A stretch of DNA of 48,471 bases from a virus. Positions within the stretch are counted from its first letter, which is position 1, and the number at the start of each line of letters is the position of its first letter. The DNA lies in IMG/VR virus record IMGVR_UViG_3300014913_000019, positions 1 through 48,471 of that record; one strand, given 5' to 3'. The translations under genes and the position numbers were made by a program. The notes beneath the pieces were generated by a model. The model searched no databases and was not told the DNA's origin. It saw nothing but the letters and a program-made list of their open reading frames with translations. This document shows positions 1 through 48,471 of this stretch, piece after piece.

Positions 1-11
1 ACAAAGGTCAG

Positions 12-350
12 TTGACTCCAACCGAAATCAAGCGAGTTCGCAGAGCCAACAGGCGGTATCTTGAGCACCAGAAAATAGTCGATGAACTCAGGCGTTCCAG
101 ACTTGAACCAACGCCTCAACAGCTCCACAAAGTGCCGACTCAGAACGAAACCAAGCCGATGGTGTTCTTCAAATTGTGGCCTACCGGTGAGCTCTGCAAC
201 TACGATCGGTTCATGAGGGAATACTGGCCGGACATTAAAAAGCGGTATGAAAAGCTCGAAGCCGAACAGCGGAAGCAGAAGCGCAGATCCAGGCGAGTCC
301 GTGAAAATGCGTACGCCGACTTTAAAAAACGAATTTTGGGGAATGAGTGA
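12..350 (+). CDS. Small basic helical early protein with shared C-terminal tail
   Basis: 112 residues, very rich in Arg, Lys and Glu; no family recognised. A TTG start at 12 follows an AAAGGT site; the frame is also open to the window edge (Lys-Gly-Gln before the TTG), so a longer form is possible. If the two window ends join, the TTG overlaps the stop of the gene running off the right end (TTGA), the usual coupled spacing in this operon. Its N-terminus (LTPTEIKRVRRA) resembles the end of that gene (LTKEEKRVIRRI), hinting at duplication. It ends AYADFKKRILGNE, a tail also seen at the ends of the products at 772-2133 and 2525-2725. Confidence 0.7.
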   Translation: MTPTEIKRVRRANRRYLEHQKIVDELRRSRLEPTPQQLHKVPTQNETKPMVFFKLWPTGELCNYDRFMREYWPDIKKRYEKLEAEQRKQKRRSRRVRENAYADFKKRILGNE

Positions 351-528
351 TTTGCAGAGCCGTGTCCTGTTCTTCAAGCGCCATATCAAGTGCTTTGGCT
401 CATTAAAGTGCCCAACCAACTCCACTTGCCCTCTCTTTTATTTGTGCTACATGGTTTGCTTGTCTCGTGGACTCGGCTCCATCTCTCATCAATTCGATGG
501 GAGAGGAGAGACCAAAGTTGGGAGGTGA
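343..528 (+). CDS. Small cysteine-rich protein
   Basis: 61 residues. The ATG at 343 overlaps the stop of the previous gene (ATGAGTGA), so the two are probably translationally coupled. Four cysteines (roughly residues 17, 23, 29 and 34) sit in an HIKCFGSLKCP...TCPLFYLCY stretch that could bind zinc or a metal cluster. The rest has no recognisable features. It lies between two early genes with no gap. Existence is moderately sure from spacing; function unknown. Confidence 0.55.
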   Translation: MSDLQSRVLFFKRHIKCFGSLKCPTNSTCPLFYLCYMVCLSRGLGSISHQFDGRGETKVGR

Positions 529-531
529 AAT

Positions 532-756
532 GTGGAAATGAGAGTTTGTGCGGTTGTGATACACGGAAATCGGGCGATGATCATCCTTAAACTCAAAGAT
601 GTCTATGGAGTTCAGATACTTTCAAGAGATGGAAAAGAGTCTTGGGAGGAAGTCACTTGGGGCTTCAGATCGGCGGAGGATGCCTATGCTTACGCCGTGG
701 AGTTCGAGCACTCATACGCCTTACGTCCGATACGTGAGTTTGCGGATTTTAAGTAG
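532..756 (+). CDS. Small early protein, function unknown
   Basis: About 72-74 residues; GTG at 532 or ATG at 538, after GGAGGTG at 521-527 (the ATG has the better spacing). The predicted fold begins with two hydrophobic strands (VCAVVIHG, AMIILKL) and ends with a helix. The last residues, REFADFK, look like a cut-down version of the YADFKKRIL tail of the product at 12-350. The next gene follows after a strong AGAGGAGGTGA site. Confidence 0.6.
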   Translation: MEMRVCAVVIHGNRAMIILKLKDVYGVQILSRDGKESWEEVTWGFRSAEDAYAYAVEFEHSYALRPIREFADFK

Positions 757-771
757 AGGAGGTGATATGAG

Positions 772-2133
772 TTGGGAGAGTGGCATGAGATAGCCTATCC
801 CATCTCGCTCCAGTATAGAAAACACTGGGGCGAGTGGGAGGCGATAAGAGAGATAGTCCAGAACGCACTTGACGAGTGCGGTGACTTCGAGGTCATCCAA
901 GACGGTCAGGACACGATAATCCGGGACAGTGGCTCTGGCTTGGCAGTCAAGCACCTATTGTTCGGCGTATCGGAGAAGAAATCCAAAGATTCAAGAGGTC
1001 GATTTGGTGAGGGCCTGAAGATAGCTCTCGTGGTCCTGAAGAGGCTCGGCTACGACGTCACGATAAGGTCCAACGGATTGGAAGTTAAGACGGCTACGCA
1101 CGAGATAGAGGGCGAGCAGTGCCTGAAGCTCTTGTACCGCAGGATCGATAACCATGTGAACGGCACCGAAGTGATAATACACGGATATCAAGGCTCGGTG
1201 TTCGAGGATAGATTCACGACGAGCAAGAATCCGGTTTGGAGAGGCACAACGATTTGGGGCGATAAGGCGGAGATCTACGAAGAGGATCAGCCGAAGCTCT
1301 ACGTCAAGGACATATACGTTCAGGATCTGCCGAATGCTATGTTCAGCTATAATCTCTGGGACGTTAAGTTGGAAGAATCGAGGAATATAGCCGATTCGTG
1401 GAGTTTAAGCTATGAGATCGGTCGGTTATGGGAAAACGTGGATGACTACTACCTTCTGGTCAAATTCATGCAAGCCATTAAGCTTAAGAAGTGGGAGTAC
1501 CACAACTGCTACTTCGACTATCCAAGCAAGCATCCAAAGAAGTTTGTCAGAGCCTTCAAAGAAGTATTTGGTCAAAATGCATTTATCAAGTGCACCGATG
1601 TCTGGACCACCGAGGCAGAGTGGCAGGGCGGTAGGGCAGTTGAGCTACCATCCGAGCTTCAAGAAGGCTTCATCAAGTCCGGCATCCCAACTGATGAGGC
1701 ATTCGTTCTGATGAAGTCCGGGAGGCAGAGGATTCCGATCGATGATTCCGAGCTCTCAAGGATCCAGCTTGAAAATCTGTTGAGGTTGCGGAAGGTGATA
1801 AAGGAGTTAGCCAAGTACCGAGGCGAGCTGAAGGATGTACAGGTTAAGGCGTTCAGGCTTCCTCCAGATGAGAACGGTGTCTGGATGCGCCACGCTAACA
1901 CGATAGCCATATCGAAGGATGCACTCGATACCTACTTCACGGCATTCGACCCGTTCCACCACGAGCTGGCCCATGCGCTGTACAACGCACCGGATGGCAC
2001 CCATGCGATGATCCGTGCGCTGTCCAAGTGCGCGGCTCTCATAGCAGTAGCATTCAACATACCGGGCAAGGTCAGAGTTCCAAAAAATCCGTACAAGGAC
2101 TTCAAGCAGAGGATACTCAACTCCAGCCAATAA
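772..2133 (+). CDS. GHKL-type ATPase fused to an HExxH metallopeptidase-like domain
   Basis: 453 residues from a TTG start; the GAGGAGGTGA site at 756-765 selects it over the out-of-frame ATG at 766. The N-terminal ~120 residues carry the Bergerat (Hsp90/MutL/histidine-kinase) ATP-binding motifs: N box REIVQNALDE (E27, N31), G1 box DSGSGL (D52) and G2 box GRFGEGLK (G76-G81). The C-terminal region has FHHELAHAL (H397, E398, H401), the zinc site signature of gluzincin-like metallopeptidases, within a helix. The middle is unassigned. Known GHKL proteins couple ATP binding to conformational closure; a pairing with an HExxH site suggests an ATP-gated protease or remodeller, but this is inference. 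It ends PYKDFKQRIL, the tail shared with neighbours. Confidence 0.75.
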   Translation: MGEWHEIAYPISLQYRKHWGEWEAIREIVQNALDECGDFEVIQDGQDTIIRDSGSGLAVKHLLFGVSEKKSKDSRGRFGEGLKIALVVLKRLGYDVTIRSNGLEVKTATHEIEGEQCLKLLYRRIDNHVNGTEVIIHGYQGSVFEDRFTTSKNPVWRGTTIWGDKAEIYEEDQPKLYVKDIYVQDLPNAMFSYNLWDVKLEESRNIADSWSLSYEIGRLWENVDDYYLLVKFMQAIKLKKWEYHNCYFDYPSKHPKKFVRAFKEVFGQNAFIKCTDVWTTEAEWQGGRAVELPSELQEGFIKSGIPTDEAFVLMKSGRQRIPIDDSELSRIQLENLLRLRKVIKELAKYRGELKDVQVKAFRLPPDENGVWMRHANTIAISKDALDTYFTAFDPFHHELAHALYNAPDGTHAMIRALSKCAALIAVAFNIPGKVRVPKNPYKDFKQRILNSSQ

Positions 2134-2141
2134 CACCAACG

Positions 2142-2152
2142 CTTTATGCTAT
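2142..2152 (+). promoter_or_regulatory. Possible TATA box
   Basis: The 56-base gap before the gene at 2190 contains CGCTTTATGCTATTATATGA, with TATA-like octamers about 25-35 bases ahead of a GAGTT-rich leader. This is weak evidence for an internal promoter within the early operon. Confidence 0.3.
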
Positions 2153-2189
2153 TATATGAGAGTTAGAGTTTAGAGTTAAAGTTGGAGAG

Positions 2190-2528
2190 TTGGCTTGGAT
2201 GGCGTTAACCCTCGATGAATTGAAGAAGCGGGTTTTAGAAGAGGCGGAAAAGATAGACGACTGGAAGCTCTACATGCATTTAAGACGCCTCAAGATAAGA
2301 CGTCTAACTCCGAACCTCAGAACCTTTCACATTCTCAAGGTACTCATAGCCATGAGGAGGCTTCACTTGCCCATCAATTCCAACACCGTGACCTGGATCT
2401 TCCCGAACGAACACAACCTCTTCAACAAGCTCCATAATCTCGGAGACAAGCACCTGATAATTCTCAAGCGCAAAGAGAGAACCTATGAATGGATTCTAAA
2501 CGAGGAACTCCTTGGTGACTTCCTATGA
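2190..2528 (+). CDS. Probable winged-helix protein
   Basis: 112 residues; TTG at 2190 follows TTGGAGAG, with an alternative in-frame ATG at 2199. After a basic helical N-terminus, the segment from about residue 45 (FHILKVLIAM...NSNTVTWIF) through the LHNLGDKHLIILKRKERTYEWIL stretch has the helix-turn-helix plus two-strand wing layout of winged-helix domains. It could bind DNA, but no family is recognised. The next gene's ATG overlaps its stop. Confidence 0.6.
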   Translation: MAWMALTLDELKKRVLEEAEKIDDWKLYMHLRRLKIRRLTPNLRTFHILKVLIAMRRLHLPINSNTVTWIFPNEHNLFNKLHNLGDKHLIILKRKERTYEWILNEELLGDFL

Positions 2529-2725
2529 AAGAGCGCATAAGACTTCCGTTTGATGTGCTGATGAAAGCTTCGAAAATTTGGGGACTGAAGGAGACTAAAG
2601 AAGAGTATCTTGTAGAATCTCCAAATTTCATATTCTTTTGTGAAAAGCTGGTCTGGAAGGAAGACAAGCCTCGGGAGAGGACTGACCCGTACAGGCGGTT
2701 CCTCCAGACGAGGCTTGGAAAATGA
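2525..2725 (+). CDS. Small early protein with DPYRRFLQTRL tail
   Basis: 66 residues; the ATG at 2525 overlaps the preceding stop (ATGA). The body has no recognised fold. It ends DPYRRFLQTRLGK, matching the tail type in the products at 12-350 and 772-2133 (Tyr, then Phe three residues on, then a basic-Leu pair). The DNA coding for the tail (2667-2720) is a hairpin-like element with a relative downstream at 2992-3046. Confidence 0.6.
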   Translation: MKERIRLPFDVLMKASKIWGLKETKEEYLVESPNFIFFCEKLVWKEDKPRERTDPYRRFLQTRLGK

Positions 2726-2994
2726 GCGGATGCGAAAAGCTGTTAAAAGAGCTGATTGGAGAGCTGAAAGGAGCTGGAATCAACCGCATCAGGTATGAAG
2801 TCGGCGTTGAGGGCTGGAGAGAAATCTTGGTCAACGATGGTAAAGAGGTTACTAATTGGAACTTGCAGGACAAGATAGATCTGGTCATTTCGCTCATGCA
2901 TTATCTCAAGATCATTCCGTATCCAGAAGAAGAGGGTGAAGTCTCCAAGTTTGAGTATGAGGGAATTTCATTTGAATACGTATTTTGGTGCTGA
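2722..2994 (+). CDS. Small early protein, possibly truncated at its C-terminus
   Basis: 90 residues; ATG overlaps the previous stop. The sequence alternates strands and helices and has no recognised family. After the TGA stop the same frame stays open for about 25 codons and encodes RELLQTRLLAS, close to the tail RFLQTRLGK of the preceding gene. The gene may have lost a C-terminal tail by a nonsense change, or the element was copied into the intergenic space. Confidence 0.6.
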   Translation: MSGCEKLLKELIGELKGAGINRIRYEVGVEGWREILVNDGKEVTNWNLQDKIDLVISLMHYLKIIPYPEEEGEVSKFEYEGISFEYVFWC

Positions 2995-3034
2995 GCCTCG
3001 GGAGATAGTTTCCGGATTCGGGAGCTACTCCAGA

Positions 3035-3051
3035 CGAGGCTCCTAGCCTCG
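3035..3051 (+). promoter_or_regulatory. Perfect hairpin in the leader of the next gene
   Basis: CGAGGCT-CCT-AGCCTCG, two 7-base arms around a 3-base loop, followed by AATAGGAGAGG, the ribosome site of the gene at 3073. A hairpin so near the ribosome site could influence initiation. A related leader lies at 17275-17297. Confidence 0.5.
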
Positions 3052-3072
3052 AATAGGAGAGGTAGTTAAAAG

Positions 3073-3276
3073 ATGGACTTCAGGAGATATGTTGCGAAGA
3101 AAGTATCCACCGGAGAACCGAAGAAGCACTACATAGGGCCCATCGAGAATCCAGAGGATTGGGCAGTAGTCACAGAAGTTTTCGGCACGAGCTCTCCCAA
3201 GGAGCTCGGCCAGATAATCATTGGTCTCGCTAAGGACCTGAAAGCCGGCAAGGCTCAAATATCGTTCACCGACTAA
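3073..3276 (+). CDS. Small protein, paralog of the reverse-strand gene at 47.3 kb
   Basis: 67 residues; ATG after AGGAGAGGTAG. The C-terminal half, GTSSPKELGQIIIGLAKDLKAGKAQI, aligns with GTQSNKEFAQIVKGLFNDLANGNLKI in the product at 47334-47546, and both share RYV near the start. A helix flanked by strands is likely. Function unknown; a repeated small family in one virus suggests regulators or host-interaction proteins. Confidence 0.65.
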   Translation: MDFRRYVAKKVSTGEPKKHYIGPIENPEDWAVVTEVFGTSSPKELGQIIIGLAKDLKAGKAQISFTD

Positions 3277-3337
3277 GCATCGAAGTTCCAGAGCGTTCCT
3301 CCAAACCTCCCTCTTTTATTTTGTTTGGTGATGAAAG

Positions 3338-3514
3338 ATGGAAAGACGCATCCGTTTCCTCGGCTTTGAGCTGGTCTTCTACTTTGAAAGAGAATGGAAA
3401 CAAATATTCACTTCGGCTTACGGTTATTTCCGCGATATAAGAACGCTGTCGGTGTGGGCTGGTCCGTTCGGCGTCTATCTCAGGCGTTGTTCCAGAGCCT
3501 CTCAGCAGGCCTGA
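3338..3514 (+). CDS. Small aromatic-rich protein
   Basis: 58 residues; ATG at 3338 after GGTGATGAAAG. The product MERRIRFLGFELVFYF... is rich in Phe, Tyr and Arg and may form a small beta-sheet. No family recognised. It is preceded by CCAAAC...GTTTGG with a T-rich centre (3301-3328), which may be a terminator-like or regulatory hairpin. Confidence 0.5.
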   Translation: MERRIRFLGFELVFYFEREWKQIFTSAYGYFRDIRTLSVWAGPFGVYLRRCSRASQQA

Positions 3515-3518
3515 GAGG
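3498..3518 (+). promoter_or_regulatory. Hairpin spanning the stop and leader
   Basis: CCTCTCAG-CAGGC-CTGAGAGG, two perfect 8-base arms overlapping the stop of the gene at 3338 and ending about 20 bases before the start of the next gene. It could be an RNA hairpin controlling the paralog pair that follows. Confidence 0.45.
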
Positions 3519-3538
3519 CGGAACTTAAAGAGGTGGAT

Positions 3539-3754
3539 GAGTTGAAAAGAGGAGAAAAAGCTTTATTGGAAGCTTTGACGCATATCGACATAATCCGGGA
3601 AGTGCTCAGCAAAGCAAAGGAGATGCCCGGCATCAGTGCCTATACCATCAATACCATCAATCATCAGCTGAATGATCTGGAAGCTCTGATTAAGGAAGAA
3701 CTCAAGGATCTGGTGTGGTGTGAATACTGCACCAAGCACAACCTCAAAGCGTAG
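3539..3754 (+). CDS. Tandem paralog 1, helical protein ending CEYCTKHN
   Basis: 71 residues from TTG at 3539 (GTG at 3533 is the alternative). The leader AGAGGTGGATGAG directly before the TTG is nearly repeated before the second copy, which supports the TTG. The product is mostly helical and ends in LKDLVWCEYCTKHNLKA; the C-x-x-C...H pattern may bind a metal, though the second copy keeps only one of the cysteines. Function unknown. Confidence 0.65.
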   Translation, partial: ELKRGEKALLEALTHIDIIREVLSKAKEMPGISAYTINTINHQLNDLEALIKEELKDLVWCEYCTKHNLKA

Positions 3755-3766
3755 GAGGCAGATGAG

Positions 3767-3985
3767 TTGAGAAAAGAAGCTGGAATTCTGTTGGAGATTC
3801 TGAGAGGAATCGAAGAGACCCAAGAGCTCCTGAAAGAGGTCGGTAAAGACTGGGACATCAACATATACCGAATAAGTGGCAGATTGGAAGAAGCCCGCAA
3901 AGAGATTCTAGACCAGCTGAAAAATCTAATATGGGCTGAGTTCTGCACCAAGCATAATATCAAGGGAGTGATCTCTAATGCTTAA
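3767..3985 (+). CDS. Tandem paralog 2, helical protein ending AEFCTKHN
   Basis: 72 residues from TTG at 3767 after GGAGGCAGATGAG. It matches its upstream neighbour over the whole length (LLEIL/LLEAL, LKNLIWAEFCTKHNIK/LKDLVWCEYCTKHNLK), so the pair arose by duplication. Loss of the first Cys of the C-x-x-C pair argues against a conserved metal site. Function unknown. Confidence 0.65.
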   Translation: MRKEAGILLEILRGIEETQELLKEVGKDWDINIYRISGRLEEARKEILDQLKNLIWAEFCTKHNIKGVISNA

Positions 3986-4040
3986 GATCAATCTAACAAT
4001 CGACCAGCACAAGGGGTATTCAGCGTTCTACGGTGACTGA
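3978..4040 (+). CDS. Possible 20-residue leader peptide
   Basis: ATG at 3978 overlaps the end of the previous gene and reads MLKINLTIDQHKGYSAFYGD before a TGA two bases ahead of the next ATG. Its position and tight spacing fit a coupling peptide, but the length is too short to be sure. Confidence 0.3.
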   Translation: MLKINLTIDQHKGYSAFYGD

Positions 4041-4042
4041 GC

Positions 4043-4393
4043 ATGGGTCAATACTTCCTAATAGTTAATTTATCAAAACATGAATATCTTCATCCGCACA
4101 GGCTGGGATCTAGCGCCAAGCTCTACGAGTTATGCACTGATCCAAGGATGGGAGTGCTGATTTACCTCTTGAGGAAGAGCGATGACCTCGGAGGAGGAGA
4201 CATACCGAACTTCTCGAACTTTCCCAACGCAGGAAGATGGGCTGGCGATGCGATAGTGGTTGTTGGAGACTACGATTCAAGTGACTTCTACTTCTACGTC
4301 AAGAACCACTTTAAGGAGATAACCAATTTGATCAAAGACGAGTATAACAAGTTCGTTGAAGATGAGAAGTATAAGATTGGAAAGGAGGGATAA
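4043..4393 (+). CDS. Conserved hypothetical phage/archaeal protein (MGQYFLIVNL family)
   Basis: 116 residues; ATG two bases after the preceding stop. It starts MGQYFLIVNLSKHEYLHPHR and contains RWAGDAIVVVGDYDSSDFY; this pattern (opening with MGQYF, then a Trp-Ala-Gly-Asp strand and GDY) is a recurrent conserved hypothetical seen in phages and prophages. No catalytic role is established. Its presence supports the viral nature of this region. Confidence 0.65.
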   Translation: MGQYFLIVNLSKHEYLHPHRLGSSAKLYELCTDPRMGVLIYLLRKSDDLGGGDIPNFSNFPNAGRWAGDAIVVVGDYDSSDFYFYVKNHFKEITNLIKDEYNKFVEDEKYKIGKEG

Positions 4394-4395
4394 GA

Positions 4396-4623
4396 ATGTA
4401 TATCAGGATATTCGTCTGGAAGGAAGACGACTGGGAGATCAAAGCGGGATATGTCTGCAGTCCGAAGAAAGCCGAGAGGGTTCATAAAATACTCGAATCC
4501 GATCTAAACGACGGTCTGATACTCTGGTTCAGGGGCTTTACACTGCACGGCTACAACATAGACCCAATAGACTTACCGAACATTCAAATAAGAGACGGAA
4601 GACTTGTACTGGGGAGGAAGTAG
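4396..4623 (+). CDS. Small hypothetical protein
   Basis: 75 residues; ATG after AAGGAGGGATAAG. It begins with a hydrophobic strand (MYIRIFVWKEDDWEI) and is likely an alpha/beta fold. No family recognised. It sits between the MGQYF protein and three zinc-ribbon genes in one tight operon. Confidence 0.55.
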   Translation: MYIRIFVWKEDDWEIKAGYVCSPKKAERVHKILESDLNDGLILWFRGFTLHGYNIDPIDLPNIQIRDGRLVLGRK

Positions 4624-4624
4624 C

Positions 4625-4843
4625 ATGAAATGTCCAAACTGCGGAGAGGAGATAACGAGGATAATCGTGGAGAGCACAGAGCTGACTTGGATAAAGGAGG
4701 TCTACGAGGAGACGGAAGACGGTTTATTTAAGTATGCCCACTTAGAAGACGAGGATACCGTCGATTCAGAGATCGAGCAAATACTCTGCCCCAAGTGCGG
4801 TAAGCCGATAGATCCCGACTTGATAGAATTTAAGAGGAGATGA
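4625..4843 (+). CDS. Zinc-ribbon protein 1
   Basis: 72 residues; ATG at 4625 after GGGAGGAAG. Two zinc knuckles, CPNCGEE at residues 3-6 and CPKCGKP near residue 59, flank an acidic middle, so one four-Cys zinc site is expected. It heads a run of three zinc-ribbon genes. Such proteins often contact nucleic acid or other proteins; the specific role is unknown. Confidence 0.65.
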   Translation: MKCPNCGEEITRIIVESTELTWIKEVYEETEDGLFKYAHLEDEDTVDSEIEQILCPKCGKPIDPDLIEFKRR

Positions 4844-4844
4844 A

Positions 4845-5081
4845 ATGCCTAAGTGCCCGAAGTGCGGTAAAGAGATAGACCATCTGGTTTATCAGGCGTA
4901 TGAGCTGGTAACGGCAACGGCGCTCCTGACTCCGGCTGACATAATAGACTACATAAGCTGGGAATCGCATGGAATAACGAGAGACTTACCTGAGTATAAG
5001 TGCCCGGAGTGTGGTGCTACTCTCTTCAATAAGGAAAAGGACGCCGAAGCGTTCCTAAAAGGAGAAAATAAGGATGCCTAA
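4845..5081 (+). CDS. Zinc-ribbon protein 2
   Basis: 78 residues, one base after the previous stop. CPKCGKEIDHLVYQA at the start and CPECGATLF near residue 58 form a four-Cys site. It is a clear paralog of the next gene: both share the IDxLxY...SHG...YKCPECG pattern and end in a DAExFLxGExKD helix. Confidence 0.7.
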   Translation: MPKCPKCGKEIDHLVYQAYELVTATALLTPADIIDYISWESHGITRDLPEYKCPECGATLFNKEKDAEAFLKGENKDA

Positions 5082-5319
5082 ATGCCCCAAGTGTGGCAGG
5101 GAAATAGACCAATTGATCTACGAAGGATGCGAGCGCATGTCGGCGACCGTGGAGCTCAACTCAGTCGGCACTGTGCAATACTTCAACTTCTACAGCCACG
5201 GATTCGAGGGGTGCAAGTACAAGTGCCCGGAGTGCGGTGAGGTGCTGTTCAAATACGAGGACGACGCTGAGAAGTTCTTGAGAGGCGAGATGAAGGATGG
5301 TAACCGAGAGACAGCTTAA
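5074..5319 (+). CDS. Zinc-ribbon protein 3
   Basis: 81 residues; the ATG overlaps the end of zinc-ribbon gene 2. CPKCGREIDQLIYEG and YKCPECGEVLF provide four cysteines. It is a tandem duplicate of its neighbour with diverged centre, and it overlaps the next gene by about 23 bases. Confidence 0.7.
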   Translation: MPKCPKCGREIDQLIYEGCERMSATVELNSVGTVQYFNFYSHGFEGCKYKCPECGEVLFKYEDDAEKFLRGEMKDGNRETA

Positions 5320-5539
5320 GATAGCGTATATACTCGGTCATTTCAGTTCAGTATGGATTCGGACGACTCGATTGAAGTTCGGCGTTCCGTCTCTTGCCTT
5401 TCCTCTCAAAGAGATCAGGAAGACCATGAATGAGATCTTAGAGAAGGCAGATCCGCAGGGACTTAAGGGGATCAGTGATGACGAAATTCGGGAAGTGCTC
5501 AGGCTCCTCGGTATGGAAGAGTACATAATCGAGGAGTAG
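5297..5539 (+). CDS. Small hypothetical protein
   Basis: 80 residues, ATG at 5297 within the end of the zinc-ribbon gene. The sequence is helical (LKEIRKTMNEILEKA, DDEIREVLRLLGMEEYI). No family recognised. Position and overlap argue it is expressed with the zinc-ribbon genes. Confidence 0.55.
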   Translation: MVTERQLKIAYILGHFSSVWIRTTRLKFGVPSLAFPLKEIRKTMNEILEKADPQGLKGISDDEIREVLRLLGMEEYIIEE

Positions 5540-5541
5540 AC

Positions 5542-5700
5542 ATGCTCGACACCATCTTCCTCGTCTACAAAGCGCTCTACATGAGGTTCAGGATCTACTA
5601 CTGCCGTCCCCTAGCTTCCCTCCTATTTTTTATCGCCCGTCTGTATATGAGGTATGAAGCTCATCGGGTAAAGAGGCTTCTGGATAAGGCGAGGCGATGA
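5542..5700 (+). CDS. Small membrane-associated protein
   Basis: 52 residues; ATG two bases after the previous stop. A hydrophobic segment around residues 24-35 (LASLLFFIARLYM) is flanked by Arg and Lys on both sides, consistent with a single membrane-embedded or amphipathic helix. The TATTTTTT run here is coding, not a terminator. Function unknown. Confidence 0.5.
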   Translation: MLDTIFLVYKALYMRFRIYYCRPLASLLFFIARLYMRYEAHRVKRLLDKARR

Positions 5701-5764
5701 TCGGGCTTGTCCGCTCTAATATCGGATGAAGAGAGAGATCGAACAGAAGCCTCGCCACCAGAAC

Positions 5765-5772
5765 CTTTATAA
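5765..5772 (+). promoter_or_regulatory. Archaeal TATA box
   Basis: TTTATAAA preceded by CC (AACCTTTATAAACC), about 31-39 bases upstream of the ATG at 5804. The fit to the archaeal consensus is good. It would give the membrane-protein gene its own transcript. Confidence 0.65.
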
Positions 5773-5803
5773 ACCGATGCGCATACTTATCGGATGATGG
5801 GAT

Positions 5804-6079
5804 ATGTTTGAGGTAGTAAAGAATATAGCGTCTGGTATAGTCTCGGGTCTGATAACCGCGTTCTTGGGCTACATGAAGAGCAAAGACGAGAAGTTCGACC
5901 TCGGCAAATTTGCTCAGACGCTTGTAATAGGCGGACTTGTGGGCGCAGTAGCTCAGATCGCCGGCATGAGCTACAACGACGCTTATGACTACTTAGCCTC
6001 AGTGGGAGCCATTTCTCTTCTAGAGTATTTGAAAAAAACGATATGGCGACGCTGGCTCAGCAGGTTCTTCAGGTCTTAG
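5804..6079 (+). CDS. Small membrane protein, holin-like
   Basis: 91 residues from ATG. Two Gly/Ala-rich hydrophobic stretches, about residues 8-24 and 38-56 (LVIGGLVGAVAQIAGM), with a very basic C-terminus (WRRWLSRFFRS). Size and topology fit small viral holin-like proteins, but archaeal virus lysis proteins are poorly known, so this is only a suggestion. It has its own TATA box and is the last gene before the first palindromic operator. Confidence 0.55.
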   Translation: MFEVVKNIASGIVSGLITAFLGYMKSKDEKFDLGKFAQTLVIGGLVGAVAQIAGMSYNDAYDYLASVGAISLLEYLKKTIWRRWLSRFFRS

Positions 6080-6100
6080 ATGCATATATGCATTTCAATC

Positions 6101-6132
6101 AATATTAAATAAATACATATTTATTTAATATT
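6101..6132. repeat. 32-bp palindromic operator-like repeat, copy 1
   Basis: Left half AATATTAAATAAATAC and right half ATATTTATTTAATATT are inverted copies with one mismatch. The same element recurs at 30366-30397 and 47897-47928. It lies 20 bases upstream of the TATA box of the MoxR operon, a typical place for an archaeal activator or repressor. A second small palindrome, TGCATATATGCA, lies at 6080-6091. Confidence 0.8.
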
Positions 6133-6152
6133 CATCGAAATAGCAATAATGC

Positions 6153-6159
6153 TTATATA
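6153..6159 (+). promoter_or_regulatory. TATA box of the MoxR-replication operon
   Basis: TTATATA in the context AATGCTTATATACTC, between the palindrome and the ATG at 6214. Expected start of transcription is about 25 bases downstream, leaving a short leader. Confidence 0.6.
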
Positions 6160-6213
6160 CTCAAATCGAGAATTACTAATCCGCTCTTGAGTTGAGTTAG
6201 AAGCGTGAGTTGA

Positions 6214-7236
6214 ATGGATGGGCAGTTAAGAGACCAATTAATTGAGTGTTTTAGGGAGAAGGGAGACTGGACAGTAAGCGAGCTTCTCGAACGGCTTCAA
6301 GTCCCTCCTCAGGAGCTTCTGAACCAGCTTTCGATTCTGAGAAGTACGGGTCAGATAAAGAAAGTGGGGCGCAATACGTGGGTTGCTGTGAACATACCCG
6401 GTAAGTCAAGCGAAGAAGAGAACCCGCTCATACCGAAGAACGTCATCTATGATGACTGGCAGGGCATAGTGTCCAGACTTCTCAAGTGCTACAAGCTTGG
6501 ATTGAACGTGCTTCTCATCGGTCCAGCCGGTACAGGCAAGACCGAGGCTGTGCGCAAGGTAGCCGAGATCCTCAAGAAGCCTCTTAGGATCATTCCGTGT
6601 TCTCTTAGAACGAGAGAGCATCACATAATAGGCAGGCTCGATACGGATGAAAATGGCAACCTGTACTTCAAGAAGGGACCACTCGTCCTGAGCATGGAGG
6701 AAGGAGGCATCTGCTACCTCGACGAGCTGAATATCATGGAGCCCGATGCACTGGTGAGGGTTGACGAGGCGCTGGATCAGAGAAAGGAGATAAACGTAGA
6801 GGGTCAGACGTTCAGGGCGAAAGAAGGATGGTGGGTGGTGGCGAGTATAAATCCGCTCGACAAGCTCCATCTGGGCACGAAGACGCTTCCCTCTCAGATC
6901 ATATCGAGATTCCCGGTCAAGCTGAGGCTCGCTTACCCAGACGTCTCCACCGAGTACAACATAGTTAAGCTCCACGTACCTGAAATAGCGAAACACTCGT
7001 CTAGGATGATCGAGTTAATTAAAACAGTTCAGTTCTTGAGAACCACTGATTTACCCTATGTTCCAACTATTAGGGAGAGCATAGCGTTAGCCAAGCTGAT
7101 AGCTAGCGACGTCAAGCCCTTCGAGGCGGTTAAGATGGTTCTGATAGACGTTTATGCTCAGTGGGGTGAAGTCGTCATCCATCAGGCTACCGAATTAATT
7201 GAAAGCAAGATAGGGAAATTGGAGGTGTTCGCTTGA
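6214..7236 (+). CDS. MoxR-family AAA+ ATPase with N-terminal winged helix
   Basis: 340 residues. Residues 1-60 form a winged-helix-like domain (WTVSELLERLQVPPQELL). The AAA+ core follows: Walker A GPAGTGKT at 103-110, Walker B CYLDELN (D170, E171), and arginines at the SRFPVKL segment. The sequence type is MoxR/CbbQ/NorQ, ATPases that work with VWA-domain partners to remodel or insert cofactors into protein complexes. The VWA partner is two genes downstream in the same operon. The archaeal virus ATV also carries MoxR and VWA proteins, tied to its tail development; a chaperone role here is inference. Confidence 0.85.
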   Translation: MDGQLRDQLIECFREKGDWTVSELLERLQVPPQELLNQLSILRSTGQIKKVGRNTWVAVNIPGKSSEEENPLIPKNVIYDDWQGIVSRLLKCYKLGLNVLLIGPAGTGKTEAVRKVAEILKKPLRIIPCSLRTREHHIIGRLDTDENGNLYFKKGPLVLSMEEGGICYLDELNIMEPDALVRVDEALDQRKEINVEGQTFRAKEGWWVVASINPLDKLHLGTKTLPSQIISRFPVKLRLAYPDVSTEYNIVKLHVPEIAKHSSRMIELIKTVQFLRTTDLPYVPTIRESIALAKLIASDVKPFEAVKMVLIDVYAQWGEVVIHQATELIESKIGKLEVFA

Positions 7237-7490
7237 GCGATCCGATAGAGGAGTCCATAGCACTGACGCTTACGGAATCCGTCGGAGAGGAGATAACAGT
7301 AGTGGCGATGAAGAGCAGGAGGCAGAAATCTCTACCTTATTCAAGACTTCCAAGCGGTAAGATAGTCCTCTTCGAGGAGCGTGATCCATTCTCCTACAGA
7401 ATAAAGCCCGGAGACGTGGTCGACTGCGTTATTAAGATCGTCAAACCGAGCTACATAATAGTTAAACCAATTAGGATAAGGAGGCGCTGA
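7233..7490 (+). CDS. TRAM/OB-like small protein
   Basis: 85 residues; starts TTG at 7233, overlapping the MoxR stop (TTGAGCGATC). The pattern VGEEITVVAMKSR...GKIVLFEE...KPGDVVDCVIKIVKPSYIIVKPI is that of TRAM or small OB-fold RNA-binding domains (basic strand, Gly-x-Val-Val, then a paired strand). It is bracketed by the MoxR and VWA genes and so may be part of that complex or a nucleic-acid-binding adaptor. Confidence 0.6.
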   Translation: MSDPIEESIALTLTESVGEEITVVAMKSRRQKSLPYSRLPSGKIVLFEERDPFSYRIKPGDVVDCVIKIVKPSYIIVKPIRIRRR

Positions 7491-7491
7491 T

Positions 7492-9093
7492 ATGGTCAAG
7501 CTGGTCGATCCGGATGAAGTCCTGAGCTTCTTAGCGAGGGCGTGGAGCGAAGACAAGAAGACGCTGATAAGGCGAGATAAGTGGTTCTTCGCCTCCATCG
7601 AAGATCGCATCATATTCCTTCCGAGCTACTTTCAAAAGCTCCCCATGGAAAAACACGTAAACTTGGCGAACATAAGGAGATGGAGGTTCTACAGGTTCTC
7701 GGCGTGGCACGAGGCACAGCACATACGCTTCAGCCCTTCCAAATGGGAGATCGCTCCGAAGATAGAGAAGAGGCTTGAGAAGATGGGATTTGACGTTAAG
7801 AGCTCTCTTGTAGAAGCTCTGCTGGGCGTCTTCGAAGATTATAGGATCGAGAAGCTCGGCCTCAGAGATTATAAATACGAAGAGGAAAAGAAGTTTGTGG
7901 ATGAGATCGGGAAAGTAGCCTCGGAAAAGGCGCTTGAGAAGATAGCGAGAGAATGGGACATATACAGCGCGGTCTTGACTGGTTACCTCCTCTTCGATGC
8001 TAATATACCGAACACTGTAGCTGTAAATCCAGCCTTTCTCCAAGCCCTCGATGAAGTCAAGGAGAACATGCTGAAGATAGAGACCGTCCAAGATCTGGAG
8101 GATGCAGTCGTCAAGAGCTATCCTCTTCTGCACGAATATTGGCCTGACTACATAACGTTTCCAGATGCCAGAGGCATTCGCCTCATAGGAGCCACTCTCA
8201 TCTTCGAGGGCAACGTCAAGCTAAATACTAAGATCCCGGAAAAGATAAAAGAGGAGTTCAAAGCTATGATGAAATCCATTCAGGAGTTCAACGAGGAGAT
8301 GAAGAATTTACAGAAGCTCGCATCTTCACTCGGAGGCAAAGTGCAGACCAATTTAGGCGATTGGAATGAGATCTACGATCCCGTGAGGACATACGCAGAG
8401 ATACTCAAGAACCAGCTGACGAAGTGGAAGGTGGGATGGGTCGAGCACCTGAGCCATGTTGGAGATGACATAGAGCCCGAGTCTTACCTCCTCTCTAGAT
8501 ACTACGATTCATACGACAAGCCGAAGTTCCTGATAGACGAGGAACAGCTCAGTCAGAAAGCTGACTTATTACTGCTCGTGGACATGTCGGGTTCGATAGA
8601 CCAGCAACTTGAGCTCTACAAGCAGAGCTTAGCGGTGATAACCTCTGCACTCGACTACGTTGGCACGAGGTTCTCCCTATTCACATTCTCAGGCAAGACG
8701 ATATCGGTTATCAAGGACTTATCAACTCCATTCAACATTCACACGAAGGAGAGAATAGCAGGTCTTGAGGCAACTGCAGGCACTCCTCTCGGCTATATCC
8801 TCAGAGTGTTGAACGAGAAATACCTCGATAATATCGAAAGGATAGTCGTGATAACGGATGGATTCCCTGACAACCCCCAACTCGCCATGCACTTCATAGA
8901 GGAAATAAGAGACAGGGGCAAGAGACTCGGGGTTATACTCCTTCAGAGCGAGGAGATATCTAGTTTAATCGGTTTCGAAATTTATAGAGAGTTTGAATCG
9001 CTCCTGTCGAGAACTCCAAACAGCTATATTCATGTCGGGAGCGTGAAGGAGCTCCCCTTACAGTTCTTCAGGCTCCTCATGTATGTGAGGTGA
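7492..9093 (+). CDS. VWA-domain protein, CobT/CoxE-like, partner of the MoxR ATPase
   Basis: 533 residues. The N-terminal part carries WHEAQH (H73, E74, H77) followed about 40 residues on by a VFEDYRIEKLG segment, an arrangement seen in CobT-like proteins where a zinc-peptidase-like domain precedes VWA. The C-terminal ~190 residues are a VWA domain with an intact MIDAS start, VDMSGS (D364, S366, S368), a GTPLG threonine, and a VVITDG aspartate. MoxR-VWA pairs act together as metal-dependent chaperones. The middle (about 230-300) is helical. Five genes into the regulated forward unit it is likely made with the replication proteins. Confidence 0.8.
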   Translation: MVKLVDPDEVLSFLARAWSEDKKTLIRRDKWFFASIEDRIIFLPSYFQKLPMEKHVNLANIRRWRFYRFSAWHEAQHIRFSPSKWEIAPKIEKRLEKMGFDVKSSLVEALLGVFEDYRIEKLGLRDYKYEEEKKFVDEIGKVASEKALEKIAREWDIYSAVLTGYLLFDANIPNTVAVNPAFLQALDEVKENMLKIETVQDLEDAVVKSYPLLHEYWPDYITFPDARGIRLIGATLIFEGNVKLNTKIPEKIKEEFKAMMKSIQEFNEEMKNLQKLASSLGGKVQTNLGDWNEIYDPVRTYAEILKNQLTKWKVGWVEHLSHVGDDIEPESYLLSRYYDSYDKPKFLIDEEQLSQKADLLLLVDMSGSIDQQLELYKQSLAVITSALDYVGTRFSLFTFSGKTISVIKDLSTPFNIHTKERIAGLEATAGTPLGYILRVLNEKYLDNIERIVVITDGFPDNPQLAMHFIEEIRDRGKRLGVILLQSEEISSLIGFEIYREFESLLSRTPNSYIHVGSVKELPLQFFRLLMYVR

Positions 9094-9103
9094 GATAAAT
9101 CAC

Positions 9104-9120
9104 GGTCACTAGACGTGACC
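9104..9120 (+). promoter_or_regulatory. Inverted repeat upstream of the SSB-like gene
   Basis: GGTCAC-TAGAC-GTGACC, two perfect 6-base arms with a 5-base loop, in the 74-base gap after the VWA gene. It could be an operator or RNA hairpin. Confidence 0.35.
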
Positions 9121-9167
9121 CCAGCCATGGGTTAAATGGCGTGAAACAAACAGGAGGAATGAGAGAA

Positions 9168-9935
9168 ATGGTAGATCTGTATGATATAGATTTGGAAAAG
9201 GAGGCTGAAAAGCTCGCCAAGCAGGCTGAGCTTCCCAAGGAGCAGGTCTTAGCAGAGATCCAGAGGATAATATCCGAGGAGAGCAGACCGCCACTGGTCG
9301 CAGTGATAGTCTGGAAGACGAGGAACAGCTTCCAGCTAGGCGCAGGCAAGGTCGAGATGGTGGGCAGAGTCATAGCCAAGGAGCCAATGAGGGATGCGGG
9401 AGAGAACAAGGTCGCAACGATCCACTTCGCATGCGAGGACCCGGACACCCACGATATAATCTTCAGACCGGCATCGCTGTGGGGCGAGGACAGGATCAAT
9501 CAGTACTTCGACCTATTCGAGCTGGACAAGTGCTACAGCTTCAAGTGCTCTCTGAGGAATGACGGTCGGATAATCCGCATAAGAGACGTTCAGGAGATAA
9601 CTGAACCAGCTCCGGTGCCGAAGATCACCGATATAGAGCCGACTCCACTCGATAGGCTGGTTGACTCAGGAGGCAACAACGACCTAACGCACGGATGGGT
9701 TGGACGTTTAGTTACACGGAGGGACACCAACGAAGTTCTGGGCATAGATATAGCCGATATAGAGTCTCCGCTACCCGTGACCGTCTGGTTCGGAGGTCAG
9801 TATTCGAGGATGACCGAGGAGCAGGAGCAGTTGGCGATGAGCCTACAGCCAGGCGACGAAGTTCTGGTGTTCGGCTACGTTAACATAGCGGGCTCGAACG
9901 TCAGCATGAGGGCGATACGCATAGTGAAGCTTTAG
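9168..9935 (+). CDS. Single-stranded-DNA-binding-like protein with two OB folds
   Basis: About 255 residues from ATG 9168, chosen for its spacing from AGGAGGA; GTG 9141 and ATG 9159 are upstream alternatives. Two beta-rich modules are visible: about residues 45-145 (VEMVGRVIAKEPM...YSFKCSLRNDGRIIRIRD) and 170-255 (HGWVGRLVTRRD...GDEVLVFGYVNI...MRAIRIVKL), both with OB-fold spacing. It sits with the Sak4 recombinase and helicase genes. An RPA/SSB role is likely by context and fold; no zinc finger is present. Confidence 0.6.
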   Translation: MVDLYDIDLEKEAEKLAKQAELPKEQVLAEIQRIISEESRPPLVAVIVWKTRNSFQLGAGKVEMVGRVIAKEPMRDAGENKVATIHFACEDPDTHDIIFRPASLWGEDRINQYFDLFELDKCYSFKCSLRNDGRIIRIRDVQEITEPAPVPKITDIEPTPLDRLVDSGGNNDLTHGWVGRLVTRRDTNEVLGIDIADIESPLPVTVWFGGQYSRMTEEQEQLAMSLQPGDEVLVFGYVNIAGSNVSMRAIRIVKL

Positions 9936-9944
9936 ACCACCAAT

Positions 9945-9961
9945 ACCTCTCCTATTTTTTA
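9945..9961 (+). terminator. Pyrimidine-rich, T-run terminator-like site
   Basis: CTCTCCTATTTTTTATGG follows the SSB-like gene by about 10 bases. The same CTCTCC...TTATTTTT style recurs after the protease gene and the capsid gene in non-coding positions, which fits archaeal T-rich termination. Confidence 0.4.
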
Positions 9962-9974
9962 TGGAGGCGAGAAG

Positions 9975-10208
9975 ATGGGAGAATTAACCCTGATGAAGTG
10001 CAAGAGTCAGGTCGAGGAGTGGATCGTAAAGGAAAAAGATGGTCTTGGTCGTCTCTATTACGTCCACTACGCAGAGGACAAAGACGGGAAGAAGAAGGTA
10101 ACGGCGATCAAGTGGGCGAGCTGTGATCGGGAGCTGATCGCGACCAATTTCGACATTAGAGCCATGATTCAAATAATTGAGAAAGGAGGCTACAAGCTTA
10201 AAGGCTGA
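9975..10208 (+). CDS. Small hypothetical protein
   Basis: 77 residues; ATG after GGAGGCGAGAAG. Likely beta-rich (YYVHYAEDKDGKKKVTAIKWASC) with a C-terminal helix. No family recognised. It precedes the putative zinc protein and recombinase genes. Confidence 0.55.
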   Translation: MGELTLMKCKSQVEEWIVKEKDGLGRLYYVHYAEDKDGKKKVTAIKWASCDRELIATNFDIRAMIQIIEKGGYKLKG

Positions 10209-10584
10209 GAAAAAGATAGTGGATAAGATTGTTGAAAATCTCCAATACAGGCTTGGAGATCTCACCAAGGAGGTCGAGTGCTACATCAAGCGCCTCAAGA
10301 ATGCTAAAACAGTCGAGGAGGTAATGATGCTCAAGCAGAGGATCTTGGAAGCTTGGGTGAGCTCGATACCCCTCTGGAGCGATACGTGCTACTTCTGCAT
10401 TAAGTACAAAACCGGACTCGTCTATCCGGACTGCGAGCGCTGTCAGTATGCCGAGCACCACGGTATATACGTCGAGAAGGGCTCTTCCTGGCACAAGATC
10501 AACTCCCTGAGATGGAAGCTCTACGACCTGATAGTTGATGAGTACTACGGAGGCGAGGAGTATGAGCAGGAGGCCGATAAGTAA
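10177..10584 (+). CDS. Helical protein with a Cys/His cluster
   Basis: Up to 135 residues. The start is unclear: TTG 10177 has no ribosome site, GTG 10219 lies far from AAAGGAGG (10182-10189), and the best-spaced in-frame codon (10198) is TTA. A helical N-terminus is followed by CYFCIKYKTG...CERCQYAEHH, two C-x-x-C pairs likely to bind zinc. The end overlaps the start of the Sak4 gene (ATG at 10562). Function unknown; context suggests DNA metabolism. Confidence 0.6.
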   Translation: MRKEATSLKAEKKIVDKIVENLQYRLGDLTKEVECYIKRLKNAKTVEEVMMLKQRILEAWVSSIPLWSDTCYFCIKYKTGLVYPDCERCQYAEHHGIYVEKGSSWHKINSLRWKLYDLIVDEYYGGEEYEQEADK

Positions 10585-10693
10585 GCCCTCATTTGTGCCT
10601 GATACCGTACCGCAGGAGACGGTGTTCTCGATCGAGGTAAAGTCGCAAGGGTTAAATATCGGAATCTCCATCTCTCTAATGGTGAGTATATGA
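10562..10693 (+). CDS. Sak4-type ATPase, 5' part (interrupted gene)
   Basis: 43 residues, MSRRPISKPSFVP... to a TGA that overlaps the ATG of the homing endonuclease. The stretch KSQGLNIGIS has the form of the first strand of a RecA-like core and would run straight into GEPDQGKTHF, the Walker A loop encoded after the endonuclease gene. Sak4 proteins (phage annealing ATPases of the RecA fold) have exactly this order: short N-terminus, hydrophobic strand, Walker A, then a LDTE strand. I therefore read this as the first piece of one gene split by the insertion. Confidence 0.65.
   Translation: MSRRPISKPSFVPDTVPQETVFSIEVKSQGLNIGISISLMVSI
10651..10658 (+). promoter_or_regulatory. Possible TATA box of the homing endonuclease
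   Basis: GTTAAATATC lies about 32-39 bases before the ATG at 10690, a suitable distance for a leaderless or near-leaderless transcript of the endonuclease gene. Confidence 0.35.
10666..10679 (+). repeat. 5' arm of the 14-bp complementary pair bounding the insertion
   Basis: CTCCATCTCTCTAA is the exact reverse complement of TTAGAGAGATGGAG at 11138-11151. Just outside, GTCGCAAGGG (10642-10651) can pair with CCCTGCGAC (11158-11166) with one bulged base. The long interrupted stem would bring the two halves of the Sak4 gene together in RNA. Confidence 0.65.
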
Positions 10694-11157
10694 GCTTAGA
10701 TATAGCGTATCTCGCGGGGATAATCGACGGAGAAGGTTGCCCTTACTTCAGAGTCCGAAAACACACGAACAACAAATCTTGGCAAGTGTCACTCGTCCTA
10801 GAGCTACAAACGACAAGTCTTGCGATGATGAAGAAGATTCAACAAATCTATATGCAGGAATTTGGGATAAAGAAGGAAATCAGAACGTATCAACCGCCCG
10901 GAAATAGAAAGCCTGTTTACATCCTCAATCTTCATAAAAAATCAGAGCTAAAACGAGTATGTAAAGCGATTGAACCATTCCTAACTACAAAGCGGAGGAA
11001 AATACAGATGCTCTTAAAGATAATAGATTATCTAGAACGAGTAAAGTTCGAACCTCTTCATCAGAAAGGCAAACATGGTGGAGCTGGATCAAGAACTCAT
11101 CGGGACTACGACCTTCTCCGTCGTTGGGAGCGAGAATTTAGAGAGATGGAGGATTAG
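10690..11157 (+). CDS. LAGLIDADG homing endonuclease inserted in the Sak4 gene
   Basis: 155 residues; single LAGLIDADG motif LAGIIDGEG near residue 8, so it should act as a homodimer. A long helical/strand body and a basic C-terminus (RTHRDYDLLRRWEREF) follow. Codon choice looks less biased to the AGG/CTC pattern of its neighbours, fitting recent arrival. It lies exactly between two halves of a P-loop ATPase gene. Homing endonucleases of this family copy themselves into a cut recognition site; their usual hosts are introns or inteins, and archaeal examples occur in bulge-helix-bulge introns. Confidence 0.85.
   Translation: MSLDIAYLAGIIDGEGCPYFRVRKHTNNKSWQVSLVLELQTTSLAMMKKIQQIYMQEFGIKKEIRTYQPPGNRKPVYILNLHKKSELKRVCKAIEPFLTTKRRKIQMLLKIIDYLERVKFEPLHQKGKHGGAGSRTHRDYDLLRRWEREFREMED
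11138..11151 (+). repeat. 3' arm of the 14-bp complementary pair
   Basis: TTAGAGAGATGGAG, inside the last codons of the endonuclease gene, exactly complementary to 10666-10679. The GGAGG part also forms a ribosome site seven bases before a CTG codon at 11160. Confidence 0.65.
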
Positions 11158-11159
11158 CC

Positions 11160-11915
11160 CTGCGACGCCGAATCGGAGAACCCGACCAAGGCAAGACGCA
11201 CTTCAGCGCCACTTTTCCCAAAGCTTTGTTCCTCGATACAGAGCACAAAGCCGACATAGTGTTAAGAAAGATGCCAGAGAAGGGCCATGTGTGGAAGCGA
11301 GTGACGTCGTGGCAGGACATAGAGCTGGGAGTGGAGTGGGCACTGCAACAACCCGATATCAAGACCATAGTCATAGACTCAGGTGGCGACATAAGGGACT
11401 TAGCGCTTGAGGAGTGGAAGAGGAGGACGGGCAAGAAGTCTCCCGTAGCGTACATAGACGGTCAGGCAGTACCCGTGCTCTGGGCTCAGGTTTACGAGAT
11501 AATCGACAACGTAGTGAGGAAAATCCAACTAGCTAGGAAGTATCTTGTAGTAACTTGCAGAACCAAAGATGAGTATATAGCGCATGTGCCCACGGGACGA
11601 AAGATAAGGGACGGCTATAAGAAGTTCCCGTGGAACCTCAGCATGGCAATATGGATTCAGAACGGCATAACAGATCCGAAGACCGGCAAGGTGCACTTCA
11701 AGTTCTACAAGTTCGGCAGGGTGATTAAGAACAACTTCTGGGGAGTAGACGTAAAGAAAGGAGTGACCTACCAGAAGCCCTATCTCTTCGACATATCCTA
11801 CGAGGGGATATGCAACGAGATGCTGAAGCCTTGGGGACCTGTGAAGCTCTCCGAGGTTACCGAGACGATAATCAAGGAGGCCGAGGAGTGGCTGAAAGAG
11901 AAAGAGTTGTTATGA
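11160..11915 (+). CDS. Sak4-type RecA-fold ATPase, main part
   Basis: About 251 residues if read from the CTG at 11160; TTG 11226 is the first ordinary start but lies after the Walker A loop. GEPDQGKTHF (Walker A), LFLDTEHKAD, then TIVIDSGGD (Walker B) and VVTCRTKDEY match phage Sak4/AAA_24 annealing ATPases, which load on single-stranded DNA to promote recombination. The missing first strand is encoded at 10562-10665. The product ends in a helical EAEEWLKEKELL. Whether RNA splicing restores one protein or two pieces are made cannot be settled here. Confidence 0.7.
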   Translation: MRRRIGEPDQGKTHFSATFPKALFLDTEHKADIVLRKMPEKGHVWKRVTSWQDIELGVEWALQQPDIKTIVIDSGGDIRDLALEEWKRRTGKKSPVAYIDGQAVPVLWAQVYEIIDNVVRKIQLARKYLVVTCRTKDEYIAHVPTGRKIRDGYKKFPWNLSMAIWIQNGITDPKTGKVHFKFYKFGRVIKNNFWGVDVKKGVTYQKPYLFDISYEGICNEMLKPWGPVKLSEVTETIIKEAEEWLKEKELL

Positions 11916-12073
11916 GCAACGATATTCACTGCCCGAACTGTGGATTTAAGCATCTTCAGGTGAGAGTGACGGAAAATGGCACTAAAGTCTGGTGTCCAAA
12001 CTGCAGACACTCGTATCTGATCAGATTCCTCGGAATACATTCTGGATTTACAAGAGGTGGACCTGAGGAATGA
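11912..12073 (+). CDS. Zinc-ribbon protein
   Basis: 53 residues; the ATG at 11912 overlaps the Sak4 stop (TTATGAGC). CPNCGFKHLQVR...VWCPNCRHSYLIR gives two C-x-x-C pairs 18 residues apart, a compact zinc ribbon. It may be a small nucleic-acid-binding accessory to the recombinase. Confidence 0.7.
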   Translation: MSNDIHCPNCGFKHLQVRVTENGTKVWCPNCRHSYLIRFLGIHSGFTRGGPEE

Positions 12074-12414
12074 ATCAAGAGAAACGTACTTTAGACGATC
12101 TGATCCAGACAAAGGAAGTCGATTTACCCAACGAGATCAGAGTCTGCTACTCCTTCTACTGCGCCCTGACAGCCGGCATCTCAAAGATGCTACCAGAGAA
12201 GATGCAAGAGAAGTGCAGGGAGATGGCGAAGAGAGACCTGAAGGACGAGATCAAGAAGCTGGCTGTCAAGAGCATTGCAGAGTCAGCTGTAAAGCTCTCG
12301 AATCCCGTTGAGCTCAAAGATGTCAAGATGATGGTAATGAGGAACGTGGAGCTCGATAGACCTCTGCTCTTAGTCAGCCCCAAGCATCTCAACGAGATAT
12401 GGAGGGATGGTTAA
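12070..12414 (+). CDS. Helical hypothetical protein
   Basis: 114 residues; the ATG overlaps the previous stop (GAATGA). Mostly helical with many charged residues (MQEKCREMAKRDLKDEIKKLAVKS). No family recognised. It belongs to the tightly packed replication-recombination gene run. Confidence 0.6.
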   Translation: MNQEKRTLDDLIQTKEVDLPNEIRVCYSFYCALTAGISKMLPEKMQEKCREMAKRDLKDEIKKLAVKSIAESAVKLSNPVELKDVKMMVMRNVELDRPLLLVSPKHLNEIWRDG

Positions 12415-12416
12415 CA

Positions 12417-12569
12417 GTGCTGAGAATAGATGAAATCTACGCCTGCAAAGTGGAGCTGACCGAAGAGGGCTGGAGGTTCTACTTCTTCAGCCAAGATTCC
12501 GACGTCGAGATAACCGTGCTCAACGACTTCAGCCTGAGAATCAGGCAGGAGAGGCCGAAGGATGAGTAA
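12417..12569 (+). CDS. Small hypothetical protein
   Basis: 50 residues; GTG at 12417 after GGAGGGATGG. A likely small beta protein (YACKVELTEEGWRFYFF). The stop overlaps the next ATG (12562). No function can be assigned. Confidence 0.55.
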   Translation: MLRIDEIYACKVELTEEGWRFYFFSQDSDVEITVLNDFSLRIRQERPKDE

Positions 12570-12807
12570 GCTGAAGGACGTCTATGATGGCGACTACCCG
12601 AAGCCTCACAGGGGCTACGTGGTAGTGCACGATATAAGCTTCGAAGAAGCCACGAAGCTGTACAGATTAATGAAAGAGACAGGCTTGGAGAGACTGATGT
12701 ACTGGTGGTCCTACGAGGAGATGAAGAAGGTGGACACAGCGGCTGGATTTGCCATAATCTTTCACGGATTTCCCAATCCGAAGAGACCCGTGAAGGTGAG
12801 TGAATAG
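12562..12807 (+). CDS. Small hypothetical protein
   Basis: 81 residues; ATG overlaps the preceding gene by 8 bases. An alpha/beta sequence (RGYVVVHDISFEEATKLYRLMKE) reminiscent of small ferredoxin-like folds, but not assignable. It directly precedes another small gene by zero spacing. Confidence 0.55.
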   Translation: MSKLKDVYDGDYPKPHRGYVVVHDISFEEATKLYRLMKETGLERLMYWWSYEEMKKVDTAAGFAIIFHGFPNPKRPVKVSE

Positions 12808-13017
12808 ATGAACAGCTCTGACCATATCTCGATGACATTTAAGAACAAGGTGTATTCCAGCAAAGACTTTAAATCAATGCTCAGGTCAATCCTGGAGTTC
12901 GCTGAGAAGATGGAGGGAGACACTGAGCTCACGTTCGCTTCCATCAAGATCAAGATGACGTTCAGGGAGGTGGAGAAGGCTGACCCTGTACGACGAAGGC
13001 CTCAAAATACTCAGTGA
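12808..13017 (+). CDS. Small hypothetical protein
   Basis: 69 residues; ATG immediately after the previous stop, alternatives few. The middle is strand-helix-strand (FKNKVYSSKDFKSMLRSILEF...LTFASIKIKMTF). Its 3' end overlaps the likely CTG start of the helicase gene. Function unknown. Confidence 0.5.
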   Translation: MNSSDHISMTFKNKVYSSKDFKSMLRSILEFAEKMEGDTELTFASIKIKMTFREVEKADPVRRRPQNTQ

Positions 13018-15007
13018 GAGGAAAGTGATATTCGCCGAGCGCTTCATCCCCTATTTTTTCATGTCCTACGGAGCCCACATCTTCAACCTGATGAACTTCA
13101 GGAGGCACATCTACTTCGAGCACGGGAGAATCCCGGATATGCGGTGCCATCTTCTGTTTGTTGCTCCACCTGGATTCTGCCTCGATCCCAAAACGTCAGT
13201 GATGTTAGCTGATGGCTCTAGAAAACCACTGTCTGAAATCGAAGTCGGAGACGAACTAATGAAAGCTTACAGCAAGAAGAGAAATGTTGTATTAGCGAAG
13301 GTCGAGAGAGTAGCGACAGAAATCTTGGAGATCCAACCTCACGATATTAAGTGTTCGCCAGAGCATCTTATCTTGACCGATAAGGGCTGGAGAAGAGCTG
13401 GCGAACTTAAAGTAGGGGATAGGATGGCAACTTGCTTCACTTACAACGATTTGAGGCTGTTGGGCTTCTGGATAGCTGAAGGTCGCTTTGAAGGTAAAGG
13501 CCCATGGACGCCTACGCTCTCAAATACGGATCAGAAGTTGCTCGCCTCTTATCAGAGAGCTCTAGATGCCTTTGGAGTAAAATTGACTCCAAGAAGTCAT
13601 AACGAATTTGCATGTGTCCAACCGAACTATAAAACTTACCATGAGAACCAATTCGCTAAATTCTTAAGGTATTTAGGCTTTCGAAAAGCAAAGGCACAGG
13701 AGAAATTCATTCCAGAGGAACTCTTCACACTTCCGTGTTTTGCTAAGCGGATGCTATGTCGAGGATTGTGGGATGGCGACGGATGGAAGCACGGATACGC
13801 AACCAGCTCAACGAGATTAGCGAATGATCTTAATCAATTACTAAGAGATCTAAACGTAGAATTTTCCTACTACCCACATGATTATAAGGCAACGAAGCAG
13901 TGCTCGGCGTTCTACATCCATAAGAATTCTTGGGACTTCCTAAAGAGAACTGCAAGATTCGAACCAAGGAAAGCTCTTGGATTCGCCGCGGTTAAATCCA
14001 TTAGAAAGATTAAAGGACCAAGATATCTCATAGACATAACAACTTCGGCTGGCCATTTTGTGGCGAATAATGTTATAGTCCACAATTCAAAGTCCTTCTT
14101 CATGAAGCAGTGCTTCTCCGAGGACTTCGGCATACTCAACACTCCGACGATCAAGACCACGTTTCAGGGCTCGTGCACTGAGGCAGGATTCGTTGGTACC
14201 ATAGAGAAGAACAAGGGAACTCCGATCAAGCGCATGGGCTTAGCAGAGGAGTACAAGGATGGCATAGTTGCGATAGAGGAGTTCACTGCAATAACCAAAG
14301 TCCTTGAGCAGAAGCATTCTCTAACATTTGAAGCCCAGCTCAACTCAGCGCTGTTCGGAGGTCTCGTCAAGAAGAGGCTAGCTTCAGGCAGTATAAGCTA
14401 CAGGACGAGGGTAACGCTCATAGCCGGTACTCAGATAGCGAAGTTCGACATAAGCGGTGGGCTGGGAAGGAGACTGAGCTACATTTATTGGGTGCCCTCT
14501 CCTTCAGACTTTAGAAAATTAGCACAAGCTGTTAGGGAAGGAGAGAACGTTCCGTTGGACAAGCGCTCCTTGGTCGAGTACAGAAACAGGCTAATGGACC
14601 TCCAGAAGTCGCTCGACAGGATAAGGCGTGTGACTTTCTCGGACGACCTCTACGACTTCCTCAGCAGTAAACCGCACTTCGAGATCCTGCTCTACAAGAA
14701 GATGGCTCTGGGGTACAACCTGTTTACGAGGACTATATCTCCGGACTTCGAGGTTACGCTCGATGCGAGGCTGAAAGTCTTACTGAAGCGTGCCATGAAG
14801 TGGAGGGAACAGCTTTTGGCAGACCCAGAGGGAGCTCAGGTCATTGAGATACTGAAGAGGCACGGAGGCCTGATGAGCAAGGAGGATCTACAGACCGAGC
14901 TCCTGCGCTACTCGATAAACTGGGAAACCTCTTCCCGGATTATAGACAAGCTTTTAAGGTTGAGGAAGATAAGGTGGACGAGAGGAGGCAAGCTAGCAGT
15001 TGTGTAA
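12980..15007 (+). CDS. MCM-like AAA+ helicase interrupted by an intein in the P-loop
   Basis: 675 residues from a CTG start at 12980, or 660 from GTG 13025. The segment LTLYDEGLKILSERK before the GTG reads as protein and has AGGGAGGTGG six bases upstream; no ATG/GTG/TTG is available there. Without the intein, LLFVAPPGF joins SKSFFMKQ to form a Walker A (PPGFSKS). Walker B-like GIVAIEEF, a threonine/glutamine sensor (LIAGTQIAKF) and the GGLGRRLSYI arginines follow, and a winged helix (residues about 590-660 from the GTG) closes the protein. This fits MCM-like viral replicative helicases, but an unusual AAA+ family is possible. Confidence 0.75.
   Translation: MTLYDEGLKILSERKVIFAERFIPYFFMSYGAHIFNLMNFRRHIYFEHGRIPDMRCHLLFVAPPGFCLDPKTSVMLADGSRKPLSEIEVGDELMKAYSKKRNVVLAKVERVATEILEIQPHDIKCSPEHLILTDKGWRRAGELKVGDRMATCFTYNDLRLLGFWIAEGRFEGKGPWTPTLSNTDQKLLASYQRALDAFGVKLTPRSHNEFACVQPNYKTYHENQFAKFLRYLGFRKAKAQEKFIPEELFTLPCFAKRMLCRGLWDGDGWKHGYATSSTRLANDLNQLLRDLNVEFSYYPHDYKATKQCSAFYIHKNSWDFLKRTARFEPRKALGFAAVKSIRKIKGPRYLIDITTSAGHFVANNVIVHNSKSFFMKQCFSEDFGILNTPTIKTTFQGSCTEAGFVGTIEKNKGTPIKRMGLAEEYKDGIVAIEEFTAITKVLEQKHSLTFEAQLNSALFGGLVKKRLASGSISYRTRVTLIAGTQIAKFDISGGLGRRLSYIYWVPSPSDFRKLAQAVREGENVPLDKRSLVEYRNRLMDLQKSLDRIRRVTFSDDLYDFLSSKPHFEILLYKKMALGYNLFTRTISPDFEVTLDARLKVLLKRAMKWREQLLADPEGAQVIEILKRHGGLMSKEDLQTELLRYSINWETSSRIIDKLLRLRKIRWTRGGKLAVV
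13178..14086 (+). mobile_element. Intein 1 with LAGLIDADG endonuclease, in the helicase P-loop
   Basis: 303 residues. Splicing block A starts with Cys (CLDPKTSVMLADG), block B holds CSPEHLILT, the endonuclease domain has two LAGLIDADG-type motifs (LLGFWIAEG and CRGLWDGDG), and the C-terminal blocks are YLIDITTSAGHFVANNVIVHN followed by Ser. Cys1, the penultimate His and final Asn, and Ser+1 are all present, so protein splicing should work. Both acidic endonuclease residues are kept, so it may be an active homing element. P-loops are favoured intein sites. Confidence 0.95.
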
Positions 15008-15206
15008 AATAATTATCCAATCGCACTGGACGCTTGAGAGGAGAAAGATCAGATTTAAGGAGAACCCGCTTAAGTGGTTCGTTCAACTGATATTAGGAAG
15101 ACCTATGGGACCAGAAATGCCTATGCGCCATTTCGACGTAAGGCTCACGGATGAAGAGTTAATGGGCTGGACGCTAGACGGAGAGGATGAAAATGCCGAG
15201 ACCTAA
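15000..15206 (+). CDS. Small hypothetical protein
   Basis: 68 residues; TTG at 15000 overlaps the helicase stop and follows GGAGGCAAGC. A basic N-terminal half (WTLERRKIRFKENPLKW) and an acidic tail (DEELMGWTLDGEDENAE). No family recognised. The 3' end overlaps the next start. Confidence 0.5.
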   Translation: MCKIIIQSHWTLERRKIRFKENPLKWFVQLILGRPMGPEMPMRHFDVRLTDEELMGWTLDGEDENAET

Positions 15207-15630
15207 GAAAGAGGAGCCTATGAGTTTAACAACGGTTTATATCCCGACGAAGGCTCTGGAGTGGATAAGGGCGAACAGCAGGTCGATAGCAGGGTTCATC
15301 AGAGAGGCTGTGGTTGAGAAGATAGAGCGTGAGCAGAGCTATCAGGCTCAGATAGAGAAGCTCGAAAAGGAGATTCAGGAGCTGAACGACAAGGTAAAGT
15401 TCAAGAAGATGAAGCTCGAGGAGCTGAGGAAGAAGAAAGCCGAATATGAAAGACAACAGCGTCTGATGGAGCTCAGGGAGAGGATAGCGACTGCGATAGT
15501 CAACATTCACTACACCGATTACTTGGAGTGCGCAAGGGATTTAAGGGAGCTGGGCAAAGATATGAAATGGGAAGAGTGGCGCGACTTAGTTAAATCGGTG
15601 TGGGACGAGGTGAGGATAAACGGATTCTGA
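15187..15630 (+). CDS. Ribbon-helix-helix-like N-terminus with coiled coil
   Basis: 147 residues (ATG 15187, or ATG 15193). LTTVYIPTKALEWIRANSRSIAGFIREAVVEKI looks like a ribbon-helix-helix unit, a strand followed by two helices that binds DNA as a dimer, though the strand is not strongly basic. Residues about 50-105 are a long charged coiled coil (IEKLEKEIQELNDKVKF). It is a candidate regulator for the repeated palindrome, without direct proof. Confidence 0.6.
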   Translation: MKMPRPKKEEPMSLTTVYIPTKALEWIRANSRSIAGFIREAVVEKIEREQSYQAQIEKLEKEIQELNDKVKFKKMKLEELRKKKAEYERQQRLMELRERIATAIVNIHYTDYLECARDLRELGKDMKWEEWRDLVKSVWDEVRINGF

Positions 15631-15640
15631 GGAGTGGTCT

Positions 15641-16306
15641 CTGTACAGGATCTGGGTTACGGATCTCGGAACTTGTCCAAGGCGAATACAACTAAGATAT
15701 CAGGAAGCCGAAATGCTACCTCCGCACTTCTACCAGCTCAAGGGCGAAATCACGCATGAGGCTATCGAGCAGATACTGAGAGGAGAAGAGCCAACCATAG
15801 AAGCAGACGAGGAAGTGAAGCGGGAAGTAGAGAAGCCCCTGTCTAACTTTCAGAAGTGGCTTGAGTCTACGGAGCTTGACATATCGGGCGCACAGTACGA
15901 GCTGAAGCTTGAGATGCCCGCGCCTCTCTCAACTCCAAACAGCGAGGAGTACGTCTTGGTCGGCAAGCTTGATTTGATCACTCCGAACCTCATCATAGAT
16001 TTCAAGACCGGTACGGCTCAGAGGAGGAAGGAGCACAAGATTCAGCTCGTTGCGTATAAGATATTAGCCGAGCACAACAAAATAGCTAAAGATCCGAGGT
16101 TAGTCAATGTGTTCCTGGGAGGCAAAGAGCCGAAGGAAATCGAGTACACAAACGAGGAGATTAAGAAGGTTGAATCCGAGTTCTATGATCTGATGAACGA
16201 GCACGTCGGAATGCTTGAGGCGATAAAGAGGGGCATGAAGATGCCGTGCCAGATAAGCTTCAAGTGCGTTTACTGTCCTTTCGTCCACATATGCAGGGGG
16301 TATTGA
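15641..16306 (+). CDS. Cas4-like PD-(D/E)xK nuclease with Fe-S cysteines
   Basis: 222 residues if started at CTG 15641 (GAGGAGTG just upstream); the first ATG (15713) would cut off VTDLGTCPRRIQLRY, which belongs to the Cas4/AddB pattern and includes the first cluster cysteine. The nuclease core is GKLDLI...LIIDFKTGTAQ with a Gln-containing helix HKIQLVAYKIL. The C-terminus FKCVYCPFVHIC supplies the remaining cysteines. Such enzymes trim DNA ends 5' to 3' or process ends for recombination. In a virus it may serve recombination-dependent replication or defence interference. No cas1 or CRISPR is nearby. Confidence 0.8.
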   Translation: MYRIWVTDLGTCPRRIQLRYQEAEMLPPHFYQLKGEITHEAIEQILRGEEPTIEADEEVKREVEKPLSNFQKWLESTELDISGAQYELKLEMPAPLSTPNSEEYVLVGKLDLITPNLIIDFKTGTAQRRKEHKIQLVAYKILAEHNKIAKDPRLVNVFLGGKEPKEIEYTNEEIKKVESEFYDLMNEHVGMLEAIKRGMKMPCQISFKCVYCPFVHICRGY

Positions 16307-16307
16307 G

Positions 16308-16445
16308 ATGGATAAGAGAGTAATACTGCACGGGGAGCTTTCCAGACTGCTGTACAGATTAGGCCACTCGAACCCATCCGAGATAAACCGCATAGTCTCG
16401 AAGATGGTCGATGCGTACTTCAAAGCGAAGGAGGAGATCGGATGA
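16308..16445 (+). CDS. Small helical protein
   Basis: 45 residues, ATG one base after the nuclease stop; stop overlaps the next ATG (GGATGA). Sequence MDKRVILHGELSRLL... to AKEEIG is predicted as two helices. Function unknown. Confidence 0.45.
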   Translation: MDKRVILHGELSRLLYRLGHSNPSEINRIVSKMVDAYFKAKEEIG

Positions 16446-16630
16446 AGCTGAAACGCGTATTCTGGATAGCTTTCGGAATATTCATAACTCCAGCGGTGCT
16501 CTACTTCGTCCTGCTAGAAATGCTGTGGAACCACCTGCAGGCAAGACGCATCGTCAAGAAGCTCGCTAAGAGCAGGAAGCCCAAGGATCAGCTGATAAGG
16601 CTCTTGGTATACAAAATATTCGGGATGTGA
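16442..16630 (+). CDS. Small membrane protein
   Basis: 62 residues. One strong transmembrane helix at about residues 6-29 (VFWIAFGIFITPAVLYFVLL), then a basic cytoplasmic tail (RRIVKKLAKSRKPKDQL). The ATG overlaps the preceding stop. Could be a membrane anchor or lysis-related protein; nothing specific is shown. Confidence 0.55.
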   Translation: MKLKRVFWIAFGIFITPAVLYFVLLEMLWNHLQARRIVKKLAKSRKPKDQLIRLLVYKIFGM

Positions 16631-16634
16631 TGCT

Positions 16635-16925
16635 GTGAACCCTCTATTCCATCCTATTCGTTATAGGATCATAAAGCTATTACTAATACGTCAACCAATT
16701 AGCTGTAAAGAAGTAGCTGAAGCTTTAGATATAGATGAGGAGACTGCATCGTTCCATTTAGCGAAGCTCGACTTAGAGAAATTGGTGATGAGTGAGATAA
16801 AGGAGAACGAGAGGTGTTACAGGCTCAACGAAGATGAGCTCTTCCTATGCTTAGAAGAGGCTCAGGATGAGATTAGAAAGATGATCAGAAAGCTTTATAT
16901 GAATAAGAGATGGGAGGTGAGATGA
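16635..16925 (+). CDS. ArsR-like winged-helix transcription regulator
   Basis: 96 residues from GTG 16635. HPIRYRIIKLLLIRQPISCKEVAEALDIDEETASFHLAKLDLEKLV is a typical ArsR/TrmB-type helix-turn-helix, followed by a wing (CYRLNEDE) and a C-terminal dimer helix. Archaeal viruses commonly use such repressors. It is the best single candidate for binding the AT-rich palindromes, but no binding site lies next to its own gene. Confidence 0.75.
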   Translation: MNPLFHPIRYRIIKLLLIRQPISCKEVAEALDIDEETASFHLAKLDLEKLVMSEIKENERCYRLNEDELFLCLEEAQDEIRKMIRKLYMNKRWEVR

Positions 16926-17113
16926 TGAAAGTATTGAGCGATAAAGAGCTGGAGAGAATCTTTGAGATGTTTCAGGAAATGAAGGATAAGATAGGCGTAG
17001 CGAGGGATCACCTGTTCGACCTCAAGCACAACCTCATGGCTTACCGCCTGAGCGATGCACTCAACATCATCGACGAAGTGGAGGACATATTGTTCAGCGA
17101 AGAAGAAAGATAA
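16922..17113 (+). CDS. Small helical protein
   Basis: 63 residues from ATG 16922, which overlaps the ArsR-like stop (GATGATG). Wholly helical and acidic (DKELERIFEMFQEMKDKIG). It may be a co-expressed partner of the regulator. No family recognised. Confidence 0.55.
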   Translation: MMKVLSDKELERIFEMFQEMKDKIGVARDHLFDLKHNLMAYRLSDALNIIDEVEDILFSEEER

Positions 17114-17298
17114 AGAGGCGGGAATGTAGGTGGGCCAGCAAGCCCCGAGAAGAGCACTGCAACGACCCGCTCATTACAGTGGTCGTGGAACGGGGGCCTG
17201 ATCAGCCTCACTCCACGAGAAGCCAGCTCTTCCTCCTTGCGAGCGGGAAGGAGGATAGGGGCAGGCTCACCGATCCTAGAGCCTCGGAATAGGAGGTG
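17114..17298 (+). other. GC-rich leader or small unassigned ORF
   Basis: This 185-base gap is more GC-rich than its surroundings. One frame stays open through it to a TAG at about 17290 and would encode ECRWASKPREEHC... and end DPRASE, but it has no ordinary start codon (a GTG occurs only midway). The region ends with CCTAGAGCCTCGGAATAGGAGG, related to the leader at 3041-3061. It may be a structured 5' leader; a protein cannot be excluded. Confidence 0.35.
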
Positions 17299-17304
17299 AT
17301 GTAT

Positions 17305-17469
17305 TTGCTGAAGGTAAAGAGAAAGACATACACGTTTGAGGAATTCGCCAAAGTCTTAAACCTCGGAGACAGCGCATACCTGCTGTCTATTGACATCCTC
17401 AAGCAGTTTGCCCTCGGATCTGAAGAAGTTCGGAAATACGTTTCAATCGAGTATGTAGTGAGCGAGTGA
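17305..17469 (+). CDS. Small hypothetical protein
   Basis: 54 residues from TTG 17305, or 56 from ATG 17299. AGGAGGT ends one base before the ATG, so the TTG has the correct spacing, as in several other genes here. Sequence LLKVKRKTYTFEEFAKVLNLGD suggests strand then helix. Function unknown. Confidence 0.5.
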   Translation: MLKVKRKTYTFEEFAKVLNLGDSAYLLSIDILKQFALGSEEVRKYVSIEYVVSE

Positions 17470-17475
17470 TATACC

Positions 17476-17664
17476 ATGCTGAAGCTGGCCGTGACCGTGT
17501 GGTTCGCATTCGTACTGTGCGCTGAAGCGGTGAACATGATCTACAGAATGATAACAGAGAAGGATCGAAAGAGCACATGGAAGGAAGATGCACTAGCGAG
17601 CTTCATATCAGCTATGGTGCACGCGGTATTCCTCATCTGGATGCTGATAAGGTGGTGGATTTGA
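17476..17664 (+). CDS. Two-helix small membrane protein
   Basis: 62 residues. Hydrophobic segments at about 3-20 (KLAVTVWFAFVLCAEAV) and 43-60 (FISAMVHAVFLIWMLI) with a charged loop between. Topology is holin-like. The stop overlaps the next start (TTGA). Confidence 0.5.
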   Translation: MLKLAVTVWFAFVLCAEAVNMIYRMITEKDRKSTWKEDALASFISAMVHAVFLIWMLIRWWI

Positions 17665-17828
17665 AGATGGAGCTGTTGATATGGGAGAGACCCAAGAATA
17701 CTTCGGAGAGCGATAGACTCGTTGAGTTGAGGTGGTGCCCGCTAGTGCAGAGCTTCATAGATGCGGTCAGATGCACCAACTGTCCGTACGCTAAAGATAC
17801 GTCGGGAGAGTGCGGGTATGACTGTTAA
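17661..17828 (+). CDS. Small cysteine-rich protein
   Basis: 55 residues from TTG 17661 (ATG at 17667 also possible). CPLVQSFIDAVRCTNCPYA...ECGYDC contains five to six cysteines, suggesting zinc or Fe-S binding. It overlaps both neighbours, as is normal in this operon. Confidence 0.5.
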   Translation: MKMELLIWERPKNTSESDRLVELRWCPLVQSFIDAVRCTNCPYAKDTSGECGYDC

Positions 17829-18165
17829 GAAGTACCGGATCACTACCAAAGACCTCGATGTAGAAGTTGAGGCTGAGAGCAGAGAGGGCGCCATACGCAA
17901 CTTCTTCAGACTGCTGAAGGTGTTCTGGCACGAGTGGAAGGACAAGGTAGGACAGATAGCATCGGTGCACGATGAGGGAGAGGAGTACCCGTTCAGATTA
18001 GTTCCGAGCCTCTACAACATGGGTCTGATAGACGAGGAGACAGCCGTGGCAAACCTGCTGAGAGTATTCGAGGAACAGCCAACGCCTGAAGCTGTAAGCG
18101 ATGCTAAAACTATGCTCTGGGCATTAGCTAAGACTGATAGGTGGATGACGGAGGATTTGAAATGA
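17818..18165 (+). CDS. Hypothetical protein
   Basis: 115 residues from ATG 17818, which overlaps the Cys-rich gene. The N-terminal half has a strand-helix pattern (YRITTKDLDVEVEAESREGAIRNFFRLLK) like small phage DUFs; the rest is helical. Function unknown. Confidence 0.55.
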   Translation: MTVKKYRITTKDLDVEVEAESREGAIRNFFRLLKVFWHEWKDKVGQIASVHDEGEEYPFRLVPSLYNMGLIDEETAVANLLRVFEEQPTPEAVSDAKTMLWALAKTDRWMTEDLK

Positions 18166-18674
18166 ACTTAAAAGAGATGCGTGACGAGCTGATCAAGAGG
18201 TGTAAAGCTGGTCCGTCTTCGGATTACCAAGATCTCTGGATAACAATAAACAGTATGCTCAAAGAGTTCGAGACCGAGCTCAGAGTGAAGCTCGCATCGC
18301 TTGAAATCAAAGCAGAGACTCTTCCTTTGACTAAGGAGGAAGAGATCTCAGCGCTTGCTCAAATCCAGCTTCTTAGCGAGATTTTAGGAGATGAAGTCTT
18401 CCGAGATCTTCAGCTGTGCATCTCAGAGCAACACAAAGCTCACAGCGAAGTGTTGGATCTCCTGACCAGAGCGTGGCTGAGATCCATGGACTCGGGAGAT
18501 TATTACTTGATAGGAGAGGAACTTGAGAAACTTATACTAAAGCTAGAACCGCCTTATTTGCCATGTATAAGGTGTGGCAGGAAGATGTCTTGGCTCAGAT
18601 ATCACGCAAGACAGGGCATGTGTATGAAGTGCGCTAAAGAAGTATCCAAGGAGGCGAACGAGGAGTGCCAATAA
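18162..18674 (+). CDS. Helical protein with C-terminal zinc ribbon
   Basis: 170 residues from ATG 18162, overlapping the previous stop (AATGA). About 130 residues of helices are followed by CIRCGRKMSWLRYHARQGMCMKC, one zinc ribbon. Mixed helical/zinc structure suggests a nucleic-acid or complex adaptor role; no family recognised. Confidence 0.6.
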   Translation: MNLKEMRDELIKRCKAGPSSDYQDLWITINSMLKEFETELRVKLASLEIKAETLPLTKEEEISALAQIQLLSEILGDEVFRDLQLCISEQHKAHSEVLDLLTRAWLRSMDSGDYYLIGEELEKLILKLEPPYLPCIRCGRKMSWLRYHARQGMCMKCAKEVSKEANEECQ

Positions 18675-18769
18675 CTCTCCTTATTCTTTTCCTCATCATC
18701 TTACCACTCGACTATTCTCATCCGAACGATATGCCGCTATCCGAGAAGTACAGACAGGAGTGTGGGTGA
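18665..18769 (+). CDS. 34-residue membrane-anchored peptide
   Basis: GTG at 18665 lies 10 bases after AAGGAGG (18648-18654) and the TGA overlaps the next ATG (TGATG). The product starts with a strongly hydrophobic helix (MPITLLILFLIILPL) followed by a short polar tail ending YRQECG. Coupling at both ends argues for a real gene. Size and topology fit a small anchor or lysis peptide. Confidence 0.5.
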   Translation: MPITLLILFLIILPLDYSHPNDMPLSEKYRQECG

Positions 18770-18915
18770 TGATCGAGATAAAGAAGTCAGGCGTGTATTG
18801 GGAAGTGATAAAGGACGGACACCTGTTTTGCCTGTACAGGACTAAGAAGCTCGCCGAAGATATAAAGGAGGATCTCGAAAAGCTTGAGAGAAGTCTGGAC
18901 AAGAAGAGGTGCTAG
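18769..18915 (+). CDS. Small hypothetical protein
   Basis: 48 residues; ATG overlaps the stop of the membrane peptide. Beta start (MIEIKKSGVYWEVIKDG) then a charged helix (LAEDIKEDLEKLERSLDKK). Function unknown. Confidence 0.5.
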   Translation: MIEIKKSGVYWEVIKDGHLFCLYRTKKLAEDIKEDLEKLERSLDKKRC

Positions 18916-19102
18916 GATAACGATACACAGAGCTACCAGAGAGCTCAAGTGCGATGGAGACTGCGGGTTCTATATCCAGCCTGATGAGCGCTACGTCGAA
19001 GTCAATACGCCTATTGAGACCAAGCTTGGGATCTCTTATATAACCAAGAGATACTGTTTAGGATGCTGGAAAGTGTATAAGCACGAATACCTGAGGGAGT
19101 GA
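18884..19102 (+). CDS. Zinc-finger-like small protein
   Basis: 72 residues from TTG 18884; the first 11 residues overlap the previous gene and an in-frame ATA at 18917 follows AGAGGTG, so the real start is uncertain. CDGDCGFYIQPDERYVEV...YCLGCWKVYKHE has two C-x(2-3)-C pairs typical of a treble-clef or zinc ribbon found in phage small proteins. Confidence 0.6.
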   Translation: MREVWTRRGARITIHRATRELKCDGDCGFYIQPDERYVEVNTPIETKLGISYITKRYCLGCWKVYKHEYLRE

Positions 19103-19103
19103 C

Positions 19104-19616
19104 ATGCCACGAAAGAAGTCTCATTCAAAGCTCGGCAAGATATTTGAGCAGGAGGTATCCAGATCGCTAAGAGCATTCAAGAATAGGCATCCGAATACGT
19201 TCTTCTATCACAGACTGAGCGACACCATGAGCTATATACAGGTTCCGAACGTGATAATTCCTAAACAACCCGGAGACTTCATAGCTCTCTACAGAGGCGT
19301 GTTCTACCTCATCGAGTGCAAGTCCATGCACGTTGATAGGTTCGACATGAACCATCTGCTCCCGCATCAGAGAGAGGGATTAGCACAGGTAGTGAAAGCT
19401 GGAGGAAGAGGAGTCTTGTTGTTCAGTTTCAGGAGGAAGAGGCCTGTGATGTGCTATGCTGTTCACTACTTCGACTACAAGGCGGTTGAAGATGCGCTGA
19501 GAGGAGAGAGGAAGAGCATACCCAGAGACGCATTAGAGGAGATAGGTACTAAGCTTGAGAGGATACCGCGTGTTGGATGGGATCTCTCTAAAGTATTTAT
19601 ATCAGAACGAGAATAA
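19104..19616 (+). CDS. Holliday-junction-resolvase-like nuclease (RecU/Hjc fold)
   Basis: 170 residues. GKIFEQEVSRSL, a Tyr-His-Arg strand, KQPGDFIAL and FYLIECKS give the E...D...ExK active-site pattern of the RecU/Hjc group; a Gln-containing helix (LPHQREGLAQVV) follows at the expected place. These enzymes cut four-way DNA junctions made by recombination and before packaging. It is near Sak4, Cas4-like and SSB-like genes in one direction, fitting a recombination set. Confidence 0.8.
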   Translation: MPRKKSHSKLGKIFEQEVSRSLRAFKNRHPNTFFYHRLSDTMSYIQVPNVIIPKQPGDFIALYRGVFYLIECKSMHVDRFDMNHLLPHQREGLAQVVKAGGRGVLLFSFRRKRPVMCYAVHYFDYKAVEDALRGERKSIPRDALEEIGTKLERIPRVGWDLSKVFISERE

Positions 19617-19630
19617 AGGAGTGATGAAAT

Positions 19631-19936
19631 ATGAGAGAAGAGGAGATAGACAGGCTGATAAGGAGCAAGCCCAACGTCTTGAGCTGGAGAGACGATCTAA
19701 CGAAGGTAAAGAACGGAAAGAACACGGGCGAACCTTGTATCACAGTGTTCGTTGCGAGGAAAGTAAAGGCATCGGAGCTCAGACCTGATGAGCTGATACC
19801 TCCAGAGATAGGCGGTGTGAAGACAGACGTGGTAGAGCTTGCACCTGAAGACTTCGAGATAGGGGATACCAAAGCGGGGAGACTTCCTCCCAGCGTTCAG
19901 AAGAGGATAGCTGGAGGTGTCAGAGGTGTCGAGTAA
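19631..19936 (+). CDS. Prodomain-like protein preceding the cysteine protease
   Basis: 101 residues; ATG after AAAGGAGTGATGAAAT. The sequence EPCITVFVARKVKASELRPDELIPPEIGG resembles the N-terminal strand region found before bacterial and archaeal secreted-type peptidases, here without the expected catalytic domain in frame. It overlaps the papain-like gene by 20 bases in the +1 frame. It may be a separate prodomain or chaperone, or the first half of a fusion joined by frameshift. Confidence 0.55.
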   Translation: MREEEIDRLIRSKPNVLSWRDDLTKVKNGKNTGEPCITVFVARKVKASELRPDELIPPEIGGVKTDVVELAPEDFEIGDTKAGRLPPSVQKRIAGGVRGVE

Positions 19937-20675
19937 GGTCGATTGGAGGCTCTACTGCCCGCCTGTCCGGGATCAGGATGTATGCGGAGCATGCTCGGCA
20001 TTCGGAACCATAGGCGCTATTGAAACGCATCTTAAGATAAAGAAAAAGGATCCGGGGATACATATTGACCTGTCAGAAGCCCACCTCTTCTTCTGCGCGG
20101 ATGGAGACTGCTGGTATGGAGTGCTGATGAACAAGGTACTTGATAGAGCAAAGGAGGGCATCTGCCGTGAAGAGTGCTGGCCCTACGAGCCGGTAACGCA
20201 GAGCTGTAAGGAAGAGCCCTGCTCTGATTGGAAGCAAGGTGCATACAGGATCAAGGATTGGTACTACGTCTACGATACCGACGAGATGAAGAAGTTCTTG
20301 AAGGATGGCCCTCTGATAACCGTGATGGCCGTGTATCAGTCGTTCTTCCACTACAAGAGCGGAGTCTACCACCCACTTGAAAACGATGCATTCGTGGGCT
20401 ATCACTGCGTCACTATAGTCGGATATGACGACGAGCTCAATGCATGGCTGATAAGAAATAGCTGGGGCGAGGATTGGGGTATGGGTGGATATGCATGGAT
20501 CAAATACGGCACTTGCAGGGTCGACAGAACCATGTACCGCATAGAGGTCGATCCGGAACCGCTAGAACCGGAGAATAGGCTTGCTAAGATTCTAGACGAG
20601 ATTCACATGATGCTCCAGCGGATCATCCAGAGGATTCAGCGTTTGCTCGAATCCTTACAACAACGCTATCAATAA
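19917..20675 (+). CDS. Papain-like (C1A) cysteine protease
   Basis: 252 residues from GTG 19917. The mature papain domain is nearly full: VDWRLYCPPVRDQDVCGACSAF (oxyanion Gln20, nucleophile Cys26), YHCVTIVGYD (His163), and IRNSWGEDWG (Asn181). Many further cysteines suggest disulfides and so an oxidising location. No signal peptide is seen. The last 35 residues form an amphipathic helix. It closes the forward operon; host S-layer or lysis processing, or maturation of virion proteins, are possible roles. It overlaps the convergent reverse gene by 53 bases. Confidence 0.85.
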   Translation: MSEVSSKVDWRLYCPPVRDQDVCGACSAFGTIGAIETHLKIKKKDPGIHIDLSEAHLFFCADGDCWYGVLMNKVLDRAKEGICREECWPYEPVTQSCKEEPCSDWKQGAYRIKDWYYVYDTDEMKKFLKDGPLITVMAVYQSFFHYKSGVYHPLENDAFVGYHCVTIVGYDDELNAWLIRNSWGEDWGMGGYAWIKYGTCRVDRTMYRIEVDPEPLEPENRLAKILDEIHMMLQRIIQRIQRLLESLQQRYQ

Positions 20676-20904
20676 GGTGCTTTTCTCTCTCCCTTATTTT
20701 TCGTATTATTGATTTGTGTTTTGGAGGTTCTACTTCAATTTTATAGGAGCTCAGTCTTCTTGCGATCTCCTCCAGCTCGCTCTTAGACGGCGTGCCCTCA
20801 AATTCTATTTCGATCTCTCCTTTCGTGAAGACTACTCTCTTGATCTTCGTTCTTACCTCCAGATCCCGCTTATTTGGTCTGTACTTTCTAAATTTCACGA
20901 TCAT
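20623..20904 (-). CDS. Small hypothetical protein at the end of the tail operon
   Basis: 93 residues; ATG (20904) directly follows the tail-fibre stop. An alpha/beta sequence (TKIKRVVFTKGEIEIEFEG...KSELEEIARRLSSYKIEVE) then a basic helix. The final ~17 codons overlap the protease gene on the other strand, so the end may be longer than needed. Position suggests a fibre chaperone, unproven. Confidence 0.55.
   Translation of the reverse strand: MIVKFRKYRPNKRDLEVRTKIKRVVFTKGEIEIEFEGTPSKSELEEIARRLSSYKIEVEPPKHKSIIRKIREREKHLIDSVVVRIRANAESSG
20690..20702 (+). terminator. T-rich terminator after the protease gene
   Basis: CTCTCTCCCTTATTTTTCG about 15 bases after the protease stop, in the convergent overlap. 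It matches the pyrimidine-plus-TTATTTTT style near 9950 and 44800. The opposite-strand gene reads through the same bases. Confidence 0.4.
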
Positions 20905-23199
20905 CTAAGACCACTCCTGAAAGAGGTCGAAGTACCACAGAGTCATGGTCCTCTGATAGTCCATATCAGCACTGATTTGAATTAACAGGTAGGCGTCATC
21001 AGTTGTGGGCAAATTCGTCGTCTCGGTGTGTTTCAGCTCTCCGTTCACATAGAACTTGATACTTGAACCGTACTCATACCTCGCCTCAAGCTCAACGGGC
21101 GTTCCAGCAGTGATCGTCCCTATATCCGTTAGATACGTCGTGTCACTGACCCTGACGCGAGCTCTTATGGTTGCATCCTCAATATCGAAGCCCCACTGAT
21201 CCAGAGGGGTGTTCTCATTGTAAATCAAAATCAAGATTCTCTGGTTCGAATCGTAATCAGGCGTGATCTTGCATTTGAAGCTCGGGTTGCGTTCGTTCCT
21301 CACGATAGCGCTACCAGAGCTGATGTTGGCGACCGGTGCTACTCCTGACTGATATCCCGTATCGAGGTCTATCCGACCTATAGAAGCCGTTACAGATCCG
21401 TAGTCAGCCTCTACAAGCCATCCATCCAGACTCTCGCCTGTGATCCTGACGTGTTCTCTGAACTTATACGAAAACTCAGGGTGCTGAGGTATCCATTCCG
21501 AGCCATCGCTGTAGAACGTCTGACCAGCGTACTCCCCTCCCGTCACATACACGTATTTGCCGGTATACGATGATGCGCTTGGAAGAGAGCTCACGACTTC
21601 GATTGTCTTCTTCGAAGACCCATCGCTTATATCGTCGAGATCTCCGTCCATGTTAGCCAGATTAGGAGTTGCTATGAAGTGCCAAGAACTTCCATCATAC
21701 CTGTAGAACTTGTTCTCATCGGTCCTGTAGAAGATATCACCATCCTCTGCGTTAGCTGGAAACGAGGTCCCGTACCTGCAGATCGTGGCGAGGGGAATCC
21801 ACTCAGAGCCGTTGTAGTAGAATGTCTGCTCGTATCCCGTATGGTAGAACGTATCGCCGGCTTCGGGATTTGACGGAAACGAGCTCCCGTATGCCTGATG
21901 CATCACCTTCCTCCATTCCGAGCCGTCATAGCGGTAGAGGTAGCCATCATCGGTGTTGTAGAAGAAGTCTCCGATTCTGGGTGAAGCTGGGAATGAAGTG
22001 CCGTGTGTAGACAGCTGATGCACAACCTTCCAATCCGATCCATCATACCTGTAGAGCGCATTCTCGTCGGTTTTGTAGAACAGATCGCCCGTTGAAGGAT
22101 TAGACGGAAAGGCTGTTCCCTCTCCTGATGTCCTCGCTATCTTGTCCCAGCTTGAACCGTTGTATCTGAAGCAGGCATCCAAATCAGTTCTGTAGAACAG
22201 CTGTCCGGTCGAGGGGCTAGAGGGGAATGCAGTGCCAGACGGCACTTCCAGATGAGACGACACGAGATAGATGCCCAAGTCCTCAAGATTTGAGAACTGA
22301 TCCCTGAAGCGGTCAGCTATCGACTTGTCCTTAACCTCCAGCTCGACTTCTACCCTGTCAGCCTTCTTCGTTATTCTGGCTATTCTATAAGACGAGGATA
22401 AGTTCCTGAGCTCATCGTTTATCGTTATCGTGTCACCCGAATTCAGATAGACTCCATCATCGACCGTAAGGATGATCTTGCCACCCACCGCTCCAGCGCT
22501 CAATTCACTCAGCTTCTTCTGCGCTATGTTCTGGAGGGTTGCGAGATCCGTAGCCTTGCGTTCAAAGAAGACCTTAGCGCGGTCTCCCGATCCAACGCTC
22601 GCTTCGGCCACCAGCTCATTACCATCTTTGTCGTATCCCCTGACTATCACCTTGTTGTAGATCTTAGCCCTGTTGACTTCGCGCTTGCCGATTGCGGTCG
22701 GAGATACCTCGCCCTTGTCTTCTCCCTTATCCCCTATGTTGAACTTACCGTCTGAGGTCCAGAAGTCCTTGTTGAGGCAGTAGGCGAGGAACGTTGCGGC
22801 GACCCAGCAGTCCGTGCTTATGAACTTGACTGAGAGAGAGTCAGACGGGCACTCGCCAGCGCTCACTCCAGCGCTTGAGCAGATATCCGAGAGTATGGTG
22901 TCAGCCGGTGTGCTCGTGTAGTCGCCTGAGTGCACCTTGCCATCCATGCTATAATAAACCGAGTCGTATGCTATCGCCTTCAAGACCTGAGCTTCGTACT
23001 TCGCACCCGTGAGCGTACCTTCGAATACCGTTGTACCGTCGTATTTGATAACTACTGATCTATCAGATCCTACCAGATCTCTATTATCGTCTGTATTAGG
23101 AAGACTAAATCGAGCATAGCGTATGCCGTCAAGCTCGTCGACTATCTTATCGAGCCGGGCATCTACGAGTTCACCGTCTATGTAAATCTCCCAGCTCAT
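20905..23199 (-). CDS. Tail hub/fibre protein with five tandem repeats and lectin-like tip
   Basis: 764 residues. The first ~310 resemble siphovirus tail-tip hub proteins (RYARFSLPNTDD, VIKYDGTTVFEGTL, AIAYDSVYYSMDGKV, NKVIVRGYDKDGN, LNSGDTITI). Then come five repeats of about 38 residues, each opening G-T/S-x-F-P and including GDxFYxTD and YRYDGSxW. The C-terminal ~180 residues (ASIGRIDLDTG, FYVNGELKHTETTNLP, TLWYFDLFQEW) look like a concanavalin/LamG-type lectin fold. The tip likely binds a host surface glycan and sets host range. Its ATG overlaps the previous tail gene's stop. Confidence 0.75.
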   Translation of the reverse strand: MSWEIYIDGELVDARLDKIVDELDGIRYARFSLPNTDDNRDLVGSDRSVVIKYDGTTVFEGTLTGAKYEAQVLKAIAYDSVYYSMDGKVHSGDYTSTPADTILSDICSSAGVSAGECPSDSLSVKFISTDCWVAATFLAYCLNKDFWTSDGKFNIGDKGEDKGEVSPTAIGKREVNRAKIYNKVIVRGYDKDGNELVAEASVGSGDRAKVFFERKATDLATLQNIAQKKLSELSAGAVGGKIILTVDDGVYLNSGDTITINDELRNLSSSYRIARITKKADRVEVELEVKDKSIADRFRDQFSNLEDLGIYLVSSHLEVPSGTAFPSSPSTGQLFYRTDLDACFRYNGSSWDKIARTSGEGTAFPSNPSTGDLFYKTDENALYRYDGSDWKVVHQLSTHGTSFPASPRIGDFFYNTDDGYLYRYDGSEWRKVMHQAYGSSFPSNPEAGDTFYHTGYEQTFYYNGSEWIPLATICRYGTSFPANAEDGDIFYRTDENKFYRYDGSSWHFIATPNLANMDGDLDDISDGSSKKTIEVVSSLPSASSYTGKYVYVTGGEYAGQTFYSDGSEWIPQHPEFSYKFREHVRITGESLDGWLVEADYGSVTASIGRIDLDTGYQSGVAPVANISSGSAIVRNERNPSFKCKITPDYDSNQRILILIYNENTPLDQWGFDIEDATIRARVRVSDTTYLTDIGTITAGTPVELEARYEYGSSIKFYVNGELKHTETTNLPTTDDAYLLIQISADMDYQRTMTLWYFDLFQEWS
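21660..22240 (-). repeat. Five tandem ~38-residue fibre repeats
   Basis: Each unit carries G(T/S)(A/S)FP, then G-D/Q-x-FY-x-T-D, then (F/Y)RY(D/N)GSxW; at DNA level the copies are similar but not identical. In-frame repeats like these expand and contract by recombination, changing fibre length. Confidence 0.85.
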
Positions 23200-25199
23200 C
23201 GCTTATACACCTTATACCGCTTGGTGAATGTTCTCATCGCGTTGTGGGCTAAGTCCTGAGCCCAGCTTTCTCCGTTTCCGATTGGCACGATGAGGAAGTA
23301 ATCGACGTAAATGGAGTTTGTATCCGTAGTGTTCTTTCGAGCACCAAATCGGATCGTATCACCTGAATCATCACTTGTAATATCGAACACTAACCCGTAA
23401 TAGGAGAAAGATGAAGTTAAAGTCTTATAAACTTCGTGGTTTTCTTCATTTAAATAACGAGCATCAGTAACGTTTCTCACCCACATTGCCAAATCGTTTG
23501 CAACTTGATTCGTATCTTTTGCTCTTATGAAAGCAATATACCGGCCAGTTGGAAGATCTGTAACCCCTGTTAAGTCATATAAAACAACTTCTCCTTGCGC
23601 ATCCAATAGCACCGAATCTCCACTATCATCCGTCTGCGTCGTATCAACCGTTACCCCTTCTCCCAGCGTCGCATCCTCGGCTTCCTTGAAGAGATTGGAA
23701 ATTTGAGTGAATGGAACTGAGCCAAGTCGCAAAGTTTCTGTTTCATTGACATCCTCACAACAAAAACTAATTACCCGATTGTCATAGTTAATCATTTGCT
23801 GATCTTCTCGTGTCCACGTCATTATCTGTGAAGGAGAATCTGGATGAAAAATTAATGCGAAGTTGTCCTCAGTTACTCGTTCATTGAAAACGTCGATGTT
23901 CAAATCTGTTATAGCATTGTCTTGCAAGAATCCAAATCGTTTATTTGTCACATTATCCGTGGAGAAATAAAACTGATAGATATTTTCATTCATCTTGAAT
24001 TCAATCCATGGACGTCCTCGATGTATTGTGGCCAAAAATGCATACGTTCGGCTACTATCACTTCGAGTAAGCTCGATTTTTACTTGAGCCGTCTCACTAT
24101 TAATCGTTTCGATTTTTAAAAACTTCGGGATCTGGAAATGACTCATTATGCCTGTCTCAGGAACATCTTCATAAATTCCGATCCATCCTCTCTGAGTCCA
24201 CTCTCCATCCCACCAGAACACTTTCAACCCGTATTGAACATCCTCATCTATCCACAGCCTTATCAGCCCATTCTCCACCACGCAGTCTCCAACGAATTTA
24301 TGACTCGGATCAAACACACGAATCCAATCCGACTCATCATTTGAGTTCATTGTGTCATAGCACTTTACATCGCCTTTATTCACATCGTCGTCATCGAGAT
24401 CATAGACCACTTTGAAGTCTGGATAGGTGACGCGGACGAAATCGCTGCTGACTGTATGGGGTTCGGTCGTGGAGGTTTCAATTCTATAGCCCACATAAGC
24501 CGAGTTAATGGCAAGATCCAGTTGAAATGGGCTCCCGGGAACTTCGTCAGTCGATTCATCAATACTTCCAGTCCCATCGTGATAGTAAATATGTGTATGC
24601 TCATGCCCTAATTTGCTTTCCTCAATCTTGATTCGGAAAGTGCCCTCATTGTTTGTAACGGTAGTATAATTTAATATCGTAGTGATAGTGCCATTCACTC
24701 TTTTATCGATATAAATTTGATAGTCCGAAGTGGCTGAAGCTCGAAATAATAGTCGAAGGAAATTTTCACAGTGAGGGTTTGAACCTGCGCCCTCCTCTGA
24801 TAGATAGAATTGCATTCGAAAGCTATCAGATGATGGAAGACTACCGACATTAAAATGGATATCAATCACTATATCATCTAACAGTGGAACCTTCGATTGT
24901 GATGAGATCCATCCATATCTCGTAGTTCCCGCCGAATCGCTCTTTCCCGTTAGTTCTAAACTTCCCGATCCATTCAGCTTCACTGTGAACGGTCCTTGTA
25001 TGCTTCCATCATCGCCTTTCTTCCACATCCCCTCGAGTACTTCGCCAATGAATTCGTCCCCACCGAATAATGGGATTATAACTTCAGCTCCATCTTTGCC
25101 ATGTCTGTAGAAGTACCAATCCACTGGGATCTCTTGCGTTGAAGTTTTAATCTTGATATTTTGTGCGCCCGGAGGAAGAGTTACTTCGTAGCTAGGCAC
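23196..25199 (-). CDS. Large tail protein with carbohydrate-binding-like beta domains
   Basis: 667 residues, beta-rich throughout. Segments such as GPFTVKLNGSGSLELTGKSD and IDIHFNVGSLPSSDSFRMQF look like a LamG/concanavalin sandwich, and residues about 520-660 (FKEAEDATLGEGVTVDTTQ, LPTGRYIAFIRAKDT) look like a CBM-type jelly roll. It precedes the hub-fibre gene, so a tail-tip or side-fibre role is likely. From about 23300 to 24900 the DNA is visibly more AT-rich with different codon choice than the hub and tape-measure genes, suggesting module exchange. Confidence 0.6.
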   Translation of the reverse strand: MPSYEVTLPPGAQNIKIKTSTQEIPVDWYFYRHGKDGAEVIIPLFGGDEFIGEVLEGMWKKGDDGSIQGPFTVKLNGSGSLELTGKSDSAGTTRYGWISSQSKVPLLDDIVIDIHFNVGSLPSSDSFRMQFYLSEEGAGSNPHCENFLRLLFRASATSDYQIYIDKRVNGTITTILNYTTVTNNEGTFRIKIEESKLGHEHTHIYYHDGTGSIDESTDEVPGSPFQLDLAINSAYVGYRIETSTTEPHTVSSDFVRVTYPDFKVVYDLDDDDVNKGDVKCYDTMNSNDESDWIRVFDPSHKFVGDCVVENGLIRLWIDEDVQYGLKVFWWDGEWTQRGWIGIYEDVPETGIMSHFQIPKFLKIETINSETAQVKIELTRSDSSRTYAFLATIHRGRPWIEFKMNENIYQFYFSTDNVTNKRFGFLQDNAITDLNIDVFNERVTEDNFALIFHPDSPSQIMTWTREDQQMINYDNRVISFCCEDVNETETLRLGSVPFTQISNLFKEAEDATLGEGVTVDTTQTDDSGDSVLLDAQGEVVLYDLTGVTDLPTGRYIAFIRAKDTNQVANDLAMWVRNVTDARYLNEENHEVYKTLTSSFSYYGLVFDITSDDSGDTIRFGARKNTTDTNSIYVDYFLIVPIGNGESWAQDLAHNAMRTFTKRYKVYKR

Positions 25200-25446
25200 T
25201 TTCTTCCTCAGCCTCTAAATCTTCATTCAAAGGCACATATTCATCAGCCAAGTCCGCGAACATCTCAGTTCTCTTGTTGTTCACCACCTTCTTTATGTAG
25301 TCGATGAAAGCTTCCTTGCTCTCGAATTGGAGAATTTCATCAATCGTCTTCTTTATAGTCAGCCGATGAGTCTCTCCTCTAAAGTCGAACTCCACCTCGA
25401 ATACCACTGTGTCGCCCTCTCTTCCAATCCCTACTATCCTAATCAC
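25192..25446 (-). CDS. Small tail-module protein
   Basis: 84 residues; overlaps the large tail protein by 8 bases. Two strands at the N-terminus (MIRIVGIGREGDTVVFEVEFDFRG) followed by helices (KEAFIDYIKKVVNNKR). No family recognised; placement between distal tail and fibre genes suggests a connector or chaperone. Confidence 0.55.
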   Translation of the reverse strand: MIRIVGIGREGDTVVFEVEFDFRGETHRLTIKKTIDEILQFESKEAFIDYIKKVVNNKRTEMFADLADEYVPLNEDLEAEEESA

Positions 25447-25457
25447 ACATCACCACC

Positions 25458-25868
25458 TCATATATTCCAATCATTCGTTACCTTGCTTAAATTAGTTACT
25501 CTGTAGCCCTGAGTGTAAGAGCCAAGACCACCGTATAAATACAGCTCAACTTTGATCAGCTTGTAGCCCGGTGGTCCACCTTCCTTGTCTTCAGATATTG
25601 CGCTGATGAAGTAGAAGCCGTCGTATTCGGTATCTTCACTCACTACTCTGATTGGCTGAACTAACGTGTTCCTCTCAAGCTCCACGAGCTCAACCGAAGT
25701 GATCTCTGATAAGTAGGCTTCGAGGGACATGACAAGGGGCTTAGAGCCCAGAGAGTAGATGAACGGGTTCTGGTTGACTATCGGGATCGATTTAAGCGAC
25801 TGAGAGCCCTTCCTCGATACCTTCTGGGGATTCCTGTCAAGCTCTACGGGTCCTATACTCCAAGTCAT
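25458..25868 (-). CDS. Distal tail (Dit)-like or tail-completion protein
   Basis: 136 residues. The pattern (IGPVELDRNPQKVSRK..., then strand-rich, with GFYFISAISEDKEGG) matches small single-domain tail proteins found right after the tape measure in archaeal and bacterial siphoviruses, but a specific family is not certain. The ATG overlaps the end of the tape-measure gene. Confidence 0.5.
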   Translation of the reverse strand: MTWSIGPVELDRNPQKVSRKGSQSLKSIPIVNQNPFIYSLGSKPLVMSLEAYLSEITSVELVELERNTLVQPIRVVSEDTEYDGFYFISAISEDKEGGPPGYKLIKVELYLYGGLGSYTQGYRVTNLSKVTNDWNI

Positions 25869-27724
25869 CCCATTACCTCCCTCACTGCCTCGCTTATCGC
25901 ATCGGTAACCGCATCCGTCACTTCATCCAGATCCATAGAGCTCGATATGGACTCTATGGTTATGGGAGCTGAGATCGTGATGTATTGAACAGACGATGCG
26001 GATGAAGCTCTCCCCGCACGAGGCTCAACTTTCGCCCCTATAGTCAGATTCGCTCTGTTAAATGCCCTCTGAGCTTCCTGAACGCTTTCGATGGCGTAGG
26101 ACAGATCTTCTGCTATCGTCCTCCCGATGGAGTGACCGAAGAGCTTCGAAACTATACTACCGAGATCAAGCTGGCTTGCCTTGAACTCGTTCACCTTCTC
26201 GATTATCCCGGTGAAGAGACCTGTTATGGGAGATGCGAAGCTCTCGATACCTTTCCTCAGCGCTCCTATCCAATCCAGAAAGCCACGCAGTGCGTTCTTG
26301 ATGATATTGACAGCCCCCAGCACGGCGTTCTGCAAGTTTCCGAAGACCCTTCCGAACGCCTCTCCAAGATTGCTCAGCATGCTTCTGAACGATGCTCCCA
26401 AGTTCCCGAACCAATCGAGAAAGCCCTGAAACGAACCCTTGACGCCGACGATCACGCCCATCACGAAGTTGCGGAATCCCTCGAATGCGCCTTTAACGAT
26501 GCTTCCGAAGCTGGCAAACGCGCCCTGAACGAAGCGGTGAAAGCCTGCAAATGCATTCTGAACGCCTCCGAATACACCTATGATGAAAGCCCCAAAGCTC
26601 TTGAACCCACCAATTATCGATGCGATTGCTCCCAAGAACGCGCCCTTGATCATCTCCCATATCCTGTTGACCGACTTTCTGAAGTTCTCGTTCGTCTTGT
26701 AGAGGTAGATGAGCGTGGCAGTGATCGCGGTGATCGCCACCACAACCGCAACCATTGGATGAGCCGCTAGGAACGAGAACGCGGTTCCGAGCGCTCCGAG
26801 AAGCGCGGGGAAGTGGCTGATGACTCCTCCCAGCGCTTGGAACAGAGGCGTGACGAAGTAGAGAGCCGTGCCGAGAGCCATGAGGAGGGGAGCGAGAGGC
26901 GCGAGCATACCAGCGAGTCTCGCTAAATATGGAATGAACGGCTTCACGAGGTTGAGCACTGCCTGAAGGATCGGTATGGAATCCTTCAAGCCCTGAATGA
27001 AGGGCGGGATTGCTGAAACGACTATCTCTTTCAAAGCAGGCAGAAACTTAGCGAAAGTGTTGAGGAGCTGGTTAATGGCAGGGATGACTGTTTCCGAAAC
27101 GATCGGAGCGATGCTCCTCAGCAAGTCGCCGAGCTTGAGGAAGAACTCGGAAATGGGCTGACCAGCCTGAACCACGAGACCTATCAGGGCTGATTGAAAG
27201 TAAAGGAACGCACCCTGAACCATCGGTCCAACTTCGGCTAACCCTTCTAAAATCTTCTGAAGAAACTCCTGACGCTCTCCCGTCAGTTCTCCAGCCGATG
27301 CCAGAAGACCCATGGACGTCGCGACGGTATCGAGGGATCTCTCCCAGTCCGTCAGCGTACTGATCGCGAAGTTGACGGGTTTTATCATCCACCTCATCAC
27401 AATTCTGCCCATCATCATCAGACGGTATGCCATCCACGACAGACGCCATCCCACTATGCTGAGCTTCTTTCCGAAGCTCTCGAACCTCCTTCCTGTCGCT
27501 TTTGTCGTCTCTTCAGCCTCCTTCGAGGCTCTCTTCATTCTCAAAAGCTGGTCGTGGATCGCGGAGAAGCCGTAGATGAGCGTCTTCTGCGTGTGCTGAG
27601 CGGTCTGGTTCAGAGCTTCGAGGTTGGCCCTTATCGCGTTGAGCTGGCTGACTAGCTTCTCCCCTACCTCTTTGTTCTGCTCAAGCCACTTTACTATTAC
27701 TTCTATCCTTCTCTCCTCAGACAT
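25865..27724 (-). CDS. Tail tape measure protein
   Basis: 619 residues. An N-terminal coiled coil (about 1-75), several long hydrophobic helices (LVVQAGQPISEFFLKL..., LARLAGMLAPLAPLLMALG, HPMVAVVVAITAITATLIYL) and a run of loose repeats of the FxxFxxGxxxG type (residues about 365-470) give the classic tape-measure make-up. Its length sets tail length; at roughly 1.5 angstrom per residue a tail of about 90 nm is expected, as an estimate only. The reverse complement contains a long spurious ORF caused by the repeats. Confidence 0.85.
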   Translation of the reverse strand: MSEERRIEVIVKWLEQNKEVGEKLVSQLNAIRANLEALNQTAQHTQKTLIYGFSAIHDQLLRMKRASKEAEETTKATGRRFESFGKKLSIVGWRLSWMAYRLMMMGRIVMRWMIKPVNFAISTLTDWERSLDTVATSMGLLASAGELTGERQEFLQKILEGLAEVGPMVQGAFLYFQSALIGLVVQAGQPISEFFLKLGDLLRSIAPIVSETVIPAINQLLNTFAKFLPALKEIVVSAIPPFIQGLKDSIPILQAVLNLVKPFIPYLARLAGMLAPLAPLLMALGTALYFVTPLFQALGGVISHFPALLGALGTAFSFLAAHPMVAVVVAITAITATLIYLYKTNENFRKSVNRIWEMIKGAFLGAIASIIGGFKSFGAFIIGVFGGVQNAFAGFHRFVQGAFASFGSIVKGAFEGFRNFVMGVIVGVKGSFQGFLDWFGNLGASFRSMLSNLGEAFGRVFGNLQNAVLGAVNIIKNALRGFLDWIGALRKGIESFASPITGLFTGIIEKVNEFKASQLDLGSIVSKLFGHSIGRTIAEDLSYAIESVQEAQRAFNRANLTIGAKVEPRAGRASSASSVQYITISAPITIESISSSMDLDEVTDAVTDAISEAVREVMG

Positions 27725-27887
27725 AGATCCCCATCCTCGCCCTCGATCTCCTGATCAGCTCTCTTGTGCTCCTCGGCTCGGTCACCTCAGCCTTCGAGAG
27801 CACCACAGCATCGAAGAGGAGGCGCTCTATCGGAGTCCCCTCATACTCGACGAGATCCGAGGGTCTGATGCCGAGCAGTACACTCAT
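27717..27887 (-). CDS. Tail assembly chaperone, second part (T-like), possible frameshift product
   Basis: 56 residues from ATG 27887 (four bases after the preceding stop), overlapping the tape-measure start. It lies in the +1 frame of the upstream chaperone gene. That frame is open backwards for 20 codons across the end of the first gene, encoding SYRDPFADSPLGRLVAN, which reads like protein. In many siphoviruses the two chaperones are made as G and G-T by ribosomal frameshift just before the tape measure. Independent initiation is the alternative. Confidence 0.55.
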   Translation of the reverse strand: MSVLLGIRPSDLVEYEGTPIERLLFDAVVLSKAEVTEPRSTRELIRRSRARMGIYV

Positions 27888-27888
27888 G

Positions 27889-28293
27889 TTAGCCACGAGT
27901 CTTCCGAGAGGGCTGTCCGCGAAAGGATCTCGGTAGCTTCTCGGCCAGATCGCTTATCCCGCTGAAGTCCATTATCTCAAGTATTAAAGCTATCTTGTCG
28001 CCTGTTCTTATCTCATCGATTGAGAGCGCATCTTCAGACGGCTCACCGATCACGATCTTCGGCTCTTCCACACCAGCCGGCAGAAGTATTCTGGCTAGCT
28101 CTGGCAGGTATTCGACGACGTTCTGCACATTTACCTGTCCGGCAGGCATCTTCGCATAGAGCTTCTGCAGTTCGCCGAATGCCAGAATATCGATCTCCTT
28201 AATCTTGAACACTGCACCTGATGGAGTTTCCACTATCTTAGTGCGCGGAGACTTTCTCCTGTACTCAGACGGTGAGGTTACTTTCCTTGGCAT
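27889..28293 (-). CDS. Tail assembly chaperone, first part (G-like)
   Basis: 134 residues. It lies between tail-tube and tape-measure genes and has the acidic helical body typical of G proteins (RIDEIRTGDKIALILEIMDFSGI). The final residues after KLPRSFRG are non-conserved-looking and basic, as expected if the main product leaves this frame earlier. A CCC-T step in CAGCCCTCT offers a possible +1 slip site. Confidence 0.6.
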   Translation of the reverse strand: MPRKVTSPSEYRRKSPRTKIVETPSGAVFKIKEIDILAFGELQKLYAKMPAGQVNVQNVVEYLPELARILLPAGVEEPKIVIGEPSEDALSIDEIRTGDKIALILEIMDFSGISDLAEKLPRSFRGQPSRKTRG

Positions 28294-28305
28294 TCAACCA
28301 CCTGC

Positions 28306-29289
28306 CTAAGGAGCTGACTTGGTATTCACTACTTCTACCTGTATTGCGTATCCGCTTGACGAGTCATGGAGAGCCTCGAATCCGAGCCTCTGGATTATCC
28401 TCGATCTCCTGTCGAAGTTCGCATTCGAGGTGTCAAGCCTGCACTTGGGAAGCGTTATAGCCAGCTTGTAGTTCTCGTATCCAGCTGTGCCCGATCCGGT
28501 TGAGCCTCCCGTAGCTATGAACTCTATCTTGACTGTCGAAGGCGTCTCAGAAGGTTCAGTTGCGGTTGAAGACCCGTAGAACAGCCTGTAGTAGTCCCAC
28601 GAGGTGAAAGCTATGTCCATCTCTCCGGTTATCTCTCCTCCCTCAAGTCTCAGGGCTGGCAAGAACATGTTGTTCAGCACGAACGCATCGTCTGGTATGC
28701 TGTTCGAAATGTCGAGCCTGAAAGCTTCGACCGTGGCTACTGCTGAATCCTCAATTTCGACAGAGGAGTTGTTGAATGGCAGAGGCGATATGTTAGCGAA
28801 AGACGGAGTAGTACTTGATGGGGATATCAGCTCCTCCTTAGCGCCGAGTATTCCTATCGTTGCGGTCAGAGGAGATCCGGCCTCAGCTTCGAGCCTCATG
28901 GAGAGTATACCGACACCGCTTATTTGCCTTGAGTAGTCGCTTGGAGACTCTGGGAATATTTCGAGCGTGTAAGAAGGCAGTGAGTTAGCAGGCGTGAACG
29001 TGTGCTTGTATGCGGTGATCTCTCCGTCATTCGAAGTCGATACGCTTCCCAGCAGTCCTTCGAGGAATTTGGTTATGCTCTGCGCGTCCACGTAAAGGCT
29101 AATGTCTCCTGTTACCTTGAAGCCTCCTGGTATTTTGTCCCTCGCGAATCTGTAGCCTGCCTCTTCGAGCTTCACTCTGTCCCAGTCAGGCGCTATACTC
29201 TCGCTTATTATGTTGATGTACTCCGAGGCGCTTACGGCGGTCCTATACGTCGACTCTTTACCTATCCCGAGGAATCTTACCATCTTCAT
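28306..29289 (-). CDS. Major tail tube protein
   Basis: 327 residues, beta-rich, Ser/Thr/Gly-rich. Features such as VRFLGIGKESTYRTAVSASEYINI near the start and GGFKVTGDISLYVDAQSITKFLEG follow the tail-tube fold (Pam3-gp18/gpV-like beta sandwich). Position directly ahead of chaperone and tape-measure genes supports it. The length suggests an extra Ig-like domain. Confidence 0.75.
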   Translation of the reverse strand: MKMVRFLGIGKESTYRTAVSASEYINIISESIAPDWDRVKLEEAGYRFARDKIPGGFKVTGDISLYVDAQSITKFLEGLLGSVSTSNDGEITAYKHTFTPANSLPSYTLEIFPESPSDYSRQISGVGILSMRLEAEAGSPLTATIGILGAKEELISPSSTTPSFANISPLPFNNSSVEIEDSAVATVEAFRLDISNSIPDDAFVLNNMFLPALRLEGGEITGEMDIAFTSWDYYRLFYGSSTATEPSETPSTVKIEFIATGGSTGSGTAGYENYKLAITLPKCRLDTSNANFDRRSRIIQRLGFEALHDSSSGYAIQVEVVNTKSAP

Positions 29290-29332
29290 TCCTCCCTACC
29301 AGCCATCCCGTCTTGCGAGACGGCTTGGCGAG

Positions 29333-29794
29333 CTATCCTCCTCTCAACCAGCTTTCTATCTCCTCCGCTGTTATAGCACCGATCCTGCTTTTAAGCCTTA
29401 TGTAAGTCCTCATGCCGAATGGATTGGGTCGAGTACCCGGATGATGCAGTACGGTTCCGACTCTGAAAAACAGGTTCCGCTTACCTTCCCTCTCAGCCTT
29501 GTCCCTCAGGCTCAGAGGCCTCGATAAGACGATATCGTGAGGTCTTGTTCCTCGTTCAACTGCAACCGCGTACTCCGCATCGCACCTTATCCTGACTTCT
29601 CTGTCCTGCAAGAATTCTATGTGATAAATCATCGACTTCAGATAACCCGTCTCCTCTGGAGCCTCCTCTTTCATGATCTCTACGCCTTCTTTACCAACTC
29701 TGCTCAGAAGTCTTGACCAGAACGCGATTTCCCTTTGTAGAACCTCTGGTATCTTATCCAGACTCTTGCTTATCTTGTATTCAATATACGCCAA
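29333..29794 (-). CDS. HK97 gp10-like head-tail/tail-completion protein
   Basis: 153 residues. LLSRVGKEGVEIMKEEAPEETGYLKSM...AEYAVAVERGTRPHDI is the signature of the HK97 gp10-like family (helix, APxxTGxL, then YAxxVExGTxPH). These sit at the head-tail interface or act in tail completion. The 5' leader contains a (TCAC) tract at 29808-29831. Confidence 0.8.
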   Translation of the reverse strand: MAYIEYKISKSLDKIPEVLQREIAFWSRLLSRVGKEGVEIMKEEAPEETGYLKSMIYHIEFLQDREVRIRCDAEYAVAVERGTRPHDIVLSRPLSLRDKAEREGKRNLFFRVGTVLHHPGTRPNPFGMRTYIRLKSRIGAITAEEIESWLRGG

Positions 29795-29807
29795 CCTACC
29801 GCTTCCT

Positions 29808-29831
29808 CACTCATTCACTCACTCACTCAAG
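29808..29831. repeat. Short TCAC tandem repeat
   Basis: CACTCATTCACTCACTCACT, four to five copies of a 4-base unit in the 63-base gap between two tail genes, just upstream (on the reverse strand) of the gp10-like start. Such tracts can vary in length by slippage. Confidence 0.55.
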
Positions 29832-29857
29832 AAGATGGAGATGGAGGTATTAAAAGC

Positions 29858-30292
29858 TTATGCCGATACCCGGATCACCTGTGTGTCTATCTCGATGAAT
29901 GCATAATAAAAGACAACTGACCTTACGGCACGCCACGAGTACGATACTCTGGTCACTTCAGTCGTCTGGACGTACGAGTTGCCTAACGTTCTATCACTCT
30001 CTATCTGGTCTATTATCTCTCCGACATAGTTAATTATGTCGTTCAGGTCCGCTTCGGTACCCGTACCCTTGCTGTGCACCTCTATCCTCCAGATCAGGTG
30101 ATGAAACGTGTGGGATGGACCGCTCATCTCATGTCTGTCCTCTCTCAACCTCAAGAACACAACGGGATAGCTGAGACCGCTTAAGTCCTTCACGTAGTCT
30201 GCGAATGTATTCGCATCTCCGAATGAGTCAGTAGCCTTTATCATGCTCAGAATAGAAGACTTCACGCTCTTAACGACGTCTGAGTACCCCAT
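29858..30292 (-). CDS. Tail terminator-like protein
   Basis: 144 residues, first gene of the reverse tail operon. The pattern (helical start, LSYPVVFLRLREDRHE, then HLIWRIEVHSKG...INYVGEIIDQIESDR) fits the alpha/beta fold of tail-terminator or gp11/gpU-type proteins, which cap the tail tube. Assignment rests mostly on order and length. Confidence 0.55.
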   Translation of the reverse strand: MGYSDVVKSVKSSILSMIKATDSFGDANTFADYVKDLSGLSYPVVFLRLREDRHEMSGPSHTFHHLIWRIEVHSKGTGTEADLNDIINYVGEIIDQIESDRTLGNSYVQTTEVTRVSYSWRAVRSVVFYYAFIEIDTQVIRVSA

Positions 30293-30311
30293 TTCCTTCT
30301 CGCTATCTTAT

Positions 30312-30339
30312 TGACAAGACGCTTATATAAAGCTTGTCA
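30312..30339 (-). promoter_or_regulatory. Tail-operon promoter with dyad flanking the TATA box
   Basis: On the reverse strand CTTTATATAA (30323-30332) is a good TATA box about 31 bases before the start codon at 30292. It is enclosed by TGACAAG (30312-30318) and CTTGTCA (30333-30339), perfect 7-base inverted arms. A protein on this dyad would block TBP, so this looks like a repressor site. Confidence 0.65.
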
Positions 30340-30365
30340 GCGCCTCGACTAATGCTCTGGACATG

Positions 30366-30397
30366 AATATTAAATAAATATATATTTATTTAATATT
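30366..30397. repeat. 32-bp palindromic operator-like repeat, copy 2 (perfect)
   Basis: AATATTAAATAAATAT and its exact inverted copy. It lies between the divergent tail and packaging promoters, so one bound protein could control both late units. Copies 1 and 3 are at 6101 and 47897. Confidence 0.85.
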
Positions 30398-30420
30398 CGT
30401 TTAGAAGCACTATACAAGAC

Positions 30421-30428
30421 TTAAATAG
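30421..30428 (+). promoter_or_regulatory. TATA box of the packaging/head operon
   Basis: CTTAAATAG about 43-50 bases before the TTG at 30471 and 24 bases after the palindrome. The spacing is close to that of the first operator and its TATA box. Confidence 0.55.
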
Positions 30429-30470
30429 CAGTTTGTGTTATAAGCGTTTAGCGAAGTAAGGTGAGCCTAA

Positions 30471-30770
30471 TTGGTTGAAGGTGTTATCTGGTTCAACCAT
30501 CCGAAAGCTTTCAACCAGCTGATGACTGAAGGAGAGGTTTACACATTAAGAAAGACGATAAAGAACGGTATCTACGTCGTCCTCAGCAAGCTCGTGCTGA
30601 ACCCGCCTAAGACAGGCAGAATGGCAAAGGTCGAATATCTCGGTCAGGTGCTGAACAAAGAGGAGCTTGAAAACTACGTAAAGAAGTCTGGATACAAGTC
30701 GGTCGATGATTGGGTCAGCGAGGCGAAGGATGCGGTTCACCTGCACAGAGTGCTTCTCTTAACACCATAA
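30471..30770 (+). CDS. Small late protein, first of the packaging operon
   Basis: 99 residues from TTG 30471 after AAGGTGAGCC. The sequence VIWFNHPKAFNQLMTEGEVYTLRKTIKNG...PPKTGRMAKVEYLGQV suggests a small beta domain (possibly ASCH/PUA-like: strand, charged turn, strand) with a C-terminal helix (ENYVKKSGYKSVDDWVSEAK). ASCH-type domains bind RNA. Identification is tentative. Confidence 0.5.
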   Translation: MVEGVIWFNHPKAFNQLMTEGEVYTLRKTIKNGIYVVLSKLVLNPPKTGRMAKVEYLGQVLNKEELENYVKKSGYKSVDDWVSEAKDAVHLHRVLLLTP

Positions 30771-30786
30771 ATGGAGGTGTAATAAT

Positions 30787-31251
30787 ATCCCTCGTGTATG
30801 CAAGACATGTGAGCATCCTGACGTGGCTGAGATAAACGAGCTTTTGTTAAAAGGCGTGCCAATCAAGGTAGTGGCCGAGCGCTTTAATCTCCCCTATGAT
30901 TCGGTAAGGAGACACAAGAAAAACCACTTAGCTGAAGAAATCAGACAGCTTAAGAAGATCAAGAAGATAGAGACGAGGAAGCGAATACTCTCCACGCTTG
31001 AGTACTATGATAAGTTCTTGGAATACTTCGCCGACAACCCAGAGAAGTTCTTCGAACAGATGACATTCAAGGATCTGCTGAGGATACTCGAAGATAGGTC
31101 GAAGCTTCTGGGAGAGGAAGTGTCGCCTCCGAGAATAGAGATAGTCTGGGGAGCCGGATTGGGAGAGGAATTTAAAGAGGAAGCCTTCACAATTAAAATA
31201 CCGGTCGTGAAAGAAATTGAGAAGAAGAAATCTGAAGAGAAGATGGTCTGA
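30787..31251 (+). CDS. Terminase small subunit-like protein with N-terminal zinc finger
   Basis: 155 residues if started at ATC 30787, seven bases after GGAGGTG; no ATG, GTG or TTG precedes GTG 30823, and that later start would delete the motif VCKTCEHP. The C-x-x-C-x-H-P knuckle, then helix-turn-helix (INELLLKGVPIKVVAERFNLPYDSVRRHKKNHL), is a recurrent architecture of viral small-terminase or DNA-recognition proteins, followed by a coiled coil and an acidic C-terminus. It should recognise viral DNA and hand it to TerL. Confidence 0.75.
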   Translation: MPRVCKTCEHPDVAEINELLLKGVPIKVVAERFNLPYDSVRRHKKNHLAEEIRQLKKIKKIETRKRILSTLEYYDKFLEYFADNPEKFFEQMTFKDLLRILEDRSKLLGEEVSPPRIEIVWGAGLGEEFKEEAFTIKIPVVKEIEKKKSEEKMV

Positions 31252-31432
31252 GCGGGAAATAGAAGTTCTCAAAGAGTATTACGGAAGGATACCGACGAGA
31301 GACCTCGCGAGGATATTCAACAGGAGCGTAGATGCGGTCAAACAGCAGGCAAGCAGATTGGGTCTCAGATTCCCTGAAGGTTCTGTCGACGAAGAGCTTT
31401 TGAGGAAGATTCTGGAGGTAAGAGAGGGATGA
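31217..31432 (+). CDS. SANT/Myb-like helix-turn-helix protein
   Basis: About 71 residues from TTG 31217, inside the end of the TerS gene. KRRWSEREIEVLKEYYGRIPTRDLARIFNRSVDAVKQQASRLGL is a Myb/SANT-type HTH (Trp, acidic helix, R-x-x-D recognition turn). Such small HTH proteins often sit beside terminase genes and may be a second DNA-recognition component. Confidence 0.65.
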   Translation: MRRRNLKRRWSEREIEVLKEYYGRIPTRDLARIFNRSVDAVKQQASRLGLRFPEGSVDEELLRKILEVREG

Positions 31433-32301
31433 TAAACAATAAGTGGACTCCTCCACCTGAGCCTCGGACTTTATCAGTGAAGTTCAAGCGGGTGGTGGCA
31501 TTCGTAGCCGATACGCATATTGGCTCAAGATACGCTATCTTTCCTCCCGGAGTGATGAGCAAAGAGGGAAACAACCTGAGCGCCATGAGGAACGCAGGTC
31601 AGGTGAAGCTCTACGAGTACTGGCAGAAGTGGGAGGAGATATGTGATGCATGGGGAGCGGATACGGTCATCCTCTTGGGTGATATAATACAGGGCAACAA
31701 CCCGGCTGGGAGAGGCATCGGGACGATAACTACCGACCTTGACGAGCAGAAGGACGCGGCGGTTACTCTGCTATCCAAAATCTGCAAAGATCGGATAGTG
31801 CACTGTCTATCCGGTACGCCTTATCACGAGTCGATAGACACGAGGATACACTACGACATAGCCAAAGAATTGGGAGAGACCGTAGCGAAGGAGTGGCACT
31901 TCCACGGTCTCCTAGCGAATATCAAGCTCAAGGGTACTAATCGGATACTAAATCTAGCTCACGGAGTATCAGGAGCTTCGATCTACAGAACAACACTGAT
32001 GGATCGAGAAGCGCTGTTTGAGGCGGCGGCGTATGGTCTCGGAGACTTAGACTTCCTCCCCGATGTAGTCGTGAGAGCGCACTGGCACAGGTTCATCCAC
32101 ATTCACTTACCAAACCAGCACATACTCCAGCTTCCGTGCTGGTGTGCATGGTTTCCCTACAGGGGCACTCTAAAGCTCTACGGCAAGCTCCAGCCCCACA
32201 TAGGCGGTGTGATACTCTTCATAGACGACTACGACAGAATTACAATTCACCACTATCTCTTCAAGCCTCCTAGGATAGCCGACTATCTGAAGGAGGGATG
32301 A
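31429..32301 (+). CDS. Calcineurin-like metallophosphoesterase
   Basis: 290 residues. FVADTHIGS (first metal motif), ILLGDIIQG (second), LSGTPYHE (third, normally GNHE, here GTPYHE), a helix-rich middle, and RAHWHRFIHI (fourth, GHxH-like). The replaced Asn-His dyad is unusual and may shift substrate preference. Enzymes of this fold split phosphoesters in DNA, RNA or nucleotides. Its place between the terminase subunits suggests work on DNA ends during packaging. It ends with ATG-like coupling into TerL. Confidence 0.75.
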   Translation: MINNKWTPPPEPRTLSVKFKRVVAFVADTHIGSRYAIFPPGVMSKEGNNLSAMRNAGQVKLYEYWQKWEEICDAWGADTVILLGDIIQGNNPAGRGIGTITTDLDEQKDAAVTLLSKICKDRIVHCLSGTPYHESIDTRIHYDIAKELGETVAKEWHFHGLLANIKLKGTNRILNLAHGVSGASIYRTTLMDREALFEAAAYGLGDLDFLPDVVVRAHWHRFIHIHLPNQHILQLPCWCAWFPYRGTLKLYGKLQPHIGGVILFIDDYDRITIHHYLFKPPRIADYLKEG

Positions 32302-32304
32302 GGA

Positions 32305-33540
32305 GTGTCTGTCCAGCAAGTTGTGATAAACTACAGGCCCCATCCGGGTCAGGCTAAGGTGCACAGGAGCAAGGCCAGATTCAGAGTGGTCAGAGCTGGC
32401 GTGAGATGGGGCAAGACCAAGATGGGGATCTACGAGTGCCTGTGGTATCTCGGCAAGCCCAAAGCAAAAGTGTGGTGGTTAGCTCCTTCTTGGTTTGAAG
32501 TGAACGTAGCTTGGAGGATGTTCTTAGAAGAGATACCTAAAGCTTTAATAGCTAAGGTAAACCACTCTGAACGAGCTATACAGATGATCAACCAAAGCTG
32601 GATATGGTTCAAGAGCGCTGAGGACTACGAGCACCTGAGAGCACAAGGGCTTGACTTCGTGGTGTTAGACGAGGCGGCTAGGATGAAGCGAGACGTGTGG
32701 TTCGAGTGCGTGAGACCAAGGCTCTCAGATCCCGACAAGTTCGGCAAGGCTCTGTTCATCTCCACTCCTCAGGGAATGAACTGGTTCTATGAAGTGTACA
32801 TGATGGGGCATATAAAGGGAGGAGAGTGGGAGAGTTTCCACTTCCCAACTTGGACGAATCCATTCATCCCCAAGAGCGAGATAGAGTCTGCGAGGAGGAG
32901 CATGCCTGAGCGCCTGTTCAGGCAGGAGTACGGAGCTGAGTTCCTCTCCGACTTGGGCTCTATCTTCAGATTCAGGAGGCATCCGACGACCAACCGGATT
33001 ATGAACATTAAGGGCGACTTCGAGCTCCCGAGCAAGGAGAAGAGATACGTAGCCGGTGTTGACTTCGGCAAGAGGACTGACTTCACGGTAGTATTCGTCT
33101 TGGATGAGAACGGTCATGTAGTCGCATGGGACAGGTTCAAGAGCGTGGACTGGCCAGCTCAGGTAAGGCGAGTAATTAACCTAGTGAGCCAGTACGATGC
33201 AGAGCTGATGGTCGATTCTACGGGTCTCGGTGATCCTCTCTACGACTTCATAGCGCAGAAGTATCCCAAGGTCAGACCGTACTATTTAAGCCCTAGCAAG
33301 AAGACGGCGCTGATAGACAACTTGGCGATAATGATCGAACAAGTTGAGATCACGTTTCCAGAGATACCAGAACTGCTGACAGAGCTGGAGCTCTTCGGCA
33401 TAGAGACGACGCCTACGGGGAGGCATAAGTACCAGGCGCCTAAGGGGCACCATGACGACTGTGTGATAGCCCTTGCACTCGCGGCTTGGGCGTTGAGGAA
33501 GGGAGGATCGCGTCCGGGCTTCGCATTCCTCGACTGGTAG
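32305..33540 (+). CDS. Terminase large subunit
   Basis: 411 residues from GTG 32305 after GAGGGATGAG. Walker A GVRWGKTK (32-39, K37), Walker B VVLDEA (D122, E123), and the RNase H-like nuclease triad of VAGVDFGKRTDF (D253), MVDSTGLGD and HHDDCVIAL (D384, D385). This is a standard headful or cos-type packaging motor: an ATPase that pumps DNA into the prohead through the portal and a nuclease that cuts it. Length is normal. Confidence 0.95.
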   Translation: MSVQQVVINYRPHPGQAKVHRSKARFRVVRAGVRWGKTKMGIYECLWYLGKPKAKVWWLAPSWFEVNVAWRMFLEEIPKALIAKVNHSERAIQMINQSWIWFKSAEDYEHLRAQGLDFVVLDEAARMKRDVWFECVRPRLSDPDKFGKALFISTPQGMNWFYEVYMMGHIKGGEWESFHFPTWTNPFIPKSEIESARRSMPERLFRQEYGAEFLSDLGSIFRFRRHPTTNRIMNIKGDFELPSKEKRYVAGVDFGKRTDFTVVFVLDENGHVVAWDRFKSVDWPAQVRRVINLVSQYDAELMVDSTGLGDPLYDFIAQKYPKVRPYYLSPSKKTALIDNLAIMIEQVEITFPEIPELLTELELFGIETTPTGRHKYQAPKGHHDDCVIALALAAWALRKGGSRPGFAFLDW

Positions 33541-33546
33541 GCAAAA

Positions 33547-33568
33547 GCTTAATTAAGCATTTATGCTT
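33547..33568 (+). promoter_or_regulatory. Nested palindromes between TerL and portal genes
   Basis: GCTTAATTAAGC (33547-33558) is a perfect palindrome and overlaps AAGCAT-TT-ATGCTT (33555-33568). They occupy the 53-base gap before the small gene at 33594 and contain TATA-like TTAATTAA and CATTTATG. Could be an internal promoter with an operator, or an RNA hairpin separating TerL from the structural genes. Confidence 0.5.
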
Positions 33569-33593
33569 CTTTTAGAGTGTTGAAGTGGTGAAC

Positions 33594-33761
33594 ATGAAGA
33601 GGAGGGTATTCTACGCCGATAAAGACGGAACTGTGGAAGCGCTCGGCATGAAGCTCGACGCGAAGCCCTCTGAGCTTAGGATTCTCATAAACGGTGTGGA
33701 CATCTCTGAGAGCGTATTGCTCGAACGGGTTGAGATAGTGGTCGAAAAGGAGGAGGAGTAG
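33594..33761 (+). CDS. Small protein before the portal gene
   Basis: 55 residues from ATG 33594. MKRRVFYADKDGTVEALGMKL, RILINGVDI and an acidic end (VEKEEE) make a small beta-rich protein; the next gene starts one base after its stop. No family recognised. Confidence 0.55.
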   Translation: MKRRVFYADKDGTVEALGMKLDAKPSELRILINGVDISESVLLERVEIVVEKEEE

Positions 33762-33762
33762 C

Positions 33763-35304
33763 TTGCCTTGGGTATCGGAGAAGCCTCCTGCGATAATCGA
33801 GAAGTCAACGAGATCCGTTATTCCTTCTTACCACCTGAGTCCTGAGCCTCAGCTCCGCATCCCCAAGTGGAACTACTCCACGATCTATCAGGTGGCTGAG
33901 GAATCCTGGCTCATTCAGTCAATTGTAAGAGTGATAACTCAGGAGGTTGTGAGACCTGGCTGGAGGAGAGAACCTCGCTTTAGGAGGAAGTGCGAGGAGT
34001 GCGGTGCTGAGTTTCAAGAGACGGTTGAAGAGTGCCCGATATGCGGTGGCAAGACCAGACCTCCAAGTCAGGCTCAGGCTAGGCTCTTCGACAGGCTCAT
34101 TCAGCATCCTAATCCTGACTACTCGTTCGGCGATCTGATGAGAAGCATAGTCTATCACGACGTTATAGCCGACGACTGGTACGTCTCGATACTTCCAGCT
34201 AAGTTCAAGGATAAGGACGGCAACGTGGTCATAAGACCGGCTGAGATACGGGTTGAAGATCCGAGGTACTGGGTGCCCATAGCTGATGAGTACGGGAGAT
34301 TGGGAGTCGACGAGTACTACTGCCCCGTCTGCTACACTCCGGACGAGTACTACACTGAGCCGGGCAACTGTCCCAAGTGCGGTCTTCCCCTTGAGCGAAC
34401 TGCTTATGTCCAAGTCGTTAATGGAGAGATAACTGCCAGATCCTCAGAGAACTGGATGATACACGGATCGACTGGTCGAGTGCTTCCTGAGCTCCACGGA
34501 AGACCTAAGATCATCGCCGTATGGGATCTGATACACACAATAAAGGTGATGGATGAGTATAACTTGGATGCGTACAGTGAAGGGAAGCTTGGAGGCATAC
34601 TCAACTTCCCGGGCTACTCTCAGGAGCAGATAAAAGCTCTTCAAGCTGAGATACAGGCTGATATCAAGAGGAGAGAAGTGCAGGACGTTCGAGGCTTGCT
34701 GAGGACCAAGAAGACGATAAGGACTCTGATGCTCGGGTCTGAACAGCCCATTCAGTTCATAAGGGCCATGCCTCCATTAGAAGACATGCAGTCACTCGAC
34801 TTCTACATGGTCTACATACAGGCAGTATGCGCCGTATTCGGTGTTCAGCCCTTAGCGATCTCGTTTGCCACCAAGTCGGTCAAGAGCTCTTCAGTAGCAC
34901 CCTACATTCGCCTTGAAGTGCAGAATAGGACGATAAAGGAGATACAGCGCGACAAAGAGGAGATGTTCAACAACTTCCTATTACCTCGCTTTGGCATCAC
35001 AGACTGGCTCTTCAAGTTCAACCCGATAGAGCAGAAGGACGAGCTGAGGGAGGCTCAAATAAGGCAGATAGACGCGAATACTTTGGTGACCCTGAGGAAT
35101 GCAGGGTTCGATGCCAAGTTCAACGAATACGGCAAGCTCGTGATACCCACAGAACCAACTCTGTCTCAGGAGGAGATGCCGAAGAAGAAGAGACCTAAAG
35201 GCAAGACTCCTCAGAAGCCCAAAGTCAGCGATGCATCTGAAAGAGTTATAGCTGGGACAACCGTAGAGCGCTGGCCACACGGTACACGAGGTGAGCCTCA
35301 GTAA
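33763..35304 (+). CDS. Portal protein with two inserted zinc ribbons
   Basis: 513 residues from TTG 33763 after AGGAGGAGTAG. The core fits the SPP1/HK97-type portals (SWLIQSIVRVITQEVVRPGW, SFGDLMRSIVYHDVIADDWYV, VFGVQPLAISF, then a long helix QNRTIKEIQRDKEEMFNNF). Unusually, two zinc-ribbon motifs are inserted: CEECGAEFQETVEECPICG near residue 79 and CPVCYTPDEYYTEPGNCPKCG near residue 190. They may stabilise the protein at high temperature or grip terminase. The portal is the ring through which DNA enters and leaves. Confidence 0.85.
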   Translation: MPWVSEKPPAIIEKSTRSVIPSYHLSPEPQLRIPKWNYSTIYQVAEESWLIQSIVRVITQEVVRPGWRREPRFRRKCEECGAEFQETVEECPICGGKTRPPSQAQARLFDRLIQHPNPDYSFGDLMRSIVYHDVIADDWYVSILPAKFKDKDGNVVIRPAEIRVEDPRYWVPIADEYGRLGVDEYYCPVCYTPDEYYTEPGNCPKCGLPLERTAYVQVVNGEITARSSENWMIHGSTGRVLPELHGRPKIIAVWDLIHTIKVMDEYNLDAYSEGKLGGILNFPGYSQEQIKALQAEIQADIKRREVQDVRGLLRTKKTIRTLMLGSEQPIQFIRAMPPLEDMQSLDFYMVYIQAVCAVFGVQPLAISFATKSVKSSSVAPYIRLEVQNRTIKEIQRDKEEMFNNFLLPRFGITDWLFKFNPIEQKDELREAQIRQIDANTLVTLRNAGFDAKFNEYGKLVIPTEPTLSQEEMPKKKRPKGKTPQKPKVSDASERVIAGTTVERWPHGTRGEPQ

Positions 35305-38300
35305 TGAGCCTCCTGTACAAAATACAAAACATCGAGTCCTACGATCCTAAGAAGCTTAGAACTAAAGTTTTACAAGACGACTACCGCATAGCGTTCGCTT
35401 GGTACTCGACTAAAAAGCAGGGTAAGAAGCTTAGGCATACATATAAACAAATTATTGATCTAGCTAGTAAGATAGCTGAAGAGCTTCACAGGCGAGGCAT
35501 AGAGTTCCACCCGGAGAGGTACAACGAGCACGGCAAGGAGCTCTTCCGCAAGATAGCGAGGAGGTTAGCGAGAAAGGGCATCGTTCTCAAAGCGCTGGAT
35601 GGTCTCTACCTCGTCGAACCGCATGCGAAGCTGATATGGAAAGGAATGAAGACCTTGATCGTCAAGGCGAGGAGGTATGAGAACCTCCTCTTCTACCCCA
35701 TGTACCTCTGTGGTGACAAGGTGTATGGAATAATCACTCTAACAGGCATGACTGAGGTTGACGAGAACGGCTTTCAGAACCTGAAGAAGCACCATTTGGT
35801 AACCGATAAGGAAGCTAGGGAGTGGTGGGGCGAGAGGAACAGGTACTATGTTTACAAGTTCTCGTTCAAGAGGTTCGACAAGCCGAAGGAATACGTTAGA
35901 CCTCAGGGAGCTCAGGTGAAGATAGACAACGTTCAGATCAAGAAGATGAAGAAGCCCTTCTCTCATCCGCTCGGTAAGGATCGACAAGTTTCCATATTTT
36001 TGGAGAACCTTCCTCCTCACAAGGTCTACGTAGAGCCGTTTGCTGGTGGAGCTTCGCTCTTCTGGAGAAAAGAGCCTGTCGCTAAGGAGGTGCTGAACGA
36101 TATAGACGAGCGATATGTATTCCTCCTCAGGTTCTTGAAGAATGCATCGGATGAACAGTTGGAGAAGCTCAAGAATATGGACTACATGCCGTCTGAGGAG
36201 AAGTTCGAGAGGCTCAAGAAGCTCGATCCGGATGATGACGTGGAGAGGGCGTACAAGCTCATCTATCTGATAATACACTCGTACGGAGGCAATATGGAGG
36301 ACTACGCGCACAGGAAGAAACTGAGGAAGTGCGGATACATTACCAACCCCGAAGACTACAGGGAGCGCCTTAAGAATACCATCATTACTAACAAAGACTT
36401 CGAGGAGGTGATAAGAGAATACGACTCGCCTGACACGTTCTTCTACCTCGATCCTCCATACATGGACGAGGATATCAAGGAAGATCCCGAAGCTTTCAAG
36501 AAGAGGCTGTTCGAAGCATGCAAGAGACTTAAGGGCAAATTTTTGCTGAGCTTCAGCGATGATCCCCTCATCAGGAAGCTGTTCAAAGATGCAGGCTTCG
36601 AAGTGAAGAGCTTTCTCGCCAAGAGGCCTTTAAGCAAAAACTATCCGATTAAGAGAGAGCTATTGATAGCTAACTATCCAATTAAGATACCGAAGCTCAA
36701 GAAGTCTGATGTGATGCTTAAGTTCTTGGGCACAAGAGGATATGTCGACGAGAAGTCTGAACTACACAACAAGCGGGCTTCTTTGCTGATAGACGACGGC
36801 AAGACGAAGCTTTTAATAGACTGGGGAGACGTGAACGGAGAGCTTCCTGACTGCGATGCTATAATCATCACACATGCACACCCCGACCACCTCTTCGGCC
36901 TGAAGAACAAAGAGATAGACGTCCCAGTGTTCATCACGGATGCGACGACACACTCCGAGTACTACAGAGAAGGAGTCTACAAGTTCAGCAAGACGGTGTT
37001 CAAGCGCAGGAGTGCGTTTAGAGTTGGGGATATCGAAATAATAAGCGTTCCTGTACTGCACTCGACCAAAGCTCCCAATATCGCTCTATTCATCAATGTG
37101 GGTGGATACAGGATCTGCTACGCATCCGATGTCCTGAGCATAAAGAAGGAGCACAGGGATAAGTTCCTGAGAGGATGCGACCTGTACATCGGCGATGGAT
37201 CCACGCTTAGAGAAGACGGTCTTGTGAGGTGGGACGAGAAGAGGGATGAAGCGATAGGACACGCTGGAATACCTAGGCAGGTAAAATGGTGTGAAGAGGC
37301 GGGTGTGAAGCGGATAATCTTCACGCACTTCGGATCTGAGCCTATAAAGCTCGGCAGAAAGCTTGAGGAGAAGCTCGCTGAACTAGGTGCTGAGATGGCG
37401 TATGATGGATGGGTCACAAACGTATTAGTCAGCAAAGCTGTTAACCTAGAAGAGATAGACGATGAATATGTCGAGAAGCTCAGTGATAAGAAGCTCAGAG
37501 AGCTGTATGAGAAGCTCCATAAGATATATGAGCAAGAAGGGAGAGTCACTGAACCTCTTTTGAACGCCGAGATATTCGTTGAGAACGAGATGAAGAAGCG
37601 AGGCATGGAGAGAAACATAAACGACAGGCTGAGTCAGGAGGCGAGGTTCTGGGTTCAGGAGTATCCGCCTTGGGAGAAGGAAAAGAAGATCACGCTCCAG
37701 GAAGTGATAGACTCATTCCCGGATGTCATCAAGCTACCGGCTGACGTACCGGCCATCTACATAGTTGGAGGTCTTGCTAATCGAGGATGGGTCACTCACC
37801 ACGACATAGACATTCGAGTAGCTTCAGACAAATACTTACCAAAAGTTAAACGAGCTCTAATACACGCATGCACGAGGAACGACATACGGGAGAAGCTTCA
37901 GTTCATATTCGACTCAAGAGGTGGGATAGGCCTCTCGATACCGCTCTACATACCGGTTGAGGATGGTCTGAAGAAGGACGAAGAGCTGAGGTTGGGCAAG
38001 CCCTCTCAGCCTCAGAAGCCAGCTACGGGATGGCAGAAGAACGAGTTTTGGAAGATAGACGAGGCGTGGACAAAGTGGGGAGCTCCTAGAATTGATAGAG
38101 GCATCATGGTTCAGCCCAAGTACGACGGCATGAGCTTTCAGATACATGTGAAAGACGGAAAGCCAATTGGGTTCTTCACCGAAGACCAGCTTAGGAACAG
38201 AATTGAGGCGTTTAAGAAGTCTTCGGCTGAGCTCCCGAAGCTTTTGAAAGCTAAGGATGCGATCTTAGTAGCCGAAATGGTCGAGTACTCCGATGAAGTT

Positions 38301-40262
38301 GAGTATCCTGAGAACGACAAGCTCTGGACGAAGTACAAGCAGATTCCGAGAGAGGATCTGGTTAAATGGATCGCGGCTAGGCCTTCTTCTCTTGATGACA
38401 AACGTGTGATATTCCATGTGCATGACCTGCTCTATCTTGACGGCGAGAAATGGTATGATAAACCGGCGATCGAGCGGTATGAGAAGCTGAAGGAGATACT
38501 GAAAGAGGGCAAGCACTTCCACGTCGTTGAGTCCAAGACAGCTCACAACATGAGGGAGTTCTTCGAGTATGCAAATTGGGCGAGGTACTTCCCGAACTCT
38601 GAAGGTGCTGTCTTCAAGACCACTGATTCGATCTACAAGATCAGATATGATAGAGCTTCGAGGAATAAAGACTGGTGCTTAACCGGTGGAAGCTATGTCC
38701 TAACAGAAAACGGATTTGAGCGAGTAGCTTATCTTAAACCGGGCGTTCTGGTCTTCGCAAAGGATGGCAAACTTCACAGAGTGCTTAGAATTGCAAGGCG
38801 GAAAATCGAACCTAACGAACAGCTATTCGAAGTCAAGGATTACCATGGATTAACCGTCAGATTGACTTCAGAACACGAAGTACTAACAAGGGAATGCGGT
38901 TGGCAAGAATGCTCAGCCTCGTTCGGATTAACTCCGGTATTTCCGCGATTGAAGATTCCTAAGGAAAAACCGCCTGAAGAGCTTTGTTTATCATGGCACG
39001 GTTACGAAAAAATCATAAAATGTACTAAAGAGTTTTGGAAGCTTGTTGGTTTCTGGGTTGCCGAAGGTTCGCTAGGGAATAACCGAAACAAGAATTACAG
39101 ACGAGGTGAATTCGAATTCTCCCAGAAAGACGATCAAATATTCTCTGAGCTCGCTGATTTGGCAGACAGAATACTGAAGACAAAGGGCAAAAGGTATTGC
39201 TATGATGGAGTAAACCGGTACATCGTCTGGGACAAGCCCTTCTGTGATTGGTTGAGTAAGAACTTCTTAGATAAGAACGATGATAAGACCCTTCCTTGGT
39301 TTATCGCATACCTCGATGATGAGAAGTTCGAGGCGTTCTGGGAAGGTCTTTGGCTCGGAGATCGAAAAGCTCCAGATCGAGATGCGATCTCGACCTCCGA
39401 TAACTCTCTCGCTGGGAGATTATTCGCAATTCTGAATGCTCGCGGTGAGGAAGTCGGTATTCACAAACAGAGAACCAATAGAAAGGACAATTTCACAATC
39501 ACAAGATTGAAACGACCCACTCATAAAATATCGGTCAAAAGGCTTTCAACAGACCATCAGGATTTGGTTTACGATATTGAAGTGGAGAATGAAGATTCGT
39601 TCTTAACTGGAAATCTCGTGTTGCATAACAGTAAGCTCAAGAACCTCAAGGAGCTCGACGTGATGGTCCTAAAGCCTCACCTCGTCGAAGGTACCAAAGA
39701 CGTGTTCACGTGGCAGGGAGTAGTAGGTCCGATTCCTGAGAAAGACCTGGACAAGTACAGAGAGCGAGACATTATGGAATTCAAGGGCAAGAAGTACCTG
39801 AGGATTGGAACGTGCTACAATGTGAAGGGCAAGAAGCCTGAGGGTAGCATCCTGACCGTGATGCCAATAAGAATAGAGAAGAACACAACTGAAGACGGCA
39901 AAATATACTACACTTGGATGTTCCCGAAGGCTGGGCTGTGGAGACCAGAGAAGAAGGAGCCTGATCCAATCGATGTGGTCGAGAAGCTCTCGAAGCTTGG
40001 GACGAGACCGTTCGAGAAAGCTAAGAGCGAGAAGGTGATAAAGATAGAGCTTCCCCTGTGCCCTGAGAAGTACGCGTTCAACGAGGAAATTTGTCCTCTC
40101 ATTAACAGAGTTAAGATACTCGTGGATGGAGTCTGGAAGTCTGACAAGCCGAAGGTGAAGCTTAAGGTTCAGGAGCTGAAGTATCCGATAGACTGCAAGC
40201 TGGCTAACTATTATAGATGCAGGAGAGTGAAGCCGTACTATTACGGGTGGCGAGAGGAATGA
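35304..40262 (+). CDS. Giant fusion: PUA/ASCH-like, Dam methylase, MBL hydrolase, nucleotidyltransferase, DNA ligase (with intein)
   Basis: 1652 residues (1334 after intein removal); its ATG overlaps the portal stop. In order: a helical and ASCH/PUA-like start (1-220, VEPHAKLIWKGMKTLIV); a D12-class adenine methylase (FAGGAS near 245-250, DPPY 383-386); a metallo-beta-lactamase fold hydrolase (HAHPDH 524-529); a pol-beta-type nucleotidyltransferase (GG at 822, D834, D836); an ATP-dependent ligase adenylation domain (KYDG with K939, FHVHDLLYLDG, EGAVFK from E1100, motif V after the intein KLKNLKELD), an OB fold, and a Cys-containing tail. All visible active sites are intact. It sits between portal and protease genes, so DNA-end joining linked to packaging or injection is a reasonable inference. 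Confidence 0.85.
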   Translation: MSLLYKIQNIESYDPKKLRTKVLQDDYRIAFAWYSTKKQGKKLRHTYKQIIDLASKIAEELHRRGIEFHPERYNEHGKELFRKIARRLARKGIVLKALDGLYLVEPHAKLIWKGMKTLIVKARRYENLLFYPMYLCGDKVYGIITLTGMTEVDENGFQNLKKHHLVTDKEAREWWGERNRYYVYKFSFKRFDKPKEYVRPQGAQVKIDNVQIKKMKKPFSHPLGKDRQVSIFLENLPPHKVYVEPFAGGASLFWRKEPVAKEVLNDIDERYVFLLRFLKNASDEQLEKLKNMDYMPSEEKFERLKKLDPDDDVERAYKLIYLIIHSYGGNMEDYAHRKKLRKCGYITNPEDYRERLKNTIITNKDFEEVIREYDSPDTFFYLDPPYMDEDIKEDPEAFKKRLFEACKRLKGKFLLSFSDDPLIRKLFKDAGFEVKSFLAKRPLSKNYPIKRELLIANYPIKIPKLKKSDVMLKFLGTRGYVDEKSELHNKRASLLIDDGKTKLLIDWGDVNGELPDCDAIIITHAHPDHLFGLKNKEIDVPVFITDATTHSEYYREGVYKFSKTVFKRRSAFRVGDIEIISVPVLHSTKAPNIALFINVGGYRICYASDVLSIKKEHRDKFLRGCDLYIGDGSTLREDGLVRWDEKRDEAIGHAGIPRQVKWCEEAGVKRIIFTHFGSEPIKLGRKLEEKLAELGAEMAYDGWVTNVLVSKAVNLEEIDDEYVEKLSDKKLRELYEKLHKIYEQEGRVTEPLLNAEIFVENEMKKRGMERNINDRLSQEARFWVQEYPPWEKEKKITLQEVIDSFPDVIKLPADVPAIYIVGGLANRGWVTHHDIDIRVASDKYLPKVKRALIHACTRNDIREKLQFIFDSRGGIGLSIPLYIPVEDGLKKDEELRLGKPSQPQKPATGWQKNEFWKIDEAWTKWGAPRIDRGIMVQPKYDGMSFQIHVKDGKPIGFFTEDQLRNRIEAFKKSSAELPKLLKAKDAILVAEMVEYSDEVEYPENDKLWTKYKQIPREDLVKWIAARPSSLDDKRVIFHVHDLLYLDGEKWYDKPAIERYEKLKEILKEGKHFHVVESKTAHNMREFFEYANWARYFPNSEGAVFKTTDSIYKIRYDRASRNKDWCLTGGSYVLTENGFERVAYLKPGVLVFAKDGKLHRVLRIARRKIEPNEQLFEVKDYHGLTVRLTSEHEVLTRECGWQECSASFGLTPVFPRLKIPKEKPPEELCLSWHGYEKIIKCTKEFWKLVGFWVAEGSLGNNRNKNYRRGEFEFSQKDDQIFSELADLADRILKTKGKRYCYDGVNRYIVWDKPFCDWLSKNFLDKNDDKTLPWFIAYLDDEKFEAFWEGLWLGDRKAPDRDAISTSDNSLAGRLFAILNARGEEVGIHKQRTNRKDNFTITRLKRPTHKISVKRLSTDHQDLVYDIEVENEDSFLTGNLVLHNSKLKNLKELDVMVLKPHLVEGTKDVFTWQGVVGPIPEKDLDKYRERDIMEFKGKKYLRIGTCYNVKGKKPEGSILTVMPIRIEKNTTEDGKIYYTWMFPKAGLWRPEKKEPDPIDVVEKLSKLGTRPFEKAKSEKVIKIELPLCPEKYAFNEEICPLINRVKILVDGVWKSDKPKVKLKVQELKYPIDCKLANYYRCRRVKPYYYGWREE
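38676..39629 (+). mobile_element. Intein 2 with LAGLIDADG endonuclease, in ligase motif V
   Basis: 318 residues. Block A CLTGGSYVLTENG (Cys1), block B LTSEHEVLT, LAGLIDADG-type motifs LVGFWVAEG and WEGLWLGDR, and C-terminal DLVYDIEVENEDSFLTGNLVLHN followed by Ser. Removing it joins NKDW to SKLKNLKEL, restoring the conserved ligase motif V lysines. Splicing residues are complete. It differs strongly in sequence from intein 1, so the two entered separately. Confidence 0.95.
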
Positions 40263-42250
40263 AAATAACTCAGGACATGTTGTTGAAGGAAGAGCCCAAG
40301 ATCCCGTGGTCTAAGCCCATCTACTTAGAGCTCCCTCCGCCTGAGAAGAACGGCAAGGTGAGATATGTCCTACAGCACCACTGGAGAGGTCGTAGCGTGC
40401 ACTGGGACTTCAGGTGCGAAGTCAATAACCATTTGATAGGTTGGACGATACTCGACAACCCGAAGATAGACCACGCTCCCACGCTTGAAGAGCTTCCATC
40501 TCTGATCGACAAGCTAGACTGGACGTTCAGACCTGTACCCGGAATGAACAACAAGAAGTGCAGGTGTGAGACTAAGGCGAGACAGCCTAAAGTCTGGCTA
40601 TTCTGGAAAGAGGAGTGGGGGCCATGTTCTGCAATTCCCTTTGACCAGCTCTGGAAATTAGACGTAGGTACTTCCTACGAGGTTAGGGTAAAGCCGGATG
40701 AGCTGATAGTGAAGATGGACACCGGCGAAGTGTTTGAAGCCAAGCCGGGAACTGTGGGAGCGACTAGGTATGAACCGGGAAGATTCCTCATCGTCGATAA
40801 GGGCTACGTGACGTTCGGGGCTCAGAAGCCTTGGTATCACGAGTACTTCCTAGACTCGATAGCGAAGAGGAAGCACAGGCTGACGTTCGAGAAGATAAGG
40901 GTGAATATGAGGGCTGTGGTTCAGGCGGTGATAGACCCCGAGACGAAGAAGCCCAAGCCGGGCAAGTTCGAGCTCATGTGGGAGGGATGGGTGCCCAAGG
41001 ATCAGGATCCCTATGCGGTCGAGAGAGGAAGGAAGAAGGGATGGATACCTCCCAAGGGCTTCATCCCGATCCCGAAGTGGTGGATAGAAGAGCACAGGAA
41101 GGAGTTCGAGGAGTGGCTTGAGTGGGTTCAGGAGAAGTGGGCTGAGACGAAGGAGCTGATGAAGGCCGAGGGAGAGTACACGCTCCAGCAGATGAGCTGG
41201 AAGGGGCAGAAGGTAATCCGCGATATTCCGGTGATGCACTGGTTCTTAAATATCAAACAGGGTGATAAAATCAGAACCTGGGAGCTGTGGTACAATCCGC
41301 TTTACGTGCATCCGACTGCGGCAGGATACGTCGGTCAAGCTCCGAAGAAGTGGTTCGAGTTCGAGGGCAAGCTCAAACCGGGAGAGCTGTTCAATCCGCG
41401 CAAGAGGCTGAACGCCGACGTGAAGATACTCGACAAAGGCAGAGTGTTCGTTGACGCCAAGAGGGTGAACGGACGCGAGGTGCTCGTGCTGTCGTTCTCA
41501 GGCAAGCTTGGCAAGTTCTGGAAGCTTGAGCAGGAAGAACGAGGATCTGACCTCTACTCGTTCAGTAAGTCGAGTATAAAGAAGGCGTTCGGTAGCTTCG
41601 TGCTTCAGAAGCACTCGTGGAAGGGAGGATCGCACTACGACATTAGAATTGACGAGGGAGGAGACTACCTCCTTGAGTGGTCGCTCAACAAAGACCCACG
41701 GAAGTTCAAGACGGATGAGTCTGAGAAAGTGATACTTAAGAAGTGCTACGACAAGAGCTGGCTTACATTTGAAGGGAAGAGGAAGGTTGGAGGCGTGGTG
41801 ACCGACGTTAAGATTCTCGACAGCGGTAAGGTCGACTTCATAGAGAAGTCTCAGCTGTTCAGGAGCTTCGTCTTCCACGGTGACTCTCTAAAGGGCTACT
41901 ACGTGCTGAAGTCGGACGGCAAAGGGTGGAGGTTCATCAGGTCAGCTCTTCCGGGCATGAAGAAACAGCTGAAGTACGAGGAGAAGTCTGGATACATCAG
42001 AGTGCACCTGCACGACATAAGAGACTTCACGAGGTGCGAGAGCGAGGAGAAGGCCAAGCGCTACAAGATACCGAAGCTACCAGAAGGGGTCGAGGCCAAT
42101 ATCTGTCTCTTTCCCAGACCCGGAACGATACACGGCGCTAAGATCCAATCGCTGAAGTTCGACAAGAGGCTCTGGAGCATAGAAAGGATTAAAAGAGAGT
42201 TCGACTTTAAACCATTCGTTGAGTGGGAAGGGGTGCAGGTGAGAGGATGA
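40259..42250 (+). CDS. LigD 3'-phosphoesterase-like protein with duplicated module
   Basis: 663 residues from ATG 40259, overlapping the ligase stop. RYVLQHHWRGRSVHWDFRCE (H48, D50) matches the Q-x-H-x(n)-H-x-D-x-R pattern of the LigD phosphoesterase domain, and GSFVLQKHSWKGGSHYDIRID (H459) repeats it; a third degenerate copy (SFVFHGDSLKGYYVLKSD) lies near 545. LigD PE enzymes clean 3'-phosphates and ribonucleotides before ligation. Paired with the ligase next door, this gives a two-gene DNA-end repair set. About residues 200-370 are unassigned; stretches such as KPWYHEYF may be a further domain. Confidence 0.75.
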   Translation: MKITQDMLLKEEPKIPWSKPIYLELPPPEKNGKVRYVLQHHWRGRSVHWDFRCEVNNHLIGWTILDNPKIDHAPTLEELPSLIDKLDWTFRPVPGMNNKKCRCETKARQPKVWLFWKEEWGPCSAIPFDQLWKLDVGTSYEVRVKPDELIVKMDTGEVFEAKPGTVGATRYEPGRFLIVDKGYVTFGAQKPWYHEYFLDSIAKRKHRLTFEKIRVNMRAVVQAVIDPETKKPKPGKFELMWEGWVPKDQDPYAVERGRKKGWIPPKGFIPIPKWWIEEHRKEFEEWLEWVQEKWAETKELMKAEGEYTLQQMSWKGQKVIRDIPVMHWFLNIKQGDKIRTWELWYNPLYVHPTAAGYVGQAPKKWFEFEGKLKPGELFNPRKRLNADVKILDKGRVFVDAKRVNGREVLVLSFSGKLGKFWKLEQEERGSDLYSFSKSSIKKAFGSFVLQKHSWKGGSHYDIRIDEGGDYLLEWSLNKDPRKFKTDESEKVILKKCYDKSWLTFEGKRKVGGVVTDVKILDSGKVDFIEKSQLFRSFVFHGDSLKGYYVLKSDGKGWRFIRSALPGMKKQLKYEEKSGYIRVHLHDIRDFTRCESEEKAKRYKIPKLPEGVEANICLFPRPGTIHGAKIQSLKFDKRLWSIERIKREFDFKPFVEWEGVQVRG

Positions 42251-43494
42251 GCACAGGCGAGTATGTCCTCGTACCTTTAGATCAAGCTTCTGATCATGCA
42301 TTTGAAGAAGCTGAGTACTACTCGGCTCCATGCTTCATCCTCAAGTCTGAGAAGAAGAGGTTCATCATAGCTGGCTACGCATCGGTGAACATAATAGACA
42401 AGGACAACGAGAGGATATCTCCCAAGGCGCTAAAAGAAGCATTCGAGAAAATGATGAAGAGAAAGTCAAGGCGTAACCTGATGCTTCATCATCAGAACAT
42501 ACAGATCGGAGAGATACTGCCGAAGTACGTGGACAAGAACGGAAAGGTGTGGAAGAGCGGAGTTGACGACAAGGGCCTGTTCATAGTAGCTGAGGTCTTC
42601 AACGATACGGTCACTGGAAGGGAAGTCATCGAGAAGATGAAGAAAGGACAGCTGATGAGCTTCAGCATAGGAGGGAGGGTTCTGCCGGGTGGTCGGGAGG
42701 TCAGGTGCGACGAGAACAAGTGCTGGACCGAGATAGTTAAGCTTGAGCTTTATGAAGTTACTTCATGCGACGAAGGGAAGAATCCCAAGGCGAAGGCGTT
42801 TATAGTTGAAAAGGAGGATAACGCTGAGGATGACTGGGACGATAGCTTGGGTGAAACGTTTATTAATACGCGTATATTAAAAAATCGGCGATCCAAAATG
42901 GAGGAAGAAGGAGAAATTATCGAGAAGGCCGAAGTGGCGACCCTCATCGAGGAAGTCAAGAAGCTGACCGGCAAGCTCAACGAAGTCATAGTGCGCGCCG
43001 AGGAAGAGAAGAAGCTGGAGAAGGAGATCGAAGATTTCGCCGAGATATTAGACGTCGTGGACAAGGAGTCCTACAGGAGCTTTATGAAGAACTGCCTCAA
43101 GTCCGGAAAGAGCATGAAGGAATGCGCCCTCGAGTGGAAGAAGAAGAGCAAGGCTCAGCCTCCAGAGGACGAGGCTGTCGAGGAAGAGACCGAGAAGGCA
43201 AAGAAGAAGAAGAAAAAGAAGAAGGACGAGGAAGAGGAGTACTACTACTACAAGTATCCAGAGAAGGAGGACTTCGAGAGCGAGGAGGAATACAAGAAGG
43301 CTGTCGAGGAGTTCAACAAGCTCAAGGCTCAAATAATCAAGGAGCTGGGCTTGGAGAACGCCGAGGAAGTGATAAAGAAGAGCGTACAGCCGAAGGAGGA
43401 GAGCAGGTTCGGAGGGATTAACCTCGATGAGATCAGGAAGAAAGCCGATGAGGCTATCACTTTCAGGGACTTATTGTATATGGTAGGTGAGTGA
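42247..43494 (+). CDS. Prohead protease (XkdF-like) fused to a scaffold-like tail
   Basis: 415 residues from ATG 42247. The N-terminal ~190 show the HK97/XkdF-type protease pattern: FIIAGYASVNIIDKDNERISP, then NLMLHHQNIQIGEIL (His), and GQLMSFSIGGRVL (Ser). The C-terminal ~200 residues are a very charged coiled coil with Lys and Glu runs (KAKKKKKKKKDEEEEYYYY), typical of scaffolding that is removed during head maturation. Fusion of the two is common in this virus type. Confidence 0.85.
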   Translation: MSTGEYVLVPLDQASDHAFEEAEYYSAPCFILKSEKKRFIIAGYASVNIIDKDNERISPKALKEAFEKMMKRKSRRNLMLHHQNIQIGEILPKYVDKNGKVWKSGVDDKGLFIVAEVFNDTVTGREVIEKMKKGQLMSFSIGGRVLPGGREVRCDENKCWTEIVKLELYEVTSCDEGKNPKAKAFIVEKEDNAEDDWDDSLGETFINTRILKNRRSKMEEEGEIIEKAEVATLIEEVKKLTGKLNEVIVRAEEEKKLEKEIEDFAEILDVVDKESYRSFMKNCLKSGKSMKECALEWKKKSKAQPPEDEAVEEETEKAKKKKKKKKDEEEEYYYYKYPEKEDFESEEEYKKAVEEFNKLKAQIIKELGLENAEEVIKKSVQPKEESRFGGINLDEIRKKADEAITFRDLLYMVGE

Positions 43495-43498
43495 GAAG

Positions 43499-44782
43499 AT
43501 GCTACCCAGACTTCCATACGGAAAAGAGTACTTAGACTGGTGGTACAACAAGGGCGGAATGGTAGCCACGCTTCTAGGGCTTGACAGCGTAGGAGGGGCC
43601 TCTGCGGTATCCGACGCGATAAAGAAGGCTATAGGACCTTGGGATGCGCCCAACTCTCCGTACGCCGAGTACTTCGAGCCAAAGTTCTCGGCTACGGTGC
43701 AGATGTGGGTCGAGCGCAGTACAGAGGTCTGGAAGCTCCTGAGGAAGACCACGTTCCTAGCAGAGGGAGACTCGCTGAAGTACGTCGAGTCTGACCTCTC
43801 ATCGATCCAGGGAGTGACCGGATCTTCGACCCCATTCGCATCCGGAACCAATGAGTCTGCTCCAACAGTAGCGACACTTGAGGAGATAGAGCCAGCTTAC
43901 CTCGTGGATGCGTGGGAGACGACCCTCCCATCAAGGACGAGGAGCACATGGCAGTCTGAGCCCAAATTAGATCCCAAGTGGATCAAGCAGTACCACGCCG
44001 AGCTGTTCCCGCACCAGATAGACGCGCTCCTGTGCAGGACAATCGACACTCCGAACAACGACGGCTCTTCTGTGTTCTTCATAGAGTCGATAGACAGGAT
44101 ATGCTCTGCGAATGCTGAAGCCTCGACGACATACGTATCAGACGCGGCTGATCCGGACATACACTGGGGCAAGAGCACCGCCTTAATCGACAGATCTGCC
44201 GATACGGACGACACGTTCGGATGCGGTGCGGGAGATGGGCTTTCACTCCCAGATACCGGTGCGGCTAGAACCCTCAAGCTCGACTACATAGACGACGTGG
44301 TTGCCGCGATCGTTCCATACAGCAAGAACAAGAGATTCATCGGCATAACAGGGCCCAAGACCCTCAACGAGATGCAGAAGCTCATCGATCCAAAGCAGAG
44401 GTACCTGAACGTCCCCGTCGACGTGCAGGTGACGATAAACGGTGTGTCAACGAGGAAGGGAGCGAAGGCAGGCTTCACTGTAGGAGCCTACGTCGCGTCG
44501 GGAATAGAGATCCCATTCTTCACTTCGAGGCACATAGCGAACGAAACTTCAGCGAACAGGTCTGCGACGATAACCGATGCCGATATAGGCAACATCTACA
44601 TCATAGACCTCGATACGATCGAGATAAGGACAGCTGTACCGGTAACCTATCTGGAGACACCTCCACACGCGATGCTGACCGGAGACATGCTGAAGACAAG
44701 ACACATGCTCATGTACGGCGCCCAGCTGATATGCACCAATTTCAGGGCAAACGGTGCGGTCAAGTACCTCAAGAGCACTTAA
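43499..44782 (+). CDS. Major capsid protein, HK97-fold
   Basis: 427 residues from ATG 43499 after GTAGGTGAG (GTG 43487 is also open). An N-terminal helical arm is followed by an E-loop region (AEGDSLKYVESDLSSIQG) and A-domain strands (FIGITGPKTLNEMQKLIDP, GIEIPFFTSRH). Length and position after the protease-scaffold gene fit HK97-type capsids. Two Gly/Asp/Ser-rich loops near 240-260 could be surface insertions. No acidic N-terminal pro-arm is obvious. Confidence 0.8.
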   Translation: MLPRLPYGKEYLDWWYNKGGMVATLLGLDSVGGASAVSDAIKKAIGPWDAPNSPYAEYFEPKFSATVQMWVERSTEVWKLLRKTTFLAEGDSLKYVESDLSSIQGVTGSSTPFASGTNESAPTVATLEEIEPAYLVDAWETTLPSRTRSTWQSEPKLDPKWIKQYHAELFPHQIDALLCRTIDTPNNDGSSVFFIESIDRICSANAEASTTYVSDAADPDIHWGKSTALIDRSADTDDTFGCGAGDGLSLPDTGAARTLKLDYIDDVVAAIVPYSKNKRFIGITGPKTLNEMQKLIDPKQRYLNVPVDVQVTINGVSTRKGAKAGFTVGAYVASGIEIPFFTSRHIANETSANRSATITDADIGNIYIIDLDTIEIRTAVPVTYLETPPHAMLTGDMLKTRHMLMYGAQLICTNFRANGAVKYLKST

Positions 44783-44795
44783 GCGCCTATTTGAT

Positions 44796-44812
44796 CTCCC
44801 TTATTTTTTTGT
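44796..44812 (+). terminator. T-rich terminator after the capsid gene
   Basis: CTCCCTTATTTTTTTGTTTC, with a run of seven T, 14-30 bases after the capsid stop. It would limit read-through after the most highly needed product. It also overlaps the last codons of the reverse-strand HTH gene. Confidence 0.5.
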
Positions 44813-44980
44813 TTCTTTAACAAGACCAGCTGATTTTAGATATCTCCAGACGGTCATCTGACTTATGCGGAGCTTCCTCGCTATCGCTCTGTAGGTGTAA
44901 CCCTCTTTCCTCATTTTGATTATGAGCCCGACGATGACTGGGCAGAGCCTCGGTCTCCCGGGTTTCCTCTTCTCGAACAT
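44801..44980 (-). CDS. 59-residue AT-hook/helix-turn-helix regulator, antisense in the head module
   Basis: MFEKRKPGRPRLCP starts with an AT-hook-like KPGRPR, followed by IIKMRKEGYTYRAIARKLRISQMTVWRYLKSAGL, a Hin/resolvase-type HTH. The ATG at 44980 lies beside TTTGTTAATAATTTTGTTAG, a 12-base near-direct repeat. It is the only reverse gene inside the head module and points away from the next gene's promoter, like an autogenous regulator. Confidence 0.75.
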   Translation of the reverse strand: MFEKRKPGRPRLCPVIVGLIIKMRKEGYTYRAIARKLRISQMTVWRYLKSAGLVKETKK

Positions 44981-45004
44981 TTTGTTAATAATTTTGTTAG
45001 TAGG

Positions 45005-45014
45005 GTTTAAATAG
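45005..45014 (+). promoter_or_regulatory. TATA box for the decoration-protein gene
   Basis: GTTTAAATAG, about 32-41 bases before ATG 45046 and just after the HTH gene's start. This gives the genes after the capsid their own transcript, possibly under the control of the HTH protein. Confidence 0.6.
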
Positions 45015-45045
45015 TTTGCCGTCGTCTATTGAGTCGGTGGATGAG

Positions 45046-45681
45046 ATGGTAAATAAGGTAGATACCAAGGTAATACAGGAGCACAAGCTGGGAGACAGAG
45101 CTCCTTGTCCGATAATATTCGATCCGACCGGAGACTCAACGACGAACTTAGCGAAGATCCTGAACGCGCTCGACAACAGGGTGAAGGTGAAGTCGATCTC
45201 CTTTGGTCCAACGATCTCCCAGGACACTGAGACCGACAGCGGATGGGATCTGCCGGCGAAGGCTCTGGTCCTCGATGTAGTCGTGTTGGTAGAGACCGCT
45301 GACTCCGGAGTGAGCCTCGATGTCGGTCTCAAGAGCTCCGAGACTGGAGGAGATGCGGATGGATTCTTAGACGGGGTATCCCTCGGCTCGACAGGCCTCG
45401 TTCAGGGAGCGCTGAGCGTCACCAAGACGGCTGGGACGAACGAGAACTACATTTCGGCGGTATCATGCACCAGAGGCGTCCTTCTGAGGTATCTGGAGTA
45501 CGAGCTGGGAACCGATACGGCTGGAGACCACGGATTCGTAGCCTATGAGCGGAAGCCGTACTACGCAGGCTCTGCGACCGCTAAGAGCGTGACCTACACT
45601 CCGAAGGGCGGAGACTTAGACAGCGGAAAGGGCAAGATCTACATCGTGTACGCCGACTTGAGCCAAGCCGGTGAGCTCTAA
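45046..45681 (+). CDS. Structural protein, probable head decoration or fibre
   Basis: 211 residues from ATG 45046; TTG 45016 lies too close to the TATA box. Sequence is beta-rich (VKSISFGPTISQDTETDSG, ALVLDVVVLVETADSGVSLDVGL, ISAVSCTRGVLLRYLEYELG), with many Gly, Ser and Asp. Position between capsid and connector genes suggests a decoration or minor head protein. Confidence 0.6.
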   Translation: MVNKVDTKVIQEHKLGDRAPCPIIFDPTGDSTTNLAKILNALDNRVKVKSISFGPTISQDTETDSGWDLPAKALVLDVVVLVETADSGVSLDVGLKSSETGGDADGFLDGVSLGSTGLVQGALSVTKTAGTNENYISAVSCTRGVLLRYLEYELGTDTAGDHGFVAYERKPYYAGSATAKSVTYTPKGGDLDSGKGKIYIVYADLSQAGEL

Positions 45682-45708
45682 GCTCCTCAACCTTATTAGG
45701 TGATGCAG

Positions 45709-46014
45709 ATGCGTGAAATGGGTCCGGTTAAGGTACTCGATGGTGTGGAAAGTACGGGAGCGTCTTCAGCGTACAACACGAATGGCAGAGGAAAGATCAC
45801 CATGATAGTAATAGCCTTCAACGTGACCAATGGAGCGACTGTAGTGCTTGAAGGATCGGCCGATGGTTCTAATTGGTACACGATAGGATCGGTAAACGTA
45901 ACAGCTAATGGAGCTTCTTACCTCTCGAAGAACGAAGCTCATCCGATGATAAGGGCGAACATAACTTCGAGGACTGATGGGAAATACACAGTGTACCTGT
46001 ATGCGGGAAGGTAG
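45709..46014 (+). CDS. Small beta-sandwich structural protein
   Basis: 102 residues from ATG 45709 (ATG 45703 also possible). GKITMIVIAFNVTNGATVVLEGSADGSNWYTIGSVNV is a discoidin/Ig-like strand pattern commonly found in phage head or tail decoration. Function otherwise unknown. Confidence 0.6.
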   Translation: MREMGPVKVLDGVESTGASSAYNTNGRGKITMIVIAFNVTNGATVVLEGSADGSNWYTIGSVNVTANGASYLSKNEAHPMIRANITSRTDGKYTVYLYAGR

Positions 46015-46023
46015 GCGATAGAG

Positions 46024-46314
46024 GTGGGCTCGAGGAGGCTGACCGCCAGAGAGTGCTTGGCTGTCCTTGAGGAGAGGATAAACAACCTGACGCAGAGGTT
46101 CGACAAGTTCGAGGAGTCTCAGCAGGTATTGGTCGACCGCGTTATAAAGAACATGAGGAGCATAAACGACCTGTCGCACTCGGTGAAGATGCTCATGGAC
46201 GAGAGACAGGCGAAGATGGAGATCGACAGGAAGTGGAAGTTCCTCTTCGCTTCCAGCTCGCTTACTTTCCTCTTCTACGTGATCCTTGAGCTCGTCAAAG
46301 CTTTTATACTCTGA
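46024..46314 (+). CDS. Coiled-coil protein with C-terminal membrane helix (XhlA-like)
   Basis: 96 residues from GTG 46024. A long coiled coil (ECLAVLEERINNLTQRFDKFE...KMLMDERQAKMEIDRKWK) ends in one hydrophobic helix (FLFASSSLTFLFYVILELV). This matches the topology of XhlA/hemolysin-type phage proteins that assist holins. Its presence in the head module is less usual, so a virion role is possible. Confidence 0.6.
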   Translation: MGSRRLTARECLAVLEERINNLTQRFDKFEESQQVLVDRVIKNMRSINDLSHSVKMLMDERQAKMEIDRKWKFLFASSSLTFLFYVILELVKAFIL

Positions 46315-46342
46315 CGCCTTATTTCTTATGAGGTTGTGATTC

Positions 46343-47092
46343 ATGTCGTATTCACCTAAATACACCTCTGAATCACTTGTGGAAGCAGTCACACAGATAG
46401 ACATAACCGAGACAACAAGCCCGAGCTCCTCACAGGTGCTGACCTGGATAGAGGAAGTCGAGAAGGAGGTCGAGGAGAGACGATTGGGATCTCATACCGC
46501 GACTGACGTTTACATAGACGTGCCTTCGCTTGAGGAAGTATCCGGCTACTACGACGTGACGTACAGGGCTAGGACGGGTCAGCTCTTCGTCCTGACGAGC
46601 ATGGGAGCTGGGAGACTCGTACCTCTGACGAACATAAAAGGCCCAATCATCTCGATAACTTCGCTCTACAAGAACGACAAGGATCCGACCCAGGCACCTG
46701 ACTGGGTTGAGCTGAAGGAGGGACCGGGTTCAGGTACGCACTTCCTCCTCCTCGAATCCGTATCGGGTAGCAAGACGTTTGGATACGCGCTCTGGATATA
46801 CGACAAGATGCCACTACCGGGACCGAAGAGGCTGAAGATGAGCTACACGTACGGGTACAACATAAGCGAGAAGATACTGCAGGAGTGGTGCACGCTGAAG
46901 GTAGCTGTCAAGGTGCTTCAGGCTAAGATGGGCACGAGCAGTGGTGAAGGGTTGACCGAGTTCGTTGGAGGAGACTTGGGCACGTACATCCCCGCTCAGT
47001 ACCAGGCGCGCATCAACCTCTTCAGGCAGAGGATAGCCGAGATAGAGGCGACGTACTTCCCGCACGAGCTTGCAGTAGCTATACTATCTTAA
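46343..47092 (+). CDS. Head-tail connector (adaptor)-like protein
   Basis: 249 residues. YTSESLVEAVTQI...VLTWIEEVEKEVEERRLG and a C-terminal helical pair (EKILQEWCTLKVAVKVLQAKMG, YQARINLFRQRIAEIE) resemble HK97 gp6/SPP1 gp15-type adaptors, with a beta insertion in between (YDVTYRARTGQLFVLTS). These rings attach under the portal. It is the last gene of the forward head operon. Confidence 0.65.
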   Translation: MSYSPKYTSESLVEAVTQIDITETTSPSSSQVLTWIEEVEKEVEERRLGSHTATDVYIDVPSLEEVSGYYDVTYRARTGQLFVLTSMGAGRLVPLTNIKGPIISITSLYKNDKDPTQAPDWVELKEGPGSGTHFLLLESVSGSKTFGYALWIYDKMPLPGPKRLKMSYTYGYNISEKILQEWCTLKVAVKVLQAKMGTSSGEGLTEFVGGDLGTYIPAQYQARINLFRQRIAEIEATYFPHELAVAILS

Positions 47093-47096
47093 CCGA

Positions 47097-47142
47097 TGCA
47101 TTGGTCAAAGCTATACCAAAGCTTGACCAGTGCATTGGTCAA
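47097..47142. repeat. Iteron-like direct and inverted repeats
   Basis: TGCATTGGTCAA occurs at 47097-47108 and 47131-47142, and its near-inverse TTGACCAGTGCA at 47123-47134 (one mismatch). They lie just after the connector stop and could be an initiator-binding site, a terminator hairpin or an attachment site. Confidence 0.6.
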
Positions 47143-47333
47143 GTACAGAGAAATTATGCGCAGAATTGTCTCAACAGCTGAGAGACTTATACAAGACACT
47201 GCTACGAATCGCCGGTGAAAGTTGAGAATTGTGTGAGAGGGGATCTGTCACTTGTCTCGAAAAAAAATACTTGTCATATATTGAAATTCAAAAAAATTGA
47301 AAATTGGTGTTTATTCGCTGAATTACTGCTATT

Positions 47334-47546
47334 TCACTTGTTTTTCTTAACTTCAACAATTTTTAGGTTGCCATTCGCTAAATCGTTGAATAAACCTTTT
47401 ACAATTTGCGCAAACTCTTTGTTTGATTGTGTACCAACGAACTTAAGCATTTTCTGGACTTCTGGACTTGAACGTTTGCCGAAATTCACCCAGAAGTTAC
47501 CTTTGGTTGATTTTTGTACTTGTTCTTTCACGTAACGATCTCTCAA
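47334..47546 (-). CDS. Small protein, paralog of the gene at 3073
   Basis: About 70 residues. AGGAGGTG is at the 5' end of the open frame; the GTG inside it cannot be the start, so ACG 47552 or TTG 47546 is used. It shares RYV, then GTQSNKEFAQIVKGLFNDLANG with the product at 3073-3276. The DNA is far more AT-rich than the rest of the window. It is reverse to all its neighbours. Confidence 0.6.
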   Translation of the reverse strand: MRDRYVKEQVQKSTKGNFWVNFGKRSSPEVQKMLKFVGTQSNKEFAQIVKGLFNDLANGNLKIVEVKKNK

Positions 47547-47896
47547 ATTCGTTTTTATCACCTCCTTTAATTTCTAATAATATATTCTCATCAAGTCTTG
47601 ATTTTCAAAATTCGTTAAGCAAACCTCAATAATCGAGTGCTTCAGTTAATGAATCTTCAATTTTCACACTTGATTTTTAAAATTGAATGTTGTTGAAAAT
47701 TGTTGAATGGGTCAGCAACATTCAACAATACGAAATTCGTAAATCACATATATACTTTACTGATTCGGCTTGCCTAACCTTGTTCTACACTTGTTTACAC
47801 ATGTCGATTTTTGGCTCAAGTCTTTAGCCATCTTGCGAAAGTCTTAAATTCTCAAGGCTTCCTTAACGCTCATCTTGTTCAACATTCAACATGCTC

Positions 47897-47928
47897 AATA
47901 TTTAATAAATACGTATTTATTTAATATT
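47897..47928. repeat. 32-bp palindromic operator-like repeat, copy 3
   Basis: AATATTTAATAAATAC and its inverse GTATTTATTTAATATT, one mismatch to the other copies. It lies upstream of the gene at 48304, which would head the early operon if the genome is circular. Confidence 0.8.
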
Positions 47929-47937
47929 CACTAACTA

Positions 47938-47989
47938 ACATGCTAATTAGTCACTAATTAGTGATCTAATTAGTCACTAATCAGCATGT
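47938..47989. repeat. Nested palindromes and direct repeats
   Basis: ACATGCT and AGCATGT bound a 52-base imperfect palindrome. Inside are two copies of CTAATTAGTCACTAAT (47943-47958 and 47966-47981) and the perfect palindrome TCACTAATTAGTGA (47951-47964). The dense symmetry suggests several binding sites for one protein or a cruciform origin. Confidence 0.7.
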
Positions 47990-48262
47990 CCAACACTTGT
48001 ATACACTTGTATATCAAGCACTGGTCGTTGGTCGTTGGAGTATAGATATAGGCGCGCGAGGTAAGTGTGAGTGTGAGCCATACTATCACGTCCACCTCTT
48101 CACCACTTCTCCACCTCTCAGCGTTATCGGTCTTATTGGCTTCCACCCGCGCTCTTTCTTCTCATGTGCAGTTATAAATCTTTAACTTTTCTACGCTGAT
48201 TTTAAAAATTCTTTAACGATTTTTGCGAATTTCGTAAAAACGAATACAGAATTGTATCCAAA

Positions 48263-48271
48263 TGCTTAAAT
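48263..48271 (+). promoter_or_regulatory. TATA box of the early operon
   Basis: GCTTAAATATC about 33-41 bases before ATG 48304. Expected transcription start is a few bases before the ATG. Confidence 0.6.
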
Positions 48272-48303
48272 ATCGTTAAGGATTTATTAATGCATGAGTT
48301 AAA

Positions 48304-48471
48304 ATGAGAGTTAAAACCAAGTTGGAAAGTTCGAAAACCGATAATGCCAAGTTTTCTGAGGATTACATCAACACCATAAAGCAACTGCCATACGAACTGC
48401 TGACCAAGGAGGAGAAACGCGTTATCCGCAGAATTGAGCGTGAGGACTTAGCGTACGAGCGGTTCTTGAGG
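48304..48471 (+). CDS. Small early protein, runs off the window end
   Basis: 56 codons open to the edge from ATG 48304. The window ends on a codon boundary; joined to base 1 the frame continues for four residues (Thr-Lys-Val-Ser) and stops at TGA, overlapping the TTG of the first gene. The resulting tail AYERFLRTKVS then matches the shared tail of three other early proteins, which supports the join. The C-terminal half resembles the N-terminus of the product at 12-350. Confidence 0.6.
   Translation, partial: MRVKTKLESSKTDNAKFSEDYINTIKQLPYELLTKEEKRVIRRIEREDLAYERFLR

Follow-up and report, generated by a model that had tools for sequence, protein, structure and literature searches.

The window, by which we mean the whole 48,471-nucleotide stretch of DNA analysed here (virus W), is the record of a head-tailed virus. 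Its genes, read from the sequence, include those for a terminase (32305), a portal (33763), a prohead protease (42223), a tail tube protein (28306) and a capsid protein (43487), the last with a weak match to Haloarcula tailed viruses. We infer the timing of its operons from their gene content. Three palindromes and the promoters around them are laid out as follows.

6101..6132, no strand: site 1, palindrome AATATTAAATAAATACATATTTATTTAATATT, candidate operator at the head of the replication operon
6152..6159, plus strand: TATA box CTTATATA of the 6214 operon, starting 36.5 bp from the centre of site 1
6214..7236, plus strand: first gene behind site 1, a MoxR-like AAA ATPase with an N-terminal wHTH-like segment
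30322..30331, minus strand: TATA box TTTATATAAG of the tail operon (30292, leftward), 50.5 bp from the centre of site 2
30365..30398, no strand: site 2, a perfect 34-bp palindrome between divergent structural operons
30420..30427, plus strand: TATA box CTTAAATA of the packaging/head operon (30471, rightward), 39.5 bp from the centre of site 2
47897..47928, no strand: site 3, a palindrome with one arm mismatch, between a small minus-strand gene and the early operon
48225..48259, plus strand: a second operator set, the tandem palindromic elements GCGAATTTCGTA and GAATACAGAATTGTATCC, directly upstream of the early TATA box at 48265-48272

Behind the ATPase gene, the replication operon continues with genes for a VWA protein (7492), an OB-fold protein (9141), an intein-bearing protein (13025) and a PD-(D/E)XK nuclease (15713).

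The first-pass annotation had reported three near-identical 32-bp palindromes at 6101-6132, 30366-30397 and 47897-47928, and closer inspection bears this out. Site 1 consists of perfect 15-bp arms flanking 2 bp, and the second copy, described as perfect, is so over 34 bp (30365-30398). A scan of the whole window, both strands, for the half-site AATATTAAATAAATA with up to two mismatches yields six occurrences, all of them in the three palindromes, and no further copies at random positions; dinucleotide-preserving shuffles predict about 0.06 by chance (maximum of two in 100 shuffles, with 0/100 reaching six). The three sites form one repeat family and are the longest and strongest palindromes in the window. 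As had also been proposed, none lies within any likely gene, all three being intergenic.

Three syntenic full-length relatives of W are available, namely IMGVR 3300033150_001454 (G1), 3300005265_000033 (G2) and the contig QMZE01000003 (G5). Relatives were reached only through proteins, an exact-pattern scan of IMG/VR with the W-type palindrome giving no match. The close relative of W is G5, which is binned in an Archaeoglobales MAG and carries a scaffold name that points to Guaymas; this binning is the sole source of the host link to Archaeoglobales. G1, G2 and L009, a fragment, share about 70% DNA identity with W, L053 is a further relative, and L055 is a distant relative with another gene order. 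G1, G2 and G5 carry exact terminal repeats of 104-123 bp (123 bp in G5) and are permuted with respect to each other, which indicates that these genomes are circular or circularly permuted. The ends of W (1-20 and 48450-48471) are adjacent on the G5 and G1 maps with 16 bp missing between them, and the window is therefore essentially complete; the gene running from 48304 to 350 is split by the record ends. When window positions 28000-47900 were compared with 57 Archaeoglobales-order genomes, the short matches were weak and included no clear protospacer.

Several other genes of the window are also of note. A LAGLIDADG protein (10690-11157) is inserted beside a RadA-like ATPase, where G1 and G5 have a single longer ORF, and the 13025-15007 protein contains an intein that is missing in G5. 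A viral papain-family cysteine protease is encoded at 19917-20675 (Pfam C1, E 3e-38). Positions 35304-40262 encode a 1652-aa fusion of a D12 adenine methyltransferase, a metallo-beta-lactamase-like domain, an ATP-dependent ligase domain and a Hint/intein segment, and the gene that follows carries a LigD 3'-phosphoesterase domain.

The palindromes are conserved in position and reworded in sequence. In G5 each of the three corresponding places holds one copy (site 1 at 22282-22313, site 3 at 15075-15106), and at up to three mismatches there is no other, either on the contig or in the remaining ~1.85 Mb of its 1.9-Mb Archaeoglobales bin, a bin that may be incomplete or not that of the host. This distribution, three sites in G5 and none elsewhere in the bin, assigns the sites to the virus. 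The place of site 1 is also occupied in G1 and G2, with other half-sites, and that of site 2 in G5, G1, G2 and L009. Read outward from the centre, the half-site is TATTTATTTAATATT in W and G5 versus TATTTATAAATTAT in L009 and, apart from variants in one arm, in G2; the inner seven bases, TATTTAT, are common to most half-sites of both types. Within any one genome the half-sites of the sites agree, the substitutions between W and L009 are symmetrical in the two arms, and the 2-bp spacer is kept at all main sites of W, G5, G1, G2 and L009. The sites of G1 consist of two unlike halves that pair poorly, yet their position is kept. In a matrix scan of W the three sites score 36-37 and the next match 12 (Markov controls at most 11); in G2 the three sites, at 36, 32 and 31, are the best genome-wide, with an extra site 1 palindrome at 22 (Markov controls at most 22). 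The matrix was built partly from these sites, and only the gap between the sites and the rest is informative. Type-II viruses carry an additional AT-rich palindrome 3' of the terminase gene (L009:7378-7408 and the matching place after TerL in G1), which is absent in W.

Because both arms change, and the change is repeated at all sites of a genome, a symmetric, sequence-specific protein is the expected partner of these elements; a hairpin would require symmetry only. The palindromes are thus probably operators of a sequence-specific regulator.

The geometry of the promoters is consistent with such a role. The distance from palindrome to downstream TATA box, put at about 20 bases in the first-pass annotation, measures 19 bp at site 1 and 22 bp at site 2, and site 2 does lie between divergent late promoters, with TATA boxes on both sides (30420, plus; 30322-30331, minus). 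The description of all three sites as operon heads applies to sites 1 and 2; site 3 in W has no nearby TATA box, that of the early operon (48265) being ~340 bp away. Site 3 in L055 is likewise without an adjacent TATA box, and the counterparts of site 3 in G5 and G2 face the TATA box of the minus-strand gene, 49.5 bp and 32 bp from the centre, respectively. From the centre of site 1 to the TATA box the distance is 36.5 bp in W and G5 and 91-92 bp in G1 and G2, where a second palindrome lies 31.5 bp from the TATA box of the same promoter. At site 2 the forward distances are 39.5 bp (W), 40.5 bp (G5), 40.5 bp (G2), 41.5 bp (G1) and 28.5 bp (L009), the last shorter by 12 bp, or about one turn; the reverse distances are 50.5 bp (W and G5), 44.5 bp (G2), 26.5 bp (L009) and 29.5 bp (G1). 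At the replication and late promoters as a whole, centre and TATA box are 26.5-50.5 bp apart except at the main site 1 of G1 and G2, and the TATA box is never covered by the palindrome.

The control region around site 3 is AT-rich, extends over 0.9 kb and contains other conserved blocks as well. The position of site 3 bears on the earlier proposal that a single viral regulator could coordinate the early, replication and late units. This proposal is well supported for the replication operon (site 1) and the divergent late operons (site 2); its early part, as first put, is not, because site 3 falls within the control region of the minus-strand regulator-like gene and the early promoter has operators of its own. 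The tandem pair at that promoter (ORF 48304) differs from the three palindromes and is kept in five viruses. At 48030-48150, the conserved blocks TATAGATATAGGCGCGCGAGG and GCGTTATC, related in all five aligned viruses, may represent a replication origin or another control element. For sites 1 and 2, the conserved position, the covariation within genomes, the placement upstream of a TATA box and the absence from the rest of the bin together argue for one virus-specific regulator.

The gene for a virus-encoded binder should be present wherever the sites are. Two of the three binders first proposed are set aside by this reasoning: the ArsR-like protein (16635) occurs only in W and G5, although G1 and G2 have sites too, and of the four full-length genomes W alone encodes the HTH protein (44801). 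The third, an RHH-like protein (15187), is present in W, G5, G1 and G2 and stays in contention. A further gene, which was not among these candidates, adjoins site 3; we refer to its product as Reg.

15187..15630, plus strand: RHH-like coiled-coil protein, alternative binder, with the putative DNA strand LTTxYxP
47334..47561, minus strand: Reg, 75 aa, pI 10.2, candidate regulator, its true start perhaps a downstream TTG
3073..3276, plus strand: Reg paralogue of 67 aa encoded in the early operon, with an ordinary level of conservation (64-91%)

Reg is found in W, G5, G1, G2 and L053, and a search with the Reg alignment finds it also in L055. The proteins are 75-83 aa long (73 aa in L055), with pI values of 9.1-10.2 in W, G5, G1, G2 and L053. 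Between W and G5, 25 of the 32 nucleotide differences lie in codons that still specify the same amino acid, which indicates that Reg is a real gene. Reg and site 3 share an intergenic region in W, G5, G2 and L053. In L055, which is distant and rearranged, a palindrome (1484-1525) lies between Reg and the divergently oriented homologue of the early gene. That palindrome is of the window type, with two mismatches in 21-bp arms and a centre 4 bp wider, and its half-site reads TATTTATTTAATA as in W, where G2 and L009 have TATTTATAAATTA. At the place of site 3, G1 lacks a good palindrome though Reg is kept, and L053 has only half of one. An apparent insertion between Reg and site 3 in W relative to G5 was also considered; it is probably ancestral, with similar sequence in G1 and L053. 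The paralogue encoded at 3073-3276 may oppose Reg or act as its partner.

Searches with Reg give no match above cut-off in Pfam (RHH included), PHROGs or PDB sequences, and thus no recognised DNA-binding domain; among 57 Archaeoglobales-order genomes they give no homologue besides the virus contig. Two AlphaFold monomer models of moderate-to-low confidence (pLDDT 77 and 66) predict an extended segment followed by helices at 33-42 and 47-62, an order compatible with the strand and two helices of an RHH protein. Reg is nonetheless left unassigned: the topology fits, but comparison with a host RHH profile (hhalign) is negative and a fold search with the first model (Foldseek/VIA) returns no match.

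Comparison of Reg with other viral proteins sets it apart. Reg of W is 58% identical to that of L055 and 25-29% identical to those of G1, G2 and L053; for TerL, portal, TerS and the early gene product the corresponding values are 32-60% and 52-88%. Among the five proteins compared with L055, the order of identities is thus reversed in Reg alone. The wording of the operator tracks Reg: in the lineage with reworded half-sites Reg is strongly diverged (25%), and where the half-sites are kept its divergence is ordinary. This correlation has a single instance behind it, one event on one branch, and W and G1/G2 differ just as much in two or three further proteins (for example 12070-12414, 22-26%). 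A topological conflict between the Reg tree and the core genes was dropped as an argument, since the unrooted topology (five shared taxa, from identities) agrees and only the branch lengths differ. As far as these sequences can tell, Reg underwent an exceptional change on one branch; transfer of Reg is not claimed as proven.

On balance we lean towards an explanation in which a single regulator encoded by the virus, most likely Reg, uses the three palindromes as its operators. A symmetric oligomer of the regulator would span some three helical turns immediately ahead of the basal promoter. It would place the replication operon (at site 1) and both divergent structural operons (at site 2) under joint control, and at site 3 would probably control its own gene. 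We infer, with good support, that replication and late structural operons are the targets. Whether Reg would activate these genes or, as a repressor, spread into the promoter is nearly balanced; we lean slightly to activation, given that the sites are placed upstream of TATA/BRE without covering these elements and that a different operator set serves the early promoter.

The same operators could instead be bound by the RHH-like protein (15187-15630) through the inner TATTTAT, with the outer arms free to drift. Among the characterised regulators of archaeal viruses RHH proteins are the commonest, and inverted repeats are bound by some of them (PMC5569661). The present one is conserved across W, G5, G1 and G2 and has a match to a host RHH profile (hhalign E 2.5e-4), and an inner heptamer common to most half-sites of both operator types would suit it. 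We nevertheless regard this as unlikely. Its gene is far from every site, nothing in it parallels the operator change, the 60% identity between W and G1/G2 being ordinary, and the LTTxYxP strand is unchanged between operator types although the half-sites changed.

Improbable, too, is a role in DNA maintenance, with the palindromes serving as dispersed centromere-like sites, replication-initiator sites or recombination sites at module boundaries. Dispersed centromeres are found in phage N15; the relatives' genomes are circular or circularly permuted, the sites lie at joints of functional modules, and site 3 occupies an AT-rich control region with conserved blocks. Against this, sites 1 and 2 retain their position ahead of the TATA box, and G1 and G2 have an extra palindrome beside the site 1 TATA box. 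In addition, ParA/ParB, the genes of N15-like partition, are not seen among the ~35 window proteins scanned with Pfam (a subset of the ORFs), and no Phage_integrase domain is found in W, G1 or G2.

Exploitation by the virus of a host regulator's operators is quite improbable: archaeal viruses rely on the host transcription machinery and AT-rich palindromes could suit a host factor, but no copy occurs in the rest of the bin, itself perhaps incomplete or not that of the host, and a viral partner would more readily account for three sites having changed together within a single virus lineage. A hairpin or cruciform acting through structure rather than sequence, such as an RNA stem or terminator, is highly improbable: its 15-17 bp arms can pair and the W-L009 substitutions are symmetrical, but the stem is all A/T, the expected transcripts would not include site 2, which lies upstream of both divergent TATA boxes, the three sites of one genome share sequence and not symmetry alone, and the unlike halves of G1 pair poorly yet stay in place.

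Regulation of the preferred kind, by a viral protein with a few operators in its own genome, is known. SvtR of SIRV1 is a small viral regulator that binds its own and a few other promoters, including that of a structural gene, at a site well upstream of the TATA box (PMC5569661). The SvtR site, however, is a short imperfect inverted repeat, in contrast to the 32-bp near-perfect palindromes here; SvtR is an RHH protein, whereas Reg is not recognizably one; and the present virus, a head-tailed one, has its association with Archaeoglobales, whereas that of SIRV1 is with Sulfolobales. F55 of SSV1, again a single viral protein, has sites at its own promoter and at several early ones (PMC5569661), but these are tandem ATAGATAG repeats overlapping BRE/TSS, and SSV1 is lysogenic whereas W, G1 and G2 show no Phage_integrase domain. 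These two RHH regulators, which represent the best characterised mechanisms among archaeal viruses, bind close to promoters or upstream of them, and may extend along the DNA from there (PMC5569661). The SvtR/AvtR/F55 group has several sites including one at its own promoter; here there are three in W and G5, with a site near Reg in W, G5, G2 and L055, none in G1 and half of one in L053. For sites just upstream of TATA/BRE, TBP/TFB recruitment by activators of the Ptr2/TFB-RF1 type (named in PMC5569661) offers one model, although these are cellular proteins and no relation to Reg was seen in the searches made.

In the cluster A mycobacteriophages, dispersed sites diverge together with their own repressor and one lies near the repressor gene (PMC6550527, PMC9283540). 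The co-divergence of operators and Reg, the candidate binder, resembles this, but as one event on one branch. Cluster A stoperators are ~13-bp, asymmetric, oriented with transcription and present in up to ~30 copies per genome, in contrast to the three symmetric sites at operon heads described here.

The characterised regulators of archaeal viruses covered in a review (PMC5569661) come chiefly from Sulfolobales viruses, and very little work has addressed how head-tailed viruses of hyperthermophilic archaea control their genes. As far as our literature search, which was not exhaustive, extends, this virus group, its operator and its protein family are undescribed. Four full-length genomes and several fragments now provide a defined operator, a candidate protein without known relatives and a putative natural change of specificity. 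A bolder reading, which we hold to be doubtful, is that Reg founds a new family of archaeal-virus DNA-binding proteins with at least two specificity types, the regulator having been exchanged, or having rapidly re-evolved, together with all its operators. These genomes thereby raise the question of whether regulator-operator specificity groups exist among archaeal viruses as they do among phages; if the bolder reading is true, Reg and its operators would be an archaeal counterpart of phage immunity groups (heteroimmunity).

Follow-up and report, generated by a model that had tools for sequence, protein, structure and literature searches.

Bulge-helix-bulge (BHB) introns that encode homing endonucleases are known from archaeal rRNA. 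Splicing in archaeal protein genes is known mainly from the cbf5 introns of Crenarchaeota, which are short (16 to 44 nt) and carry no open reading frame (ORF), and for which a cut between the second and third bulge base of the pre-mRNAs matched the exon borders (PMC2738675). Writing of cbf5, the same authors described a protein-gene intron that itself carries a coding sequence as the missing link to the mobile introns of rRNA (PMC2738675). Putative introns of 12 bp in an archaeal virus genome, reported by Peng et al. and cited in PMC2738675, are mentioned there without proof of splicing. A literature search that covered chiefly papers outside subscription returned no viral protein gene with a BHB intron that encodes an endonuclease.

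The window analyzed here, a virus record taken over its whole length of 48,471 bp, carries the genes of a head-tail virus, including terminase large subunit, portal, head maturation protease, and tape measure. Positions 10562 to 11915 hold a Sak4-like recombinase gene (phrog_124, E=6e-15; AAA_24, E=1e-12), and the Pfam and profile matches bear out the original prediction that a LAGLIDADG ORF splits it (Table 1). The insertion sits one codon before the Walker A motif. Joined across it, the protein scores 57.8 bits against phrog_124 and 50.6 bits against AAA_24, with GEPDQGKT as Walker A. Behind the insert, the reading frame starts at Walker A (GEPDQGKTHF) and, as had been claimed, lacks a usual start: no in-frame ATG, GTG, or TTG lies ahead of the motif, and the first one in that frame, TTG 11226, is past the P-loop, so that the P-loop would be lost. 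Our search for Sak4 relatives in phages found none, and an AlphaFold model of the Sak4 of a sister virus, L004, was too poor for use (pLDDT 44).

Table 1. Coordinates of the interrupted Sak4 gene and its insert in the window; a caret marks a predicted cut
Feature	Position	Strand	Remark
Sak4 exon 1	10562..10640	+	MSRRPISKPSFVPDTVPQETVFSIEV plus the first nucleotide of the Ile codon if cut after 10640; 24/26 residues as in the uninterrupted L004 Sak4
Outer helix, exon side	10624..10634	+	GUUCUC 10624-10629 with GAGAAC 11176-11181; CG 10633-10634 with CG 11174-11175
Central helix, 5' strand AGGU	10635..10638	+	G-C, G-C, U.G, and one A.G mismatch with GCCG 11167-11170
Bulge 1, AA^A	10639..10641	+	Predicted 5' splice site after 10640
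532-nt insertion, putative mobile BHB-type intron	10641..11172	+	2-nt ambiguity: 10639-11170, 10640-11171, or 10641-11172
Terminal helix of putative intron, 5' strand GUCGCAAGGG	10642..10651	+	Pairs with CCCUGCGAC 11158-11166
Inner 14-bp helix of putative intron, 5' strand	10666..10679	+	Exact reverse complement at 11138-11151
Homing endonuclease of 155 aa with one LAGLIDADG motif (LAGIIDGEG)	10690..11157	+	Pfam; GGTGAG upstream
Inner 14-bp helix of putative intron, 3' strand	11138..11151	+	Falls in the final codons of the endonuclease ORF
Terminal helix of putative intron, 3' strand CCCUGCGAC	11158..11166	+	Pairs with 10642-10651
Central helix, 3' strand GCCG	11167..11170	+	Pairs with AGGU 10635-10638
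Bulge 2, AA^U	11171..11173	+	Predicted 3' splice site after 11172
Sak4 exon 2	11173..11915	+	Remaining Ile codon nucleotides, Walker A (GEPDQGKTHF), and everything downstream; 99% amino acid identity to L004

Three relatives carry an uninterrupted Sak4 gene at the identical codon position: L002 and L003, both from IMG/VR, and L004, which lies in contig QMZE01000003 of an Archaeoglobales MAG and encodes a Sak4 protein 98% identical to that of the window. All three read FSIEV-IGEPDQGKTHF, placing the insertion after FSIEV and before IGEPDQGKT. The L004 contig is collinear with the whole window, and the flanks of the insert are 88 to 90% identical on both sides. In BLASTN, the match ends at 10640 and restarts at 11171 with no gap on the contig side (26823/26822), indicating that the insert is 532 nt long. 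It begins right after GAGGTA(A) and ends immediately before ATCGGAGAA. Since two A bases are repeated at its edges, three adjacent junction phases are possible (10638/11171, 10639/11172, and 10640/11173); within this range (10638 to 10640 / 11171 to 11173), the empty sites of L002, L003, and L004 define a precise insertion.

Comparison with uninterrupted homologs, which the original prediction had proposed as a check, confirmed the interruption and at the same time moved its boundaries. The 5' end lies about 30 nt upstream of the boundary first assumed, according to the relatives and to the BLAST break at 10640/11171. The 43-codon ORF ahead of the endonuclease does begin with the true Sak4 N-terminus, which accounts for its first 26 codons, but GLNIGIS, initially read as the first Sak4 strand, is not exon: the uninterrupted relatives assign it to the insert, where it merely resembles a P-loop strand. 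The corresponding junction, 10669/11175 (GLNIGIS^GEP), is ruled out by the empty sites despite an equal Pfam score (51.0 bits versus 50.6 bits for the true junction). With scores so alike, only the comparison with relatives could decide between the two.

The two ends of the insert are complementary to each other. Both pairings noticed earlier are present, namely, 14 bp formed by CTCCATCTCTCTAA and its exact complement and an outer pair, GTCGCAAGGG/CCCTGCGAC, with nine pairs and one bulged A. The 14-bp pair does not bound the insertion, as had been thought, but is an inner helix, and the outer pair likewise has both strands within the insert; together they make one stem that closes it. The duplex energy of this end-to-end pairing is -41.6 kcal/mol versus a shuffle mean of -21.3 kcal/mol, and 1 of 3000 dinucleotide shuffles was as good. 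In a reduced folding model, the pair 10642-11166 has a probability of 0.997 at 37°C and 0.69 at 85°C.

At the corrected boundaries, the 3-4-3 motif that could not be fitted in the original prediction appears, with three of its four central pairs and with cuts at the comparative junction. Only phase 10640/11173 yields the helices, and it does so in canonical geometry, with 3 pairs in H1, 3/4 in H2, and 6 contiguous pairs in H3; the outer helix consists of CG/CG, a 3-nt bulge, and GUUCUC/GAGAAC. Two 3-nt bulges, AAA and AAU, sit on opposing strands with helices on either side, and removal of the sequence between the cuts restores the frame, GAGGUAA^UCGGAG giving FSIEVIGEPDQGKT as in the relatives. 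In this phase, the stem begins 1 nt inside the 5' end of the insert and stops 6 nt inside its 3' end, the offsets that a 3-4-3 BHB demands (1 bulge base at one end, 4 helix and 2 bulge bases at the other). Neither 10638/11171 nor 10639/11172 gave a set of three helices, and the mirror geometry, in which the central helix is formed by the 5' end of the intron and exon 2, failed at every allowed phase. Random positions equaled or surpassed the fit of phase 10640/11173 in 44 of 400,000 trials in which three phases and both mirror geometries were allowed. When the junction was left free, a scan of 8000 position pairs returned 39 BHB-like fits, which are thus not rare in this stretch, and the BHB argument therefore rests on the empty site. 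The BHB fold lies above the predicted minimum of the reduced model by 2.0 kcal/mol at 37°C and by about 1.4 kcal/mol at 60 to 85°C; in the minimum-energy fold, GAU and AUC of the exons are joined to each other, which masks the 3' site. The same scoring applied to the crystal substrate of Archaeoglobus fulgidus EndA (sequence from PMC12397907) returned the same arrangement, and in that substrate the cut falls between the second and third bulge base (PMC12397907). The evidence thus supports the earlier candidate, a BHB intron in a gene for a viral protein, and does so more strongly with boundaries taken from empty sites.

Inverted repeats at the ends of an insert seen in a single record could also point to an insertion element or to an assembly chimera, neither of them connected with splicing. 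We consider this highly improbable: the insert has no transposase and its sole gene is the LAGLIDADG endonuclease, any target duplication is at most 2 nt, the repeats end unequally far (1 and 6 nt) from the junction, and both flanks are collinear with the sister virus at 88 to 90% identity.

The endonuclease ORF is intact and matches PF14528 (E=1.6e-7) and PF00961 (E=1.9e-6); intact LAGLIDADG ORF and empty alleles in relatives together are the pattern of a mobile intron. Its best PDB sequence matches are I-CreI and I-MsoI, over residues 5 to 122, with which it shares a single-motif, dimer-type fold, and with its single LAGIIDGEG motif it presumably acts as a homodimer. One intron-bearing sequence is known: no other carrier of the intron or of the endonuclease was found in viral contigs, phages, or sister viruses, and among 392 genomes of the phylum, the only match to the endonuclease was weak (29%, a two-domain homing endonuclease in L006). 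In a comparison with host rRNA introns, the only candidate homing endonuclease locus of the MAG (L025) lies outside rRNA.

I-CreI and I-MsoI come from organellar group I introns, whereas no group I intron is recognizable in the Sak4 insert. Group I introns require a U before the intron and a G at its end. Phase 10638/11171 would supply both, and I-CreI-type endonucleases are common in such introns, so a self-splicing group I or group II intron whose catalytic core is overlapped by the endonuclease ORF has to be weighed. An Rfam scan of 10400 to 11500 with E values up to 5, however, detected neither an Intron_gpI core nor a group II domain V. The ORF leaves only about 50 nt of the insert on its upstream side and 14 nt on its downstream side, and the first 170 nt contain no internal guide for the end of exon 1; the sole 5- to 6-base match, at +178, falls within the ORF. 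LAGLIDADG genes do occur in group I introns of archaeal rRNA, but all 39 archaeal group I introns in the same source sit in rRNA genes (PMC6125680). Self-splicing thus strikes us as a far-fetched explanation. Two further candidates were rejected outright. The insert is out of frame and hence not an intein: its length of 532 nt is not divisible by 3, in-frame stops are present, and the ORF has no PF14890/Hint match. Ribosomal bypassing of the T4 gene 60 type fails as well, because the take-off codon GUA does not match the CGA before the landing site.

Could the endonuclease gene simply have been inserted, without splicing, leaving Sak4 either lost or made in two pieces? The second piece would then start from CTG 11160 behind GGAGG (11148 to 11152), which lies 7 nt ahead of that codon; the frame is open from CTG through Walker A, and no spliced RNA is known. 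Such a C-terminal piece, however, would be without FSIEV, the strand that precedes the P-loop and that all four relatives share unchanged, and a free-standing endonuclease gene leaves the long complementary ends at the 1- and 6-nt offsets of a BHB unexplained. Sak4 is also under strong purifying selection, with few amino acid changes against many silent ones (dN/dS of 0.024 between the window and L004), which fits a gene still yielding its product, although this value gives no date for the insertion, as a recently broken gene would show the same. We therefore regard insertion without splicing as unlikely.

The sequences show the exact insertion, the empty sites, the endonuclease family, the pairing of the ends, and their geometry; cutting, ligation, homing, and coupled translation are proposed. 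As far as sequence can tell, the Sak4 insert is probably a mobile intron, removed from the transcript by the tRNA-splicing endonuclease of the host. Sak4 alleles that lack the intron, like the one in the sister virus L004, would be cut by the I-CreI-like endonuclease, and repair of the cut allele would copy the intron in. In the transcript, the intron ends would form the long stem and, together with the exons, a near-canonical BHB. Cleavage by the host enzyme would fall after 10640 (AA^A) and after 11172 (AA^U), and a host RNA ligase would join the exons, restoring FSIEV-IGEPDQGKTHF and a full Sak4 protein of 273 aa. The predicted spliced junction is GAGGTAATCGGAG, the predicted spliced 26-mer is GTTCTCGATCGAGGTAATCGGAGAAC, and the circular intron is predicted to close at GCCGAA^AGTCGC. 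An unspliced transcript would instead give a 43-aa peptide. The TGA that closes the unspliced exon 1 frame (10691 to 10693) overlaps the endonuclease start, ATG 10690 (ATGA), and the unspliced message could in this way couple endonuclease expression to that of the peptide.

The virus of the window is probably linked to Archaeoglobi. Of 59 genomes from the class to which the sister virus MAG belongs, 53 have EndA, mostly as frames of about 305 to 330 aa, which we take to be the size of the alpha'2 type; a search of the L004 MAG itself, which is perhaps incomplete, gave no hit. A restriction to canonical BHB motifs is reported for EndA of the A. fulgidus (alpha'2) type (PMC12397907); the bulge lengths predicted here are canonical, but the imperfect central helix would count against cutting by this enzyme.

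How does the Sak4 insert compare with described introns? The LAGLIDADG introns of archaeal 16S and 23S rRNA share with it the BHB-type ends, a long closing stem, an endonuclease inside, and a sporadic distribution against empty sites; the differences are that the host gene here is a viral protein gene, that the central helix has one mismatch, and that splicing is inferred. With the cbf5 introns of Crenarchaeota (PMC2738675), it has in common a BHB in a protein gene, the same cut position at the exon border, and an insertion at a catalytic motif. Those introns, however, are found in hosts whose EndA is of the relaxed (alpha-beta)2 type, whereas the Sak4 insert is 532 nt long, has an endonuclease ORF, and belongs to a virus probably linked to Archaeoglobi with EndA of alpha'2 size. 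The introns of Peng et al., as far as they are described in the citing paper, were likewise proposed in protein genes of an archaeal virus but are 12 bp long, in frame, and without an ORF. We lean toward regarding the Sak4 insert as the first endonuclease-encoding, mobile, EndA-spliced intron in a viral protein-coding gene, in which host tRNA splicing would be needed for the recombinase and the choice to splice would set recombinase against endonuclease. If so, this viral example would supply the missing intron type, a viral mRNA would depend on the tRNA-splicing enzyme of the host, and viruses would be suggested as carriers of archaeal mobile introns.

Other LAGLIDADG elements are present in these viruses. 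An AAA-like gene of the window (13025 to 15007) contains a LAGLIDADG-containing intein at 13177 to 14089, in its P-loop region (GFC...HN^SKS, the caret here marking the insertion point), that is absent at the same place in the L003 and L004 viruses. P-loop inteins of archaeal viral ATPases, to which this one belongs, resemble the Sak4 insert in placing LAGLIDADG at a conserved nucleotide-binding site and in being absent from sister viruses but are in-frame protein elements, whereas the Sak4 insert does not keep the frame and contains internal stops. A second intein, at 38680 to 39632, lies within a 1652-aa ORF (35304 to 40262) and is absent from the L002 and L003 viruses and present in the L004 virus. 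This ORF also matches D12 adenine methyltransferase, metallo-beta-lactamase, and ATP-dependent DNA ligase domains, an unusual fusion, and the next ORF (40217 to 42250) matches the LigD 3'-phosphoesterase domain. The LigD-type ORF of the L004 and L003 viruses has an intein-like insert of about 966 bp (L007, 7265 to 8230; L015 contig, 44710 to 45679) that is absent at position 40445 of the window, indicating that these viruses differ in several LAGLIDADG elements.

Smaller differences and neighboring genes were also recorded. Near 5335 to 5360 of L003, a 17-nt tandem duplication (acgagataatagactca) shifts the Sak4 frame, reflecting a broken gene or an assembly error. Upstream of Sak4, a small cysteine-containing ORF (10177 to 10584) is single in the window and in L004 and forms a tandem pair in L002 and L003 (about 4190 to 4945). 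Two short segments of the window (17314 to 17476 and 18157 to 18435) are missing from the L004 virus, apparently through gain or loss of small genes. At 6214 to 9093, a MoxR-like AAA ATPase adjoins a VWA-domain protein, a chaperone-type pair.

Follow-up and report, generated by a model that had tools for sequence, protein, structure and literature searches.

We found that two adjacent genes among the head genes of a tailed virus, ORF A and ORF B, together encode an ATP-dependent DNA ligase, a putative nucleotidyltransferase (NTase) and LigD-type phosphoesterase (PE) domains. The window, which is the whole stretch of DNA analyzed, comprised 48,471 nt (IMGVR_UViG_3300014913_000019, positions 1 to 48,471). 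We give a nearly even chance to the explanation that A and B each supply one half of a polyvalent system by which tailed viruses of archaea heal and seal DNA ends, with the viral genome as its target, and the pair is best read as a new class of 'polyvalent' protein in these viruses, associated with the virion and devoted to the processing of DNA ends. The genes of the locus were arranged as follows.

33763..35304, plus strand: portal gene, upstream of A (Pfam Phage_portal, 1.6e-11; PHROG portal)
35304..40262, plus strand: ORF A, multi-domain polyprotein of 1652 aa (1334 aa spliced), with orthologues L003, L005, L006 and L012
40259..42250, plus strand: ORF B, three LigD-phosphoesterase-like domains, 663 aa (a longer ORF starts at 40217)
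42247..43494, plus strand: S78 prohead protease (Pfam Peptidase_S78, 1.4e-13)
43487..44782, plus strand: major capsid protein (MCP; PHROG major head protein, 6e-8)

The TAA of the portal gene overlapped the ATG of A in the sequence TAATG, ATGA overlaps were present at the A/B junction and at the junction of B with the S78 protease, and the portal, A, B, protease and capsid genes formed a single overlapping operon. The start of B is likely to be 40259 rather than 40217. An earlier note on this DNA had placed the pair between portal and prohead protease, and the Pfam and PHROG matches of both flanks confirmed this position. The order of domains in A was ASCH, methyltransferase (MTase), MBL, NTase and ATP-dependent DNA ligase with an OB fold, followed by a four-Cys tail.

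35559..35918, plus strand: ASCH (PUA-like) domain, A aa 86-205 (profile against PDB 2dp9/1wk2)
35943..36620, plus strand: D12/Dam-type N6-adenine MTase, A aa 214-439 (FAGG and DPPY motifs)
36738..37385, plus strand: metallo-β-lactamase-fold hydrolase (MBL), A aa 479-694 (YycJ/PhnP/RNase Z-like, no β-CASP)
37449..38048, plus strand: pol-β-superfamily NTase-like domain, A aa 716-915 (motif conservation, weak matches, AF2)
38088..38675, plus strand: ATP-dependent DNA ligase adenylation domain, A aa 929-1124 (Pfam, Foldseek, motifs)
38676..39629, plus strand: intein, A aa 1125-1442, within ligase motif V (Pfam Intein_splicing and Hint)
39630..40013, plus strand: ligase motif V and OB-fold domain, A aa 1443-1570 (DWxKLK motif, Foldseek)
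40041..40259, plus strand: conserved four-Cys domain at the C-terminus of A (Cys conservation)

Pfam searches with A itself gave no match for ASCH or NTase. A profile of the relatives matched the TTHA0113 structures (PDB 2dp9/1wk2, 5e-6); Pfam ASCH was found in 3 of 19 members, and the domain was present in 30 of 65 loci. The MTase matched Pfam MethyltransfD12 (A aa 224-432, 7e-20), a PHROG family (1e-46) and the structure of DpnM (2dpm), and carried both the FxGG and the DPPY motifs of D12-class N6-adenine MTases. For the MBL segment, which matched Pfam Lactamase_B_2 (A aa 513-676, 6e-18) and PDB 1zkp (5e-13), the HxHxDH, H, D and H residues were invariant (11/11); an Artemis/β-CASP nuclease was excluded by its size (about 215 aa) and its best relatives, YycJ, PhnP and RNase Z. 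Every Cys of the tail, which probably binds zinc, was invariant in the 18 sequences having this domain. Pfam, profiles and structure matches supported each segment of what had been called a five-enzyme fusion, the NTase more weakly than the others, and A contains at least four enzymatic domains; the count of five enzymes does not hold if ASCH merely binds.

The ligase was identified by Pfam DNA_ligase_A_M (A aa 932-1124, 6e-17) and by Foldseek, whose best matches were archaeal DNA ligases (3e-21) in an alignment spanning the catalytic and OB domains. Motifs I (KxDG), III, IV and V and the OB domain of ATP-dependent DNA ligases were all present, and KxDG, E and EG were conserved in 30/30, 31/31 and 31/31 sequences, respectively. 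NTase homology was weak by sequence (PDB TdT, E 0.3; Pfam Polbeta, E 0.016-0.028), although the motifs aligned correctly with those of archaeal NTases: the DxD and the further D were invariant in 22/22, the first motif was GG, GR or GS-like, and the AF2 model displayed a β-α-β-α-β topology. Foldseek searches with the model of A gave only ligases among the best 50 matches listed, and a BFVD fold search returned DNA ligases alone, none of which spanned the whole NTase and ligase model.

ORF B consists of PE domains, for which the residue numbers of PE1 and PE3 are counted from the start at 40217.

40322..40903, plus strand: PE1 (H55, H62, D64, R66; HHDR 23/23)
40904..41575, plus strand: PE2, degenerate PE-like domain with a conserved WxPPKG region (profile against 3p4h, 5e-4)
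41582..41986, plus strand: PE3 (H466, H473, D475, R477; 3p4h, 1.9e-8; HHDR 18/18)

The top Foldseek matches of B were archaeal LigD phosphoesterases, including the PE β-barrel fold of 3p4h (TMt 0.86, E 2.4e-6). Two LigD phosphoesterase-like modules had been proposed for B, and Pfam LigD_N indeed matched two stretches (4.6e-8), but the count was too low, as the profile match to 3p4h revealed a third, degenerate copy in the middle that lacks the catalytic residues in the alignment. Six residues, including His84 and Tyr88, are reported to be strictly conserved in canonical LigD-PE (PMC4797286). The equivalents of the metal triad His42/His48/Asp50 and of Arg52 were kept in all 23 PE1 and all 18 PE3 sequences; however, those of His84 and Tyr88, i.e. 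2 of the 6 canonical residues, were replaced in both domains, and the Tyr88 column was an invariant Trp in the viral PE domains. The PE reaction may accordingly be altered or lost, which counts against the favored explanation, as does the weak sequence homology of the NTase.

We collected 65 non-redundant viral loci by searching for this module, so that the following co-occurrence figures describe the family and are not an independent sample. Ligase and PE occurred together in 55 loci, ligase, PE and NTase in 51. A capsid protease of the S78/XkdF kind was adjacent or fused in 47 loci; the portal gene lay upstream on the same strand in all 13 loci where it was detected. About a dozen relatives carried ligase, PE and protease fused as one chain; their NTase/ligase/PE polyproteins ended in XkdF (PF14550, 3e-28 to 8e-33). 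In some large-virus relatives, however, the protease was 2-8 kb distant, which counts against the favored explanation. The NTase and ligase catalytic residues and the PE metal-site residues were invariant across relatives only 20-40% identical, and ω was 0.00-0.05 in each catalytic domain in the comparison with L012, which was taken as the reference because that with L005 was saturated. The hosts of these viruses appear to be heat-loving archaea; the closest relative (92% identical) was found in an Archaeoglobales MAG. A host link through CRISPR spacers was rejected: three weak matches of 35-43 nt to Archaeoglobi-class genomes fell in loci without repeats and are not spacers.

Because these enzymes are joined to the capsid-maturation protease in relatives, the repair kit possibly travels in the virus particle. 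The domains, the invariant residues, the operon overlaps and the repeated protease fusion fit the earlier note's view of a machine that modifies, repairs and seals DNA ends, here tied to morphogenesis; its suggestion that the pair acts at packaging or after injection is an inference. A and B would be late products of the operon that also encodes portal, protease and capsid. They would enter the procapsid, and the maturation protease, which the neighboring gene encodes or which is fused to them in relatives, might free the enzymes there. The PE domains would then trim 3΄ ends or clean them, the NTase would add or fill nucleotides, and the ligase would seal nicks or join ends, while the methylase of this lineage might mark adenines against restriction and ASCH and MBL might handle some nucleic-acid substrate. 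Such action would most likely take place just after the linear genome enters a new cell, with possible roles in circularization, the mending of strand breaks acquired inside the virion and restriction evasion. In a more specific form, which we put forward tentatively, the system would be a virion-carried, protease-released, Ku-independent end-joining machine that circularizes or repairs its own genome on entry, using PE domains with a changed active site. To our knowledge, little has been described of how tailed viruses of archaea repair, close and protect their linear genomes on entry, and a conserved ligase-NTase-PE set tied to a head protease offers a direct test of whether virions bring a repair step with them. 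Polyvalent proteins would extend to archaeal viruses and DNA sealing, the phosphoesterase superfamily would gain a divergent clade, and the set may supply thermostable joining enzymes.

Polyvalent proteins, a class described from phages and conjugative elements, are multi-enzyme proteins embedded in virions (Iyer et al. 2017, PMC5512222), some with a C-terminal assemblin-like peptidase that is thought to process them; they are scarce in archaea, and almost all examples of >1000 aa are bacterial (PMC5512222). Like them, A and B are large multi-enzyme chains near the virion genes of a terminase-portal virus, flanked here by portal and S78 protease, and A joins several disparate enzymatic domains, including a putative Pol-β NTase, in one polypeptide. 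Whereas a subset of polyvalent proteins ends in an assemblin-like peptidase, in the window the protease is the next gene; about a dozen relatives have XkdF at the C-terminus. In contrast to polyvalent proteins, the theme here is DNA-end processing, the viruses are at least partly archaeal and the protease often has a gene of its own next to the others; a search of the main text of PMC5512222 did not find DNA ligase or LigD phosphoesterase among polyvalent proteins. XkdF-type proteases are also fused to DNA methyltransferases in Rhizobium RHph, Pseudomonas PAK_P1-like and Lactococcus ul36-type phages, where a DNA-modifying enzyme and a head protease are likewise annotated on one head-cluster product, but these records gave no ligase, PE or NTase match. 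A plasmid search gave XkdF matches and nothing else.

Archaeo-prokaryotic NHEJ (LigD; Methanocella Lig/Pol/PE) also combines a ligase, a PE and a nucleotide-adding enzyme. The viral set differs in that the nucleotide-adding domain of A is pol-β-like by motif and topology and not an AEP primase-polymerase, and in having three PE-like domains, in which the active site has changed, as well as in its place within a viral head operon. Canonical NHEJ was rejected, as Ku (PF02735) matched 0 of 19 virus records, some of which may be fragments; this result counts against the favored explanation as well. Among 50,697 phage records, the combination occurred only in ANMV-1, a virus of uncultured archaea, whose 866-aa NTase-ligase-OB-PE fusion (AJP62006.1, KP703175) is annotated merely as 'ATP-dependent DNA ligase', its function unrecognized. 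It lacks the ASCH, MTase and MBL domains, and it lies near the terminase and far from the prohead protease, which again counts against the favored explanation. The literature searched contained no description of the ligase/NTase/PE set in archaeal viruses. The claim that no described system has the whole set in one polypeptide calls for qualification, given ANMV-1 and the polyvalent class (PMC5512222): the full ASCH-MTase-MBL-NTase-ligase order was seen only in close relatives of the window (L003, L005 and L012 carry it), whereas the NTase-ligase-PE core is widespread.

We further considered the possibility, which appears rather unlikely, that repair takes place during packaging in the producing cell, at the portal and terminase, where the set would keep the motor from stalling by mending the nicks, gaps and unhealed ends of DNA concatemers, without any need to enter the particle. 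The operon and neighborhood shared with portal and terminase support this possibility, as does a metallophosphoesterase (PHROG DNA repair exonuclease) directly preceding TerL in the window, and near the module in L008, L069 and L074. However, since the maturation protease works inside the procapsid, encapsidation better explains the repeated protease fusions.

It is improbable that the set, once delivered, serves to mend RNA, such as tRNA that has been cleaved, or to break down nucleotide signals. In favor of this reading, the ASCH fold is of an RNA-binding type, some NTases act on tRNA or in signaling, and the MBL is nearest to YycJ, RNase Z and PhnP; in addition, LigD PE trims 3΄ ribonucleotides (PMC8656161). 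However, the methylase that accompanies the set is of the DNA adenine type, and the ligase has an OB fold with archaeal and eukaryotic DNA ligases as its top structural matches; its identity as an RNA ligase was rejected, because the Pfam RNA_ligase score was far below that of DNA_ligase and Foldseek favored DNA ligases.

Still less probable are ordinary replication or repair enzymes that happen to sit in a late cluster: DNA ligases are often virus-encoded and the ANMV-1 gene is away from the protease, but the protease linkage across the loci, the protease fusions and the overlaps with portal and protease genes all argue otherwise. The degenerate PE2 and the loss of His84/Tyr88 could indicate enzyme folds that now serve the head as inactive structural or scaffold components, which is very improbable considering that even distant relatives keep the catalytic residues of the ligase, NTase and MBL unchanged. 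An assembly artifact joining separate genes was ruled out, with nothing found in its favor, by the same intact architecture in L003, L005 and L012 and by the matching surviving part of A in L006, a truncated contig.

The intein of A begins at C1 (aa 1125) and ends at its last Asn (aa 1442); its removal from the 1652 aa gives exactly the spliced length of 1334 residues stated previously. It is missing from L003 and L005, which have DWAKLKN at that site, and the intein of L012 occupies the same site.

The portal gene on one side and the S78 prohead protease gene, followed by the major capsid protein gene, on the other flank two partner genes:

35304-40262: ORF A, a multi-enzyme polyprotein, directly after the portal gene
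40217-42250 (start most likely at 40259): ORF B, LigD-phosphoesterase-like, after A and before the S78 prohead protease gene
38676-39629 (A residues 1125-1442): intein, within ligase motif V

The portal stop TAA and the A start ATG form TAATG (35302-35306), and ATGA is shared by A and B (40259-40262) and by B and the protease gene (42247-42250). These overlaps suggest that portal, A, B and protease constitute a single, translationally coupled late operon. The portal (33763-35304) contains two CxxC zinc-ribbon-like stretches (about residues 75-95 and 183-213). Directly upstream of TerL (31429-32301) lies a gene for a metallophosphoesterase that resembles a DNA repair exonuclease; L008, L069 and L074 carry relatives of it close to the module.

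For the fusion that the earlier note had proposed for A, Pfam supported the D12 adenine methylase (MTase, 7e-20), the metallo-beta-lactamase-fold hydrolase (MBL, 6e-18) and the ATP-dependent DNA ligase (6e-17), and also matched intein splicing/Hint domains. The N-terminal ASCH domain, matched by Pfam in 3/19 members, was recovered with a profile built from relatives (TTHA0113 structures, 5e-6). Direct evidence for the pol-beta-type nucleotidyltransferase (NTase) was weaker: profiles from relatives matched TdT and Polbeta weakly, and an hhalign match was placed on the GG...DxD motif (score 26.5 versus 9.9-15.2 for three control profiles). DxD and a third Asp are invariant (22/22), and the AF2 model (mean pLDDT 84.8) shows this region as b-a-b-a-b. 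With the NTase-ligase-tail model of L005, an orthologue without the intein, as the Foldseek query, archaeal DNA ligases were matched at 3e-21 over the catalytic and OB domains. Each of the four Cys in the tail is invariant in the 18/18 sequences that have it.

B was expected to carry two LigD phosphoesterase (PE) modules; the PE-like identity held, with archaeal LigD phosphoesterases as best Foldseek matches (3p4h, TMt 0.86), but three domains are present. PE2 is degenerate, yet still matched PE structures (5e-4). In PE1 (23/23) and PE3 (18/18), all sequences with the domain retain the Arg and the His-His-Asp metal ligands. The other two canonical residues, His84 and Tyr88, which cellular PEs are reported to conserve strictly (PMC4797286), are replaced in PE1 and PE3, an invariant Trp occupying the Tyr88 column, and LigD chemistry therefore cannot be assumed for the viral domains.

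The same domain order, sought in other viral contigs, was present in the close orthologues L003, L005 and L012 and truncated in L006. L012 belongs to an Archaeoglobales MAG; the contig has 48,991 b and is 92% identical to the window in DNA. Its two ends map side by side on the window, with some overlap, the pattern of a genome that is circular or circularly permuted. Omega values against L012 (ASCH, 0.023; MTase, 0.033; MBL, 0.029; NTase, 0.046; ligase, 0.052; OB and tail, 0) show that every catalytic domain is under strong purifying selection. L012 has an intein at the same ligase site, and motif V reads straight through in L003 and L005. Intein dS between the window and L012 was 0.056 versus 0.96 in the adjoining ligase domain, which suggests recent movement by transfer or homing. 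B is interrupted inside PE1 in L012 (7036-10077), L006 (3143-6133), L007 (5947-9081; intein and LAGLIDADG domains by Pfam) and L008 (18818-21865), with the junction at NNHLIGW/T in L012 and L006; inteins therefore strike both partner enzymes. In L053, L054, L058, L059, L066 and L070, the ligase is divided between an MTase-NTase-catalytic ORF and a following OB-PE ORF, near where the intein sits in the window; this may be a naturally split ligase. The window has another intein-bearing ORF (LAGLIDADG, intein splicing) at 13025-15007.

Relatives recovered by scans of viral contigs numbered 15 for the A core, 60 for B and 23 for the protease-fused form. Among 65 non-redundant loci, PE occurred in 65, by construction because loci were chosen by similarity to the module, ligase in 55 (all with PE), NTase in 54, and NTase, ligase and PE together in 51; ASCH (30), MTase (19) and MBL (16) were less frequent. 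The S78/XkdF protease was on the same strand in 56/65 loci and adjacent or fused in 47/65, the fused forms ending C-terminally in Peptidase_S78_2 (XkdF; Pfam, 3e-28 to 8e-33), and the portal was upstream on the same strand wherever detected (13/13). Domain orders were shuffled (MBL-ASCH-NTase-LIG, NTase-MTase-LIG-PE-XkdF, NTase-PE-LIG-XkdF and NTase-LIG-PE-MTase-PE, LIG being ligase). The constant core is NTase, ligase and PE tied to the head protease, with MTase, MBL and ASCH optional. ASCH is fused onto the portal protein in L059 (4123-6444) and L070 (2997-5309), which adds support for the head link. Among 50,697 phage records, only ANMV-1 combined ligase and PE; the remaining matches were methylase, ligase or XkdF alone. 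About 17% of sampled same-phylum genomes gave short B matches, mostly ORFs of 100-230 aa and consistent with stand-alone cellular PEs; long matches were few.

Because NTase, ligase and PE are repeatedly fused or adjacent, they probably share a substrate. That the ligase contains an OB fold and that the methylase is a DNA methylase suggest DNA, and the linkage with the portal and the maturation protease suggests encapsidation. From the observed genetic arrangement and residue conservation, we infer packaging, cleavage, injection and the activities themselves: most likely, A and B would be synthesized late, enter the procapsid, be cleaved by the protease and be delivered along with the DNA, whose ends would be trimmed, extended with nucleotides, sealed and methylated. 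The main rival is that A and B work at the packaging motor inside the producing cell. For delivery with the DNA, polyvalent proteins offer a precedent, being virion-embedded and multi-enzyme; in some of them, an assemblin-like peptidase at the C-terminus is proposed to carry out processing (PMC5512222). A and B fit this concept in their multi-enzyme make-up and their place among virion genes, and would be packaged in the virion; their domain set is absent from the main text of that paper, which reports a paucity of such proteins in the host group concerned here. In their working, A and B resemble the processing enzymes of NHEJ. They fall outside canonical NHEJ, as Ku was found in 0 of 19 virus records and neither A nor B has an AEP-type polymerase domain, and the two replaced PE residues likewise place B outside the canonical LigD PEs.

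Elsewhere in the window, a MoxR-like AAA ATPase is followed by a VWA-domain protein (6214-9093), like chaperone pairs reported for archaeal viruses, and 19917-20675 encodes a papain-family cysteine peptidase (3e-38), uncommon for an archaeal virus.
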